Origin: Miltoncostaea oceani | GTDB taxonomy: Bacteria > Actinomycetota > Thermoleophilia > Miltoncostaeales > Miltoncostaeaceae | Assembly (NCBI RefSeq): GCF_018141545.1 | Contig: NZ_CP064358.1 | Coordinates: 1-46,598 of the forward strand | Direction: 5' to 3' | DNA: 46,598 nucleotides | In this document: positions 1 to 46,598 of the stretch, piece after piece | Numbering within the stretch: the first letter of the stretch is position 1 | Layout of the letters: every line of letters begins with the position of its first letter | Notes under the pieces: model-generated | Database searches by the model: none | What the model saw: the letters and a program-made list of their open reading frames with translations, nothing else | What the model was told of the DNA's origin: nothing | Program-made: the position numbers and the translations under genes

Positions 1-79
1 ATCGGGGCGATGGGGGAGGGCCCCGAGATCCCGCTGGCGATGCGGTGTTGCGCATGGTAGGACGGACTTCGTGCCGATG

Positions 80-110
80 TTGACAACCGAGGGACGGGCT
101 CCTGTAGGGT
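80..110 (+). promoter_or_regulatory. Putative sigma70-type promoter of the TRAP operon
   Basis: A perfect -35 hexamer TTGACA (80-85) is followed after 19 nt by TAGGGT (105-110), a TAnnnT -10 box of actinobacterial type. Transcription would start near 117, leaving a leader of about 100 nt before the GTG at 220. Bases 1-79 show no gene I can support. The 19-nt spacer is slightly long. Confidence 0.5.
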
Positions 111-219
111 CGCGCCGATTCGAGGGTCCCCGTCGATGCCCGCAGACCCCCTCGGAGGGGCGGTGCGCGGGGCGTCTCGGCTCACTTTTTCCCGCGTGAT
201 CGAGACAAGGGGGACGACG

Positions 220-1326
220 GTGAGAACACGCTCGTGGGGCTGGCGCCTTGCGGCGATGGCGGCCTGCGCGGTGCTGGCGGTCGGGGTGGCCGCATGCGGC
301 GACGACGACGACGGTGACGCCGCCGACACCACCGGATCCGGCGACGCAGAGATCACGCTGCGGCTCGGTTACGTCACGGCGCCGGAGCACCCGTACGGCA
401 TCGCCATCGACAACTTCATCAAGGAGGTCGACACGGCCTCCGGCGGGTCCATCGCCATCGAGGCCCTCCCCAACTACCAGGGCGGCGACGTGCCGCTGCT
501 CCAGGACGTCCGCGGCGGCGCGGTCGACATGGCCTCGGTGTCCTCCGCGGTGTGGGGGACCCAGGGCGTCAACTGCTTCGACGCGCTGCAGGCCCTCGGC
601 CTGATCACCCGCTACGACCTCGAGCGCGAGGTCATCACCGGCCCGATCGGCGAGGAGATGCTCGCCTGCACCGACGCCGTCGGCCTGAAGGGCCTCGGCA
701 TCCACGAGGGCGGCCTCCGCAAGCCGCTCGGCGCGAAGAAGGCCCTGACGAGCCCCGCCGACTTCGACGGCCTCACCATCCGGACCCCCGAGTCCGGGGT
801 GCTGGAGACCGGCATCCGCGCCCTCGGCGCCGACCCGACCGCGATCCCGCTGCCCGACACCTACGCCGCCCTCCGCGACGGCACCGTCGACGGGATGGAG
901 GCCAACCTCGGCCTGATCCAGACGGTCAAGCTCTACGAGGTCGCCGACTTCGTCACCGCGAACGTCAACCTCTGGCCGTTCCCGACGGTCCTCGTCATGA
1001 ACCAGGCCAAGTTCGACGCCCTCAGCGCCGACCAGCAGGCGATCATCACCGACGCCGCCGCGAACATCGCCGGCTTCTCGATCGACTTCTTCGAGGCGCC
1101 GAGCGAGCTCGTCACGACGCTCTGCGGGGAGGGCCTGAAGTTCGCCATCGCCAGCGACGCCGACCTCACCGCCTTCGGGAAGGTGTCCGAGACCGTCGTC
1201 ACCGAGCTCTCCAAGGACGCCGAGACGAAGGGCTTCATCGACCAGATCCAGGCGCTCAAGGACGGCCTGCCGGCCCCGCCGGCACCCGCCCCCCTGCCCG
1301 ACGGCTGCGCGGCACCCGCCGGCTGA
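220..1326 (+). CDS. TRAP transporter solute-binding lipoprotein (DctP family)
   Basis: Binding component of a tripartite ATP-independent periplasmic (TRAP) transporter. It captures an organic acid or similar solute outside the membrane for the DctQM permease encoded next. The protein is 368 aa from GTG 220. That start is preferred over upstream in-frame starts (136, 196) because AAGGGGG lies 7 nt ahead and the product then opens with a basic, hydrophobic lipoprotein signal (lipobox V23-A-A-C26) followed by an acidic GDDDD linker. The mature part has the DctP pattern: LGYVTAPEHPYG near the N-terminus, GLTIRTPESG with the conserved Arg, and the region ending DGMEANLG that faces the ligand. Substrate cannot be told from sequence. 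A strong hairpin follows the gene, so it may be made in excess over the permease. Confidence 0.9.
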   Translation: MRTRSWGWRLAAMAACAVLAVGVAACGDDDDGDAADTTGSGDAEITLRLGYVTAPEHPYGIAIDNFIKEVDTASGGSIAIEALPNYQGGDVPLLQDVRGGAVDMASVSSAVWGTQGVNCFDALQALGLITRYDLEREVITGPIGEEMLACTDAVGLKGLGIHEGGLRKPLGAKKALTSPADFDGLTIRTPESGVLETGIRALGADPTAIPLPDTYAALRDGTVDGMEANLGLIQTVKLYEVADFVTANVNLWPFPTVLVMNQAKFDALSADQQAIITDAAANIAGFSIDFFEAPSELVTTLCGEGLKFAIASDADLTAFGKVSETVVTELSKDAETKGFIDQIQALKDGLPAPPAPAPLPDGCAAPAG

Positions 1327-1342
1327 CCCGGGGCGCGTCGTC

Positions 1343-1369
1343 GGCCCGGCCCCGACACGGGGCCGGGCC
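1343..1369 (+). terminator. 12-bp hairpin, likely attenuator/terminator
   Basis: GGCCCGGCCCCG (1343-1354) pairs perfectly with 1358-1369 across a 3-nt ACA loop. There is no U tract. It lies between the binding-protein and permease genes, so it probably terminates part of the transcription or protects the upstream mRNA end. Confidence 0.65.
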
Positions 1370-1384
1370 GGCACGGGCCGGGGT

Positions 1385-1390
1385 TAGGCT
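1385..1390 (+). promoter_or_regulatory. -10 box for an apparently leaderless permease transcript
   Basis: TAGGCT ends 9 nt before the ATG at 1400, the geometry of actinobacterial leaderless transcripts. No Shine-Dalgarno is visible ahead of the ATG. With the hairpin upstream, this suggests the permease has its own promoter. Confidence 0.4.
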
Positions 1391-1399
1391 CTGGCACCG

Positions 1400-3388
1400 A
1401 TGACGACGACCGCCCACGAACCCGTCGGCGTGCCGCCCCCCACCACGGTGGCCGTCCTCGCGGGCGTCGAGCGGTGGCTGGGGGTCTACTCCCAGGCCGC
1501 CGTCCGGATCGCCTCGGTGGGGGCGGTCATCTCCGCGACGATCGCCCTCCTCGCCGTCGTCGGGAACGTCTTCACCCGCCAGGTCCTCGGGTTCTCGATC
1601 TTCGGGGCGAACGAGCTCGCCAGCTTCGCGTTCCTCTGGACGATCTGGATGGGGGTGTCGCTCGCCGTGAAACGCGGCGCCGTCACCGTCATCACCCTCC
1701 TCTCGCACCACGGACCCGCCCTCTGGCAGCGGTCGGTGCGGACGTTCTCCGCGCTCAGCCTCGCGGTGTTCCTCGCCTACGCCTGCTACCGCTCCACCGA
1801 GTTCGCCCTCGGCCGGGGGGCGCCGGCGGGGGTGACGTCCGCCCTCGAGATCCCGTGGTTCTACCCGGTGGTCTCGATGGCCGTCGGCTTCTACTTCATC
1901 ACCCTCCACTACCTCCACGCCGTCGCCGGGGAGGCCCGCGTCGCGGCGCTCCGCGGCCGGGTCGGCCTGTACGAGGCCGCCACCGGCCTCGCCGGCGGCC
2001 TCGTCGTCGGCGCGGCGGTGTGGCTCGCCCTGTGGACGGTGCTCACCCTGGGGGCCGCCCCCCTCGTCGCCCTCGGGATCCTGTTCGTCGCCCTGACCCT
2101 CGCGGGGACCCCGATCGTCTTCATGCTCGCGATCGTCGGGATCATCGCGATGTTCTCGCCGTCGTTCCTCGGCCTGACGTTCTACCCCACCGTCGACCCG
2201 ATCACCCCGTTCTTCCAGAGCCAGTCGACGATGGGCCTGTCGGGCGGCAGCGAGCTGCTGGTGATCCTCATGTTCCTCATCGTCGCGGAGGTCATGAACG
2301 CCAGCGGCCTGTCAACCCGCCTCATCGCGTTCGCGGCGTCGCTCGTCGCCCACCTCCGCGGCGGGATGGCCTACGTCTGCCAGCTCACCTCGGCGGTCGT
2401 CTCGGGGATCTCCGGCTCCGCCCAGGCCGACGCGGCGATCATGACCCCCCTCCTCGTCCCGGCGATGGAGCGGGAGGGGTACCGCCGCGACGTCGCCGCC
2501 GCCGTCGTCGCGGGGGCGTCGATCAAGGGCCCCATCGGGCCGCTGTCGATCATGTTCATCGTCTACGGCATCGTGGTGCAGGGCCCGGCGGGGGCGTCGA
2601 TCTCGGCGCTGCTCCTGTCGGGGGTCGTCGCCGAGCTGCTCCTCCTGATCTTCCAGGCGGCGACGGTCTACGTCGTCGTCCGGCGGATGGACTTCCTCGT
2701 CCCCCGGCCGTTCGCGGGGTGGCGGGTCGTCGGCCGCACCGGCCTCGACGCCCTCCCGGTGCTCGCGATCCCGGTGGTGATCCTCGGCGGCATCTTCACC
2801 GGCGTCTTCACCCCGTCGGAGTCGGGGGCGATCGCCGCCCTCGTCACCATCGGCCTCGCCCTCTTCTGGTACGCCAGCCTGTCGCCGCTGCAGCTGCCGG
2901 CGGTGATCATCGCGGCCGCCGTCGAGACCGGCATCGTGATGCTCCTCCTCGGCGACTCGTCGATCCTCGCGAAGGCCCTGTTCATCAACGGCTTCGGCAC
3001 CGACGTCCAGGAGTTCCTCACCGGGATCACCGACAACAAGTACGTGTTCCTGCTGGTCGTGAACGTCCTGCTGCTGGCCGTCGGGATCTTCATCGAACCC
3101 CTCCCGGCCGTCTACATCCTCGCCCCGTTCCTCGCCCCCGTCGCGGTCCTCGAGTACGGCATCGACCCCGTCCACTTCGGGTTGATCATGGTCTTCAACC
3201 TGGTGCTCGCCCTCATCCACCCGCCGATCGGGCTGGTGATCTTCCTCGTGTCGAGCATCGCGAAGGTCTCGGTGGAGCGGTTGTCGGTGATGATCCTCCC
3301 GTGGCTCGCGGTCAGCCTGCTCGTCCTGTTCCTCATCACCTACCTCCCGAGCGAGGCCGTGCTCGTCCTCTCGAACCTGCTCGAGTGA
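1400..3388 (+). CDS. TRAP transporter fused DctQ-DctM permease
   Basis: Membrane part of the TRAP transporter, 662 aa, combining the small DctQ subunit (about residues 20-185, four hydrophobic segments, with the ANELASFAFLW motif) and the large DctM subunit (about 200-662, many hydrophobic segments) in one chain. It imports the solute delivered by the upstream binding protein, driven by a sodium or proton gradient. DctM-type features include the GLSGGSELL stretch, the SGISGSAQAD loop and the motif around GVFTPSESGAIAAL. Fused QM permeases are well known. There is no Shine-Dalgarno, but a -10-like TAGGCT lies 9 nt upstream. The stop overlaps the next gene by 4 nt (GTGA), so translation is probably coupled. 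Confidence 0.92.
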   Translation: MTTTAHEPVGVPPPTTVAVLAGVERWLGVYSQAAVRIASVGAVISATIALLAVVGNVFTRQVLGFSIFGANELASFAFLWTIWMGVSLAVKRGAVTVITLLSHHGPALWQRSVRTFSALSLAVFLAYACYRSTEFALGRGAPAGVTSALEIPWFYPVVSMAVGFYFITLHYLHAVAGEARVAALRGRVGLYEAATGLAGGLVVGAAVWLALWTVLTLGAAPLVALGILFVALTLAGTPIVFMLAIVGIIAMFSPSFLGLTFYPTVDPITPFFQSQSTMGLSGGSELLVILMFLIVAEVMNASGLSTRLIAFAASLVAHLRGGMAYVCQLTSAVVSGISGSAQADAAIMTPLLVPAMEREGYRRDVAAAVVAGASIKGPIGPLSIMFIVYGIVVQGPAGASISALLLSGVVAELLLLIFQAATVYVVVRRMDFLVPRPFAGWRVVGRTGLDALPVLAIPVVILGGIFTGVFTPSESGAIAALVTIGLALFWYASLSPLQLPAVIIAAAVETGIVMLLLGDSSILAKALFINGFGTDVQEFLTGITDNKYVFLLVVNVLLLAVGIFIEPLPAVYILAPFLAPVAVLEYGIDPVHFGLIMVFNLVLALIHPPIGLVIFLVSSIAKVSVERLSVMILPWLAVSLLVLFLITYLPSEAVLVLSNLLE

Positions 3389-4287
3389 GGACCGCCACCG
3401 CCCTCGGCGCGGGGGCGATGGTCTGCTGGGGGGTCGCGTACGTGCCCTCCGCCTGGCTGGTCGAGACGTGGCCGCCGCTGGTGGCGGCCGGCGCGCGCCT
3501 CGGCCTCGGCGGCCTGCTGCTGCTGGGCCTCCTCGCCGTCCTCCACCGGCCGCTGCGGCCCGGGGTGGGGGTGGGGACCGTCGGGTGGCTCGCGTTCACA
3601 CAGTCCGTCCTCTTCTACGGCGCGACGTTCTGGGGGATCGCCCACGCCGGCGCCGGCCTCGCGGCGGTCCTCGCCAACACGGACGCCCTCTTCGTCGCCG
3701 TCCTCGCCGCCGCCGTCCTCGGCGAGCGGCTCTGGCCGGTGCAGTGGGCGGGCCTCCTCGTCGGCCTCGCCGGGGCGGCGGTCGTGGTGTGGGAGGGGCC
3801 CCTCTGGCCGCCCGCCCTGTCGGGGACGGCGCTGGTGGTCGTCGGCGGGGCGGTGGCGTGGAGCGTCGGCACCGTCGTCGTCGCCCGCGGCGTCCGCGCC
3901 GAGGGGGACCCCCTCGCCCTCGCCGGGTGGCAGATGCTCGCCGGGGGGGTGGTGCTGTGCCTCGCCGGCCTCGCCTGGGAGGGCCCGCCGGACGCCGCCG
4001 GGGCACGGGAGCTCGGCCTCGTCGTCGCCCTCGCCGTCGTCGGCTCCGCCGCGCCGTTCGCGTTGTTCTACCTCGCCCTCACCCGCGCCCCCGCGGCGGA
4101 GGTGTCGGCGTGGTTCTTCCTCGTCCCCGTCATCGGGGTCCTCAGCGCCTGGCCGCTGCTGGGGGAGGAGCCGACGCTGCAGCTCCTCGCGGGGATGGTC
4201 GGGGTCTGCGCCGGCCTGTGGATGGTGATGGGGATCCGGCACGGCCGCCCCGGGAGGGCGTTGGTAGACTCGACGGCACCGCCGTGA
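3385..4287 (+). CDS. EamA/DMT-superfamily transporter
   Basis: Predicted drug/metabolite exporter of the EamA type, 300 aa, with about ten hydrophobic segments in two repeated halves. The two halves show the typical helix ends ERLWPVQWAGLLVGLAGAAVV and a second copy ending EEPTLQLLAGMVGVCAGLW. The start is the GTG whose TGA overlaps the permease stop (GTGA, 3385-3388); the sequence is colinear with EamA proteins from VRTATALGAGAMVCWG onward. Export substrate is unknown. It probably travels with the TRAP genes as one transcript. Confidence 0.85.
   Translation: MRTATALGAGAMVCWGVAYVPSAWLVETWPPLVAAGARLGLGGLLLLGLLAVLHRPLRPGVGVGTVGWLAFTQSVLFYGATFWGIAHAGAGLAAVLANTDALFVAVLAAAVLGERLWPVQWAGLLVGLAGAAVVVWEGPLWPPALSGTALVVVGGAVAWSVGTVVVARGVRAEGDPLALAGWQMLAGGVVLCLAGLAWEGPPDAAGARELGLVVALAVVGSAAPFALFYLALTRAPAAEVSAWFFLVPVIGVLSAWPLLGEEPTLQLLAGMVGVCAGLWMVMGIRHGRPGRALVDSTAPP
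4265..4270 (+). promoter_or_regulatory. Possible -10 box (TAGACT) for cofD
   Basis: TAGACT lies inside the end of the EamA gene, 42 nt before the cofD GTG. The same hexamer recurs upstream of several other genes here (16738, 24790, and minus strand 16721). No clear -35 was found, so this is a weak call. Confidence 0.3.
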
Positions 4288-4312
4288 GCACCCCACCACC
4301 CGCTCGACGCAC

Positions 4313-5236
4313 GTGATCCTCGTCCTGTCGGGCGGCACCGGCGGCTCGAAGATGGTCGACGGCCTCGCCCGGGTCCACGGCCAGGCGGGCCTCGTCGCGA
4401 TCGTCAACACCGGCGACGACGGGGACTTCTACGGGCTGCGGGTCTGCCCCGACCTCGACATCTGCACCTACGTCCTCGCCGGCGTCGTCGCCGACCGCGG
4501 GTGGGGGTACGCCGACGACACCTTCCGCCTCCTCGAGGGCCTCGCCACCTACGGCCGGGAGTCGTGGTTCGGCCTCGGCGACCGCGACCTCGCCACCCAC
4601 CTGCACCGCACCCTCCGCCTCGCCGAGGGCGCCGGCCTCACCGAGGTGACCGCCGAGATCTGCGCCCGGCTGGGGGTGGAGGCGACGCTCCTGCCGATGA
4701 GCGACGACCCCGTGCGGACGCGGATCACCACCCCCGGCGGGGAGCGCACCTTCCAGGAGTACCTCGTCCGGGACGGGGCCCGGGACGACATCACGGGGAT
4801 CGTCATGGAGGGGGTCGCGGACGCCGCCCCCGCCCCCGGCCTGCTGGCCGCGATCGCCGAGGCCGAGCGGATCGTCATCGCCCCCTCCAGCCCCGTCGTC
4901 TCGATCGGGACGATCCTCGCCGTCCCCGGGGTGCGCGACGCCCTCGCCGCCCGCCGCGCCGACTGCGTCGCCGTCACCCCGATCATCGGCGGCGCCCCCG
5001 TCGAGGGCCCCGCCGCCCGGTTCCTCGCCGGCGCCGGCTACCCCGAGTGCTCCGCCACCCAGATGGCCCGCATCTACGCCGACGTCGCCGCGGTGTTCCT
5101 CCTCGACTCCTCCGACGCCGCGGAGGCCCCCGCCGTCGCCGCCCTCGACGTCCGGCCGGTGCTCACCGACGTCCTCATGCCCGACCACGCCGCCCGGGCC
5201 CGCCTCGCGGCGGAGGCCCTCGGGGCGCTCCCGTGA
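4313..5236 (+). CDS. cofD: 2-phospho-L-lactate transferase (CofD/FbiA)
   Basis: F420 biosynthesis: transfers the phospholactyl (or, in many bacteria, phosphoenolpyruvyl) moiety from the GDP-activated donor made by CofC to the deazaflavin Fo, giving F420-0 or its dehydro form. It is 307 aa, normal for the family. Visible family motifs are LSGGTGGSKMVDGL at the N-terminus, NTGDDGDFYGL, CPDLDICTYVLAG, the WFGLGDRDLATH segment and LPMSDDPVRTRI. The start is GTG 4313, where the product begins directly with the nucleotide-binding strand. It overlaps cofC by 4 nt, and cofC overlaps cofE, so cofDCE form a tightly coupled trio. Confidence 0.95.
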   Translation: MILVLSGGTGGSKMVDGLARVHGQAGLVAIVNTGDDGDFYGLRVCPDLDICTYVLAGVVADRGWGYADDTFRLLEGLATYGRESWFGLGDRDLATHLHRTLRLAEGAGLTEVTAEICARLGVEATLLPMSDDPVRTRITTPGGERTFQEYLVRDGARDDITGIVMEGVADAAPAPGLLAAIAEAERIVIAPSSPVVSIGTILAVPGVRDALAARRADCVAVTPIIGGAPVEGPAARFLAGAGYPECSATQMARIYADVAAVFLLDSSDAAEAPAVAALDVRPVLTDVLMPDHAARARLAAEALGALP

Positions 5237-5913
5237 GCGGCGGCGTCTGGGCGGTCATCCCCGTGAAGCCCCTGCGGGGGGCGCTGCGGCGGCTCACCTC
5301 CGCCCTCGAGGCACCCGTCCGCCGTGAGCTGCAGGTCGCGATGCTCACCGACGTCCTCGGCGCGTGCGCGGGGACGGGGGACCTCGCCGGGGTCATGATC
5401 GTCACCTCCGACCCCGACGCCGCCGCCCTCGGCGCCGCCATCGCCGGCGCCCGCGTCGTCCCCGACCACGACCCACCCCGCGGCATGAACGCCGCCGTCG
5501 CCCGCGGCCTCGTCGCCGTCGCCGCCGAACGCGCCGACGCGGCCCTCGTCCTCACCGCCGACCTCCCGCTCGCCCGGCCCGAGGACATCGCCGCGATCAT
5601 CGCCGCCGGCCCCGCCGCCCCGTCCGCGCTGCTCGTGCCGTCCGCCGACGGCACCGGCACCAACGCGATGCTGCTGCGGCCCCCCGCGGCCCTCGCCCCC
5701 CGCCTCGGCCCCGACTCCTACGCCCGCCACACCGTCCAGGCGGCCCGCCGCGGCCTGCCCGTCACCCGGCTGGAGCTCCCCCGGCTGGCGCTCGACATCG
5801 ACACCCCCGCCGACCTCACCACCCTCGTCGGGACCGGGACGGCGTGCGCCACCCTCGAGGTCTGCGGGCGCCTGCGGATCACCGAGCGCCTCGAGGCGGG
5901 GAGCGTCCTCTGA
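5233..5913 (+). CDS. cofC: Phospholactate/PEP guanylyltransferase (CofC/FbiD)
   Basis: Activates 2-phospho-L-lactate or phosphoenolpyruvate with GTP for CofD. It is 226 aa, with the nucleotidyltransferase fold: VWAVIPVKPLRGALRRL at the start, the central VLTADLPLARPEDI with the metal-binding Asp, TGTNAMLLRPP, and a C-terminal LALDIDTPADL. The start GTG 5233 overlaps the cofD stop (GTGA). In the usual VKPLxxAKSRL motif the Lys is replaced (VKPLRGALRRL). Which donor substrate it prefers cannot be decided here. Confidence 0.9.
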   Translation: MSGGVWAVIPVKPLRGALRRLTSALEAPVRRELQVAMLTDVLGACAGTGDLAGVMIVTSDPDAAALGAAIAGARVVPDHDPPRGMNAAVARGLVAVAAERADAALVLTADLPLARPEDIAAIIAAGPAAPSALLVPSADGTGTNAMLLRPPAALAPRLGPDSYARHTVQAARRGLPVTRLELPRLALDIDTPADLTTLVGTGTACATLEVCGRLRITERLEAGSVL

Positions 5914-6647
5914 GGCTCTGGCCGCTGTCGGCGTTGCCGGAGGTGGTGCCCGGCGACGACCTCGCCGGCATGCTCGCCGACCGCGCCGTCCCCGAGGGGA
6001 TGGCCCCCGGGGACGTCCTCATGCTCGCCCACAAGGTCGTCTCGAAGGCGGAGGGACGGATCGTCGCCCTCGCCGACGTCACCGCCGGCCCCGCCGCCCG
6101 GGCCCTGGCGGAGGAGACCGGCAAGACCCCCGCCCTCTGCGAGCTGATCCTCTCCGAGAGCCGCCGCATCGTCCGCCGCCGCCGGAGCCTCCTCGTCTGC
6201 GAGACCCACCACGGCTTCGTCTGCGCGAACGCCGGGATCGACTCCTCCAACGCCCCCGACGGCACCGTCGTCCTCCTCCCCGTCGACCCCGACGCATCCG
6301 CCCGGGGCCTCCAGGCCCGCCTGGCGGCGGCGGTGGGGGGGAGGGTCGGCGTCATCGTCATCGACACCCACGGCCGGCCGTTCCGGCGGGGCCTCGTGAA
6401 CGTCGCGATCGGCGTCGCCGGGTTCGCCCCCGTCATCGACCACCGCGGGGAGCGGGACCGCTCCGGCCGCGTCCTCGTCGCCACCGACCAGGCGATCGCC
6501 GACGAGCTCGCCGCGGCGGCGGGGATCTACCTCGGCAAGGACGCCGGGACCCCGGCGGTGGTCGCCTCCGGCGTCGCGACGGAACCGTCACCCGGTGGGG
6601 CGCACCTCCTGGTCCGCGACCCGGAGCATGACCTCTTTCGCACTTAA
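5910..6647 (+). CDS. cofE: Coenzyme F420-0:L-glutamate ligase (CofE/FbiB N-domain), CTG start
   Basis: Adds the glutamate tail to F420-0 using GTP. It is 245 aa, a stand-alone CofE without the C-terminal nitroreductase-like domain of mycobacterial FbiB. Family features are PEVVPGDDLA at the N-terminus, GDVLMLAHKVVSKAEGR, CETHHGFVCANAGIDSSN and VIDTHGRPFRRGLVNVAIG. The conserved region begins directly after the cofC stop, and the frame offers no earlier ATG, GTG or TTG. The best start is CTG 5910, which overlaps the cofC stop (CTGA) and has a GGGGAG Shine-Dalgarno 6 nt upstream. Lacking the FbiB C-domain, another enzyme would have to reduce dehydro-F420 if PEP is the donor. Confidence 0.9.
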   Translation: MRLWPLSALPEVVPGDDLAGMLADRAVPEGMAPGDVLMLAHKVVSKAEGRIVALADVTAGPAARALAEETGKTPALCELILSESRRIVRRRRSLLVCETHHGFVCANAGIDSSNAPDGTVVLLPVDPDASARGLQARLAAAVGGRVGVIVIDTHGRPFRRGLVNVAIGVAGFAPVIDHRGERDRSGRVLVATDQAIADELAAAAGIYLGKDAGTPAVVASGVATEPSPGGAHLLVRDPEHDLFRT

Positions 6648-6679
6648 CCCCCGGCGTCTGGCGGGAGCCGCCCCACGCG

Positions 6680-6685
6680 CATAAT
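6680..6685 (+). promoter_or_regulatory. Putative -10 box of the ferredoxin reductase gene
   Basis: CATAAT lies in the short gap after cofE in otherwise GC-rich DNA. The -35 region about 17 nt upstream (TCTGGC) is weak. The leader to ATG 6735 would be about 40 nt. Confidence 0.4.
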
Positions 6686-6734
6686 GTGCGCCACTCGACA
6701 CCGTCGACTGCCGACGACCGACCCCGGAGAGTCC

Positions 6735-8177
6735 ATGCAGGGAGATCTCGGCACCCCGGACGCGCCGCTGCGCGTGGCCATCATCGGATCGGGGCCCTCG
6801 GGCTTCTACGCCGCGGAGCACCTCCAGGAGCAGGACCACCTCGAGGTGCAGATCGACATGTACGACCGCCTCCCGACCCCGTTCGGGCTCGTCCGCGGCG
6901 GCGTCGCACCCGACCACCAGAAGATCAAGTCGGTCACCCGCGTCTACGACAAGATCGCCGCGCACCCCGAGTTCCGCTTCTACGGCAACGTGGAGATGGG
7001 CCGCGACCTCACCCACGCCGACCTGTCGGCGTACTACCACGCGATCATCTACGCCGTCGGCGCCCGCACCGACCGGCGGATGGGGATCCCCCGCGAGCAC
7101 CTCCCCGGCAGCCACTCCGCCACCGAGTTCGTCGGCTGGTACAACGCCCACCCCGACTTCCGGAGCCTCGGCTTCGACCTCACGTCGCGGAGCGCGGCGG
7201 TGGTCGGCAACGGCAACGTCGCGATGGACCTCGCCCGGATCCTCGCGAGCCCCCGCGACGTGCTCGCCCAGACCGACATCGCCGAGCACGCCCTCCACGC
7301 CCTCGAGGGCAACGGCATCGAGGAGATCCACGTCCTCGGACGCCGCGGACCGGCGCAGGCGGCGTTCACCAACAAGGAGCTGAAGGAGCTCGGTGAGCTC
7401 CCCGGCGTCGACGTCGTCGTCGACCCCGCCGACGTCGCCCTCGACCCCCTCAGCGCCGCCGCCGTCGCGCGGACCCCGAACCGCACCCGCGACCGCAACC
7501 TCGACCTCCTCCGGGAGTTCTCGGAGCGGCCCCTCACCGGCGCCCCCCGGCGGATCGTCCTGCACTTCCTCGTGTCGCCCGTCGAGATCGTCGGGACCGA
7601 GCGCGTCGAGGCCCTCCGGATCGTCCACAACGAGCTGTACGAGAGCGAGGACGGCTCGATCCGCCCCCGCCCGACGGAGCGGATCACGACGATCCCCCTC
7701 GGGCTGGTGTTCCGGGCGATCGGCTACCAGGGCGTCCCGCTGCCGGGGATCCCGTTCGACGCGATGCGCGGCGTCATCCCCAACGAGCAGGGCCGCATCA
7801 TCGACCCCGCCACCGGCGGCCCCGTCGAGGGCGAGTACGTCGTCGGGTGGATCAAGCGCGGACCGCAGGGGATCATCGGGACGAACAAGCCCGACTCCCA
7901 GGAGACCGTCGACGCCCTCCTCGCCGACCTCACCTCCGGGAACCTCCACAAGCAGGAGGTCCCCCCGCGGACGGTGCTGGAGCGGCTCCTCAGCGAACGC
8001 CGCCGCGACTTCGTCTCGTACGAGGACTGGCAGCTCATCGACCTGCTGGAGCAGGAGCGCGGCAAGGCGAGCGGCGCCCCCCGCGTGAAGTTCAGCAAGG
8101 TGGAGGAGATGCTCCACGCCCTCCAGGAGCGCAAGCTCGCCGCCGCCGAGGAGGCACGCGCCGAGGCGGAGGGCTAG
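6735..8177 (+). CDS. Ferredoxin/NADP reductase, FprA/adrenodoxin-reductase type
   Basis: FAD enzyme passing electrons between NADPH and ferredoxin, 480 aa, close to mycobacterial FprA in length and motifs. An FAD-binding VAIIGSGPSGFYAAEHL sits near residue 15, then PTPFGLVRGGVAPDHQ typical of this family, an NADP-binding VVGNGNVAMDLARIL, and near the C-terminus VGWIKRGPQGIIGTN. The start ATG 6735 is preceded by CGGAGAG at about 6 nt; an upstream ATG at 6684 has no ribosome site. The gene sits between the two F420 gene blocks. A supporting role in supplying electrons to radical SAM enzymes such as CofG/CofH is inference. Its TAG shares the CTAG palindrome with the stop of convergent cofH. Confidence 0.92.
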   Translation: MQGDLGTPDAPLRVAIIGSGPSGFYAAEHLQEQDHLEVQIDMYDRLPTPFGLVRGGVAPDHQKIKSVTRVYDKIAAHPEFRFYGNVEMGRDLTHADLSAYYHAIIYAVGARTDRRMGIPREHLPGSHSATEFVGWYNAHPDFRSLGFDLTSRSAAVVGNGNVAMDLARILASPRDVLAQTDIAEHALHALEGNGIEEIHVLGRRGPAQAAFTNKELKELGELPGVDVVVDPADVALDPLSAAAVARTPNRTRDRNLDLLREFSERPLTGAPRRIVLHFLVSPVEIVGTERVEALRIVHNELYESEDGSIRPRPTERITTIPLGLVFRAIGYQGVPLPGIPFDAMRGVIPNEQGRIIDPATGGPVEGEYVVGWIKRGPQGIIGTNKPDSQETVDALLADLTSGNLHKQEVPPRTVLERLLSERRRDFVSYEDWQLIDLLEQERGKASGAPRVKFSKVEEMLHALQERKLAAAEEARAEAEG

Positions 8178-10024
8178 GCCGAGGCGCCGCTCCCGATGAG
8201 GTCGTAGACCGTGTTGCGCCGCGCCGGGGTCCGGCCGGCGCCGCGGATCGTCGCCTCGATCTCCTCGGGGGTGGCGAGCTGCCCGTGGGCGGCGCCCGAC
8301 GCCCGGGAGATGTTCTCGTCCATGAGGGTCCCCCCGAAGTCGTTGCACCCGGCCTCGAGGAGGCGCGCCCCGCCGGACAGGCCGAGCTTCACCCACGACG
8401 CCTGGATGTTGTCGATCAGGCCGTCGAGGGCGATCCGCCCGACGGCGTGGACGAGGACGACCTCGTCCCACGTCGGGCCGGGCCGTGACCGGCCCTGCAG
8501 GAAGATCGGGGACCCCATGTGCACGAACGGCAGCGGCACGAACTCCGTGAACCCGCCGGTGCGGCGCTGGATCTGGCGGAGCACCTCCAGGTGGTTCGCC
8601 CACGCCCGCGGTCCGTCGATGTGGCCCATCATCATCGTGGTCGTCGCCCGCAACCCCAGCTCGTGGGCGGTGATCATCACCTCCGCCCACTCTGCGGTGC
8701 GGACCTTGTCGGGGCACAGGTGGGCCCGGACGCGGTCGTCGAGGATCTCGGCGGCGGTGCCGGGGAGGGTCCCGAGGCCGGCGTCGCGGAGGCGGGTGAG
8801 GAACTCCCGGACGGTGATCCCGAGGGTGTGGGCGCCCTGCCACACCTCCAGCGGCGTGAAGCCGTGGACGTGCATCTCGGGGAGGCGCTCCTTGATCCCC
8901 TCGAGCACCGAGACGTAGAAGTCACCGGTGAAGTCGGGGTGGATGCCGCCCTGCAGGCACACCTCCGTCGCGCCCCGCTCCCACGCCTCGACGGAGCGGT
9001 GGACGACCTCGTGGACGTTCAGGATGTACGGGTCGCCGCGGAGGTTCATGCTCTTCGGGCCCCGCGAGAAGCCGCAGAAGCCGCACCGGAAGTAGCACTG
9101 GTTCGTGTAGTTGATGTTGCGGTTCACGACGTAGGTGACGGTGTCGCCGTTGCGGCGGACGCGCAGGGCGTCGGCGACCCGCGCGACGGCCTCCACCTCC
9201 GGGCCGCGGGCCCGGAACAGCCGCTCGATCTCCGCGACCCGCGGTGGGGTGCCCTCCAGGGACCGGCCGAGGATCCCGGCGAGGTCCGGGGCGATGCGCG
9301 ACAGGCCCTCGTCGGGGTCCGCGCCACGCCAGTCGTCGTCCTCCCACTCGGCGGACAGGCGCCGCGCGGGGACGGGGGGCTCCTCGTCACGTCCCGGCGC
9401 CCACGTGTACCGGGGCCGCGACGCGCCGGACCCGTCGATCTGGCCGAGCCACGCCGTGAACAGGGGGCGGGCGAGGTCACGGCGGGCGTCGTCGATCTCG
9501 GTCTCGGGCGGCAGCGCCGTCCGCTCCACGAGGGGGCGGGGGGCGACGGCGTCGCGGAGGGCCCCGACCCGCGCGGGCTCCCAGTCGCCGACGACGAGGT
9601 CGACGGCCCCGGCGGCGATCGCGTCGAGGGCCTCCTCGAGGGTGTCGACCACCACCGACACGCGGGTGGCGATGCCGGGCAGCCACCCCAGCTCGATGGC
9701 CTCGTCGAGGCCGGCGGGGGTGGTCCGCAGGAACGCCGCCCCGGTGCGCACGAGGGCGTCGAGGACGTCGGCGCGGGGGCCTTCGTGGCGGACGGTGATC
9801 CGCCAGCCCCCGACGCCGCGGGCGAGGAGGGCCATCGCCTGGTCGGGGGCCACCACCCACGCGAGGGCGGGGGCGTCGGCGCGGTCCGTCTCGACGGGGA
9901 CGAGCCGCTCCTCGAGGACGGCGGCGACGGCGGCGTCGTCGAGGCCGGCGGCCTCCCGGACACGGGCCCGGCCGGCGGTGGCGGCGGCCCCGGCGGGGAG
10001 GGTGCGGCAGAAGGTGATGCTCAT
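8174..10024 (-). CDS. cofH: CofH radical SAM subunit of Fo synthase with large N-terminal extension
   Basis: Together with CofG makes the deazaflavin Fo from tyrosine and a pyrimidine ribityl precursor. The last ~370 residues are ordinary CofH: TYVVNRNINYTNQC then the [4Fe-4S] cysteines C310-x3-C314-x2-C317, CLQGGIHPDF, and EAGCNDFGGTLMDENIS near the end. Residues 1 to about 245 are not part of CofH or of the CofG-CofH linker in FbiC as I know them. They look like a folded alpha/beta domain (a stretch RVSVVVDTLEEALDAIAAGA then DLVVGDWEPARVGALRDAV) followed by an acidic linker at 210-240. The ATG overlaps the cofG stop (ATGA), which supports this start, although a later internal start is not excluded. 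Function of the extension is unknown. Confidence 0.92.
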   Translation of the reverse strand: MSITFCRTLPAGAAATAGRARVREAAGLDDAAVAAVLEERLVPVETDRADAPALAWVVAPDQAMALLARGVGGWRITVRHEGPRADVLDALVRTGAAFLRTTPAGLDEAIELGWLPGIATRVSVVVDTLEEALDAIAAGAVDLVVGDWEPARVGALRDAVAPRPLVERTALPPETEIDDARRDLARPLFTAWLGQIDGSGASRPRYTWAPGRDEEPPVPARRLSAEWEDDDWRGADPDEGLSRIAPDLAGILGRSLEGTPPRVAEIERLFRARGPEVEAVARVADALRVRRNGDTVTYVVNRNINYTNQCYFRCGFCGFSRGPKSMNLRGDPYILNVHEVVHRSVEAWERGATEVCLQGGIHPDFTGDFYVSVLEGIKERLPEMHVHGFTPLEVWQGAHTLGITVREFLTRLRDAGLGTLPGTAAEILDDRVRAHLCPDKVRTAEWAEVMITAHELGLRATTTMMMGHIDGPRAWANHLEVLRQIQRRTGGFTEFVPLPFVHMGSPIFLQGRSRPGPTWDEVVLVHAVGRIALDGLIDNIQASWVKLGLSGGARLLEAGCNDFGGTLMDENISRASGAAHGQLATPEEIEATIRGAGRTPARRNTVYDLIGSGASA

Positions 10025-11241
10025 GCCGGCACCGCCGCCATCGGGTGGGGCGCACCGGGGAGGGCGAGCCCGTCGGCGTCGGCGAGGGACCGGGCGTGGT
10101 CACGGACCCCCGCGTCGACGAAGTCGTCGTCGCGCAGGTACTCGGGGTAGACGGTGAGCCGCTCCCGCAGCTCATAGCCGGAGTCGGCGCAGAGGCGGCG
10201 GAGGCCCTCGATGTCCGGCCACGGCGCCTCGGGGTTCACGAAGTCGGGGGTGAGGGGGGAGACCCCGCCCCAGTCGTTGATGCCCGACAGCAGCAGCGGC
10301 CCGTAGTCGGCCGACAGGTTCGGGGGGGCCTGGATGCTCATCGCCGGGCCCATCACCAGCCGCGCGGTGGCGCAGGCGGTCATCAGCTCGACCAGGCCGG
10401 GTTCGCCGGCGGCGGCCATCGGTGTCCCGGGCTTGGCGCGGAAGTTCTGCACGATGACCTCCTGGATGTGGCCGTAGGACTCGTGCAGCTCGCGCAGCGC
10501 GAGGAGCGCCTCGACGCGCTCACGGACGGTCTCGCCGATGCCGATCAGGATCCCCGACGTGAAGGGGATCCGCAGCTGCCCGGCCCGGCGGATCATGGCG
10601 AGGCGGGTCGCGGGCCGCTTGTCGGGTGCGTGCTCGTGGGGTCCCCCGGGGCCGCACAACCGGTCGGACACCGACTCCAGCATCATCCCCTGGCTCGCCG
10701 AGACCTCCCGCAGCTCCCGCAGCTCCCGCATGCCGAGGATCCCGGCGTTCGGGTGGGGCAGCAGGCCGGTGCGCTCCAGGACCATCCGGCACATCGCCGT
10801 CAGGTACGACTGGGTCGTCTCGTGGCCGAACCGCCGCAGCGCGGCGCGGTGGCTGGGGAACCGGGCCTCGGGGCGGTCGCCGAGGGTGAACAGCGCCTCC
10901 TTGCACCCGAGGCGGCGTCCCGCCTCGGCGACCTGGAGGATCTCGTCGGGGCTCATGGTGTGGGCCCGCGGGTCGGTGTCCAGGTGCGCGAACGTGCAGT
11001 ACGAGCAGACGTCCCGGCACAGGTTCGTGAGGGGGATGAACACCTTGCGGGAGTAGGTGACGACCGGCGGCCGGCCGCGGTCCCGCATCTCGGCGGCGGC
11101 GGCCCACAGGACCGGGTGCTCCGCGCCGCGGACGTCGGCGAGGGCGAGGGCCTGCGCGTCGGTGAGGCGGCGCCCCTCGAGGGCGGCCTCGACGGCGTCG
11201 CGCACGGCGGGACGCAGGGCGGTGAGGGCGGGGGCCGTCAC
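10021..11241 (-). CDS. cofG: CofG radical SAM subunit of Fo synthase
   Basis: N-terminal half-equivalent of FbiC, here a separate 406-aa protein. It generates a radical on the pyrimidine substrate and with CofH builds Fo. The iron-sulfur motif is C75-x3-C79-x2-C82 within PLTNLCRDVCSYCTFA. Later motifs are KEALFTLGDRPE, LPHPNAGIL, PFTSGILIGIGET and GINDWGGVSPLTPD, all typical of CofG. The start GTG 11241 overlaps the upstream crotonase stop (GTGA). A longer open frame continues upstream, but only antisense-like composition is found there. cofG and cofH are coupled by ATGA. Confidence 0.95.
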   Translation of the reverse strand: MTAPALTALRPAVRDAVEAALEGRRLTDAQALALADVRGAEHPVLWAAAAEMRDRGRPPVVTYSRKVFIPLTNLCRDVCSYCTFAHLDTDPRAHTMSPDEILQVAEAGRRLGCKEALFTLGDRPEARFPSHRAALRRFGHETTQSYLTAMCRMVLERTGLLPHPNAGILGMRELRELREVSASQGMMLESVSDRLCGPGGPHEHAPDKRPATRLAMIRRAGQLRIPFTSGILIGIGETVRERVEALLALRELHESYGHIQEVIVQNFRAKPGTPMAAAGEPGLVELMTACATARLVMGPAMSIQAPPNLSADYGPLLLSGINDWGGVSPLTPDFVNPEAPWPDIEGLRRLCADSGYELRERLTVYPEYLRDDDFVDAGVRDHARSLADADGLALPGAPHPMAAVPA

Positions 11242-12080
11242 CCGGGTTCGGGGCCTTCCCCGCCACGGAACTTGCGCCAGTCGGCGGGGCGCTTCTCCTG
11301 GAAGGAGGCGATCCCCTCCGCCGGCTCGACGCCGTGGACGTGGTTGAGGGCCACCAACTCCAACCCGTGCTGGACGGCGCCGTAGAGCTGGTCGGTCTGG
11401 GCGTTCAACGCGATCTTCGCCAACCGCAGGCCCTGGGGGCTGCGGCGGAGGATCTGGTCGCACCACGCATCGACCTCGGCGTCGAGGTCCCCGTCGGGGA
11501 CGACCTTGTTCACCAGGCCCATCTGGAGGGCCTCCTCGGCGGTGTACTGGCGGGTGAGGTAGAGGATCTCCCGGGCCTTCTTCTCCCCGACCGTGGCGGG
11601 CAGGAGCTGGCACCCCCACCACAGGGGGGCCGACCCGATCTTCGGGCCCGCCTGGCCGAAGCGGCCGGACTCCCCCGTGATCGTGAGGTCACAAAGGACG
11701 TTGAGTTCGTTGCCGCCGCCGATGCAGTAGCCGCGGACCTTCACCACGATCGGCTTGCCGTTGTTGCGGATCGCCAGGCCGAGGCGGTCGTGGAGGTGGT
11801 GCAGGGCCCGCTTCTGGGCGAGGGTGCGGGTCGGGTCGCGGACGTCGCCGCCGACGCAGAACGCCCGGTCCCCCGCCCCGGTGAAGACGATCACCCCGAC
11901 CGCCTCGTCGTCGGCGGCGGCCTCGAAGGCCTCGGCGAGTTCCCGGATGGTCTGGGAGCGGAACGCGTTCAGGCGGTCGGGTCGGTTGATGGTGATCGTC
12001 GCCCGGCCACCTGCGACCTCGTAGAGGATGTCCTCGAAGCTGGGAACGGCGGACCTCGGGAGGGATCGTGGCGCGGGCAC
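11238..12080 (-). CDS. Enoyl-CoA hydratase/isomerase-family protein, MenB/BadI-like
   Basis: Crotonase-fold acyl-CoA enzyme, 280 aa. It resembles 1,4-dihydroxynaphthoyl-CoA synthase (MenB) and 2-ketocyclohexanecarboxyl-CoA hydrolase (BadI) more than simple enoyl-CoA hydratases. Evidence is FEDILYE at the N-terminus, ITINRPDRLNAFR, TGAGDRAFCVGGD (oxyanion-hole region), VRGYCIGGGNELNVLCDLTI, FGQAGPKIGS, VGEKKAREI and a C-terminal FQEKRPADWRKF. No other menaquinone genes are in the window, so a ring-opening or ring-forming role in catabolism is possible. The start at GTG 12080 is uncertain by a few codons. It heads a crotonase-cofG-cofH transcript through 4-nt overlaps, an unexpected partner for F420 genes. 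Confidence 0.82.
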   Translation of the reverse strand: MPAPRSLPRSAVPSFEDILYEVAGGRATITINRPDRLNAFRSQTIRELAEAFEAAADDEAVGVIVFTGAGDRAFCVGGDVRDPTRTLAQKRALHHLHDRLGLAIRNNGKPIVVKVRGYCIGGGNELNVLCDLTITGESGRFGQAGPKIGSAPLWWGCQLLPATVGEKKAREILYLTRQYTAEEALQMGLVNKVVPDGDLDAEVDAWCDQILRRSPQGLRLAKIALNAQTDQLYGAVQHGLELVALNHVHGVEPAEGIASFQEKRPADWRKFRGGEGPEPG

Positions 12081-12134
12081 CGCCCGCGGATCGCTGATCC
12101 TAGCGACCTCCCCCCGTCAGGTGCCGGACCATTT

Positions 12135-12234
12135 CGTCTTGCATCGTGATACGGGGGTTCGCGGAGTGCGCCGTCTCCTTGCCGCTCCGGGCACCGGAGG
12201 CGTATGACTCGTTCGTCGCATCAATCACAAGACG
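12135..12234. repeat. Separated inverted repeat CGTCTTG/CAAGACG flanking the IclR promoter
   Basis: CGTCTTG (12135-12141) and its complement CAAGACG (12228-12234) bracket the putative promoter of the IclR-type gene. They could be operator half-sites, but 7 bp across an 86-nt gap can arise by chance. Confidence 0.25.
12179..12208 (+). promoter_or_regulatory. Putative promoter of the IclR-type regulator gene
   Basis: TTGCCG (12179-12184), an 18-nt spacer and TATGAC (12203-12208) lie in the divergent gap between the crotonase and regulator genes. Transcription would begin about 20 nt before the ATG at 12236. Confidence 0.5.
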
Positions 12235-12235
12235 G

Positions 12236-13150
12236 ATGTTCACGATGCGAGACACCGGCGTGGAGACAGTGGAGCAGGGGGAGGAGGCGCCGGACGTACC
12301 GGCCGTCAGCCCCCGCTACCGCATCCAGGCCATCGAGCGGGCGGTCGCGATCCTGAACGCCTTCTCGGTGGACGACCCCGAGCTCGGCGTGACCGAGCTC
12401 GCCGAGCGGGTCGGTCTGCACAAGTCGACGGTCCACCGGTTCATGGTGAACCTCGACGCCGCCGGCCTGGTCGAGCGCAACCCGCGCACCGGCCGCTACC
12501 GCCTCGGGCTCCACATCTTCGAGCTCGGCGGCCTCGTCATGCAGCAGATGAACCTCTGGGACGAGGCCCTGCCCTTCCTGGAGAGCCTCGTCCGCGACAC
12601 CGGCGAGACCGGCCACCTGGCCGTGCTCGACGGGGGGGAGGCCATCTACATCGAACGCGTCGAGGCGCGGCGGGCGCTGCGCGTCCCGTCGGCCATCGGC
12701 CGCGGGTACCCGGCCCACGCCACGAACCTCGGCAAGGTCCTGCTCGCCGACCTCCCGCGTGAGCGGGTGGTCGAGATCGTGTCCGAACGGGGCCTCGCGG
12801 CCTACACGCCGAACACGATCACCGACCTCGGTGCGCTGGAGGCCGAGCTCGAGAGCATCCGCGAACGCGGGTACGCGATCGACGACGAGGAGTACGACGA
12901 GGGCCTGCGCTGCATCGGCGCCGGCGTGCGCGACCACAGCGGGCACGTGGTGTCCGCACTGGGCATCGGGGGCCCGGTCACCCGGATCACCCCCGAGCGC
13001 GTCGACGAGCTGGCCGGCCTGGTGATGGCGGCCGCGAACGGCCTCTCACGCCGTCTGGGTGCGCACCAGTCCGGGGCGTACGCCCCGGCGACCCTGCGCG
13101 TCCGAAACACTGCATCCGAGACGCCGGCCGTGCGGCCGGGCGCGTCGTGA
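12236..13150 (+). CDS. IclR-family transcriptional regulator
   Basis: Predicted dimeric DNA-binding regulator of a catabolic operon. An N-terminal winged helix (YRIQAIERAVAILNAF, then LGVTELAERVGLHKSTVHRFM and GLVERNPRTGRYRLG) is followed by the IclR effector domain, with GETGHLAVLDGGEAIYIERV, the GYPAHATNLGKVLLA segment and AIDDEEYDEGLRCIGAGVRD. About 304 aa from ATG 12236; ATG 12245 is an alternative, and neither has a good Shine-Dalgarno. A C-terminal tail of about 35 residues beyond the domain is extra. It is divergent from the crotonase-cofGH operon and upstream of an aminotransferase gene. Its target and ligand are unknown. Confidence 0.88.
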   Translation: MFTMRDTGVETVEQGEEAPDVPAVSPRYRIQAIERAVAILNAFSVDDPELGVTELAERVGLHKSTVHRFMVNLDAAGLVERNPRTGRYRLGLHIFELGGLVMQQMNLWDEALPFLESLVRDTGETGHLAVLDGGEAIYIERVEARRALRVPSAIGRGYPAHATNLGKVLLADLPRERVVEIVSERGLAAYTPNTITDLGALEAELESIRERGYAIDDEEYDEGLRCIGAGVRDHSGHVVSALGIGGPVTRITPERVDELAGLVMAAANGLSRRLGAHQSGAYAPATLRVRNTASETPAVRPGAS

Positions 13151-13229
13151 GCAGCTGCCGCCCACCCCCGGGGTGAGCGCGCACCGTCCCGAGTCCACGA
13201 CACACACCCCCCAAGGAGATCCAACGACC

Positions 13230-14423
13230 ATGGCGACCACCGCCAGCAATCCCTCCCTGCGACTCTCGAGCCGCACCTCGCATTTCGTGCTCCCCAAGCA
13301 GTGGGCGTCGATGCGCAAGGCCGAGGCCCTCGAGCGGGAGACCGGCAAGCGCGTCATCCACTTCGAGAAGGGCGACTTCCAGGGCGACGAGTTCCGTCCC
13401 GCCCCGCACATCATGGAGGCCTGCGCGAAGGCCGTCGCCGACGGGCACGTGCGCTACGTGCCGGGCCCCGGCCTGCCGGAGCTCCGTGACGCGATCGCCG
13501 AGGAGGCCACCAAGCGCGGCCGCCCGACGGTCCGCGAGGAGGTCCTCGTCACCATGGGCGCCAAGCACGCCCTCACCCAGTCCCTCCTCACGATGGTGGA
13601 CCAGGGCGACGAGGTCATCTTCCCGAACCCCGGCTACCCCCCGGACGAGTTCTGGATCACGTACGCCGGCGGCTCGGTCGTCTACGCGCCGCTCGTCGAG
13701 CCGGACTTCCACTTCGACCTGGACTCGCTCGAGAGCCTGATCACGCCGAAGACGAAGATGCTGATCATCAACTCCCCGCAGCGGCCCAACGGTCAGACCG
13801 TCGGCCAGCTGGAGGAGATCGCCGCGATCTGCACCGAGCACAACGTCATGGTGCTGACGGACGAGATCTTCAGCCACATGGTCTACTCGGGCGCCGAGCA
13901 CAAGACGATCGCCGCCGTCGAGGGCATGGCCGACCGCTCCATCCTGGTCGACACGTTCTCGAAGACGTACATCATGACCGGCTTCCGCATCGGCTGGTGC
14001 GTGGCCAACAAGGACCTGATCACCACGATGGACATCTTCCAGCAGAACTCGGTCACCAACGTGCCCGCGTTCGTGCAGCTGGCGGCCCTCGCGGCGATCA
14101 CCGGCCCGCAGGACCACGTCATCGAGATCACCAAGAAGCTCGAGGGCAAGCGCGACCGCACCGTCGCCGCCCTCAACAAGATGCCCGGCGTCGAGTGCCC
14201 GACCCCCGACGGGTCGTTCTACGTCTTCCCGGACATCCGCGGCACGGGCATGACCGCCCAGCAGTTCGCCGACTACATGATCGAGAACTACCAGGTGGGC
14301 GTCGTGGCCGGCTCGGCCTTCGGCGACCGTGGCGAGGGCCACATCCGCCTGACGTACGCGTGCCCCGACGACGTGCTCGACGAGGGCCTGGACCGCATCC
14401 GCAAGGGGCTCGAGAACCTCTAG
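13230..14423 (+). CDS. Pyridoxal-phosphate aminotransferase, class I/II (aspartate aminotransferase-like)
   Basis: Fold-type I PLP enzyme, 397 aa, moving an amino group between an amino acid and a 2-oxo acid. The PLP lysine is K245 in DTFSKTYIMTGFRIGW. D211 in LTDEIFSH and the region NSPQRPNGQT are also present; the latter varies from the usual NPxNPTG pattern. ATG 13230 is clear, with AAGGAG 12 nt upstream. Substrate is not determined, and the C-terminal half resembles aspartate/tyrosine-type transaminases. It is followed by a long hairpin, so it may be a single-gene or IclR-linked unit. Confidence 0.87.
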   Translation: MATTASNPSLRLSSRTSHFVLPKQWASMRKAEALERETGKRVIHFEKGDFQGDEFRPAPHIMEACAKAVADGHVRYVPGPGLPELRDAIAEEATKRGRPTVREEVLVTMGAKHALTQSLLTMVDQGDEVIFPNPGYPPDEFWITYAGGSVVYAPLVEPDFHFDLDSLESLITPKTKMLIINSPQRPNGQTVGQLEEIAAICTEHNVMVLTDEIFSHMVYSGAEHKTIAAVEGMADRSILVDTFSKTYIMTGFRIGWCVANKDLITTMDIFQQNSVTNVPAFVQLAALAAITGPQDHVIEITKKLEGKRDRTVAALNKMPGVECPTPDGSFYVFPDIRGTGMTAQQFADYMIENYQVGVVAGSAFGDRGEGHIRLTYACPDDVLDEGLDRIRKGLENL

Positions 14424-14436
14424 CCGGCGGTGACGG

Positions 14437-14478
14437 AGGCCGGTGCGTCCCGGGTGCGTGACCGGGGTGCACCGGCCT
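14437..14478 (+). terminator. Hairpin terminator after the aminotransferase
   Basis: AGGCCGGTGC (14437-14446) pairs perfectly with 14469-14478. The 22-nt interior can itself form a CCCGG/CCGGG stem. No strong U tract. Confidence 0.55.
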
Positions 14479-14529
14479 TCCGTATGCTCGACCGCGGTCC
14501 GGAGACCCTGAATCGACAAGGAGTTGCGA

Positions 14530-14982
14530 GTGGCTGAGCGTCTGTTCTGGGAGGAGCTGAACCCCGGCGACGAGGCGGTTTCACTGAACCGCACGATCAC
14601 CGAGGCCGACGTCGTGAACTTCTGCGGCGTGTCCGGCGACTTCAACTGGTTCCACATCGACGACGTGCGTGCATCGGAGTCCGTGTTCGGCAAGCGCGTC
14701 GCCCACGGCATGCTGGTCACCTCCGTCGCGACCGGCCTCCAGGTCGAGAAGATGGAGCCGAAGATCGCCACCGCGGCGTTCGTGGGTCTCAAGGAGTGGG
14801 CGTTCCGCGCCCCCGTCTTCTTCGGTGACACCGTCCGCGTGAAGCGCACCATCGGCGAGAAGTCCGAGCACAAGAACCCCGCTCAGGGCTGGTGCATCTA
14901 CGAGATCGAGGTCCTCAACCAGGAGGACAAGGTCGTGCAGCGCGGTCAGTGGAACATGCTGATCCAGCGCAAGCCGGCCTGA
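14530..14982 (+). CDS. MaoC-type (R)-enoyl-CoA hydratase, hotdog fold
   Basis: Single-hotdog MaoC dehydratase, 150 aa. The catalytic signature is DFNWFH with Asp and His, followed by FGKRVAHGMLVTS. It adds water to a trans-2-enoyl-CoA or a related acyl thioester. Start choice: AAGGAG at 14518-14523 directly abuts a TTG at 14524 but is 6 nt from GTG 14530, so GTG 14530 is used. A possible -10 box TATGCT lies at 14483-14488. Base use is slightly less extreme than in neighbours. A hairpin follows. Confidence 0.87.
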   Translation: MAERLFWEELNPGDEAVSLNRTITEADVVNFCGVSGDFNWFHIDDVRASESVFGKRVAHGMLVTSVATGLQVEKMEPKIATAAFVGLKEWAFRAPVFFGDTVRVKRTIGEKSEHKNPAQGWCIYEIEVLNQEDKVVQRGQWNMLIQRKPA

Positions 14983-14998
14983 CACAGGTCGTCGGCCA

Positions 14999-15031
14999 TG
15001 ACGCCCGGCTCTGACAAGGAGTCGGGCGTCA
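14999..15031 (+). terminator. 13-bp hairpin terminator after maoC-like gene
   Basis: Arms 14999-15011 and 15019-15031 pair at 12 of 13 positions plus one G-T pair, with a 7-nt loop. No U run. Confidence 0.65.
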
Positions 15032-15050
15032 CGCGGCGAACCCCGGGGGC

Positions 15051-15461
15051 ATGGACACCACAGCCCCCACCCACACCATCACCGTCGCCCAGGCCGCCGC
15101 GGCCCTCGGGGTCTCCGAGCGCACGGTCTGGCGGTACCTCAAGTCCGGGCGCCTGCCCGGTGAGACCGTCGGCGAGCCCGGCGCCCAGCGCACCCTGATC
15201 CCGTCCGTCGCCGTCGACGCCCTCCAGGGCGGCCGCGGCGGCGCCGACGCCGACGAGCTGCGCCGTGAACGCGACCGCCTCGTGGCGGAGCTCGCTGCGA
15301 CCCGCGCCGAACGGGACGCCCTCGAGGGACGCGTCGGCGTGCTGCAGCGGGCCCTCTCCACGCCGCTGCGCCCCGGCATCGCCGAGCGGGCACTGTCGCG
15401 GGCCCTCGGGGTCGCCGCCGCCGCCCGCGCACGCGGACCGCGGGTCTACTCCCTGCGCTAG
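15051..15461 (+). CDS. Small helix-turn-helix protein with coiled coil
   Basis: A 136-aa protein with an N-terminal MerR/excisionase-like helix-turn-helix (TVAQAAAALGVSERTVWRYLKSGRLPG, residues ~11-36) and a charged helical segment (DADELRRERDRLVAELAATRAERDALE split at ~66-95) that should form a coiled coil and dimerise. The end is Ala/Arg-rich. It is probably a DNA-binding regulator or accessory protein; no target is apparent. No Shine-Dalgarno precedes ATG 15051. It sits alone between two strong hairpins. Confidence 0.7.
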   Translation: MDTTAPTHTITVAQAAAALGVSERTVWRYLKSGRLPGETVGEPGAQRTLIPSVAVDALQGGRGGADADELRRERDRLVAELAATRAERDALEGRVGVLQRALSTPLRPGIAERALSRALGVAAAARARGPRVYSLR

Positions 15462-15470
15462 GTCGACCGC

Positions 15471-15497
15471 CCCCCGGGCCGCGACGCGGCCCGGGGG
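15471..15497. terminator. Perfect 12-bp bidirectional hairpin terminator
   Basis: CCCCCGGGCCGC (15471-15482) and 15486-15497 pair perfectly over a GAC loop, between two convergent genes. Confidence 0.75.
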
Positions 15498-15508
15498 AGG
15501 GGACCGTC

Positions 15509-16651
15509 CTAGAGGCCGAGCTCCTTGCTGATGATCAGCTGCTGGATCTCGCTGGTGCCCTCCGTGATGGAGGCGAGCTTGGCGTCGCGGTAGTACCGCT
15601 CCACCGGGTACTCGACGACGTAGCCGTAGCCGCCGTGGATCTGGACGGCCTCACGGCAGACGTAGTCGGCGACCTCCGCGGAGAAGTACTTGGCCATCGA
15701 GGCCTCCTTCACGCACGGCTTGCCGTTCGAGTAGAGCCACGCGGCCTTGTAGGCGAGGCTCTTCGCCGCCTCGATGCGGGTCGCCATGTCGGCGAGCTTG
15801 AAGCGGATCGCCTGGAACTTGGAGAGGCTCCGGCCGAACGCCTCGCGCTCGGTGGCGTACTGGCGGGCGGCCTCGAAGGCGGCCTCCGCGATCGCCGCCG
15901 ACTTCACGCCGTGGGAGACGCGGCCCGTGATGAGGGCCTCCATCAGGGCCCCGAAGGCGCCCTCCTTACCGCCGAGGAGGGCGTCCTCGCCGACCTCGCA
16001 GTCCTCGAACAGCAGCTCCGCCGTGTCCGAGGAGCGGTGGCCCATCTTCTCCAGCTTGCGGGTCACCTCGAAGCCGGGGGTCTCCCGGTCGACGATGAAG
16101 ACGCTGATGCCCTCACCGCGCTTGGTCTTGTCGGTGTAGGCCGCGACGAGGCAGTAGTCGCAGATCGTCCCGTTGGTGATGAAGTTCTTGCGGCCGTTGA
16201 TGACGTAGCCGCCGTTCTTCTTCTCGGCGCGGGTCGCGAGGCCGGCGGCGTCCGAGCCGGTGTTCGGCTCGGTGATCGCGTAGGCGCCGATGATCTCCCC
16301 GGCGATGGACCGCGGCAGGTACTTCTCCCGCTGCGCGTCGGTGCCGAACTTGTAGATCGGGAACGCCGCGAGGTCGGCGTGGGCGTTCACCGAGGCGGTG
16401 ATGCCGGCCGAGACCTTCGCCATCTCCTCCACGAAGATGCACTCGGTGATCTTGTCGGCCCCGATGCCGCCGTACTCCTCGGGGAAGACGATCCCGAGGA
16501 GGCCGAGCTCGCCCAGCATCGGCAGGACCTGGACCGGGAACTTCTCGTTGCGCTCCGCCTCCTCGACCAGCGGGAGGATCTCCCCCTGGGCGAACTCGCG
16601 GACCATCTGGCGCAGGTCCTCCTGCTCCTCCGTGAAGGCGTAGCTCAGCAT
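15509..16651 (-). CDS. Acyl-CoA dehydrogenase
   Basis: FAD-dependent acyl-CoA dehydrogenase, 380 aa, making the trans-2-enoyl-CoA in beta-oxidation. Family features are [37 protein letters not shown] (flavin contacts), GRKNFITNG, a central [44 protein letters not shown] and the C-terminal ITEGTSEIQ with the probable catalytic Glu. ATG 16651 follows a GAGG site 8 nt upstream; the extra open frame further upstream is not conserved-looking. Divergent from an SDR gene. Confidence 0.93.
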
Positions 16652-16715
16652 TCGGCAACCTCGACCGGGTCGTTGGCCGTCGCCGCGGGCCGCGGCCGAC
16701 GGTAAAGGTCCGGAA

Positions 16716-16721
16716 AGTCTA
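16716..16721 (-). promoter_or_regulatory. -10 box (TAGACT) for the acyl-CoA dehydrogenase gene
   Basis: Read on the minus strand, TAGACT lies about 64 nt before the ATG at 16651 in the divergent gap. No clear -35. The same hexamer serves the opposite gene 17 bp away. Confidence 0.4.
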
Positions 16722-16737
16722 CCCGCGCGCCTCCCGA

Positions 16738-16743
16738 TAGACT
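16738..16743 (+). promoter_or_regulatory. -10 box (TAGACT) for a leaderless SDR transcript
   Basis: TAGACT ends 8 nt before GTG 16752, so the transcript probably starts at or next to the start codon. No Shine-Dalgarno is seen. Confidence 0.5.
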
Positions 16744-16751
16744 GACCATCC

Positions 16752-17516
16752 GTGAGCGACCCCTTCCGCCTCGACGGGCGCACCGTCATCGTCACCGGCG
16801 CCTCCCGCGGCATCGGCGCCGACGTGGCCCGCGCCATCAGCTCCCGCGGCGGCGGCGTGGTGATCGTCGCGCGCTCCGCGGACGCGCTGACGGAGCTCGC
16901 CGGGTCCCTGCCCGGCCCCGTCGCCACCGTCGCCGGCGACGTCGCCGACACGATGGTCGCCGGTGAGGCCCTCGACGCCGCGGAGACGCTCGGCGGCACC
17001 CTCTGGGGCGTCGTCAACAACGCCGGCATCAACCCCTACTACCACCCGGTGCTCGAGACGCCCCTGGCGGAGTGGGACGAGATCCTCCAGGTCAACCTCC
17101 TCGGCGCCGCGGCGTTCGCGCGGGCGGTGGGCCTCGCCCTCGTCGAGGCCGGCGGGGGCGGGCGGATCGTGAACCTCAGCTCCATCGCCGGGCTGACGGG
17201 GCTGCCGAACATCGGCCCCTACAACGCCTCCAAGGCCGCCCTCGACGCGTTGACGCGGACCCTCGCCGTCGAGCTCGGCCCGTCGGGGATCCTCTGCAAC
17301 TCCGTCGCCCCCGGGACGATCGGGACGGAGATGGTGGAGGGCCTCATGACGGCGAACCCCGCCCTGAAGGAGCGCCTCGTCGCGAAGGCGCCGCTCGGGC
17401 GGATCGGGACCGTCGCCGAGGCGGCGTGGCCGATCGTGTTCCTCCTCACCGACGCCGCCAGCTTCATCACCGGCCAGACGCTGGTGGTCGATGGCGGGCG
17501 GCTCGCCGCCGGCTAG
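16752..17516 (+). CDS. SDR-family oxidoreductase (FabG-like)
   Basis: Classical NAD(P)-dependent short-chain dehydrogenase, 254 aa. TGASRGIG cofactor loop near residue 15, VVNNAGIN, catalytic Ser in NLSSIAG, and YNASK with the catalytic Tyr and Lys. C-terminal [12 protein letters not shown] is typical. It reduces or oxidises a keto/hydroxyl group, perhaps on an acyl-CoA; substrate unknown. It reads into a GMC oxidoreductase gene 9 nt later, so the two likely form an alcohol-oxidising pair. Confidence 0.9.
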
Positions 17517-17525
17517 AGCCGGGTC

Positions 17526-19040
17526 GTGCGCATCGTCGTCTGCGGGGGCGGCACCGCCGGGTGCGTCGCCGCCGCGCGCCTCTCCGAGGACCCCGCCCAC
17601 GAGGTGACGCTCCTCGAGGTCGGCCCGCACTACCGCCCGGGGGAGTGGCCGCCGGAGCTGGCGCACTCGCACCGGATCATCAAGGAGACCCACGACTGGG
17701 GGTACCAGGCCCGCGCCGGGGCGTCGCCCCGCCTCGTGCACGTCCCCCGCGGCCGGGTGGTGGGCGGGTCCTCCGTCACGAACGGCGCGATCGCCCTGCG
17801 CGGCCACCCCGAGCACTACGACGAGTGGGACGACCTCGTCGACGGGTTCGGGTGGGACAGCTGGCTGCCGTGGTTCCGGGCGATCGAGGCGGACCGCGAC
17901 TTCGGGGACGCCGACTGGCACGGCGACGCCGGCCCGATCCCCGTCGGGCGGTACCCGCGGCCGTGGATGGAGATGCAGGAGCGCTTCGCCGAGGCGGCGC
18001 TCTCCGCCGGCCACGGGTGGGTCGACGACCACAACGCCCCCGGGGCGGTCGGCATCGGCCCGATCCCCCTGAACATGGTCGACGGCCGCCGCCAGACCCC
18101 CGCCGACCGGTACCTCGACCCCGCCCTCGCGCGCCCCAACCTGACGTTGCGGACCGGGGTCCTCGTCGACCGGGTCGAGGTGGCGGGGGACCGGGTGCGG
18201 GCCGTGGTCGTCACGGGCCCCGACGGGTCCACGGAGATCCCCGCCGACGCCGTCGTGATGGCGCTCGGGACGTACGCCACCCCGGCGGCGCTGCTGCGCT
18301 CCGGCATCGGGCCCGCCGACGAGGTCGGCCGCCACGGCATCACCCCCGTCGCCGAGGTCCCCGGGGTGGGCCGGGGGATGCAGGACCACCCGAAGGTGTC
18401 GTACCGCTTCGAGCTCGCGCTGGAGGCCCCCCCGTGGCCGAACCCCTGGTACCAGTGCCTCCTCACCGGCGCCCACGAGGTCGGCGGGGAGCGGCGCGTC
18501 TACCAGGTGATGCCGTACTCGGGGCAGGTCGACGGGGGCCAGCGCTTCACGGACCTCAACGTCCAGGTCGCCGACGCCCGGTCGCGGCGGGGGGCGGTGC
18601 GGCTGCAGGGGACCGACCCGGCGCTGCAGCCCCGCATCGAGATGGGCTGGTTCCTCGAGCCGTCGGACCGGGCGGCGGCCGTCGCCGCCGGGAGGCGGCT
18701 GATGGAGGTCGCCCGCCAGCCGGCCCTCGCGGCGGTGCTGACCCCGTGGCCGGGCCTCGACGACCCCGACCAGGTGCTCCGCACCGTCGAGACGTTCCAC
18801 CACCCGGTGGGGAGCTGCCGGATGGGCCGCGACGACGACCCCGACGCCGTCGTCGACGCCCGCGGACGGGTCCGCGGCGTCGAGGGCCTCTGGATCATGG
18901 ACGCCTCCGTCATCGCCCGCGTCCCGTCGGCGAACACCCACCTCGCCGTCATCGCCCTCGCCGAGCGCCTCTGCGCCGGCTTCCCCGGGACGGCCGCGGG
19001 GACCCCCGGCGGTGCGGTGGGGACGACCGGAACGACATAA
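17526..19040 (+). CDS. GMC-family FAD alcohol oxidoreductase (choline dehydrogenase-like)
   Basis: Glucose-methanol-choline family flavoenzyme, 504 aa. The N-terminal FAD fold starts at once ([19 protein letters not shown]), followed by the GMC signature [18 protein letters not shown], the second signature region [19 protein letters not shown], and the C-terminal catalytic stretch [10 protein letters not shown] plus [15 protein letters not shown]. It oxidises an alcohol to an aldehyde or ketone. Downstream aldehyde dehydrogenases (20049, 21469) could take the product onward. GTG 17526 is the natural start. A -10-like CATAAT overlaps its stop region. Confidence 0.9.
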
Positions 19041-19117
19041 TCGCGGTTCCCGTGCGCTTGCGCGCGGGGGCGCCGGATGGTGCCAGAATCACTCCCGGAA
19101 CCGACACGAGGGGACCC

Positions 19118-19615
19118 ATGCCCGAGCTGCCACCGCCCGCCGACCCGAACGCCTCCTACACCGCCGTGATGGAGACGTCCGCCGGGGAGATCCGCATCGA
19201 GCTCTGGCCCGACAAGGCCCCCCAGACCGTGGGGAACTTCGTCGGCCTCGCGCAGCAGGGCTACTACGACGACCTCGTCTTCCACCGGATCATCCACGAC
19301 TTCATGATCCAGGGCGGCTGCCCGAAGGGCACCGGCACCGGCGGCCCCGGGTACGACTTCGAGGACGAGATCAACGACGAGAAGCTCGTGAAGGGCGTCC
19401 TCGCGATGGCGAACGCCGGGCCGAACACGAACGGCAGCCAGTTCTTCATCATCACCGCCGCCGCGACGCCGTGGCTCGACGGGGCCCACACGGGCTTCGG
19501 CCGGGTCGTCGACGGCATGGACGTCGTCGAGACGCTCGGCACCACCCCGACCGGCCCCGGTGACCGCCCGCGGGAGACGCAGCGGCTGACCACCGTCCGG
19601 ATCGAGGAGGGCTGA
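19118..19615 (+). CDS. Cyclophilin-type peptidyl-prolyl cis-trans isomerase
   Basis: Short bacterial cyclophilin, 165 aa, speeding prolyl isomerisation in protein folding. Core motifs are [15 protein letters not shown] (catalytic Arg and Phe), the [14 protein letters not shown] segment, [17 protein letters not shown], and [12 protein letters not shown] (Trp and His of the substrate pocket). No signal peptide, so cytoplasmic. ATG 19118 follows GAGGGGAC. The stop overlaps the next frame, which seems to begin at CTG (CTGA). Confidence 0.93.
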
Positions 19616-20052
19616 CGCCGGCCACCGCCTCCTGGGAGGTCACCCTCCTGCGGCGGCCCCCGGGTGCGCAGCGCCCGCGGGTCGCCGCCCGGGTGGTCCT
19701 CCAGGCCCCCGACCTCGCGCACGCCCAGGAGGCCGCCGAGGCCGCCCTGGAGGAGCGCCGCTCCGACGAGTCGCGGTGGTCGCTGGGGGTGCTGCGGCCG
19801 TTGACGCCGATGGCGCCGGGGACGCACCGGTACCGTGCCGTCTTCGCGTTGTGGGAGGCCGGGGAGGACCGCTTCGTCCGCCGCGACGTCCACCACCTGG
19901 ACGTGTGGGCCGCCGACGCCCAGAGCGCCCGCCGCCTCGCCCAGCAGGAGATCCGCGGCGTCGAGGGGTACGAGCCGGCGTGGCGGATCCGCCAGGTCGC
20001 CCGCCTCGACCCGCCCCGGGCACGCGGGGCCGCCGGGGGCCGCCGGGCGTGA
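19612..20052 (+). CDS. Small protein of two tandem ~57-residue repeats, probable CTG start
   Basis: Unrecognised protein, 146 aa if started at CTG 19612. It looks like an internal duplication. Unit 1 ([11 protein letters not shown] ... [14 protein letters not shown] ... [10 protein letters not shown]) and unit 2 ([14 protein letters not shown] ... [12 protein letters not shown] ... [10 protein letters not shown]) each have a strand, strand, helix, strand pattern, like a small alpha/beta sandwich. Unit 1 is complete only if translation begins before GTG 19693, and the only upstream candidates are CTGs. CTG 19612 overlaps the cyclophilin stop, but GAGGAGG is then only 1 nt away; CTG 19648 with GGGAGG 8 nt upstream is the alternative. 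The next gene overlaps by GTGA. Confidence 0.65.
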
Positions 20053-21443
20053 GCGACCCGGTGCGGCGCCCGTTGATCACCGGCGCCGGCCGGGTCGAGA
20101 CGGCCGGGTGGACGCCGATCCACGCCCGCGCCGACGGGTCCCTGATCGCGGAGGTCGCGGAGGCCGACGCCGGGGACGTCGACCGCGCCGTCCGCGCCGC
20201 CGACGCCGCCTGGCCGGCGTGGGCGGCCCTCCCGCCCCCCGAGCGGGCGCGGGCCCTCACCGCATACGCCGCCCTCGTCGATGCCCACCAGCCGCACCTC
20301 GCCGACCTCGTCCACCGCGAGACCGGCAAGCCCCTCGGGGAGGCGCAGGCCGAGGTCGCCCGCGCCGCCGAGGTCATCCACCACTTCGCCGCCGAGGCGG
20401 AGCGGATGTGGACGCAGCAGATGCCGGGGGCGACCCTCGCGACGGGCAGCTGGGTGCGTCCCGCCCCCCTCGGGGTGGTCGCCGCGATCACCCCCTGGAA
20501 CTTCCCCGTCGCCCTCGTGGTGTGGAAGCTCGCCCCCGCCCTCGCCGCCGGGTGCGCCGTCGTCGTGAAACCGGCGATCGAGGCGCCCCTCGCGGCGTGG
20601 GCGTTGTGCGACCTCGCCGAGCGGTCCGGGCTGCCGGAGGGCCTCGTCTCCTGCCTCACCGGCGACGGGCCCCTCATCGGGGAGGCCCTGTCGACCCACC
20701 CCCGGGTGGCGAAGGTCGCGTTCACGGGGTCGCGGCGGGTCGCGGAGCGGATCGCCGGGTGGGCGTCGCCGCGCCTGAAGGCCCTGTCGCTGGAGCTCGG
20801 CGGCCACGGTGCCCTGGTGGTGATGCCCGACGCCGACCTCGACGTCGCCGCGGAGGTCGCGACGATGCAGGGGTACGTCAACTCGGGGCAGGCGTGTTAC
20901 GCCGTGAACCGGGTCCTCGTCCCACCGGGCCTGCGGGGCGACCTCCTCGAGCGGATGCGCGCCCGGATCGCCGACATCACGCTCGGGCCGATGACCACCG
21001 ACCGGGGCCTCGCCCGCCACCACATGCTCCTCGACGAGGCCCGCGGCCACGACGGCGTCGTCGTCGAGGGCGGTGAGGAGGTCGCCCCCGGGCGGCTGTC
21101 CCCCGCCCTCGTCACCGGCGCCGGGCCGGGGGTGCGGCTCGTCGACGAGGAGCCGTTCACCCCCATCGTCGCCGTCCTCGAGGTCCCCGACACCGCCGCC
21201 GCCGTCGCGGAGGCGAACCGCCCCGACTACGGCCTCGTGAACTACCTCGTCGGCCGGGACCTCCGCGGGGCCCTCGAGACGGCGCAGCAGCTGCGGTCGG
21301 GGACCGTCGCGATCAACGGCTGGCGGGTGGTGCTGCCCTACGCCCCGTACGCGGGGTGGCGGGGGTCGGGGGTCGGGTGCGAGCTGGGACGGCCGGGCCT
21401 GGAGGCCTTCGTCCACTGGCAGCACCTGCGCGTCCTCGCCTGA
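20049..21443 (+). CDS. NAD(P)-dependent aldehyde dehydrogenase
   Basis: 464-aa aldehyde dehydrogenase, converting an aldehyde to the acid. N151 in AITPWNFPVAL, E249 in LSLELGGHGAL and nucleophile C283 in NSGQACYAVNR are all in place. Overall it resembles succinate-semialdehyde dehydrogenase types. GTG 20049 overlaps the preceding gene's stop. The gene converges on a second, diverged aldehyde dehydrogenase, with a short GCCGG/CCGGC stem in the 25-nt gap. Substrate unknown. Confidence 0.9.
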   Translation: MSDPVRRPLITGAGRVETAGWTPIHARADGSLIAEVAEADAGDVDRAVRAADAAWPAWAALPPPERARALTAYAALVDAHQPHLADLVHRETGKPLGEAQAEVARAAEVIHHFAAEAERMWTQQMPGATLATGSWVRPAPLGVVAAITPWNFPVALVVWKLAPALAAGCAVVVKPAIEAPLAAWALCDLAERSGLPEGLVSCLTGDGPLIGEALSTHPRVAKVAFTGSRRVAERIAGWASPRLKALSLELGGHGALVVMPDADLDVAAEVATMQGYVNSGQACYAVNRVLVPPGLRGDLLERMRARIADITLGPMTTDRGLARHHMLLDEARGHDGVVVEGGEEVAPGRLSPALVTGAGPGVRLVDEEPFTPIVAVLEVPDTAAAVAEANRPDYGLVNYLVGRDLRGALETAQQLRSGTVAINGWRVVLPYAPYAGWRGSGVGCELGRPGLEAFVHWQHLRVLA

Positions 21444-21468
21444 CCGGGTGCCGGCCGCCGGCGCGCCC

Positions 21469-22788
21469 CTAGGCCCCCGGGGCCTCCCCGGCGCGGTGGA
21501 CCCGGCGGGCGAAGACGAGCTGCTCGATCTTCGGGCGGGCGCCGGCGGTGCCGCTGTCGCCGACGCCGCCGACGACCAGGTGGGCGTCCTGGTAGAGGGG
21601 TCCCTCGTCGACGAGGACCCGGGCGGCGCGGAGCCGCGGGACGATCGCCTCACCGGGCCCGAAGACCGCCGCCCCCAACGCGAAGGGGGTGTCGTTCGCG
21701 AGCGTGAGGGCGTCCTCGGCGTCGTCGACGAGCACCACCGCCCGCAGCGGCGCGAACGTCTCGTCCCGCCACAACGACACCCCGAGGGCGTCGCGGTCGA
21801 GGTGCACGATCGTCGGCGTGAAGAACGGGCCCCGCTCCCCCTCCCCCACCACGATCCGGCCGCCGTGGGCGAGGGCCTCGGCGAGGGCGGCGCGGGCCCC
21901 CGCCCGGGCGGGCCCCTCCGCGAGCGGCCCGAGGTCGGTCGCCGGGTCGTCCGGGTCCCCGAGCCGCAACGCCGCGACGGCGGCGCGCAGGCGGGGGGCG
22001 TAGTCGTCCCACACCGACCGCTCCACGATCATCCGCTTCGCCGCCATGCACAGCTGCCCGGCGTTCGCGAAGCCCCCGAGGGCCGCGGCGGCGGCGGCGG
22101 CGTCGAGGTCGGCGCCCGCCAGGACGATCATCGCGTCGTTGCCGGAGCCCTCCGCGATGTACGGCCGGAGGGGGACCCCGTCGGCGTACGCCGCCCCCAG
22201 GCCGGCGAGGTGGCGTTTGCAGGTCGCCGTCGACGCGTGCGCGACGACGGCGTGGACCCCCGGGTCCCAGACGAGGGGCTCCGCCGCCGGGCCGGGGGCG
22301 TCGACGACGACGACGGCGTCGTCCGGCCACGGGCCGGTCAACGCGGCGAGGACCCGGCCGGTGGTGTCCCGCACCCGGGAGGAGGGGCGGCTGACGAGGG
22401 CGTTGCCGGCGGCGAACGCCGACGCGGCGACGAGGGTCGGCACCCACACCGGCGAGTTCGCGGCGTGCCAGCCGAGCACCACCCCGTAGGGGGCCCACTC
22501 GAGGGTCGTCGTCCCCGACACCGACGGGACGGGCCGCGGGCGGATCGCCTCCGCCAACGCCGGGAGGGCGTCGAGGAGCCCGAGGGCGGAGCGGATCTCG
22601 CGTTCCGCGAACCGCCGCGGCTGGCGGGCCTCCGCGACGGCGGCGTCGACGATGGCGTCGGCGGCGGCGGCGAGGCGGTCACGTGACCGGGCGCACAGCT
22701 CGAGGCGCACGTCGAGGGGCAACGCCGCGACCGCCGGCTGGGCGGCGGCGGCCCGGCGCACCGGCTCGGAGGGCGGGGTGACGGCCAC
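21469..22788 (-). CDS. Aldehyde dehydrogenase-family protein, diverged
   Basis: 439-aa member of the aldehyde dehydrogenase superfamily. It has YGVVLGWHAANSPVW in place of the usual ITPWNFP, a likely general-base Glu in YIAEGSGNDAMIVL and the cysteine in NAGQLCMAAKR. The changes near the cofactor site suggest a different substrate or an acylating enzyme. Start chosen at GTG 22788 because the upstream extension overlaps the divergent gene's start and looks non-coding; this is uncertain. Only 19 nt separate it from that gene. Confidence 0.8.
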   Translation of the reverse strand: MAVTPPSEPVRRAAAAQPAVAALPLDVRLELCARSRDRLAAAADAIVDAAVAEARQPRRFAEREIRSALGLLDALPALAEAIRPRPVPSVSGTTTLEWAPYGVVLGWHAANSPVWVPTLVAASAFAAGNALVSRPSSRVRDTTGRVLAALTGPWPDDAVVVVDAPGPAAEPLVWDPGVHAVVAHASTATCKRHLAGLGAAYADGVPLRPYIAEGSGNDAMIVLAGADLDAAAAAAALGGFANAGQLCMAAKRMIVERSVWDDYAPRLRAAVAALRLGDPDDPATDLGPLAEGPARAGARAALAEALAHGGRIVVGEGERGPFFTPTIVHLDRDALGVSLWRDETFAPLRAVVLVDDAEDALTLANDTPFALGAAVFGPGEAIVPRLRAARVLVDEGPLYQDAHLVVGGVGDSGTAGARPKIEQLVFARRVHRAGEAPGA

Positions 22789-22807
22789 GGCCGGGCAGGT
22801 TACCGCC

Positions 22808-23584
22808 GTGCTCCCCCCGGGGCTGCTGGTGGAGGGCACCCCCGCCGAGATCCGCGGCCACTTCCCCGCCCTCTGTCCCCTGCAGCCGGTGCGTGTGAGC
22901 GCCGGGGGGCTCGTCTGCGCCCCGCGGAGCGCCCCCGACCTCGCGGCGGCGGCCCTCGCGGGGTGCCCCCTGCCGCTGCGGCCGCTGCCGGCGGTCCCGG
23001 GGTGGCCGGACCCGCCCTCCCAGATGGTGGGCGGCTGGTACCGCCGCAGCCCCGGGCACCTCCCCGCGCCACCGGGGGTGCGTGAGCTGGTGCAGGTCCC
23101 CGGGGAGGGCTTCGGCCCCGCCGGTCACGCGACGACGGCGATGTGCCTCGCGGCGATCGACGACCTCCCGGGGGGTGCGGCGGTCGACGCGGGCTGCGGG
23201 TCGGGGCTCCTCACCCAGGCGTGGGTCGCCCTCGGCCGCGGGCCGGTGCTCGCCGTCGACCTCGACGGCCGCGCCATCGACCAGGCCGCCCGCAGCCTCG
23301 CCGTCGCCGGCCGCGGCGGGCCGGTGACCCTCCGCCGGGGGCCGCTCGGCGGCCTCACCGGCGGCGAGCTCGCCGGGCGGGTCGTCCTCGCGAACGTCCC
23401 CGCCGCCGCCCACCGCGAGCTCCTCGGCCGCGTCGACGGGGACGCCCCGCCGCGGGCGGCGGTCCTGTCGGGGATCCGCCCCCGCGACGTCGCGGACCTC
23501 GGGGCGGCGTGGGCGGACCTCGGCCTGCCGACCGTCGCCGTCGCCGACGGCGGCGGCTTCTGCTGCCTGCGGGTGGGGGCGTGA
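22808..23584 (+). CDS. SAM-dependent methyltransferase, ribosomal protein L11 methyltransferase-like
   Basis: 258-aa class I methyltransferase. The segment GEGFGPAGHATTAMCL matches the PrmA pattern xFGxGxHxTTxxCL, followed by SAM motif I AAVDAGCGSGLLTQA and acidic LAVDLDGRAID. Motif IV reads VLANVPAAAH, similar to the ANI(L)A motif of PrmA. The N-terminal ~100 residues do not resemble the PrmA substrate domain, so the target may not be L11. GTG 22808 start; the stop overlaps the MFS gene (GTGA). Confidence 0.75.
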   Translation: MLPPGLLVEGTPAEIRGHFPALCPLQPVRVSAGGLVCAPRSAPDLAAAALAGCPLPLRPLPAVPGWPDPPSQMVGGWYRRSPGHLPAPPGVRELVQVPGEGFGPAGHATTAMCLAAIDDLPGGAAVDAGCGSGLLTQAWVALGRGPVLAVDLDGRAIDQAARSLAVAGRGGPVTLRRGPLGGLTGGELAGRVVLANVPAAAHRELLGRVDGDAPPRAAVLSGIRPRDVADLGAAWADLGLPTVAVADGGGFCCLRVGA

Positions 23585-24792
23585 GCCGGGTCGGGCGGAC
23601 GTGGGCGGTCCTCGTGCTGTTCGCCCTCGGGACGAGCCTGATCACGCCCCTCATCCCCCTCTACCAGGACCGCCTCGGGTTCTCGGACACCGTCGCGACC
23701 CTCTTCCTCGGCTGCTACGTCCTCGCCCTCGTCCCGTCGATGCTGACCCTCGGGCAGCTGTCCGACCGGATCGGCCGCAAGGGGGTCCTCCTCGGCGCCC
23801 TCGCGACCCTCGCCGTCGCCCAGGCGCTGCTGATCACCGAGCCGGGGCTGCCGGGGCTGCTCGCCGCCCGGGGGATCCAGGGGATGGCGACGGGGGCGTT
23901 CTTCGGGACGTGCACCGCCTTCCTCGTCGACGGGGCACCGGCGGGGCGGGAGCCGTTCGCGTCGGCGTTGGCGTCGTTCTCGGTGCGCCTCGGCCTCGGC
24001 CTCGGCCCCGGCGTCGGCGGGGTGATCGCCCAGTACGCCGCCGACCCCCTGCGGCTCCCGTTCGAGCTGCACCTCATCGCCCTCGCCGTGGCGGCGGTGA
24101 TCGTCGCGACCCTCCCCGAGACGGTGCGGGTCCGGTCGCGGCGGCCCCTCACCCTCCGCCTCGAGGTGCCGGCGGCGGAGCGGGCGGTGTTCTGGCGGAT
24201 CCTGGTGCCCTCCGGGATGCTGTTCTCGCTCTTCGACGGCGTCGCCCTGTCCCTCATCCCCGTGTTCCTCGTCCGGACGTTGGGGGTCGACAACTACGCC
24301 GTCGTCGGCGCCGCCGGGTTCCTCGTCCTCGTGTCGGGGGCCGTCAGCCAGCTGGTGTTCCCCCGCATCCGGCCGGAGCGGGCGATCGGCGGTGGCCTCG
24401 CGGTGGCGGCGGTGACGTCGGTGGGGGTCGTCGCGTCCGCGCCGCTGGAGTCGGCGCCCCTCGCCCTCGCCTCCGTCGCGGCGACGGGGGCGGCGGCGGG
24501 CCTCGTCTTCAAGGGCGGCCTCGACCTCTGCACCCGCATCGCCCCCATCCAGGACCGCGGGAAGCTCCTCTCCAGCTACTACGTCGCCTGCTACCTCGGG
24601 GGTTTCTCGGTGCCGCTGCTGGTGGTGGGGATCCTCTCCGACGTCGTCGGCCTGACCGTCGCCCTCGCGTGCCTGTCGGGGGCGGCCGCCGTCGGGGCCG
24701 CGTGGACGGGGGTGGTGGGGCTCCGCTCCCTCGACGGGTTGCTGCCCCCACCGGGGACGCCGACCCCGGTGGGGGCACCGGGCGACGGGTAG
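23581..24792 (+). CDS. Major facilitator superfamily transporter
   Basis: 403-aa membrane protein with about twelve hydrophobic segments. The MFS motif is LGQLSDRIGRKGVLL in the first inner loop. The N-half contains GIQGMATGAFFGTCTAFLVD. Drug- or sugar-efflux-like; substrate unknown. GTG 23581 overlaps the methyltransferase stop. Its TAG stop doubles as the start of a TAGACT -10 box for the next gene. Confidence 0.87.
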   Translation: MSRVGRTWAVLVLFALGTSLITPLIPLYQDRLGFSDTVATLFLGCYVLALVPSMLTLGQLSDRIGRKGVLLGALATLAVAQALLITEPGLPGLLAARGIQGMATGAFFGTCTAFLVDGAPAGREPFASALASFSVRLGLGLGPGVGGVIAQYAADPLRLPFELHLIALAVAAVIVATLPETVRVRSRRPLTLRLEVPAAERAVFWRILVPSGMLFSLFDGVALSLIPVFLVRTLGVDNYAVVGAAGFLVLVSGAVSQLVFPRIRPERAIGGGLAVAAVTSVGVVASAPLESAPLALASVAATGAAAGLVFKGGLDLCTRIAPIQDRGKLLSSYYVACYLGGFSVPLLVVGILSDVVGLTVALACLSGAAAVGAAWTGVVGLRSLDGLLPPPGTPTPVGAPGDG

Positions 24793-24795
24793 ACT
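24790..24795 (+). promoter_or_regulatory. -10 box (TAGACT) for a leaderless sirtuin-like transcript
   Basis: TAGACT overlaps the MFS stop codon and ends 9 nt before ATG 24805. No Shine-Dalgarno is present, so a leaderless mRNA is likely. Confidence 0.5.
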
Positions 24796-24804
24796 CGGCG
24801 CGCG

Positions 24805-25560
24805 ATGGCCCAGGTGTCCGACCCCGAGGCCCTCGCCGCCGTCTTCCTGGAGGCAGAGCGCGCGGTCGTCCTGACCGGCCTGCACCTGGGCGGCCCCGAG
24901 AGCCTCGACCTCACGCACGCCCACGGCGAGTGGGCGCAGCGCGCCAGCCTCGAGGCGTTCCTCACCGAACCCGCGCGGTTCTGGGAGTACTTCCACCCCA
25001 CCGCCCTCCAGATCGCGGCGCGCCGGCCGGGGCCCGCCCACGACGCCCTCGCACGCCTCGAGCGGGCGGGGCTGGTGTCGTCGCTGATCACCCAGGCCGT
25101 CGACCGCCTCCACTCCCGCGCCGGGAGCGCCGACCCCGTCGAGGTCTACGGGACGGTGCTGGTGATGCGGTGCGAGCGGTGCGGGGAGCGGTACGGGCTG
25201 CCGGAGGTCGGTGCGTTGATCGACGCGTCCGGCGACGGCGTGCCGCGGTGCACCACCAGCGACTGCGGGTACCCCCTCCGCCCCGAGGGGACCCTGTGGG
25301 GGGAGGCGCTGCCGCGGCGGGCGGTGGAGCGGGCGTGGGAGATCGCGGCGGAGGCGGACGCGTTCATCGTCCTCGACTCGGACCTGCGGACCGCCCCCAT
25401 CTCCCTCCTGCCGTCGGTGCCCCTCACCCGCGGCGCCCCCCTCGTCCTCGTCGGGGAGACACCCACCCAGTACGACCGGTACGCCCGGATGGTGGTGCGG
25501 GCCCCGAGCACCGACATCCTCACCGCCGTCGCCGACCTCATCGCCCCCGCCCCCGCGTGA
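24805..25560 (+). CDS. Sirtuin (Sir2)-fold protein lacking catalytic residues
   Basis: 251-aa protein clearly related to NAD-dependent protein deacylases: TQAVDRLHSRAGS (96-108), four zinc cysteines C123, C126, C149, C154, and LRPEGTLWGEALP (158-170) match sirtuins in order and spacing. The active site is altered, however. GAGIS is replaced by GLHLG (25-29), the Asn of TQN(V/I)D is A98, the catalytic His of the HG motif is Y115, and the GTS nucleotide-binding loop reads LDS (190-192). A deacetylase role is therefore doubtful; it may bind a nucleotide or protein without deacylation. Downstream SDR overlaps by GTGA. Confidence 0.8.
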   Translation: MAQVSDPEALAAVFLEAERAVVLTGLHLGGPESLDLTHAHGEWAQRASLEAFLTEPARFWEYFHPTALQIAARRPGPAHDALARLERAGLVSSLITQAVDRLHSRAGSADPVEVYGTVLVMRCERCGERYGLPEVGALIDASGDGVPRCTTSDCGYPLRPEGTLWGEALPRRAVERAWEIAAEADAFIVLDSDLRTAPISLLPSVPLTRGAPLVLVGETPTQYDRYARMVVRAPSTDILTAVADLIAPAPA

Positions 25561-26327
25561 CCGGCCCCACCCCCCTCGCGGGGACCGCGGCGATCGTGAC
25601 GGGCGCCTCCGCCGGGTTGGGGGAGATCATGGCCCGCGGCCTCGCCGGCGCCGGCTGCGCCGTCCTGATCGCCGCCCGCCGGGTCGACCGCCTCCGGGCC
25701 GTCGCCGACGCGATCACCGAGGAGGGTGGGCGGGTGGTCGCGCACCCCGCCGACCTTCGCGACCCCGGCCACGCCCGGGACCTCGTCGACGCCGCCGTCG
25801 CGGAGTTCGGACGCCTCGACGGGGTCGTCCTGAACGCGGCGACGGCGACCGTCGCCCCCGCCGAGGCGGAGGACCCCGCGGCGTTCGCGGACGTGATGGC
25901 CGTGAACGTCAGCGCCCAGGCGGCCCTCGCCGGCGCCGCGGCCCGGGTGATGATCGACGCGGGACGGGGCGGGTGGATGGTCCTGATGAGCTCCATCCTC
26001 GGCCGGAAGGCGGCGACGGGTCCCGGTGTCGCCGCCTACGTCGCGTCGAAGATCGCGGTGGAGGGCCTCACCCGTGAACTCGCCCGCCAGTGGGCGCCGC
26101 ACGGGATCCGGGTGAACGCGTTGGCGCCCGGCTACTTCCCCACCGAGATGAACGCCCCCATGACCGCCGACCCCGGCCGGCGGGAGGCGCTCCTCGCCCG
26201 CACGCCGATGGGGCGCAGCGGGGAACCCGCCGACCTGACGGGGCCGCTGCTGTTCCTCGCCTCCGACGCGTCGCGGTTCGTCACCGGCCACACCCTCCCC
26301 GTCGACGGGGGGATGTCCTGCTGGTGA
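25557..26327 (+). CDS. SDR-family oxidoreductase
   Basis: 256-aa short-chain dehydrogenase: TGASAGLG cofactor loop, NAA in place of NAG (VVLNAATATV), catalytic Ser in LMSSILG, YVASK with Tyr and Lys, and FVTGHTLPVDGGM at the end. Gluconate 5-dehydrogenase or FabG-like; substrate unknown. GTG 25557 overlaps the sirtuin-like gene's stop, making the methyltransferase-MFS-sirtuin-SDR run one dense cluster. Confidence 0.9.
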   Translation: MTGPTPLAGTAAIVTGASAGLGEIMARGLAGAGCAVLIAARRVDRLRAVADAITEEGGRVVAHPADLRDPGHARDLVDAAVAEFGRLDGVVLNAATATVAPAEAEDPAAFADVMAVNVSAQAALAGAAARVMIDAGRGGWMVLMSSILGRKAATGPGVAAYVASKIAVEGLTRELARQWAPHGIRVNALAPGYFPTEMNAPMTADPGRREALLARTPMGRSGEPADLTGPLLFLASDASRFVTGHTLPVDGGMSCW

Positions 26328-26349
26328 CCCGCCGCCCCGTGGCGGCGGG
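26328..26349. terminator. 9-bp bidirectional hairpin terminator
   Basis: CCCGCCGCC (26328-26336) pairs perfectly with 26341-26349 over a 4-nt loop, between convergent genes. Confidence 0.7.
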
Positions 26350-26361
26350 CCACGGAGCGGG

Positions 26362-26790
26362 CTAGGAGGGCTGCGCCTCCGCGGCGGCGGCGGCGTCGGT
26401 GTCGACCACGAACTTCTGCGAGTAGTAGATGTCGCCCTCGTGGCCGAGCTTCATCCGGCGGAGCGTCGCCTTGACGCGGGTCCCGACGGTGACGTCCTCG
26501 GGGGCGACCCCGACGACGGGGGCGGGCATCGCGACGCCCTCGTCCATGGTGATGTGCCCGACGACGTACGGCTCCTGGCCGAGGAAGTCACGTGGCGGGT
26601 AGTAGACCACCGTGTAGTTGGAGAGCTCGCCCTTGCCGGAGAGCTCCTCCTCGACGAGGGTGTCCGACCCGCAGTAGTAGCAGTGGTGGTGCTCCCACCA
26701 CGGGCTGAGGTGGCCGTTCGCGCAGCGCATGGCGTAGAGCCGCAGCTTCGGGGGGCCGAGGCGGGAGAACTCGATCGCGGAGACCGTCAC
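26362..26790 (-). CDS. DUF35 OB-fold protein with zinc ribbon, thiolase partner
   Basis: 142-aa acyl-CoA-associated DUF35 protein: an N-terminal rubredoxin-like zinc ribbon (C23 and H27, then C37 and C40 in HCYYCG) and a C-terminal OB fold (YTVVYYPPRDFLGQEPYVVG, VGTRVKATL). In archaeal HMG-CoA formation and in steroid side-chain cleavage such proteins bind tightly to a thiolase-type enzyme and help hold the acyl-CoA. The upstream thiolase gene ends 3 nt before this GTG, so the two should form a pair. Last gene of the six-gene operon. Confidence 0.87.
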   Translation of the reverse strand: MTVSAIEFSRLGPPKLRLYAMRCANGHLSPWWEHHHCYYCGSDTLVEEELSGKGELSNYTVVYYPPRDFLGQEPYVVGHITMDEGVAMPAPVVGVAPEDVTVGTRVKATLRRMKLGHEGDIYYSQKFVVDTDAAAAAEAQPS

Positions 26791-26793
26791 GGG

Positions 26794-27963
26794 CTAGCCC
26801 TCCAGGCGCTGGTAGACGTGGATCGCGCCGACGGCACCCGGGCCGCCACGGCACGCGGAGACGCCGATCGCGGCGTCGGCGCGCTGCATGTCCTTCGGGG
26901 CGGTGCCGCGGAGCTGCTCGACGATGTCGACCGCCTGCGTCGCCCCCGTCGCGCCGAGGGGGTGGCCCTTGCAGAGCAGGCCGCCGGAGAGGTTCACCCC
27001 GACCTTCCCGTCGATCCAGGTGGAGCCGTCGGCGGCGCCCTGCCAGCCCTTGCCCTTCTCCGCGAAGCCGAGGCCCTCGATGCCGAGGGGCTCCTGGATC
27101 GCGAAGGAGTTGTAGATCTCGGCGACGTCGACGTCGTCGGCGGTGATCCCCGCCATCGCGTACGCCCGCTGGGCGGGTTCCGCGAAGAGGCGGTGGGCGT
27201 CGTCGAGGGTGTCCGTCGCGGCGTACCACGTGCCCGTCGCCATCTGGCTGGCGGTGACGTACACCTGCGGCTTGTCGGGCTGGTCGCGGAGGATCTCCTC
27301 GCGGCACAGCACCAGCGCCGAGCTTGCGTCGGTCATGGGGCAGACCTCGTAGAGCTTCAGGGGGTCGGCGACCTTCGCGGACCGCATGACCTCCTCCACC
27401 GTGCACTCGAAGCGCAGGTGGGCGAACGGGTTGCGAGCCCCGTAGTGGTGGTTCTTGACCGAGGTGTGGGCGAGGTCCTCCTCGGTCAGGCCGTACGTCT
27501 GCATGTACTTGCGGGCCGTCAACGCCACCCCGGAGGGGAACGTCAACCCGGAGAAGTACTCCTCCTTCGAGTCGGCGGCCTGGGCGATGATCGACGTGCC
27601 CTCGACGGTGGCGAGGTCGTTCATCTTCTCGACGCCGAGGACCATGACGGTGTCGTAGAGGCCGGAGAGGATCGCGACGCAGCCGAGGTGCAGGGCCCAG
27701 GCGCCGGTGCCGCAGGCGGCCTCGACGCGGACGGAGCCGGCGGGGACGACGCCGAGGTGGTGGGCGACCATCAGGCCCGTCGAGTTCTCGTAGTTGAACC
27801 CGACCGAGCCGACGTTGCCGACGTACAGCGACTGGATGTCCGACGGCTCGACGCCGGCGTCGGCCATCGCGGCCCGGCCCGACTCGACCGCGAGGTCGCG
27901 CAACGACTTGCCGTGCTGGATCTTGTGGGGGGTCTTCCCGATCCCGAGAACGCCGACGCGCAT
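26794..27963 (-). CDS. Thiolase (acetyl-CoA acetyltransferase/SCP2 type), residues intact
   Basis: 389-aa thiolase. Nucleophile C84 in VEAACGTGAWAL, H334 in CKGHPLGATG, and second catalytic C371 in VSACRGGPGAVG are all present, so it should condense or cleave acyl-CoAs. The NxSGG loop (VNLSGGLLCKG) is typical. ATG 27963 is chosen over the adjoining GTG 27966 because AAGGAGG ends 4 nt before the ATG and only 1 nt before the GTG. Next to an HMGCS-like gene and a DUF35 gene, an arrangement like the archaeal thiolase-DUF35-HMGCS complex. Confidence 0.9.
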   Translation of the reverse strand: MRVGVLGIGKTPHKIQHGKSLRDLAVESGRAAMADAGVEPSDIQSLYVGNVGSVGFNYENSTGLMVAHHLGVVPAGSVRVEAACGTGAWALHLGCVAILSGLYDTVMVLGVEKMNDLATVEGTSIIAQAADSKEEYFSGLTFPSGVALTARKYMQTYGLTEEDLAHTSVKNHHYGARNPFAHLRFECTVEEVMRSAKVADPLKLYEVCPMTDASSALVLCREEILRDQPDKPQVYVTASQMATGTWYAATDTLDDAHRLFAEPAQRAYAMAGITADDVDVAEIYNSFAIQEPLGIEGLGFAEKGKGWQGAADGSTWIDGKVGVNLSGGLLCKGHPLGATGATQAVDIVEQLRGTAPKDMQRADAAIGVSACRGGPGAVGAIHVYQRLEG

Positions 27964-27972
27964 CACGCCTCC

Positions 27973-28959
27973 TTAGTGCGGTTCGGCCTGGCGGCCGCGG
28001 GTCCAACGGTAGTACGTCGACAGGTCGATCGCCTCGCCCGGGATCTGCTCCGCCGTGCCCGCCGGGGCGGGGGTGCCGGTGACCTCGATCTCCTGCGCGA
28101 TCGCCTCGCCGCCGCCGTAGCCGAGGGCGATGAGGTGGTCACCCGCCGAGGCCCGGTCGAGGCCGAGGGCGAGGGCGACGCCGACGGAGGCGGCGCCGAG
28201 GTTGCCGATCTCCCCGACGAAGCTGGTGTGCTCCAGCTGCTCCGCCGAGACCCCCGACTTGCCGAGGCCCTTCAGGGTCGCGGGGTGGGGCTGGCTCGCG
28301 GCGACGGCCGTGTACCCGGAGGTGGGCCGCTCCGTGATCCGCTCGAGGCCCGCCAGGGCCTCCTTCGTCGTCGCCCCGTAGGCGTCGAACAGCACCTCGA
28401 GGCGGTACCGCGCCTCGGGTTCGGTGCCGAGGCGCCACACGTCGTAGACCTCACGCGACGCGCGGGCGGTCGCGCCGAGGCGGGCGACGCCGCCGGACGC
28501 GCCGACGAGGAACGCCGTCGCGGCCCCGGCGGAGAGGGTGTCGCAGACGCGGTCCTCGTAGGAGACCAGGTGGTCCGCGGCCACGACCAGCGCCGGCGGG
28601 TTGCCCTCACCGGCGAGGGCGCCGGCGATCTCCAGGGCGTCGAGGAGGGACCCCGAGTGGCCGCCGACGTCGATCGGCAGGACGCCGTCGAGGCCGAGGG
28701 TCCGCGCGAGGGTCGCCGACAGCTTGCGCAACCCGAAGGGCGGCGACTGGCTGACGGTGATGACGACCCCCGGTGCCTCCGCCCCGGCGAGCGCCGCGAC
28801 GGAGGCCTCGTAGGCCATCGTGAGGGTGTCCTCGTCGAGCGCCGGGGTGCACAGCGCCTTGGAGCGCGGGCGGCCCGGGCGGCCGAAGAAGGACTGGATC
28901 TCCTTGAGGGGGGCCCGGTAACGGGGCAGGTACGCCCCGTACCGGAGGATGTCCGCCAC
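27973..28959 (-). CDS. HMG-CoA synthase/KAS III-like protein without the usual cysteine
   Basis: 328-aa thiolase-fold protein resembling archaeal-type HMG-CoA synthase: ILRYGAYLPRYR at the start, LDEDTLTMAYEA, AGAATAFLVG, EIGNLGAASVGVAL with the conserved Asn, and IALGYGGGEAI near the end. Where the acyl-accepting Cys normally sits, the sequence is DVGGHSGS (97-104), with His or Ser instead. Claisen condensation by the classical route is therefore unlikely. It may be a structural partner of the adjacent thiolase/DUF35 or use another mechanism. Starts at GTG 28959, 2 nt after the ligase gene stop. Confidence 0.78.
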   Translation of the reverse strand: MADILRYGAYLPRYRAPLKEIQSFFGRPGRPRSKALCTPALDEDTLTMAYEASVAALAGAEAPGVVITVSQSPPFGLRKLSATLARTLGLDGVLPIDVGGHSGSLLDALEIAGALAGEGNPPALVVAADHLVSYEDRVCDTLSAGAATAFLVGASGGVARLGATARASREVYDVWRLGTEPEARYRLEVLFDAYGATTKEALAGLERITERPTSGYTAVAASQPHPATLKGLGKSGVSAEQLEHTSFVGEIGNLGAASVGVALALGLDRASAGDHLIALGYGGGEAIAQEIEVTGTPAPAGTAEQIPGEAIDLSTYYRWTRGRQAEPH

Positions 28960-28961
28960 CG

Positions 28962-30620
28962 CTAGCGCTTGATCGTGATGCCGGCGGCCTCACGGTCGAA
29001 CGTGTCGGCGGTGATGCCCTCATCACGCAGCTTCACCTTCTGCACCCGCTCGGTCGGCGTCTTGGGGAGCTCGGGGACGAACCGGATGTAGCGGGGCACC
29101 ATGAAGTACGGCATCCGCTCCGCCATCCAGTGGGTGTACTCGATCGGGTCGGGGGCCTCCCCCTCGGGGATGCAGACGATCATGATCTCGTCCTCGCTGG
29201 AGGCACCCTCACCGGCCTTCACGCCGATCGCGGCGGCCTCCTTGATGTTCGGGTGGTCCGAGGCCTGACGCTCGACCTCCATCGAGGAGACGTTCTCGCC
29301 ACGGCGCCGGATGTAGTCCTTCACCCGGTCCATGAAGTAGAAGTACCCCTCCTCGTCCATGCGGCCGAGGTCGCCGGTGTGGAGCTTCAGGTTCCGGAAG
29401 TCCTCGGCGGTCTTCTCCGGCATGCCGTAGTAGGCGCGCATCACGATGTTCGGGATCTTCATGTCCACCACGATCTCCCCCGGCGTGTTCGGGGGCAGCG
29501 GCCGGTCGGTGCCGGGCTCCACGATCGTCACCTCATACCCGGGGTTCGCCTTGCCCATCGACCCCGCGACAGCCGGCTTGGTCGGGTCCATGTAGGTCGC
29601 CATGCCGGTCTCGGTGAGGCCGTAGCCCTCGATGAACTTGACGCCGAACCGCTCCTGGAACTCGTTGTAGATGTCCTTCGGGGCCGGTGCCGCGAAGCAC
29701 GTGTGGACCTTGTGGGCGCGGTCCAGGTCCGACGGCGGGATGTTCCAGATGAAGTACGACACCGCCCCGATCGAGTTGAAGACCGTCGCCTCGGCGTCCT
29801 TGATCTGCTGCCAGAACTTGCTGGAGGAAAAGCGCTCCACATAGGCGACCCGGCCGCCGGCGACAAGCGCCGGGTACCCCGACAGGACCTGGGCGTTGGA
29901 GTGGAACAACGGCAGACAACTGAAGAACGTGTCCTCCGCCAGGGACTCCACCGTCTTGCCGGCCGTCGCCGACACCACCTCCAACAGGCCACGCGCCGAG
30001 AAGTAGTCGGCGGCGTTCTGCTTGATGACACCCTTCGAGCGGCCCGTCGTGCCGGAGGTGAACATGATCCGGGCGTCATCGGTCCAGCTGTAGGTGATCC
30101 CATCCGGCTCACCGTCAGAGCCCTCCATCAACGCCTCGAGGGGCTCCCACTTCAGCGACGGGTCCGGGCCCTCCTGGTTGCCCGTCCTCATCACGATCAC
30201 GTGCTCCAGGAGGGGGAGCTCGCCCTTGATGAGGTCGAGGCGGTCCAGGTACAGGTCCGAGATCACCAGCTTCTTGGCCTCGACGAGGTTGATCGTCCAG
30301 GACAGGAAATCACCCTTGTAGGCGGTGTTGATCGAGCTCATCACCGCACCCGCCTTGAGGATCCCGAACCACACCGGGATGAACTCCTCACAGTTCGGGA
30401 GCATCACGCTCACCGACTCACCCGGCTGCACGCCACGGGCGACCAACGAGTTGGCGATCCGGTTGGCGCGGGCGTTCACCTCGCCGTAGCTCACCCACGG
30501 GTTGTCGGCGAACTTGAGGTAGTCCCGGTCCGGCGTCTCGCTCGCCCGCGTCTTCAGGACCTCGGCCAGGACCCACTTGGTGGGATCCTCCCGCGCATAC
30601 CAGTCACTCCACTCGCCCAT
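28962..30620 (-). CDS. AMP-forming acyl-CoA synthetase/ligase
   Basis: 552-aa ANL-superfamily enzyme activating a carboxylic acid to its CoA thioester through an acyl-adenylate. Motifs: FTSGTTGRSKGV (P-loop), EGYGLTETG, HTGDLGRMDEEGYFYFMDR with the adenylate-binding Asp, YIRRRGENVS hinge, and the C-terminal catalytic Lys probably in ERVQKVKLRD. Closest in feel to CaiC or medium-chain ligases. ATG 30620 has GAGGAG close upstream. It would feed the thiolase/DUF35 enzymes encoded around it. Confidence 0.92.
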   Translation of the reverse strand: MGEWSDWYAREDPTKWVLAEVLKTRASETPDRDYLKFADNPWVSYGEVNARANRIANSLVARGVQPGESVSVMLPNCEEFIPVWFGILKAGAVMSSINTAYKGDFLSWTINLVEAKKLVISDLYLDRLDLIKGELPLLEHVIVMRTGNQEGPDPSLKWEPLEALMEGSDGEPDGITYSWTDDARIMFTSGTTGRSKGVIKQNAADYFSARGLLEVVSATAGKTVESLAEDTFFSCLPLFHSNAQVLSGYPALVAGGRVAYVERFSSSKFWQQIKDAEATVFNSIGAVSYFIWNIPPSDLDRAHKVHTCFAAPAPKDIYNEFQERFGVKFIEGYGLTETGMATYMDPTKPAVAGSMGKANPGYEVTIVEPGTDRPLPPNTPGEIVVDMKIPNIVMRAYYGMPEKTAEDFRNLKLHTGDLGRMDEEGYFYFMDRVKDYIRRRGENVSSMEVERQASDHPNIKEAAAIGVKAGEGASSEDEIMIVCIPEGEAPDPIEYTHWMAERMPYFMVPRYIRFVPELPKTPTERVQKVKLRDEGITADTFDREAAGITIKR

Positions 30621-30677
30621 GTCTCCTCGTTCCCCCTTGGATGCGTGTTGCGGTACCCGGGTGTGCCTCGCGCGCCC

Positions 30678-31118
30678 CTAGGCGGCGACGAACTTCGGCA
30701 GCGTGATCTCGTCGGTGACGTCGTGGAAGACCAGTCGGACCTTCATGCCGATCTTCACGTCGTCGGGGTCGATGGAGGGGTAGCCCTCCTCGTCCTTGAC
30801 GAGGTTCGACATGAGGCGCACGCCCTCGTCCAGGTCGATCAGCGCGACGGTGTGCGGCGGGTCGCCCTTGTAGGCCTTGCTCGGGCCGATGAAGTGCACC
30901 GAGTAGGTGTAGACGGTCCCGTTCCCCTTCGACTCGGTCCACTGGGTGGGCTCGAGCGTGCCGGGGACGAGGGCCCGGGGGTACCAGAACGGCTTCCCCT
31001 GGGCGTCGGTCGGCAGCAGGAAGGTGTGCTCGTGCATCGCCTTCCACCAGTGGTCCCCCTCGGGACGCATGTCGGGGAGGGGCTTGGTGTAGGCCGGCTT
31101 GGTGGTCTCGTCGCTCAT
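30678..31118 (-). CDS. DUF35 OB-fold protein without zinc cysteines
   Basis: 146-aa DUF35-type protein: N-terminal helix (PEGDHWWKAMHEH), a region aligned with the zinc ribbon but containing no Cys (FLLPTDAQGKPFWYPRALVPG), and an OB fold (GTVYTYSVHF, VALIDLDEGVRLMSNLV, IGMKVRLVFHDV). Loss of the zinc site contrasts with the second DUF35 at 26362. The upstream thiolase-like gene ends 17 nt before, and that partner also lacks catalytic cysteines, so the pair resembles Ltp2/DUF35-type lyases more than true thiolases. Shine-Dalgarno AAGGGGAG. Confidence 0.83.
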   Translation of the reverse strand: MSDETTKPAYTKPLPDMRPEGDHWWKAMHEHTFLLPTDAQGKPFWYPRALVPGTLEPTQWTESKGNGTVYTYSVHFIGPSKAYKGDPPHTVALIDLDEGVRLMSNLVKDEEGYPSIDPDDVKIGMKVRLVFHDVTDEITLPKFVAA

Positions 31119-31135
31119 TCTCGTCTCCCCTTGCC

Positions 31136-32365
31136 CTAGGCCGCCGACGGCGGTTCGCTCGACAGGACCAGCGCGCTCGTCGCGGCGAGGATGCCGCCCG
31201 AGCCCGTGGTGATGGCGAGCTTGGCGTTCGGCACCTGGTGGTCGCCGCCACCGCGTGCGGTGTCGTCGGCCTCGCCCCGCAGCTGCAGGGTCGCCTCGAC
31301 GATGTGGTGCATCGCGCCGAGGTGCGCCTGGCGGATCAGGCCGCCGTGGGTGTTCATGGGGAGGGCGGCGCCGAGCTTGGCGTTGCCCTCGAGCACCCAG
31401 TCACCGGCCTCGCCGGGACCGCAGACGCCGATGCCCTCGAGGGCGATGAGCGGGGTGAAGCTGAACGAGTCGTAGATCTCGGCGACGTCGAGGTCCTTGA
31501 CGGTGACGCCGGCGACCTCGAGGGCGCGGCGGCCGGCGCGGCCGAGGCCCTGGCGGACGCCGTCGACCGACTCGGCGGAGGTGATGTACTGGTGCGAGAA
31601 GCCCTCGCCGATGCCCGTGATGTAGACGGGCTTCGGGCGCATCGACTTGGCGCGGTCGGCGGTCGTCACGATGAACGCCGCGGCGCCGTCGGAGACCAGC
31701 GAGCAGTCCATCGCGTGGAACGGGGTGGCGATCCACCGGTCGTTCATGACGTCCTCGATGGTGACGACGTCGCGGAGCATCGCGTTCCACTTGAGCGCGG
31801 CGTGCTCGGACTGGGTCGCCACGACCGCGGCGAGCGCCTCCTGCGGCACGTTGTGCTCGTACATGTACCGCTGGGCGAGGAGGCCGTAGCCGCCGATGGT
31901 GGTGAGGCCGTAGGGGGCCTCGTAGGCGCCGTGGCTCATCTCGCGGGCCATGGCGATCATCCCGGAGGAGCTGATCCCCGACCGGGTGTTGTCACCACGG
32001 ACGCAGAGGACCGTCTCGGCGAGGCCGGCGTCGATGGCGAGGGCGGCCTGGACCGCCATCAGCGGCGCGGTGGCGCCACCGACGGCGACGGAGGCGAAGT
32101 AGCCCGGCTCCATCCCGAGGTAGTCGGCGAAGGTCGTCGCGTGCATCAGCGTCGACTCGACGAACGAGAACGCGGTGACCATCCCGTCGACGTCGCCGAG
32201 GGTGATGCCGGCGTCGTCCAGGGTGATCTTGGTGACCTCGGCGAGGAGCTGGAACGACCCGCGCCCCTCGAGCTTGCCCTGCTCGGTCTCCCCCACCCCG
32301 GCGATGACGATGCCCTTTCCGAGCATCCGTCGTGCTTCGCGCAGGTTGGGCGTGGCCTCGCTCAT
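31136..32365 (-). CDS. Thiolase-like protein lacking catalytic cysteines (SCP2/Ltp type)
   Basis: 409-aa thiolase-superfamily protein. The nucleophile position reads SVAVGGATAP (92-101), and the C-terminal CxG is replaced by TTGSGG, so neither catalytic Cys remains. The loop NTHGGLIRQAHLGAM keeps the His region. Related proteins (Ltp2 with a DUF35 partner) act as retro-aldolases on steroid side-chain CoA esters; a similar C-C lyase role here is inference. First gene of a six-gene minus-strand operon, with a good promoter and AGGAGG ahead of ATG 32365. Confidence 0.85.
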   Translation of the reverse strand: MSEATPNLREARRMLGKGIVIAGVGETEQGKLEGRGSFQLLAEVTKITLDDAGITLGDVDGMVTAFSFVESTLMHATTFADYLGMEPGYFASVAVGGATAPLMAVQAALAIDAGLAETVLCVRGDNTRSGISSSGMIAMAREMSHGAYEAPYGLTTIGGYGLLAQRYMYEHNVPQEALAAVVATQSEHAALKWNAMLRDVVTIEDVMNDRWIATPFHAMDCSLVSDGAAAFIVTTADRAKSMRPKPVYITGIGEGFSHQYITSAESVDGVRQGLGRAGRRALEVAGVTVKDLDVAEIYDSFSFTPLIALEGIGVCGPGEAGDWVLEGNAKLGAALPMNTHGGLIRQAHLGAMHHIVEATLQLRGEADDTARGGGDHQVPNAKLAITTGSGGILAATSALVLSSEPPSAA

Positions 32366-32401
32366 CCATCCTCCTCGTGGTCGCCTGAAAGGGCCAAACG
32401 G

Positions 32402-32422
32402 GGCCGTCGGCGGCCGACGGCC
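32402..32422 (-). promoter_or_regulatory. Perfect 9-bp hairpin in the operon leader
   Basis: GGCCGTCGG (32402-32410) pairs with 32414-32422 over a 3-nt loop, within the roughly 110-nt leader and about 40 nt before the thiolase-like start codon. It could attenuate or stabilise the mRNA. Confidence 0.4.
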
Positions 32423-32483
32423 GCTGAGGCGACCAGAGGCATCGCAGGGCCGAGACCAGGCCGGGTGGCCCGCACGGGTGCGA

Positions 32484-32513
32484 ACGCTACCAGTGTCACG
32501 AGCCGAGCGTCAA
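32484..32513 (-). promoter_or_regulatory. Promoter of the thiolase/DUF35 operon
   Basis: On the minus strand TTGACG (32513-32508), an 18-nt spacer and TAGCGT (32489-32484) form a good promoter. An A7 run (32538-32532) lies about 18-25 bp upstream of the -35 and may act as an UP element, striking in such GC-rich DNA. Confidence 0.6.
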
Positions 32514-32652
32514 GACGGCCGGAGGGGCGTTTTTTTCCTGCAAATTGGGCGTTTCAGGGCCCTTTCGGACGGTCGCCGGACCCCACGGCCCGCCCGCGTG
32601 CGCCTTGGTACGATCGCCCGGTCTTCGACCCCTTCCGGCAAGGAGCTCCACC

Positions 32653-32955
32653 CTGTCCGCCTCCGACCCCAACTACGACGCCGCGAACGACACCTACCGG
32701 CAGATCTACCGCGGCCACGACAACGCCTCCGCCGTGACGAACACGGAGGGTCTGACGGTCTTCTTCGACCCGGACACCAACGAGGTCCTCGGGTTCTCGA
32801 TCGCGTCCTTCTCCGCCTACTACGAGTCGCACAAGACCCCCGACGGCGAGTTCGAGGTGAACCTGCCGGCGAAGGTCCCGGCGAACCTCGAGGAGGAGAT
32901 GGACTTCGACGCCGAGGCGATCCGCTCGGGCGTCCGCATCGCCGAGTTCTACTAG
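32653..32955 (+). CDS. Small DUF2283-like protein, paralog 1, CTG start
   Basis: 100-aa acidic protein with NYDAANDTYRQIY at the start, then LTVFFDPDTNEVLGFSIASF and GEFEVNLPAKVP. The pattern (YDxxxDxxY, short strands, D..xxEVLGFSI) resembles the DUF2283 fold; function unknown. It is clearly paralogous to the protein at 34779. The start is CTG 32653: AAGGAG lies at 32640-32645, 7 nt upstream, and no ATG/GTG/TTG fits. A -10-like TACGAT at 32609-32614 gives a leader of about 30 nt. Its stop shares CTAG with the convergent acetolactate synthase gene. Confidence 0.78.
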   Translation: MSASDPNYDAANDTYRQIYRGHDNASAVTNTEGLTVFFDPDTNEVLGFSIASFSAYYESHKTPDGEFEVNLPAKVPANLEEEMDFDAEAIRSGVRIAEFY

Positions 32956-34685
32956 GCGGGGGTCCCCCCGCCGCCGAGGCGCCCGGAGGCCGGCCCGACC
33001 ATGATCCCGTCGGGCCCCTTGCCCGACGGCACCATCGGGAAGACCTTCGCGAGGGGGCTGACGTGCACGTCCACGAGGGCGGGCCCGTCGGCCGCGAACG
33101 CCTCGGCGATCGCGCCGTCGAGGTCCTCGGGGGCGTGGACGGTGGCGGCGTGGATGCCGTAGGCCTGGGCGATGCCGGCGAAGCTCGGCTGGAACGGGGC
33201 GAAGCTCGACCCGGCGTACCGGCCGTCCCAGAACAGCTCCTGCCACTGGCGGACCATGCCGAGGTAGCCGTTGTTCAGGATCACGACCTTCACCGGCAGG
33301 TTGTACATCTGGGCGGTCGAGAGCTCCTGGAGGGTCATCTCGAACGACCCGTCGCCGGAGATGACGACGACGAGCTCGTCGGGGAGGGCGACCTGGGCGC
33401 CGAGGGCGGCGGGCAGGCCGAAGCCCATCGTCCCGAGGCCGCCGGAGGTGATCCACCGGCGGGGACGGTCGAAGACGTAGTGCTGGGCCGCCCACATCTG
33501 ATGCTGGCCGACGTCGGTGCAGACGATCGCGTCGCCGCGGGTGATGCGGTACACCGCCTGGACGACCTCCTGGGGCTGGATGACGCCCGGGTCCTCGTCG
33601 ATGCGGTACGGGTGCTGGCGCTTCCAGCCGGCGATCTGGTCGACCCACGCGGCGCGGCGGGCGGCGTCGTGGGGCTCGGGGAGCGCCTGGTACGCCTCGG
33701 CGAGGGCGGCGAGTGCGGGGGCCGCCTGGCCGGCGATGCCGATGTGGGCGGAGCGGTTCTTCGAGATCTCCGCCGGGTCGACGTCGATGTGGATGATCTT
33801 CGCGTTCGGGGCCCACTCGTTCATGACGGTGGACAGGACCCGCTCGTCGAAGCGCACCCCGACGGCGAGGATCACGTCGGAGGACTGGAACGCGTAGGTC
33901 GCGGCGGCGATGCCGTGCATCCCCGGCATGCCGACGAACAGGGGGTGGGTGCCGGGGAAGCCGCCGAGGCCCATGAGGGTGGTGTTGACGGGGATCCCGG
34001 TGATCTCCGACAGGCGGGTCAGCTCCGCGGAGGCCTCGCCGCTGATGATCCCGCCGCCGGCGTAGATGACGGGGCGCTCCGCGGCGCGCAGGGCGCGGGC
34101 GGCGGCCTCGAGCTGGCGGGGGTGGCCGGCGCCGTCGGGCGGCCGGTAGCCGGGCATCGGCGGGTCGGTCTCGGTGTAGTCCTCGACGTCGCGGGCCCAC
34201 TGGTCGACGCAGACGTCGACGAGGACGGGGCCGGGGCGGCCGGTCTGGGCGACGTGCAGGGCCTCCGCCATCGCCTGCGGCAGGTCGTCGGCGTCCTTGA
34301 TCAGGTACGAGTGCTTCACGATCGGCAGGGTGATGCCGACGATGTCCGCCTCCTGGAAGGCGTCCGTCCCGACGCGTGACGCGCCGACCTGTCCGGTGAT
34401 CGCGACGAGCGGGACGGAGTCCATGTAGGCGTCGGCGATCGGGGTGACGAGGTTCGTCGCCCCCGGCCCGGAGGTGGCGGTGCAGACACCGGCCCGCCCG
34501 GTCACCTTCGCGTAGCCTTCGGCCATGTGCCCGGCGCCCTGCTCGTGCCGCACGAGGAACGTGCGGATGTCCGGATCGTCGTGGAGGGCGTCGAACAGGG
34601 GGATGACCGGCCCGCCCGGCAGGCCGAAGATGGCATTGACGCCGGCCCTCTTGAGGCTGGCGAGGGTCGCGTCGACCGCGCGCAT
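32952..34685 (-). CDS. ilvB: Acetolactate synthase large subunit-type ThDP enzyme
   Basis: 577-aa thiamine-diphosphate enzyme of the acetohydroxyacid synthase type, condensing two pyruvates (or pyruvate and 2-oxobutyrate) for branched-chain amino acids. The catalytic Glu is in FLVRHEQGAGHMAEGYA; GPGATNLVTPIADAYMDSVP, the FAD region DVILAVGVRFDERV, and the ThDP-metal motif from GDGSFEMTLQEL to NNGYLGMVRQWQE are all present. No IlvN regulatory subunit or other ilv gene is adjacent, so a catabolic acetolactate synthase or another ThDP carboligase remains possible. ATG 34685 with GAAGGA upstream; -10-like TACACT on the minus strand at 34732-34727. Confidence 0.88.
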   Translation of the reverse strand: MRAVDATLASLKRAGVNAIFGLPGGPVIPLFDALHDDPDIRTFLVRHEQGAGHMAEGYAKVTGRAGVCTATSGPGATNLVTPIADAYMDSVPLVAITGQVGASRVGTDAFQEADIVGITLPIVKHSYLIKDADDLPQAMAEALHVAQTGRPGPVLVDVCVDQWARDVEDYTETDPPMPGYRPPDGAGHPRQLEAAARALRAAERPVIYAGGGIISGEASAELTRLSEITGIPVNTTLMGLGGFPGTHPLFVGMPGMHGIAAATYAFQSSDVILAVGVRFDERVLSTVMNEWAPNAKIIHIDVDPAEISKNRSAHIGIAGQAAPALAALAEAYQALPEPHDAARRAAWVDQIAGWKRQHPYRIDEDPGVIQPQEVVQAVYRITRGDAIVCTDVGQHQMWAAQHYVFDRPRRWITSGGLGTMGFGLPAALGAQVALPDELVVVISGDGSFEMTLQELSTAQMYNLPVKVVILNNGYLGMVRQWQELFWDGRYAGSSFAPFQPSFAGIAQAYGIHAATVHAPEDLDGAIAEAFAADGPALVDVHVSPLAKVFPMVPSGKGPDGIMVGPASGRLGGGGTPA

Positions 34686-34778
34686 TCTGTGTCCTTCCGC
34701 CCTGTCGTACGAAGGTCTGGCGAGCGAGTGTAAAGGACCCGGCCGGGGTAGGTCCCGACCCAAGGAGGCCCCACAACG

Positions 34779-35135
34779 ATGAGCACCACACCACCGCCCG
34801 CCGGCGACGCCGGCAAGCCCTCGTTCGCCGAGGAGAACGCGCTGCGGATCGCGTCGGAGTCGATCACCCACTACGACGCCGCGTCCGACACCTACCACTG
34901 CAGCTACGGCCCGCCCGTCCCGGCCGTGACGGTCCACGACCCCGAGCGTGGGCTCCTGGTCCGGGTCGAGCCCCAGAGCCGGCAGGTCGTCGGGTTCTCG
35001 ATCCCCCAGTTCAAGCAGTGGCACGCCGAGCACGCCGACGAGGGCGGGGAGTTCCAGATCGACCTCCCGTCGATGTGGGCGCTGAGCCCTGACGACGACA
35101 TCCCCGAGGCGCCGCCGGAGGCCCCCGCGACCTGA
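34779..35135 (+). CDS. Small DUF2283-like protein, paralog 2
   Basis: 118-aa protein sharing the core of the 32653 product: [33 protein letters not shown] and GEFQIDLPS line up in order and spacing. It has an extra N-terminal segment of about 25 residues and a Pro-rich C-terminal tail. Excellent AAGGAGG 10 nt before ATG 34779. Divergent from ilvB across a 93-nt gap. Function unknown. Confidence 0.78.
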
Positions 35136-35164
35136 GCCGCGAGGCGCTCCCCGGGGGGCGTTCG

Positions 35165-35170
35165 GTACAC
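35165..35170 (+). promoter_or_regulatory. Possible -10 box (TACACT) for the MoxR operon
   Basis: TACACT sits 39 nt before ATG 35210. No matching -35 was identified. Confidence 0.35.
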
Positions 35171-35209
35171 TCACCTGATCGTTTGAGCCAACCGGCACGA
35201 GGAGCCCGA

Positions 35210-36022
35210 ATGGCGGTCGAGAGCCAGCGCGTCGAGGATTTCCGCCTCACCAAGGAGCCGTACTACCTGCCCCTGGGCAACGAGGTGGAGCTCTTCGAGT
35301 CGGCCTACCACGCGCGTCTGCCGGTGATGCTGAAGGGCCCCACCGGCTGCGGGAAGACGCGGTTCGTGGAGCACATGAGCTGGCGCCTGAAGCGCACGCT
35401 CGTGACCGTCGCCTGCCACGAGGACCTGACGGCGTCGGACCTCGTCGGCAAGTACACCCTCCGCGGTGACGAGACGATCTGGCAGGACGGGCCGCTGACG
35501 ACCGCGGTGAAGGCCGGGGGCATCGCGTACCTCGACGAGGTCGTCGAGGCCCGCAAGGACACCACCGTCGTCATCCACCCCCTCACCGACGACCGGCGGG
35601 TGCTGCCCCTCGAGAAGAAGGGCGAGATCGTCAAGGCGCCCGACGAGTTCCAGCTCGTCATCTCGTACAACCCGGGGTACCAGTCGGTCCTGAAGGACCT
35701 GAAGCACTCGACCAAGCAGCGCTTCGTCGCGATCGAGTTCGACTACCCGCCCCCGGACCTCGAGGAGTCGATCCTCAAGGCCGAGGCCGGCATCGACGAC
35801 GACACCGCCGCCAAGCTCGTGAAGATCGCGGAGAAGGTGCGCAACCTCCGCACCCACGGCCTCGAGGAGGGCGTCTCGACGCGTCTGCTGGTCTACGCCG
35901 GCCAGCTCATCCAGGGCGGGGTCGAGCCGATCGCGGCGTGCGAGGCCACGATCTGCAAGCCGATCACCGACGACCTGGAGATGCAGCGCTCGATCGTCGA
36001 GATCATCGCGACGCAGTTCTAG
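35210..36022 (+). CDS. MoxR-type AAA+ ATPase (CbbQ/NorQ family)
   Basis: 270-aa AAA+ ATPase. Walker A GPTGCGKT at 43-50, Walker B GGIAYLDE with D109-E110, and the sensor-1 Asn in ISYNPGY (N154). Family members act with a VWA partner to insert metals into, or remodel, a client enzyme (NO reductase, Rubisco and others). ATG 35210 is set by ACGAGGAG 6 nt upstream; a TTG at 35183 has no site. It is followed by a helical protein and a VWA protein in one operon; no usual client gene is in the window. Confidence 0.9.
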
Positions 36023-36038
36023 CGGGGCGGGGCGCGCC

Positions 36039-37127
36039 GTGACCTTCGGTCCCGCCGTGGGCAACGTGGGCATGTACGTCGCCCGCGAGATGCTGATCTC
36101 GGTCCCCGAGGACCAGCGCCAGGCGTACCTGCGCATGGTCGAGGAGATCTCGGACCTGAAGTACCAGCTCGGGGTGGAGGTCGCCCGCCAGCTGCCGCGG
36201 CTGCTGGCGGAGGCCGACCCGGAGCGGGTCGAGCGGTACCTCGCGCAGGTGCGGGAGGTCGCGGCGACGGGGTGGAAGAGCGGCGTCGAGGTCGCCAAGC
36301 AGCTTCCCGACCTCTACGACGCCCCCGACGCGACCCTCGCCGGCGCCTACGTGGACATCGTCTCCCAGGCGACCGCGGGGCCCCCCGAGGACACCGAGAC
36401 CGCCCAGCTCGCGACGGAGCTCGACGCCCTCGAGCGTGAGCTGCGGGAGATGGAGCCGAAGGTGAAGCGGGCGCAGGAGCTCCGCACCCAGCTCGCCGCC
36501 CGGGACCGCCGCGACGAGAAGCGCCGCAAGCACGCCGTGGAGCTGGCGTCGGCGCTCCCGCCGATCCTCGCCCGCCTCCGTCCCCGGTACCGGCCGGCGT
36601 ACCTCGACCAGGTCCGCCAGGTCGCCGCCGCCGACCCCGAGGCGTCGCTGGAGGCCGCCGACACCCTCCTCGACCTGTTGAACGGGGAGCGCGTCTCGAC
36701 GGACGGGGCGGCGGAGTGGGTGACTCGCGGGCTGGAGGTCCTCGACCGCAACAAGGAGGTCGGCCGCGGCTACTTCCGCCTCGGGTCGAAGTACTCCCTG
36801 CAGGTCCTGGAGGAGCTGAAGGAGGGCCTGGCGCTGAAGTCCGTCGCCCGGGTCCTGAAGCTCTACGCGACGGCCCTCTCGGGCCACGAGGTCGCGATCC
36901 GCGGCACGAACGAGCTGCAGGCCGTCGACGCGTACGGGGCGGACCACATCATCCTGCCCCCGGAGATGCACTTCTTCGAGGACGACGCCGGCAACTTCAC
37001 GGCGTACAAGGTCGCGACCGCCCACGGCGCCGGCCGGATCGAGTTCGGCACCTACGAGTTCTCGCTCGGCGACATCCCCGAGACCGTCGAGCACCTGCGG
37101 GCCCGCTACTCCCAGGAGATCCGCTGA
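36039..37127 (+). CDS. Helical-repeat protein of the MoxR/VWA operon
   Basis: 362-aa mostly helical protein. It carries repeated units of the kind LGVEVARQLPRLLAEADP/ERVERYLAQVREVA and SGVEVAKQLPDLYDAPD (about residues 45-110), a charged coiled-coil-like stretch (ELDALERELREMEPKVKRA near 130-150), another repeat unit at 170-215, and a folded C-terminal part with GTNELQAVDAYGADHIILPP. NorD/CbbO-like proteins can carry comparable N-terminal helical regions, so this may be a detached N-terminal half of a NorD-like partner. No catalytic motif seen. GTG 36039 start. Confidence 0.7.
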   Translation: MTFGPAVGNVGMYVAREMLISVPEDQRQAYLRMVEEISDLKYQLGVEVARQLPRLLAEADPERVERYLAQVREVAATGWKSGVEVAKQLPDLYDAPDATLAGAYVDIVSQATAGPPEDTETAQLATELDALERELREMEPKVKRAQELRTQLAARDRRDEKRRKHAVELASALPPILARLRPRYRPAYLDQVRQVAAADPEASLEAADTLLDLLNGERVSTDGAAEWVTRGLEVLDRNKEVGRGYFRLGSKYSLQVLEELKEGLALKSVARVLKLYATALSGHEVAIRGTNELQAVDAYGADHIILPPEMHFFEDDAGNFTAYKVATAHGAGRIEFGTYEFSLGDIPETVEHLRARYSQEIR

Positions 37128-38920
37128 GCACCCTGCGCGCCACCGACACCGACCTCACCCGGTTCTACGGGCTGTTCCCCCAGCCGGCGCTCGCCCGCGA
37201 CCTCTTCAACATCGTCGAGGGCCACCGCGTCGACGCCGCCATCCGGCGGGCGTACCCCGGGATCCGCCGTGACATGGCGATGATCCAGACCGCCAGCGCC
37301 GAACGCCGCCCCGAGCTGGCGACCCTCTCGGACGCCCAGGCCGTCGTCGAGGCGCTGCTGCAGCACAGCCTCGGCCTCTCCCCCGACCGCACCGAGCTCG
37401 CGCCTGTCACCCAGACGGTGATCGTCCAGGCGATCGAGCTGCTCGTGACGATCGAGGCCCCCGAGAACCGGGTGGGGGACGCCGCGACCCTCACCGGCCG
37501 CCTCTACGCCCTCATCGACGAGGGCCTCGCCGACCCCGGTCAGCGGTCGATGCCGCAGCAGGAGGAGGGCCCCCAGGACCCCGGCACGCCCCCGCCGCCG
37601 GGTGAGGGCGAGGAGCCGCCCCCCGCCGGCTCCGGGGTCGAGGACTACGAGCAGATGGAGCTGCCGCCGTTCATGACCCCCGTCATGGAGCAGCTCGTGC
37701 GGCCCCCCTCCGACGCCCCCGTGAAGCGGGAGGCGGACCAGGCGGAGGGCCAGGAGGGCGGCGAGGGCGAGAAGAAGCCACCGGCGGAGGACGAGGCCGG
37801 CGACGCCGACAAGGCGATGTCGACGAGCGAGGCGCAGGCCGGTCAGGGCCAGCCCGACGAGGTCGCCCAGCAGACCTCCTCCTCCGGTGAGGAGGACGCA
37901 CCCCCCGGGTCCGCCGACGGCCGCTCCGACGACGCCGAGGGCGGCGGGTCGGACTCCCCCGACCAGACGGGCCTCGCCGACGTCCCCCACGTGGAGCCGG
38001 AGGCGGAGGAGTCCGACCTCGGTGAGCAGGTCTTCCACTACGACGAGTGGGACCACAAGATCGAGGACTACCGGCCGTCGTGGTGCACCCTCACCGAGCA
38101 CCGCCAGACGCGGACCCAGGAGGGCTTCGTCGCGGCGACGTTCCACGAGTTCGGCGGGATCGTCACCCAGATCCGGCGCAACTTCCAGCTGATGCGCCCC
38201 GAGGCGCTCCGGAAGATGCGCTACCAGGAGGACGGCGACGACCTCGACACCGACGGCCTCGTCGAGTACGTCGTCGACCGCAAGGCCCGCGTGTCCCCCA
38301 CCCCCCGGGTCTACATCAAGCGCGACAAGCGCGACCGGGACGTGACGACGGCGTTCCTCGTCGACATGTCGAGCTCCACCGACCGCAAGATCGACGGCCG
38401 GAAGCGGATCATCGACATCGAGAAGGAGGCCCTCCTCCTGATGTGCGAGGCCCTCGAGGCGATCCGCGACGAGTACGCCATCTACGGCTTCTCGGGGTCG
38501 GGCCGCGAGGACGCCCAGTTCTACGTCGTGAAGGAGCTGGGGGAGCGGTACGACGACCGGGTGAAGGGACGCATCGGCGGCATCTACGCCCGCCAGAAGA
38601 CCCGGATGGGGCCGGCGATCCGGCACGCCACCCGCCGCCTCGCCGCCGCCGACTCGAACGTGAAGCTGATGATCCTCCTCACCGACGGCAAGCCCTACGA
38701 CTCCGACACCTACCAGGACAACGCCTACGCGCAGGAGGACACGAAGATGGCCCTCCGCGAGGCCCGCCGGGAGAAGATCCACCTGTTCTGCGTGACCGTC
38801 GACCGGGAGGGCGCCGACTACCTCCCCCACATGTACTCGGACGCCAACTTCGTCGTCGTCGACGACGTCCGGACCCTCCCGCAGAAGCTCCCCCAGCTGT
38901 ACCGCCGCCTCACGACCTGA
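37124..38920 (+). CDS. VWA/MIDAS protein (NorD/CbbO-like), CTG start
   Basis: 598-aa partner of the MoxR ATPase. The N-terminal domain (TRFYGLFPQPALARDLFNIVE, then HRVDAAIRRAYPGIRRDM) resembles NorD; an acidic low-complexity linker spans about 143-300; the C-terminal von Willebrand A domain has the metal site D414-M-S-S-S in FLVDMSSSTD and a later LLTDGKPYDSD. It probably binds the client through the metal site while the ATPase pulls. CTG 37124 is chosen: it overlaps the previous stop (CTGA), AGGAG lies 5 nt upstream, and the conserved region begins at once. Confidence 0.87.
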   Translation: MSTLRATDTDLTRFYGLFPQPALARDLFNIVEGHRVDAAIRRAYPGIRRDMAMIQTASAERRPELATLSDAQAVVEALLQHSLGLSPDRTELAPVTQTVIVQAIELLVTIEAPENRVGDAATLTGRLYALIDEGLADPGQRSMPQQEEGPQDPGTPPPPGEGEEPPPAGSGVEDYEQMELPPFMTPVMEQLVRPPSDAPVKREADQAEGQEGGEGEKKPPAEDEAGDADKAMSTSEAQAGQGQPDEVAQQTSSSGEEDAPPGSADGRSDDAEGGGSDSPDQTGLADVPHVEPEAEESDLGEQVFHYDEWDHKIEDYRPSWCTLTEHRQTRTQEGFVAATFHEFGGIVTQIRRNFQLMRPEALRKMRYQEDGDDLDTDGLVEYVVDRKARVSPTPRVYIKRDKRDRDVTTAFLVDMSSSTDRKIDGRKRIIDIEKEALLLMCEALEAIRDEYAIYGFSGSGREDAQFYVVKELGERYDDRVKGRIGGIYARQKTRMGPAIRHATRRLAAADSNVKLMILLTDGKPYDSDTYQDNAYAQEDTKMALREARREKIHLFCVTVDREGADYLPHMYSDANFVVVDDVRTLPQKLPQLYRRLTT

Positions 38921-38981
38921 CCCCGACCGGGGTACACGACTCGCGCCACCGGGGGTAAACGACTCGCGGCCCGGGCCGTCC

Positions 38982-39014
38982 CGCGAGCCGGTTCCCCGGG
39001 GTCACCGACTCGCG
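38982..39014. repeat. Iteron palindrome (inverted plus direct copy)
   Basis: An inverted iteron (38982-38997) abuts a direct one (38998-39014), giving a near-palindrome of 33 bp. A second such pair lies at 39143-39174. Confidence 0.7.
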
Positions 39015-39078
39015 GACGGGGGGATCCCGCTCGCGGACGGGGGGATGCGACTCGCGCACCCACGTCCCCCACCCCGTT

Positions 39079-39087
39079 TTCTCCACA
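39079..39087 (+). other. DnaA-box-like site
   Basis: TTCTCCACA differs at one position from TTATCCACA and from the actinobacterial TTGTCCACA. It lies in the gap within the iteron array, where a host DnaA site is usual. Confidence 0.5.
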
Positions 39088-39267
39088 GGCCCGCCGTCGC
39101 CGCGAGACCCCGACCGGGGTAACCCGCTCGCCCCGACCGCCCGGCGAGCCGGTGACCGGGGTAGCCGCCTCGCGCGGCACGGGGGGTAACCGACTCGCGT
39201 CGACCCGGGGGATGCGACTCGCGCGCGGACGCCGTTCTCCCCTGCAAAACGACCACTTCCGCCGCCC

Positions 39268-39306
39268 GTAGGTTTAAGGGTTAATAGGGGTTAGGGAAAA
39301 GAACAG
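39268..39306. other. Relatively AT-rich stretch, candidate DNA-unwinding element
   Basis: Contains TTTAAGGGTTAATAGGGGTT with three GGGTTA-like units and an A-rich end, the only such stretch nearby. Its place between iterons and rep fits an origin-opening element. Confidence 0.5.
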
Positions 39307-39308
39307 AG

Positions 39309-39347
39309 GCCGTGGCCGGCCGAACCGCTTCGCGGCCCGGCCACGGC
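39309..39347. repeat. Perfect 11-bp inverted repeat ahead of rep
   Basis: GCCGTGGCCGG (39309-39319) pairs with 39337-39347 around a 17-nt interior that itself holds a CGAA/TTCG stem. Could be a terminator shielding the rep promoter or a structural part of the origin. Confidence 0.5.
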
Positions 39348-39378
39348 GCGAGCCGGTTACCCCGGTTGCGGTCTCGCG
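39347..39378. promoter_or_regulatory. Inverted iteron pair just upstream of rep, candidate autoregulatory operator
   Basis: CGCGAGCCGGTTACCCC (39347-39363) is an inverted iteron matching the consensus at all but one base, followed by a degenerate direct copy ending CTCGCG at 39378. In iteron plasmids, Rep dimers commonly repress rep from such inverted repeats. Confidence 0.5.
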
Positions 39379-39418
39379 ACCCGTGGTGTCCGGCCGACCG
39401 CCGCGCAAGACTTGTCGG

Positions 39419-40402
39419 GTGCCCCCCTCCCCCGCGTCCCGCCGCAACGAGACCGTCCCCCTGGAGCGTCCCGGCGTCCGCCGCCGCGAGGGCTCCGCCG
39501 CCGCGGACGACAACCACCTGAGCGGCGCGGAGGCGCAGCTCGCCCTCTGCGAACCGGACCACCTCCGCCGCCTCGAGCAGCCCCTCAAGTACGGCTTCGC
39601 GGACCGCTCCAGCGCCCGGAAGGGCCTCGAGGTCGCCGCCGGCGTCGCGATCGCCGACCGCCTCGGGTCGATCCGCCAGACCGCCGGCCCCCCGATCGGC
39701 CGTCACGGGTACATGGCGATCGTCTGGCTGGGGTCGCGGTGGCTGCAGCTCGAGCAGGCGGGGGCGTCGGCGGTGCCGTTCACCCAGTACCGCCTCCTCC
39801 ACGACTTCGGGTGGGCGGAGTCCGGCAAGAACGCCCGCCAGGCCCTCAAGCGGACCCTCCTCAACCTCCAGGATGCCCGGTGGGAGGGTGAGGTCAACGA
39901 CTCCGAGACGGGCCGCAAGACCCACGAGGACCACTTCGGGATCATCGACCGCGTCCTGTGGCCCGTCGTCTCCGACGGCCGGCTGGAGCGCCTCGGCTAC
40001 ATCTTCCTCGGCAGCTGGTTCCTGGAGCAGCTCCGCCACGAGGCGGGCGTCTACATCGACTGGGACGTCCTGCGGGACCTCCCCCCCATCGCCCGCAAGC
40101 TCTACGGCCTGCTGGAGAACGACCGGTTCGAGGACGCCGGCGACGGCGAGGAGTGGCAGGCGTACTGGCTGGGGCCCCCGTTCTTCGCGAGCGTCGGCTC
40201 CACCTGCGCGCGGGAGCGCGACAACGTCGCCGCCGTCTCCCGCGCCTGCGAGGCCGTCGCGAGCCACCCCGGCACCGGGTACCGGTTCGTCCGGGAGCGG
40301 GTCGCCGTCGACGACGGCTGGGCCCACCAGCTGATCGTCACCCGCCCCGCCGGCACCGCCGGCCGCCGCTCCCCCCGCACCCTCACCCGCACGGGGACCT
40401 AG
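39419..40402 (+). CDS. Plasmid replication initiator protein (RPA/RepA-like)
   Basis: About 327 aa from GTG 39419; GTG 39383 or 39386 are also possible, and none has a clear Shine-Dalgarno. It contains winged-helix segments of plasmid replication initiators: VPFTQYRLLHDFGWAESGKN then RQALKRTLLNLQDARW, and YIFLGSWFLEQLR followed by YIDWDVLRDLPPIARKLYGLL, which matches the RPA family pattern. It should bind the iterons upstream to open the origin and recruit host replication proteins. The TAG stop lies inside the 6-bp target duplication of the IS481 element, which begins 1 nt later, so the gene is intact. Partition genes follow beyond the insertion sequence. Confidence 0.78.
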   Translation: MPPSPASRRNETVPLERPGVRRREGSAAADDNHLSGAEAQLALCEPDHLRRLEQPLKYGFADRSSARKGLEVAAGVAIADRLGSIRQTAGPPIGRHGYMAIVWLGSRWLQLEQAGASAVPFTQYRLLHDFGWAESGKNARQALKRTLLNLQDARWEGEVNDSETGRKTHEDHFGIIDRVLWPVVSDGRLERLGYIFLGSWFLEQLRHEAGVYIDWDVLRDLPPIARKLYGLLENDRFEDAGDGEEWQAYWLGPPFFASVGSTCARERDNVAAVSRACEAVASHPGTGYRFVRERVAVDDGWAHQLIVTRPAGTAGRRSPRTLTRTGT

Positions 40403-40403
40403 A
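40398..40403 (+). repeat. Left 6-bp target-site duplication CCTAGA of the IS481 element
   Basis: Identical to 42763-42768 on the other side of the element. It includes the rep stop codon TAG. Confidence 0.9.
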
Positions 40404-40448
40404 TGTAGTCACCCGGAGCGTTGTTGACGGTTCCGGGTTGACGTAGGG

Positions 40449-40504
40449 AGGACCCCCGAGGCTCTGTGGAGGTGTCGAAGCCTTCCCAGCCCCAAGGGGG
40501 TCCT
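40449..40504 (+). promoter_or_regulatory. Inverted repeat masking the IS481 transposase ribosome site
   Basis: AGGACCCCC (40449-40457) is complementary to 40496-40504, which covers the Shine-Dalgarno AAGGGGG (40494-40500) of the transposase GTG at 40506. Transcripts entering from rep would fold and hide it, a known safeguard in insertion sequences. Confidence 0.5.
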
Positions 40505-40505
40505 C

Positions 40506-40619
40506 GTGGCGCACGCTAACGCCCGTTTGACCGTTCACGGAAGGGCACTGCTCGTTGAACGGGTCCTGGCCGGCCATCGCCCGGCTGATGTCGCCCACCA
40601 GATGGGCTGCTCGAGAGCT
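40506..40619 (+). pseudogene. IS481 transposase, N-terminal fragment
   Basis: Encodes the first 38 residues (MAHANARLTVHGRALLVERV, then LAGHRPADVAHQMGCSRA), the typical IS481 N-terminal helix-turn-helix start. GTG start with AAGGGGG 5 nt upstream. The frame is cut by the IS3 element and resumes at 41899 with TAYKW in register. Confidence 0.88.
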
Positions 40620-40650
40620 TGGAGTCGCCCCGCTTTGGCGGACAGTTTTC

Positions 40651-41535
40651 CTAGGCCGCCGACTCCTGCCGGCGGTGGTGCTGTGCCTCGAACTCGGCGG
40701 GGCTGAGGTAACCGAGGCCCGAGTGCCGGCGGCGTGGGTTGTACCAACTCTCGATGTAGTCGTAGATCGCGGTCCGCGCCTGCTGGCGGGTCGGCCAGGA
40801 GCGTCGGTCGATCAGCTCGGTCTTGAGGGTCGACATGAACGACTCGGCGAGGGCGTTGTCATAGGCATCGCCACGTGAGCCCATCGACTGGGCGATCCCC
40901 GCCTCGCGCAGGGCGCGTCCGCAGGCGAAGCTCGTGTACTGGGATCCCCGGTCGCTGTGGTGCACCAGCTGGCCGGGCTCCACCTGGCGCCGCCACAGCG
41001 CCATCTGGATCGCATCGACGACCAGTTCGGCCCGCAGGTCCTCGCGCATCGACCAGCCGACGACGCGGCGGCTGTAGGCATCGACGACCACCGCGACATA
41101 GAGCCACCCCGCCCAGGTCCGCACGTAGGTGATGTCAGCCACCCACAACGCGTTCGGGCACTCGGCGAGGAAGCGTCGCTCCACCAGATCCGCGGCCGGG
41201 GCCCGCAGCGGGTCGCGCTCGGTGGTGCGCTGGAAGCGGCGCCGGTGGGTGCCCTCGATCCCCGCCTCGCGCATCAACCGGGCGATCCGCTTACGGCCGT
41301 GGCGGTGGCCGTCAGCACGCAGTTCGGCGTGGATGCGGGCGGCGCCGTAGGTGCCGCGGCTCATCCGATGCACCGCGCGGAGCCGCTCGAGGAGCTGTTC
41401 ATCCTCGCGCCGGCGGCTCGACGGTGGTCGGGCGGCCCACGAGTAGAAGCCCGAGCGTGAGACGCCGAGCGTCCTGCAGAGGGTGGAGACCCCGTGTGCG
41501 GCCTTCTCGGCGGCGATGAACCGGTAGAGGCTCAC
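40651..41535 (-). CDS. IS3-family transposase OrfB (DDE integrase domain)
   Basis: 294 aa. HTH_21-type N-terminal part (SRGTYGAARIHAEL, GRKRIARLMREAGIEG) and an rve-type integrase core with the catalytic triad Asp in WVADITYV, Asp in HHSDRGSQYTS and Glu in NALAESFMSTLK. Ends with the usual YNPRRRHSGLGYLSPAEFE. Starts at GTG 41535, overlapping the orfA stop by GTGA. It may also be made as an OrfAB fusion by -1 slippage on a run of six A at 41573-41568 near the end of orfA; the -1 frame is open through to orfB. Confidence 0.93.
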   Translation of the reverse strand: MSLYRFIAAEKAAHGVSTLCRTLGVSRSGFYSWAARPPSSRRREDEQLLERLRAVHRMSRGTYGAARIHAELRADGHRHGRKRIARLMREAGIEGTHRRRFQRTTERDPLRAPAADLVERRFLAECPNALWVADITYVRTWAGWLYVAVVVDAYSRRVVGWSMREDLRAELVVDAIQMALWRRQVEPGQLVHHSDRGSQYTSFACGRALREAGIAQSMGSRGDAYDNALAESFMSTLKTELIDRRSWPTRQQARTAIYDYIESWYNPRRRHSGLGYLSPAEFEAQHHRRQESAA

Positions 41536-41834
41536 CGCGTCGTCTCCGTGGCGAAGAAGGCCGCGGCTTTTTTCAGGATCTCCCGCTCCTCACGCAACAC
41601 CTTGTTCTCACGCCGAAGCCGGGCGAGCTCGGCGCGTTCGTCGCTGGTGAGCCCCGGCGCCGTGCCCTGGTCGATCTGCGCCTGCTTGACCCACCGGCGT
41701 ACCGCCGTCTCGCTGAGGTCGAGCTCTCGACAGACCGCCCCAATGGACTTCCCCGAGGACTCGATCAACTCGACCGTGCGGGCCTTGAACTCCTCACTGA
41801 ACTCCCGCCGTGCCCGTCGCTCCCGCTGCTCCAT
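41532..41834 (-). CDS. IS3-family OrfA (helix-turn-helix, leucine-zipper)
   Basis: 100 aa. FSEEFKARTVELIESSGKS then GAVCRELDLSETAVRRWVKQ form the DNA-binding helix-turn-helix; the C-terminal ELARLRRENKVLREEREILKK split is a leucine-zipper-like coil for multimerisation. ATG 41834 follows AAGGAGG. Recognises the element's ends. Confidence 0.93.
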   Translation of the reverse strand: MEQRERRARREFSEEFKARTVELIESSGKSIGAVCRELDLSETAVRRWVKQAQIDQGTAPGLTSDERAELARLRRENKVLREEREILKKAAAFFATETTR

Positions 41835-41898
41835 GTGGACCTCCTTGGAGAAGCATCATCGCCTCTCCGATGGTGTCCGCAGAAGCGGGGCGACCCCA

Positions 41899-42753
41899 GC
41901 CACCGCCTACAAGTGGCTGCGGCGCTACCGGGCCGAGGGGGCCGGCGGCCTCCTCGATCGCTCGAGCCGGCCTCTTCACTGCCCGCACCGCACCGACGAG
42001 GCGACCGAGCGACAGATCCTCAAGACACGCCGCATCCATCGACGCGGAGCCCAGTGGATCGGCGACGAGCTCGGAATCGCGGCCTCGACGGTGGGCCGAG
42101 TACTCGCCCGCCACCAGATGCCGCTGCTGCGTGACCTGGATGCGCTCACCGGAGACCCCGTGCGGCGCGGGCCGATCAGCCGCGTGCGCTACGAGCGCGC
42201 ACGGCCGGGTGAGTTGATCCACATCGACGTCAAGAAGCTCGGGCGGATCCCCGAGGGCGGGGGCTGGCGGGCCCATGGCAGAGGGCCAAAGCCGGTGATC
42301 AACCGCGCCCAGGGCTATGACTATGTCCACTCGGCGATCGACGACCACTCACGGCTTGCCTACGCGGAGATCCACCCCGACGAGCGCGGTGAGACCTGCG
42401 CTGCCTTCATCGAGCGGGCGGCCCGCTTCTTCGGCTCGATGGGCATCACCCGCATCGAGCGGGTGATGAGCGACAACGCCCTCAACTACCGGCGCTCGAG
42501 CGCATTTCAGGATGTCCTCGGCGAGATGGGCGCTCGCCATGTCCTGATCCGCCCCCACTGCCCGTGGACCAACGGCAAGGTCGAGCGGCTCAACCGCACG
42601 CTGCTCAGGGAGTGGGCCTACTCGCAGGTCTTCACCTCGAACGCCGAGCGGGCCGCGTGCCTGCCAGAGTGGCTCTGGCACTACAACACGCGGCGCCGCC
42701 ACAGCTCACTGGGCGGCCTCCCACCGATCAGCCGCCTGTCAACAACGTGGTGA
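41899..42753 (+). pseudogene. IS481 transposase, C-terminal fragment
   Basis: Continues the interrupted transposase: TAYKWLRRYRAEGAGGLLDRSS, LGIAASTVGRVLAR, then the integrase core with Asp in LIHIDVKKLGRI, Asp in VMSDNALNYR and Glu in TNGKVERLNRTLL, all intact. It has no start of its own, so the element is probably no longer autonomous unless the IS3 copy excises precisely. Confidence 0.9.
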
Positions 42754-42762
42754 GCGACTACA

Positions 42763-42768
42763 CCTAGA
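42763..42768 (+). repeat. Right 6-bp target-site duplication CCTAGA of the IS481 element
   Basis: Matches 40398-40403 exactly. The following 235 bp up to parA hold no gene but several repeats. Confidence 0.9.
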
Positions 42769-42832
42769 CCCCCACCCGGGGCCCCCACCATCCTGCGACG
42801 CCCCGTGGTCCGGGCGTCCCCCTCCCCCCGGC

Positions 42833-42848
42833 CGCGAGTCACTTCCCC
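42833..42848 (-). repeat. Isolated inverted iteron-like site
   Basis: Read on the minus strand, GGGGAAGTGACTCGCG shares the GGGG...GACTCGCG frame of the origin iterons. Before the insertions it lay some 65 bp past rep, so the Rep or Par protein may bind here too. Confidence 0.5.
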
Positions 42849-42865
42849 CGGTACCCGACCGACGT

Positions 42866-42917
42866 CCCTCCGGCGGTCCCGGCACGACCCGGCCGGCGGC
42901 GGCGGTCCGCCGGAGGG
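42866..42917. repeat. 11-bp inverted repeat upstream of parA, candidate terminator or centromere part
   Basis: CCCTCCGGCGG (42866-42876) is complementary to 42907-42917 across 30 nt. Two ACGCCGTC direct repeats follow, 12 bp apart (about 42920 and 42932). Confidence 0.4.
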
Positions 42918-42949
42918 GAACGCCGTCCGGGACGCCGTCTAGCGTGCCC

Positions 42950-42964
42950 GCATGCATGCATGCA
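42950..42964. promoter_or_regulatory. GCATGC tract, candidate parA operator
   Basis: GCATGCATGCATGCA contains a 12-bp perfect palindrome (42953-42964) just ahead of an AAAGGAGG site. Such symmetric sites before parA often bind ParA or its partner to control the operon; inference only. Confidence 0.35.
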
Positions 42965-43003
42965 CAAAGGAGGACATACGATCACGCGCGCGAACATGAC
43001 GGC

Positions 43004-43741
43004 ATGAGCGACACCACGCCTGCACGCATCATCACCGTGGCGGCGGCGAAGGGCGGGGTGGGGAAGACGACCCTCGCCTACGAGCTCGCCGCCGCCCTGT
43101 CGGGGGTCCTCGTCGACCTGGACTGGGACGCGGGGGGCGCGACGCGGATGTGGGGGCACGACCCGACCCGCGCCGCCCGCGTCCCGCTCCTCGACGCGTT
43201 GGAGCGCGGCCCCGAGGGCCGGCCGCCGCGTCCGAAGCGCCGCGCCAACCAACCGGCCCTCGTCCCCGCGCACCCGGACCTGTCGGCGAGCCGCATCGAC
43301 GCGGACCTGGTGGGGGACTGCCTCCGGGCCTGGGCCGCCGCGTTCGAGGACCCCTACCTGGTGGTCGACACCCACCCGGGGGCGAACCCCCTCACCGACG
43401 GGGCGATCCAGGGGGCCGACCTCGTCGTCGTCCCCGTCGTCCTCGGCGCCCGGGAGATGGACGCCCTCGAGGCGATCGTCGCGGACTACCGGGACTACCG
43501 GCTGCTGCTCGTCCCGACGATGGTCCCCGCCGTCCCGCCGCGGCGGTTCGTGGAGCGGCTCGCGGGTCTCGCGGAGGCGGGCCGGATCACCGTCGCCCCC
43601 CCGGTCTCCGAGCACCGCTGGATCCGCCGCCGCCTGCGCCGCGCGGCGCTCGTGACCCAGCCCAACCCCGGCGTGCGGGTGCGCGCCGCGGCCGCCGAGT
43701 TCCGTGCGGTCGCCGACACCGTGGAGGTGGCATGTGGCTGA
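43004..43741 (+). CDS. parA: ParA-family partition ATPase
   Basis: 245 aa. A deviant Walker A box (AAAKGGVGKTTLAYEL) starts at about residue 14, with VLVDLDWDAGGATRMW and, later, LVVDTHPGANPLTDGAI as the Walker B region. It is short and has no N-terminal DNA-binding domain, as in type Ib plasmid partition systems. ATG 43004 is taken as start because the conserved region begins at once, but AAAGGAGG at 42966-42973 is 30 nt upstream with no near-cognate codon in frame. A 3-codon ATG-ACG-GCA-TGA at 42996 overlaps the parA ATG. Segregates the replicon with the next gene's product. Confidence 0.87.
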   Translation: MSDTTPARIITVAAAKGGVGKTTLAYELAAALSGVLVDLDWDAGGATRMWGHDPTRAARVPLLDALERGPEGRPPRPKRRANQPALVPAHPDLSASRIDADLVGDCLRAWAAAFEDPYLVVDTHPGANPLTDGAIQGADLVVVPVVLGAREMDALEAIVADYRDYRLLLVPTMVPAVPPRRFVERLAGLAEAGRITVAPPVSEHRWIRRRLRRAALVTQPNPGVRVRAAAAEFRAVADTVEVACG

Positions 43742-44222
43742 CCAGGCCAGCGGGATCGACCTGATGCGACGGCGGATCGAGCGCGCGAGCCGTCAACCCC
43801 CGCCCGCGCCACGCACCCGGCCGGCGACCACGCCCGGCGCCGGGGCGGCGACACCGGACCCGGACCCCGTCGCCGCGCCCGGGGCCGCGGCGACACCGGA
43901 CCCGCCGGCGTCGGTGGGGGAGGGGGGAGGGGCGACCCGCGCGACGAGGACGCCGCGGCGTGCCGCACCCGCGGCGGCCCGCCGGCCGCGCCTCGCGCCG
44001 GACCTGCCACCGGTGAACCTCGCGATCCGGGTGCGGAAGCCGCTCGACGACCACCTCGCCGACGTCATCCACGACCTCCGCCGCGCCGGTGTCCGCACCA
44101 GCAAGGTGGAGATCATCGAGATGCTCCTGTGGGAGCAGACCTCCGAGGACGCCACCGCGATCCGGGAACGCCTCGGCGCCTTCCGTGCCGCGGCGCCCCG
44201 GGGCGCCGGCGCCGCCCTCTAA
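43734..44222 (+). CDS. Ribbon-helix-helix protein, probable ParB-type partner
   Basis: 162 aa. The middle (about 20-95) is a Pro/Ala-rich disordered tract; the C-terminal part NLAIRVRKPLDDHLADVIHD then LRRAGVRTSKVEIIEMLLWE looks like a ribbon-helix-helix DNA-binding fold (strand, helix, helix). A small DNA binder directly after parA is the usual arrangement for type Ib systems (ParG-like). GTG 43734 overlaps the parA stop by 8 nt, with GGAGGTGG upstream. A strong terminator follows. Confidence 0.72.
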   Translation: MADQASGIDLMRRRIERASRQPPPAPRTRPATTPGAGAATPDPDPVAAPGAAATPDPPASVGEGGGATRATRTPRRAAPAAARRPRLAPDLPPVNLAIRVRKPLDDHLADVIHDLRRAGVRTSKVEIIEMLLWEQTSEDATAIRERLGAFRAAAPRGAGAAL

Positions 44223-44242
44223 GGGGGGCCCGTTAAACACGA

Positions 44243-44270
44243 CCGGCCGGGTCCCGAGGGACCCGGCCGG
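44243..44270. terminator. Perfect 13-bp hairpin terminator
   Basis: CCGGCCGGGTCCC (44243-44255) pairs with 44258-44270 over a 2-nt GA loop, between the convergent parAB and acetoacetate decarboxylase-family genes. Confidence 0.75.
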
Positions 44271-44300
44271 CAGGTGCAGCCGACTTCGAGAAGCTGGGGC

Positions 44301-45317
44301 TCAGACGCCCGGGGGCTTCGGGAAGCGGTGACGCATCGTGTACTGGTACGGCGTGGCGAAGAGCAGGTCGCCGATGTCCTCGGCGGTGCGCTCGATCGTC
44401 TGCGTCCAGATGGTGTCCGCACCCGGGATGATGAGGTCGAAGTTGAAGCTCATCAGGCCGATGAGCTCCTTGACCGGCATCATGGCGCCGAGGTTGTCGA
44501 ACGGCGTGGCCGTCAGGGCCCACGACCGGATCGCGCCGGCGGACGCCGTGCGGATCGACTCCGGCTTCAGCTGGAAGCGGTGCTGACCCTCGGTCTCGGG
44601 ACGGCCCATGGCCGCCGCCGTCGCCTTGGTCACCTCGGACGGGAGGTAGGTGAGGTCCCACTTCGTCGTCGTGAGGGACGGGTCCGTGATGAGCCGCAGG
44701 TTCATGCGCCCGTACTTCGGGTCGCCGTAGAAGCTGGGCTTCGCCGGAAGCTCGGCGTCGTCGTACCGGCCCGTCGCGGTGTGGATGAGGTACCCACGCC
44801 GCTCCATGGTGAAGTTGAAGTAGTCGTTGCCGAAGCCGCCGTAGCCGTCGTCCTCCTTGCCACCGTGCTCCTGGGTGACGATGTAGGCGATCTTCTTCGG
44901 GAACCCGAAGGGCTCGCGGCCGGCGAACACGGCTGCGTCCTGCGTGAGGTACATGTACGGGTAGTAGCCCGCGTAGTACGTGTTGCCGTCGTGGCCCTTG
45001 GCCGAGACGGAGACCGTCACGCCCATCTCGCCGTACGGGCCGAGACCGGTGTGCAGGTGGTCCACGTACCAGAACTCGACGACGTCGTCCTCGAGCTCAA
45101 CGCACTTGGGGAGGATGCGACGGAGAGCCGCCTCGTCCACCCGGTAGAAGAACGCCGACCAACGCGAGTTCGTGTAGGTCAGCGGGACGATGTCGTAGTC
45201 GACCAGCGGGTCCGCGATGCCCTGCGAGATGATGTCGCGCTTGTCCCGGTCAAGGGCAAGCGGCGGGGCGTCGCCCGAGTCGATCCACGGAACGCTCGTG
45301 ACGTTCAGCTGCGCCAT
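44301..45317 (-). CDS. Acetoacetate decarboxylase-family protein, copy 1
   Basis: 338 aa, longer than classical acetoacetate decarboxylase (~245). The Schiff-base lysine pair is K141-K142 in PFGFPKKIAYI, and other family features include GPYGEMGVTVSV, YYAGYYPYMYLTQDAA and the C-terminal RHRFPKPPG. It should decarboxylate or hydrate/aldolise a beta-keto acid; members outside the founding group can be aldolase-dehydratases. ATG 45317 follows AAGGAGG. Paralogous to the next gene. Third-position base use is less GC-extreme than around it. Confidence 0.82.
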   Translation of the reverse strand: MAQLNVTSVPWIDSGDAPPLALDRDKRDIISQGIADPLVDYDIVPLTYTNSRWSAFFYRVDEAALRRILPKCVELEDDVVEFWYVDHLHTGLGPYGEMGVTVSVSAKGHDGNTYYAGYYPYMYLTQDAAVFAGREPFGFPKKIAYIVTQEHGGKEDDGYGGFGNDYFNFTMERRGYLIHTATGRYDDAELPAKPSFYGDPKYGRMNLRLITDPSLTTTKWDLTYLPSEVTKATAAAMGRPETEGQHRFQLKPESIRTASAGAIRSWALTATPFDNLGAMMPVKELIGLMSFNFDLIIPGADTIWTQTIERTAEDIGDLLFATPYQYTMRHRFPKPPGV

Positions 45318-45345
45318 AGCGCTGTTCCTCCTTGGAATGGCGTCA

Positions 45346-45389
45346 CCGCGACGGGGATGCCCCTGTGGGAGCGGACGCCCCCGTCACGG
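45346..45389 (-). promoter_or_regulatory. Hairpin in the spacer between the two decarboxylase-family genes
   Basis: 45346-45356 and 45379-45389 pair at 10 of 11 positions plus one G-T. It may attenuate or process the transcript. A GATCGTGATC motif lies just upstream on the minus strand. Confidence 0.4.
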
Positions 45390-45412
45390 TTGATCACGAT
45401 CTGACCTAGTCC

Positions 45413-46438
45413 CTACGCGCCGAGGCCGATGGGCTTCGGGAAGCGGTGGCGCAGACCGAAGCGGTACGGCTTGGCCGCGCCCGCCCAGGTCGCGTCCCGG
45501 GTGTACGTCTCGGTCCAGGGGACCTCGCCGGCCGGGATGATCAGGTCGAAGCTGAAGGTCATCAGGCCGATCATCTCCTTGGGCGGAAGCTCGTGCCCAA
45601 GGTTGTCGTACGGCGTGGCCTGCATGAACCAGTTGATGCTCTCGGGGCTGGCGGTGCGGATCGACTCCGGCTTCACCTGGAAGCGGTGCGAACCCTCGGA
45701 GTCGGGGCGGCCCATGGCCGTCGCGAGGTCCTTGGTCACCATCGAGGGCAGGTAGACGAGCTGCCACTCGGAGCTCGAGAGGTCCGGCGCGGTGACGACC
45801 TTCATGTTCATCCGGCCGTAGTCCGTGTTGCCGTAGAAAGCGGGCTTCGCGGACAGGTCGGCGTCGTCGTACTTGCCGGTCGCCGAGTGGAGCACGTACC
45901 CGTTCCGGATCATGAGGAACGAGAAGTAGTCGAACTGGTAGTTCTTGCCGTCCATGACCCCGTAACCGTCATCGGGCGCCCCGCCGTGCTCAAGCACGCG
46001 GATGAAGGCTTCCTTCTTCGGGAAACCGAGCACGCGACCGGCGTCGATCGCGGCGTCCTGGGTCAGGTACATGTACGGGTAGTAGCCGGCGTAGAGCGTA
46101 CGGCCGTCACCGGCCTTGTGGCTCGCGGCCACGGTCACACCCATCTCGCCGTACGGGCCGAGCATGGTGTGGTTGTGGTCGACGTACCAGAACTCGACGA
46201 TGTCGTCCTCGAGGTCAAGGCAGTCGGGAAGCACGCGCCGAAGCTGCTTCTCATCGGCGCGGTAGAAGAATGCTGACCAACGCGAGTTGGTGTAGGTCAG
46301 CGGCAGAGTGTCGATGTCCCAGATGGGGTCGACGAGCGAGTAGATGAACGCGGTCTTCTCGTCACGGTCGACAGGCGAGGGAGGAATCTCCCCCGTCTCT
46401 GCACCCGGGACCTGCGTCACGGCGAACTGCTCGGCCAT
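45413..46438 (-). CDS. Acetoacetate decarboxylase-family protein, copy 2
   Basis: 341 aa, colinear with the 44301 product throughout (PLTYTNSRWSAFFYR, EFWYVDH, GPYGEMGVTV, YAGYYPYMYLTQDAA, GFPKK with K141-K142, SIRTAS). Both lysines are kept, so both copies are probably active, perhaps as a hetero-oligomer. ATG 46438 with AAGGGGGAAG upstream. First gene of a two-gene unit with a good promoter. Confidence 0.83.
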   Translation of the reverse strand: MAEQFAVTQVPGAETGEIPPSPVDRDEKTAFIYSLVDPIWDIDTLPLTYTNSRWSAFFYRADEKQLRRVLPDCLDLEDDIVEFWYVDHNHTMLGPYGEMGVTVAASHKAGDGRTLYAGYYPYMYLTQDAAIDAGRVLGFPKKEAFIRVLEHGGAPDDGYGVMDGKNYQFDYFSFLMIRNGYVLHSATGKYDDADLSAKPAFYGNTDYGRMNMKVVTAPDLSSSEWQLVYLPSMVTKDLATAMGRPDSEGSHRFQVKPESIRTASPESINWFMQATPYDNLGHELPPKEMIGLMTFSFDLIIPAGEVPWTETYTRDATWAGAAKPYRFGLRHRFPKPIGLGA

Positions 46439-46506
46439 AGACGGGCTTCCCCCTTATTCGGAAAGGGCAGCTGCACATTGCTCGCGGCGGGAGCCCGCAG
46501 CCGGAC

Positions 46507-46523
46507 CCCGTCCAGAGGACGGG
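46507..46523 (-). promoter_or_regulatory. 7-bp hairpin in the leader of the decarboxylase-family operon
   Basis: CCCGTCC (46507-46513) pairs with GGACGGG (46517-46523) over an AGA loop, within a leader of about 110 nt. Role unknown. Confidence 0.35.
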
Positions 46524-46555
46524 AAGGCACCGGGCGTCACCGAGAACGTGCAAGC

Positions 46556-46584
46556 AGCATATGTCACGTACGGGGGGTCGTCAA
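46556..46584 (-). promoter_or_regulatory. Promoter of the decarboxylase-family operon
   Basis: On the minus strand TTGACG (46584-46579), a 17-nt spacer and TATGCT (46561-46556) make one of the best promoters in the window. Confidence 0.65.
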
Positions 46585-46598
46585 CGCCATCGGTACCC

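Follow-up and report, generated by a model that had tools for sequence, protein, structure and literature searches.

A sirtuin fold stripped of its NAD site, probably retained as a non-catalytic binding subunit of a bacterial metabolic locus

The window analysed here, a stretch of 46,598 nucleotides of Miltoncostaea oceani DNA, carries a gene for a sirtuin-like protein of 251 aa (24805..25560, +), which raises the question of what a sirtuin does once the residues that bind NAD and carry out deacylation have been replaced. The reading frame was verified from its ATG at 24805 to the stop codon ending at 25560, and a gene-calling or assembly artefact is ruled out by the presence of the gene in 31 genomes. 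The protein matches the Pfam family SIR2 (PF02146) with an E value of 5e-22 and 79.2 bits (gathering cut-off 24). Since this match covers profile positions 37–179 of 180 only, the first NAD-binding part of the protein contributes nothing to the score. The closest solved relative is Sir2Af2 (1ma3, E 9.5e-31), and the best CobB model of NCBIfam reaches 151 bits, below its equivalog cut-off of 320. The structure, predicted using 35 distant sirtuins, has a mean pLDDT of 92.8, with values down to 51 at residues 31–40 (the old cofactor loop), and aligns with Sir2Tm (3jr3) at a Z score of 30.1 and an rmsd of 1.7 across 236 residues; the structure matches listed for it (Foldseek/VIA) are sirtuins throughout. 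This comparison, which an earlier note on the same DNA had proposed, bears out the assignment made there: according to the model, the protein is a complete sirtuin fold, Rossmann-like and zinc-ribbon, over its whole length. By descent and fold we file it in the sirtuin fold family and, judging from its sequence, outside the NAD-dependent deacylases; it is referred to below as the pseudo-sirtuin.

The residue changes were followed in an alignment that combined 26 orthologues with 29 canonical sirtuins from the class and with five sirtuins of a third type (L073–L077), the latter not counted among the 29; the residue table is given without L091 and L001. Numbering and roles of the NAD-contact residues are those that we take from published sirtuin structures, in which A26, G27, S29, R37, G191 and S193 presumably contact the NAD diphosphate and ribose. 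We found that Ser29, Asn98 and Gly191 are all lost in 26/26 orthologues and all kept in 29/29 canonical sirtuins, a contrast much too consistent to be accidental. In the cofactor-binding loop remnant (residues 25–43; 24877..24933, +), the GAGIS..SGIPDFR signature is lost in every orthologue: GAG occurs in none of them, Ala26 is always replaced, Gly27 is left in 5/26 and Ser29 of GAGxS has become Gly in all. Relative to the family's 19 canonical paralogues, the Thr24–Trp43 stretch is shorter by one residue and the 44–59 stretch by five, again in 26/26. The change of GAG to GLH at residues 25–27 and the replacement of the catalytic Asn by Ala98 (TQN to TQA; 25096..25098, +), both described in the earlier note, hold, and position 98 is Ala in 18 orthologues, Ser in eight and Asn in none. 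The replacement of the catalytic His by Tyr115 (25147..25149, +), in turn, is real in the window and in L033, L035 and L038 (4/26), but it is not a shared loss, as His is present in the other 22. The canonical G-S/T-S motif aligns with D191-S192-D193 (25375..25383, +), so that the reported change of GTS to LDS is off by one residue (G191D/S193D rather than L190-D191-S192); position 191 is Asp in 25 orthologues and Glu in one, versus Gly in 29/29 canonical sirtuins, and Ser193 is left in 2/26.

What has been kept is equally consistent. The four zinc-ribbon cysteines (Cys123, Cys126, Cys149 and Cys154; 25171..25266, +), already recognized in the earlier note, are each present in 26/26 orthologues, and Gly25, Trp43, His79, Gln97, Asp100 and Glu167 are likewise invariant. 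The former V-V-x-F-G-E peptide-binding strand reads T-L-W-G-E (residues 163–167; 25291..25305, +), with Trp at position 165 in all 26 orthologues and Phe in all 29 canonical sirtuins. As to whether the substitutions are common to the orthologues, a question posed in the earlier note, the losses of Ser29, Asn98 and Gly191 are, and Tyr115 is not; orthologues with the canonical residues, which would have spoken for a simple decayed copy, are absent from the 26, save for the catalytic His. As a control, sirtuin ORFs on viral contigs were scored with crude regular expressions: of 63 distinct ORFs, 62 keep GxGxS and 62 keep QN. These ORFs came from 80 of 175 relatives and were found with a search pattern that permitted Ala or Ser at the Asn position.

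Including the source genome, 26 of 61 related genomes carry an orthologue; apart from the window protein itself, these are 50–85% identical to it. The next near-full-length matches in these 61 genomes (37–43% identity) are canonical sirtuins, and the second sirtuin of the source genome, encoded on a different contig and 40% identical, is canonical as well. When a profile of the 26 orthologues was run against 399 genomes of the class, 31 scored at 377–442 bits and the next match at 203 bits, and this gap was used to define the orthologue set. All 31 belong to one taxonomic family, 42 genomes of which were examined. Seven of 396 genomes sampled from the phylum score at E <= 1e-60, every one from this same family; within the sampled genomes, the confinement of profile matches to one family points to a family-specific innovation. 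The residue counts given above cover 26 of the 31 orthologues, spanning eight genera, as those of G153, G158, G161, G164 and G171 were found later and are unaligned. A scan of 84,980 named species with a single-sequence query and exact 8-residue patterns, which is a weak test, returned one distant relative only; the orthologue profile found no match in the viral sequences scanned, and the plasmids searched held only sirtuins below 60% identity. In the sirtuin tree, which was midpoint-rooted, carries a long-branch warning and omits L091 as a repeat of L071, the orthologues group in a single clade (support 100/100) next to the family's canonical sirtuins, the stem measuring 1.82 changes per site. 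Five genomes of the family encode the third sirtuin type (L073–L077), in which the canonical residues are present and the second pair of zinc cysteines is preceded by an insertion.

The pseudo-sirtuin gene lies in a metabolic locus. Upstream of it are genes for aldehyde dehydrogenase a (19776..21443, +; PF00171, true start inside the ORF), aldehyde dehydrogenase b (21469..22839, –; PF00171), divergent from the next gene, a PrmA-like methyltransferase (22652..23584, +; PF06325, E 1e-13, likely true start near 22778), and an MFS transporter or exporter (23581..24792, +; PF07690, E 7.8e-37), and it is followed by an SDR oxidoreductase gene, identified by a profile match (25557..26327, +). The methyltransferase stop and MFS start overlap by four bases, as do the pseudo-sirtuin stop and SDR start, and 12 bases separate the MFS and pseudo-sirtuin genes; owing to this spacing, the four genes appear to form a single operon in the window. 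On the opposite strand follow genes encoding a DUF35/OB-fold protein (26362–26790, –), an SCP2-type thiolase (26794–27966, –), an HMG-CoA-synthase-like protein lacking the catalytic Cys (27973..28959, –), an acyl-CoA ligase (28962–30620, –), a second DUF35/OB protein (30678–31118, –) and a second thiolase (31136–32365, –). The catalytic Cys is kept in aldehyde dehydrogenase a (13/13 orthologues), in aldehyde dehydrogenase b (19/19) and in the SCP2-type thiolase (Cys85, 21/21), and the methyltransferase conserves the SAM-binding DxGCGxG and the PrmA GxxFG..H.TT motifs. As far as catalytic cysteines in the thiolases and aldehyde dehydrogenases and the SAM motif of the methyltransferase can tell, the neighbours of the pseudo-sirtuin are not decaying.

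Two of these genes deserve separate mention. The catalytic Cys position of the HMG-CoA-synthase-like protein is occupied by Ser in the window and by Ala, Pro or Gln in 20/20 orthologues; as the solved relative 9skh, annotated for 2,4-diacetylphloroglucinol biosynthesis, likewise has no Cys in the alignment, such a Cys-less protein may be ordinary for thiolase/DUF35/HMG-CoA-synthase-like complexes. Placed beside a thiolase and a DUF35 protein, it is similar to the diacetylphloroglucinol proteins (9skh) and to the thiolase/HMG-CoA synthase complex of archaea (6esq). The acyl-CoA ligase carries the motif PKTPTERVQK in the window and in all 14 orthologues long enough to score. Many acyl-CoA ligases have a PKxxxGK-type lysine at that place. 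A possible role of the pseudo-sirtuin as a reader of the acetylatable lysine in this ligase was considered, and no claim is based on the motif.

How far this arrangement is conserved differs from gene to gene. The MFS gene stands directly upstream of the pseudo-sirtuin gene in 20 of the 25 other loci; genus g2 (four loci) and L036 have none, and in three of these g2 loci the methyltransferase gene itself adjoins the pseudo-sirtuin gene. The SDR gene is adjacent in only 5/26 loci (the window and four of the 25 others) and is dropped as a functional partner for this reason. The link to neighbouring genes suggested in the earlier note therefore stands for the methyltransferase and the MFS transporter but not for the SDR. 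The PrmA-like gene was found in 28 of the 31 genomes with the pseudo-sirtuin versus 2 of the 11 without it (Fisher p 2.3e-5, with related genomes treated as independent), that is, in 30/42 family genomes; a 31st match above threshold, in G023, is another paralogue. Four of the five exceptions to the pairing of the two genes lie at contig ends: in G011 and G030 the methyltransferase or MFS gene is cut by the contig end, and in G023 and G171 the contig ends at the MFS gene. In the fifth, G034, no contig break is present and the methyltransferase seems truly absent beside the pseudo-sirtuin. In G008 the two genes lie on opposite strands. At locus L037, an ORF that by eye resembles a membrane glycosyltransferase (4958–6364) is inserted between them on the opposite strand.

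Other members of the locus follow the same distribution. An MFS orthologue was detected in 27/42 family genomes, and the HMG-CoA-synthase-like gene in 24 of the 31 genomes with the pseudo-sirtuin versus none of the 11 without it (Fisher p 7.4e-6, related genomes again being counted as independent). The single-contig genome G003, of the same genus, is without the pseudo-sirtuin, methyltransferase and HMG-CoA-synthase-like genes, and its MFS protein is only 41% identical. Judged by this gene content, the locus is gained or lost largely as a unit, and since it co-occurs as a whole, co-occurrence singles out no one partner.

Loss of active-site residues is what a decayed copy heading for loss would display, and the gene was not found by profile search in 11 of the 42 family genomes. 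We nevertheless regard decay as scarcely credible and reject it: 26 orthologues from eight genera, with intact frames, share the same losses and the same derived residues and form one clade. Of the 60 columns conserved in canonical sirtuins (in at least 27/29), 25 are kept in the orthologues (in at least 24/26), nine have switched and become fixed anew, either as residues or as shared deletions, and 26 are relaxed, which argues for selective loss rather than general decay. A further 20 columns, one of them the start Met, are near-invariant in the orthologues and variable in canonical sirtuins, Trp178, Pro206, Arg225 and Tyr226 being among the new constraints. The dN/dS ratio of the pseudo-sirtuin is below 0.2 (0.079–0.191 in the 25 highest-identity of 35 close pairs), comparable to that of the canonical paralogue (0.09–0.214, 11 pairs), and by these estimates the clade is under purifying selection after the loss of the residues. 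Read from sequence comparison, the pattern is one of duplication, one burst of change and new constraint. The description of the protein as a conserved inactive sirtuin is thus well supported, if by inference, from the NAD-site loss common to 26/26 orthologues, their single clade and purifying selection.

A protein retained in this way could still bind the cofactor. A degenerate sirtuin with weak affinity for NAD, ADP-ribose or a related nucleotide might serve as a redox or NAD sensor; the earlier note put forward a sensor role, and the intact Rossmann-like fold (Z 30), the invariant Gly25, Gln97 and Asp100 and the abundance of NAD-dependent dehydrogenases in the locus are in keeping with it. 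We consider this quite doubtful, as the positions taken to contact NAD are replaced in most or all orthologues, residue 191 is acidic in 26/26 and the cofactor loop is six residues shorter. An ADP-ribosyltransferase or NADase comparable to SirTM or to a SIR2 defence effector is very improbable. According to the accessible text of PMC4518038, SirTM also lacks the catalytic His (Gln137) and acts on a protein of its own operon, but its activity requires Asn118 and NAD, whereas here the Asn and the NAD-site residues are lost; furthermore, no macrodomain or GcvH-like gene occurs among the annotated neighbours. Identity with SirTM was rejected for the lost Asn and the absence of a macrodomain gene among the neighbouring window genes scanned, and a defence effector was set aside as very unlikely, with PADLOC matches that are marginal only, the best (PDC-S65, E 1.5e-4) extending over 48 residues. 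More room, though not much, must be left for a new NAD-independent enzyme in which the remodelled cleft (His115, Asp191, Gln97, Asp100 and Arg225/Tyr226) would catalyse some other step of the pathway, acting on a different substrate. Survival of His115 in 22/26 orthologues keeps it in view, as do the refixation of nine canonical positions, the 19 newly near-invariant residues other than the start Met and the setting among metabolic enzymes. Yet four orthologues, the window protein among them, carry Tyr115, an alternative set of catalytic residues is not evident, and model confidence is lowest in the former cofactor loop, so that we judge this enzyme possible but rather unlikely.

The reading that we favour, and hold to be probable, is that an ancient sirtuin duplicate was repurposed as an NAD-independent, non-catalytic binding subunit of the metabolic locus. 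The sirtuin shape is kept, the residues for NAD and deacylation are lost and the gene travels with one metabolic cluster, which makes a binding job more likely than the usual chemistry. A duplication would have predated the radiation of the bacterial family, with one copy retained at another place in the genome as a canonical NAD-dependent deacylase and the other losing the NAD-binding loop and the catalytic Asn in a single fast change. The changed copy would then have been fixed, by new constraint, in a non-catalytic role within a locus that comprises aldehyde dehydrogenases, a methyltransferase, an exporter, a thiolase/DUF35/HMG-CoA-synthase-like complex and an acyl-CoA ligase. NAD-dependent deacylation would be absent from the pseudo-sirtuin, and the former peptide/acyl-lysine cleft (the Trp-Gly-Glu strand, Gln97, Asp100 and His79) may now hold a protein or an acylated ligand, so that the protein would function with a partner encoded by the same locus, as its adaptor or reader. 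The best candidate for this partner, and the most consistent companion among the genes, is the PrmA-like methyltransferase, which is probably itself a protein-lysine methyltransferase. As PrmA methylates amino groups of a protein, a lysine-recognising pseudo-deacylase beside a PrmA-like methyltransferase is plausible. Against a binding subunit count the catalytic His of 22/26 orthologues, dispensable for a purely structural role, and the two exceptional genomes, G034 without the methyltransferase and G008 with the genes on opposite strands. A bolder version, unlikely in our estimate, would make this a sirtuin class without NAD, in which the acyl-lysine cleft is a reader or docking site steering a PrmA-type protein-lysine methyltransferase or the thiolase/DUF35 complex; if true, a lysine-deacylase fold would have been recruited into a lysine-methylation or acyl-transfer module.

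Compared with canonical Sir2Tm, Sir2Af2 and CobB, the pseudo-sirtuin has the whole fold, the four zinc cysteines, Gln97/Asp100 and the G-E of the peptide strand, but is without GAGxS, DFR and the catalytic Asn and has an acidic residue in the GSS motif and a shorter cofactor loop. Class IIa HDACs act as readers or scaffolds. They offer an analogy in the way of working, as the deacylase fold is conserved, a catalytic residue is substituted and the protein is retained in signalling (PMC12383505, accessible text), although they are eukaryotic and unrelated in fold and chemistry. Class M sirtuins (SirTM) share with the pseudo-sirtuin the location in a metabolic operon and the lost deacylase His (here in 4/26), yet they keep Asn118 and use NAD for ADP-ribosylation, as the available part of PMC4518038 states; in that part and in the accessible text of a bacterial sirtuin review (PMC8603916), canonical sirtuins and SirTM are described as NAD-dependent enzymes. 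The His-to-Tyr change of the window protein is the natural counterpart of the laboratory mutant Sir2Tm H116Y (2h4h), which, however, was solved with peptide and NAD according to its title, whereas the pseudo-sirtuin has lost the remainder of the NAD site too and most orthologues keep the His.

Pseudoenzymes have been documented in numerous enzyme families. A natural conserved sirtuin pseudoenzyme was not found in the open-access literature searched, with most subscription papers outside its scope. With fold and zinc site kept and the NAD site lost in every aligned orthologue, the family would represent a natural separation of sirtuin binding from catalysis, and profile-based annotation as an NAD-dependent deacylase may be incorrect for its members. 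As the pseudo-sirtuin is tightly linked to one locus, its function is amenable to testing.

Elsewhere in the window, a GMC oxidoreductase gene (17526–19040, +) is close to that of the mycofactocin dehydrogenase MftG (341 bits, below the cut-off of 387), and the F420 biosynthesis genes CofD, CofH and CofG are grouped at 4313–5236 (+) and 8174–11622 (–). Ahead of the match, the CofH and CofG ORFs are extended N-terminally by about 260 and 190 residues, which perhaps reflects only upstream start codons. Together with a high G+C content, the F420 and mycofactocin-type genes would fit an actinobacterium. Two IS-type transposase ORFs (rve) lie on opposite strands at 40651–42753, near two acetoacetate decarboxylase-like genes at 44301–46438.
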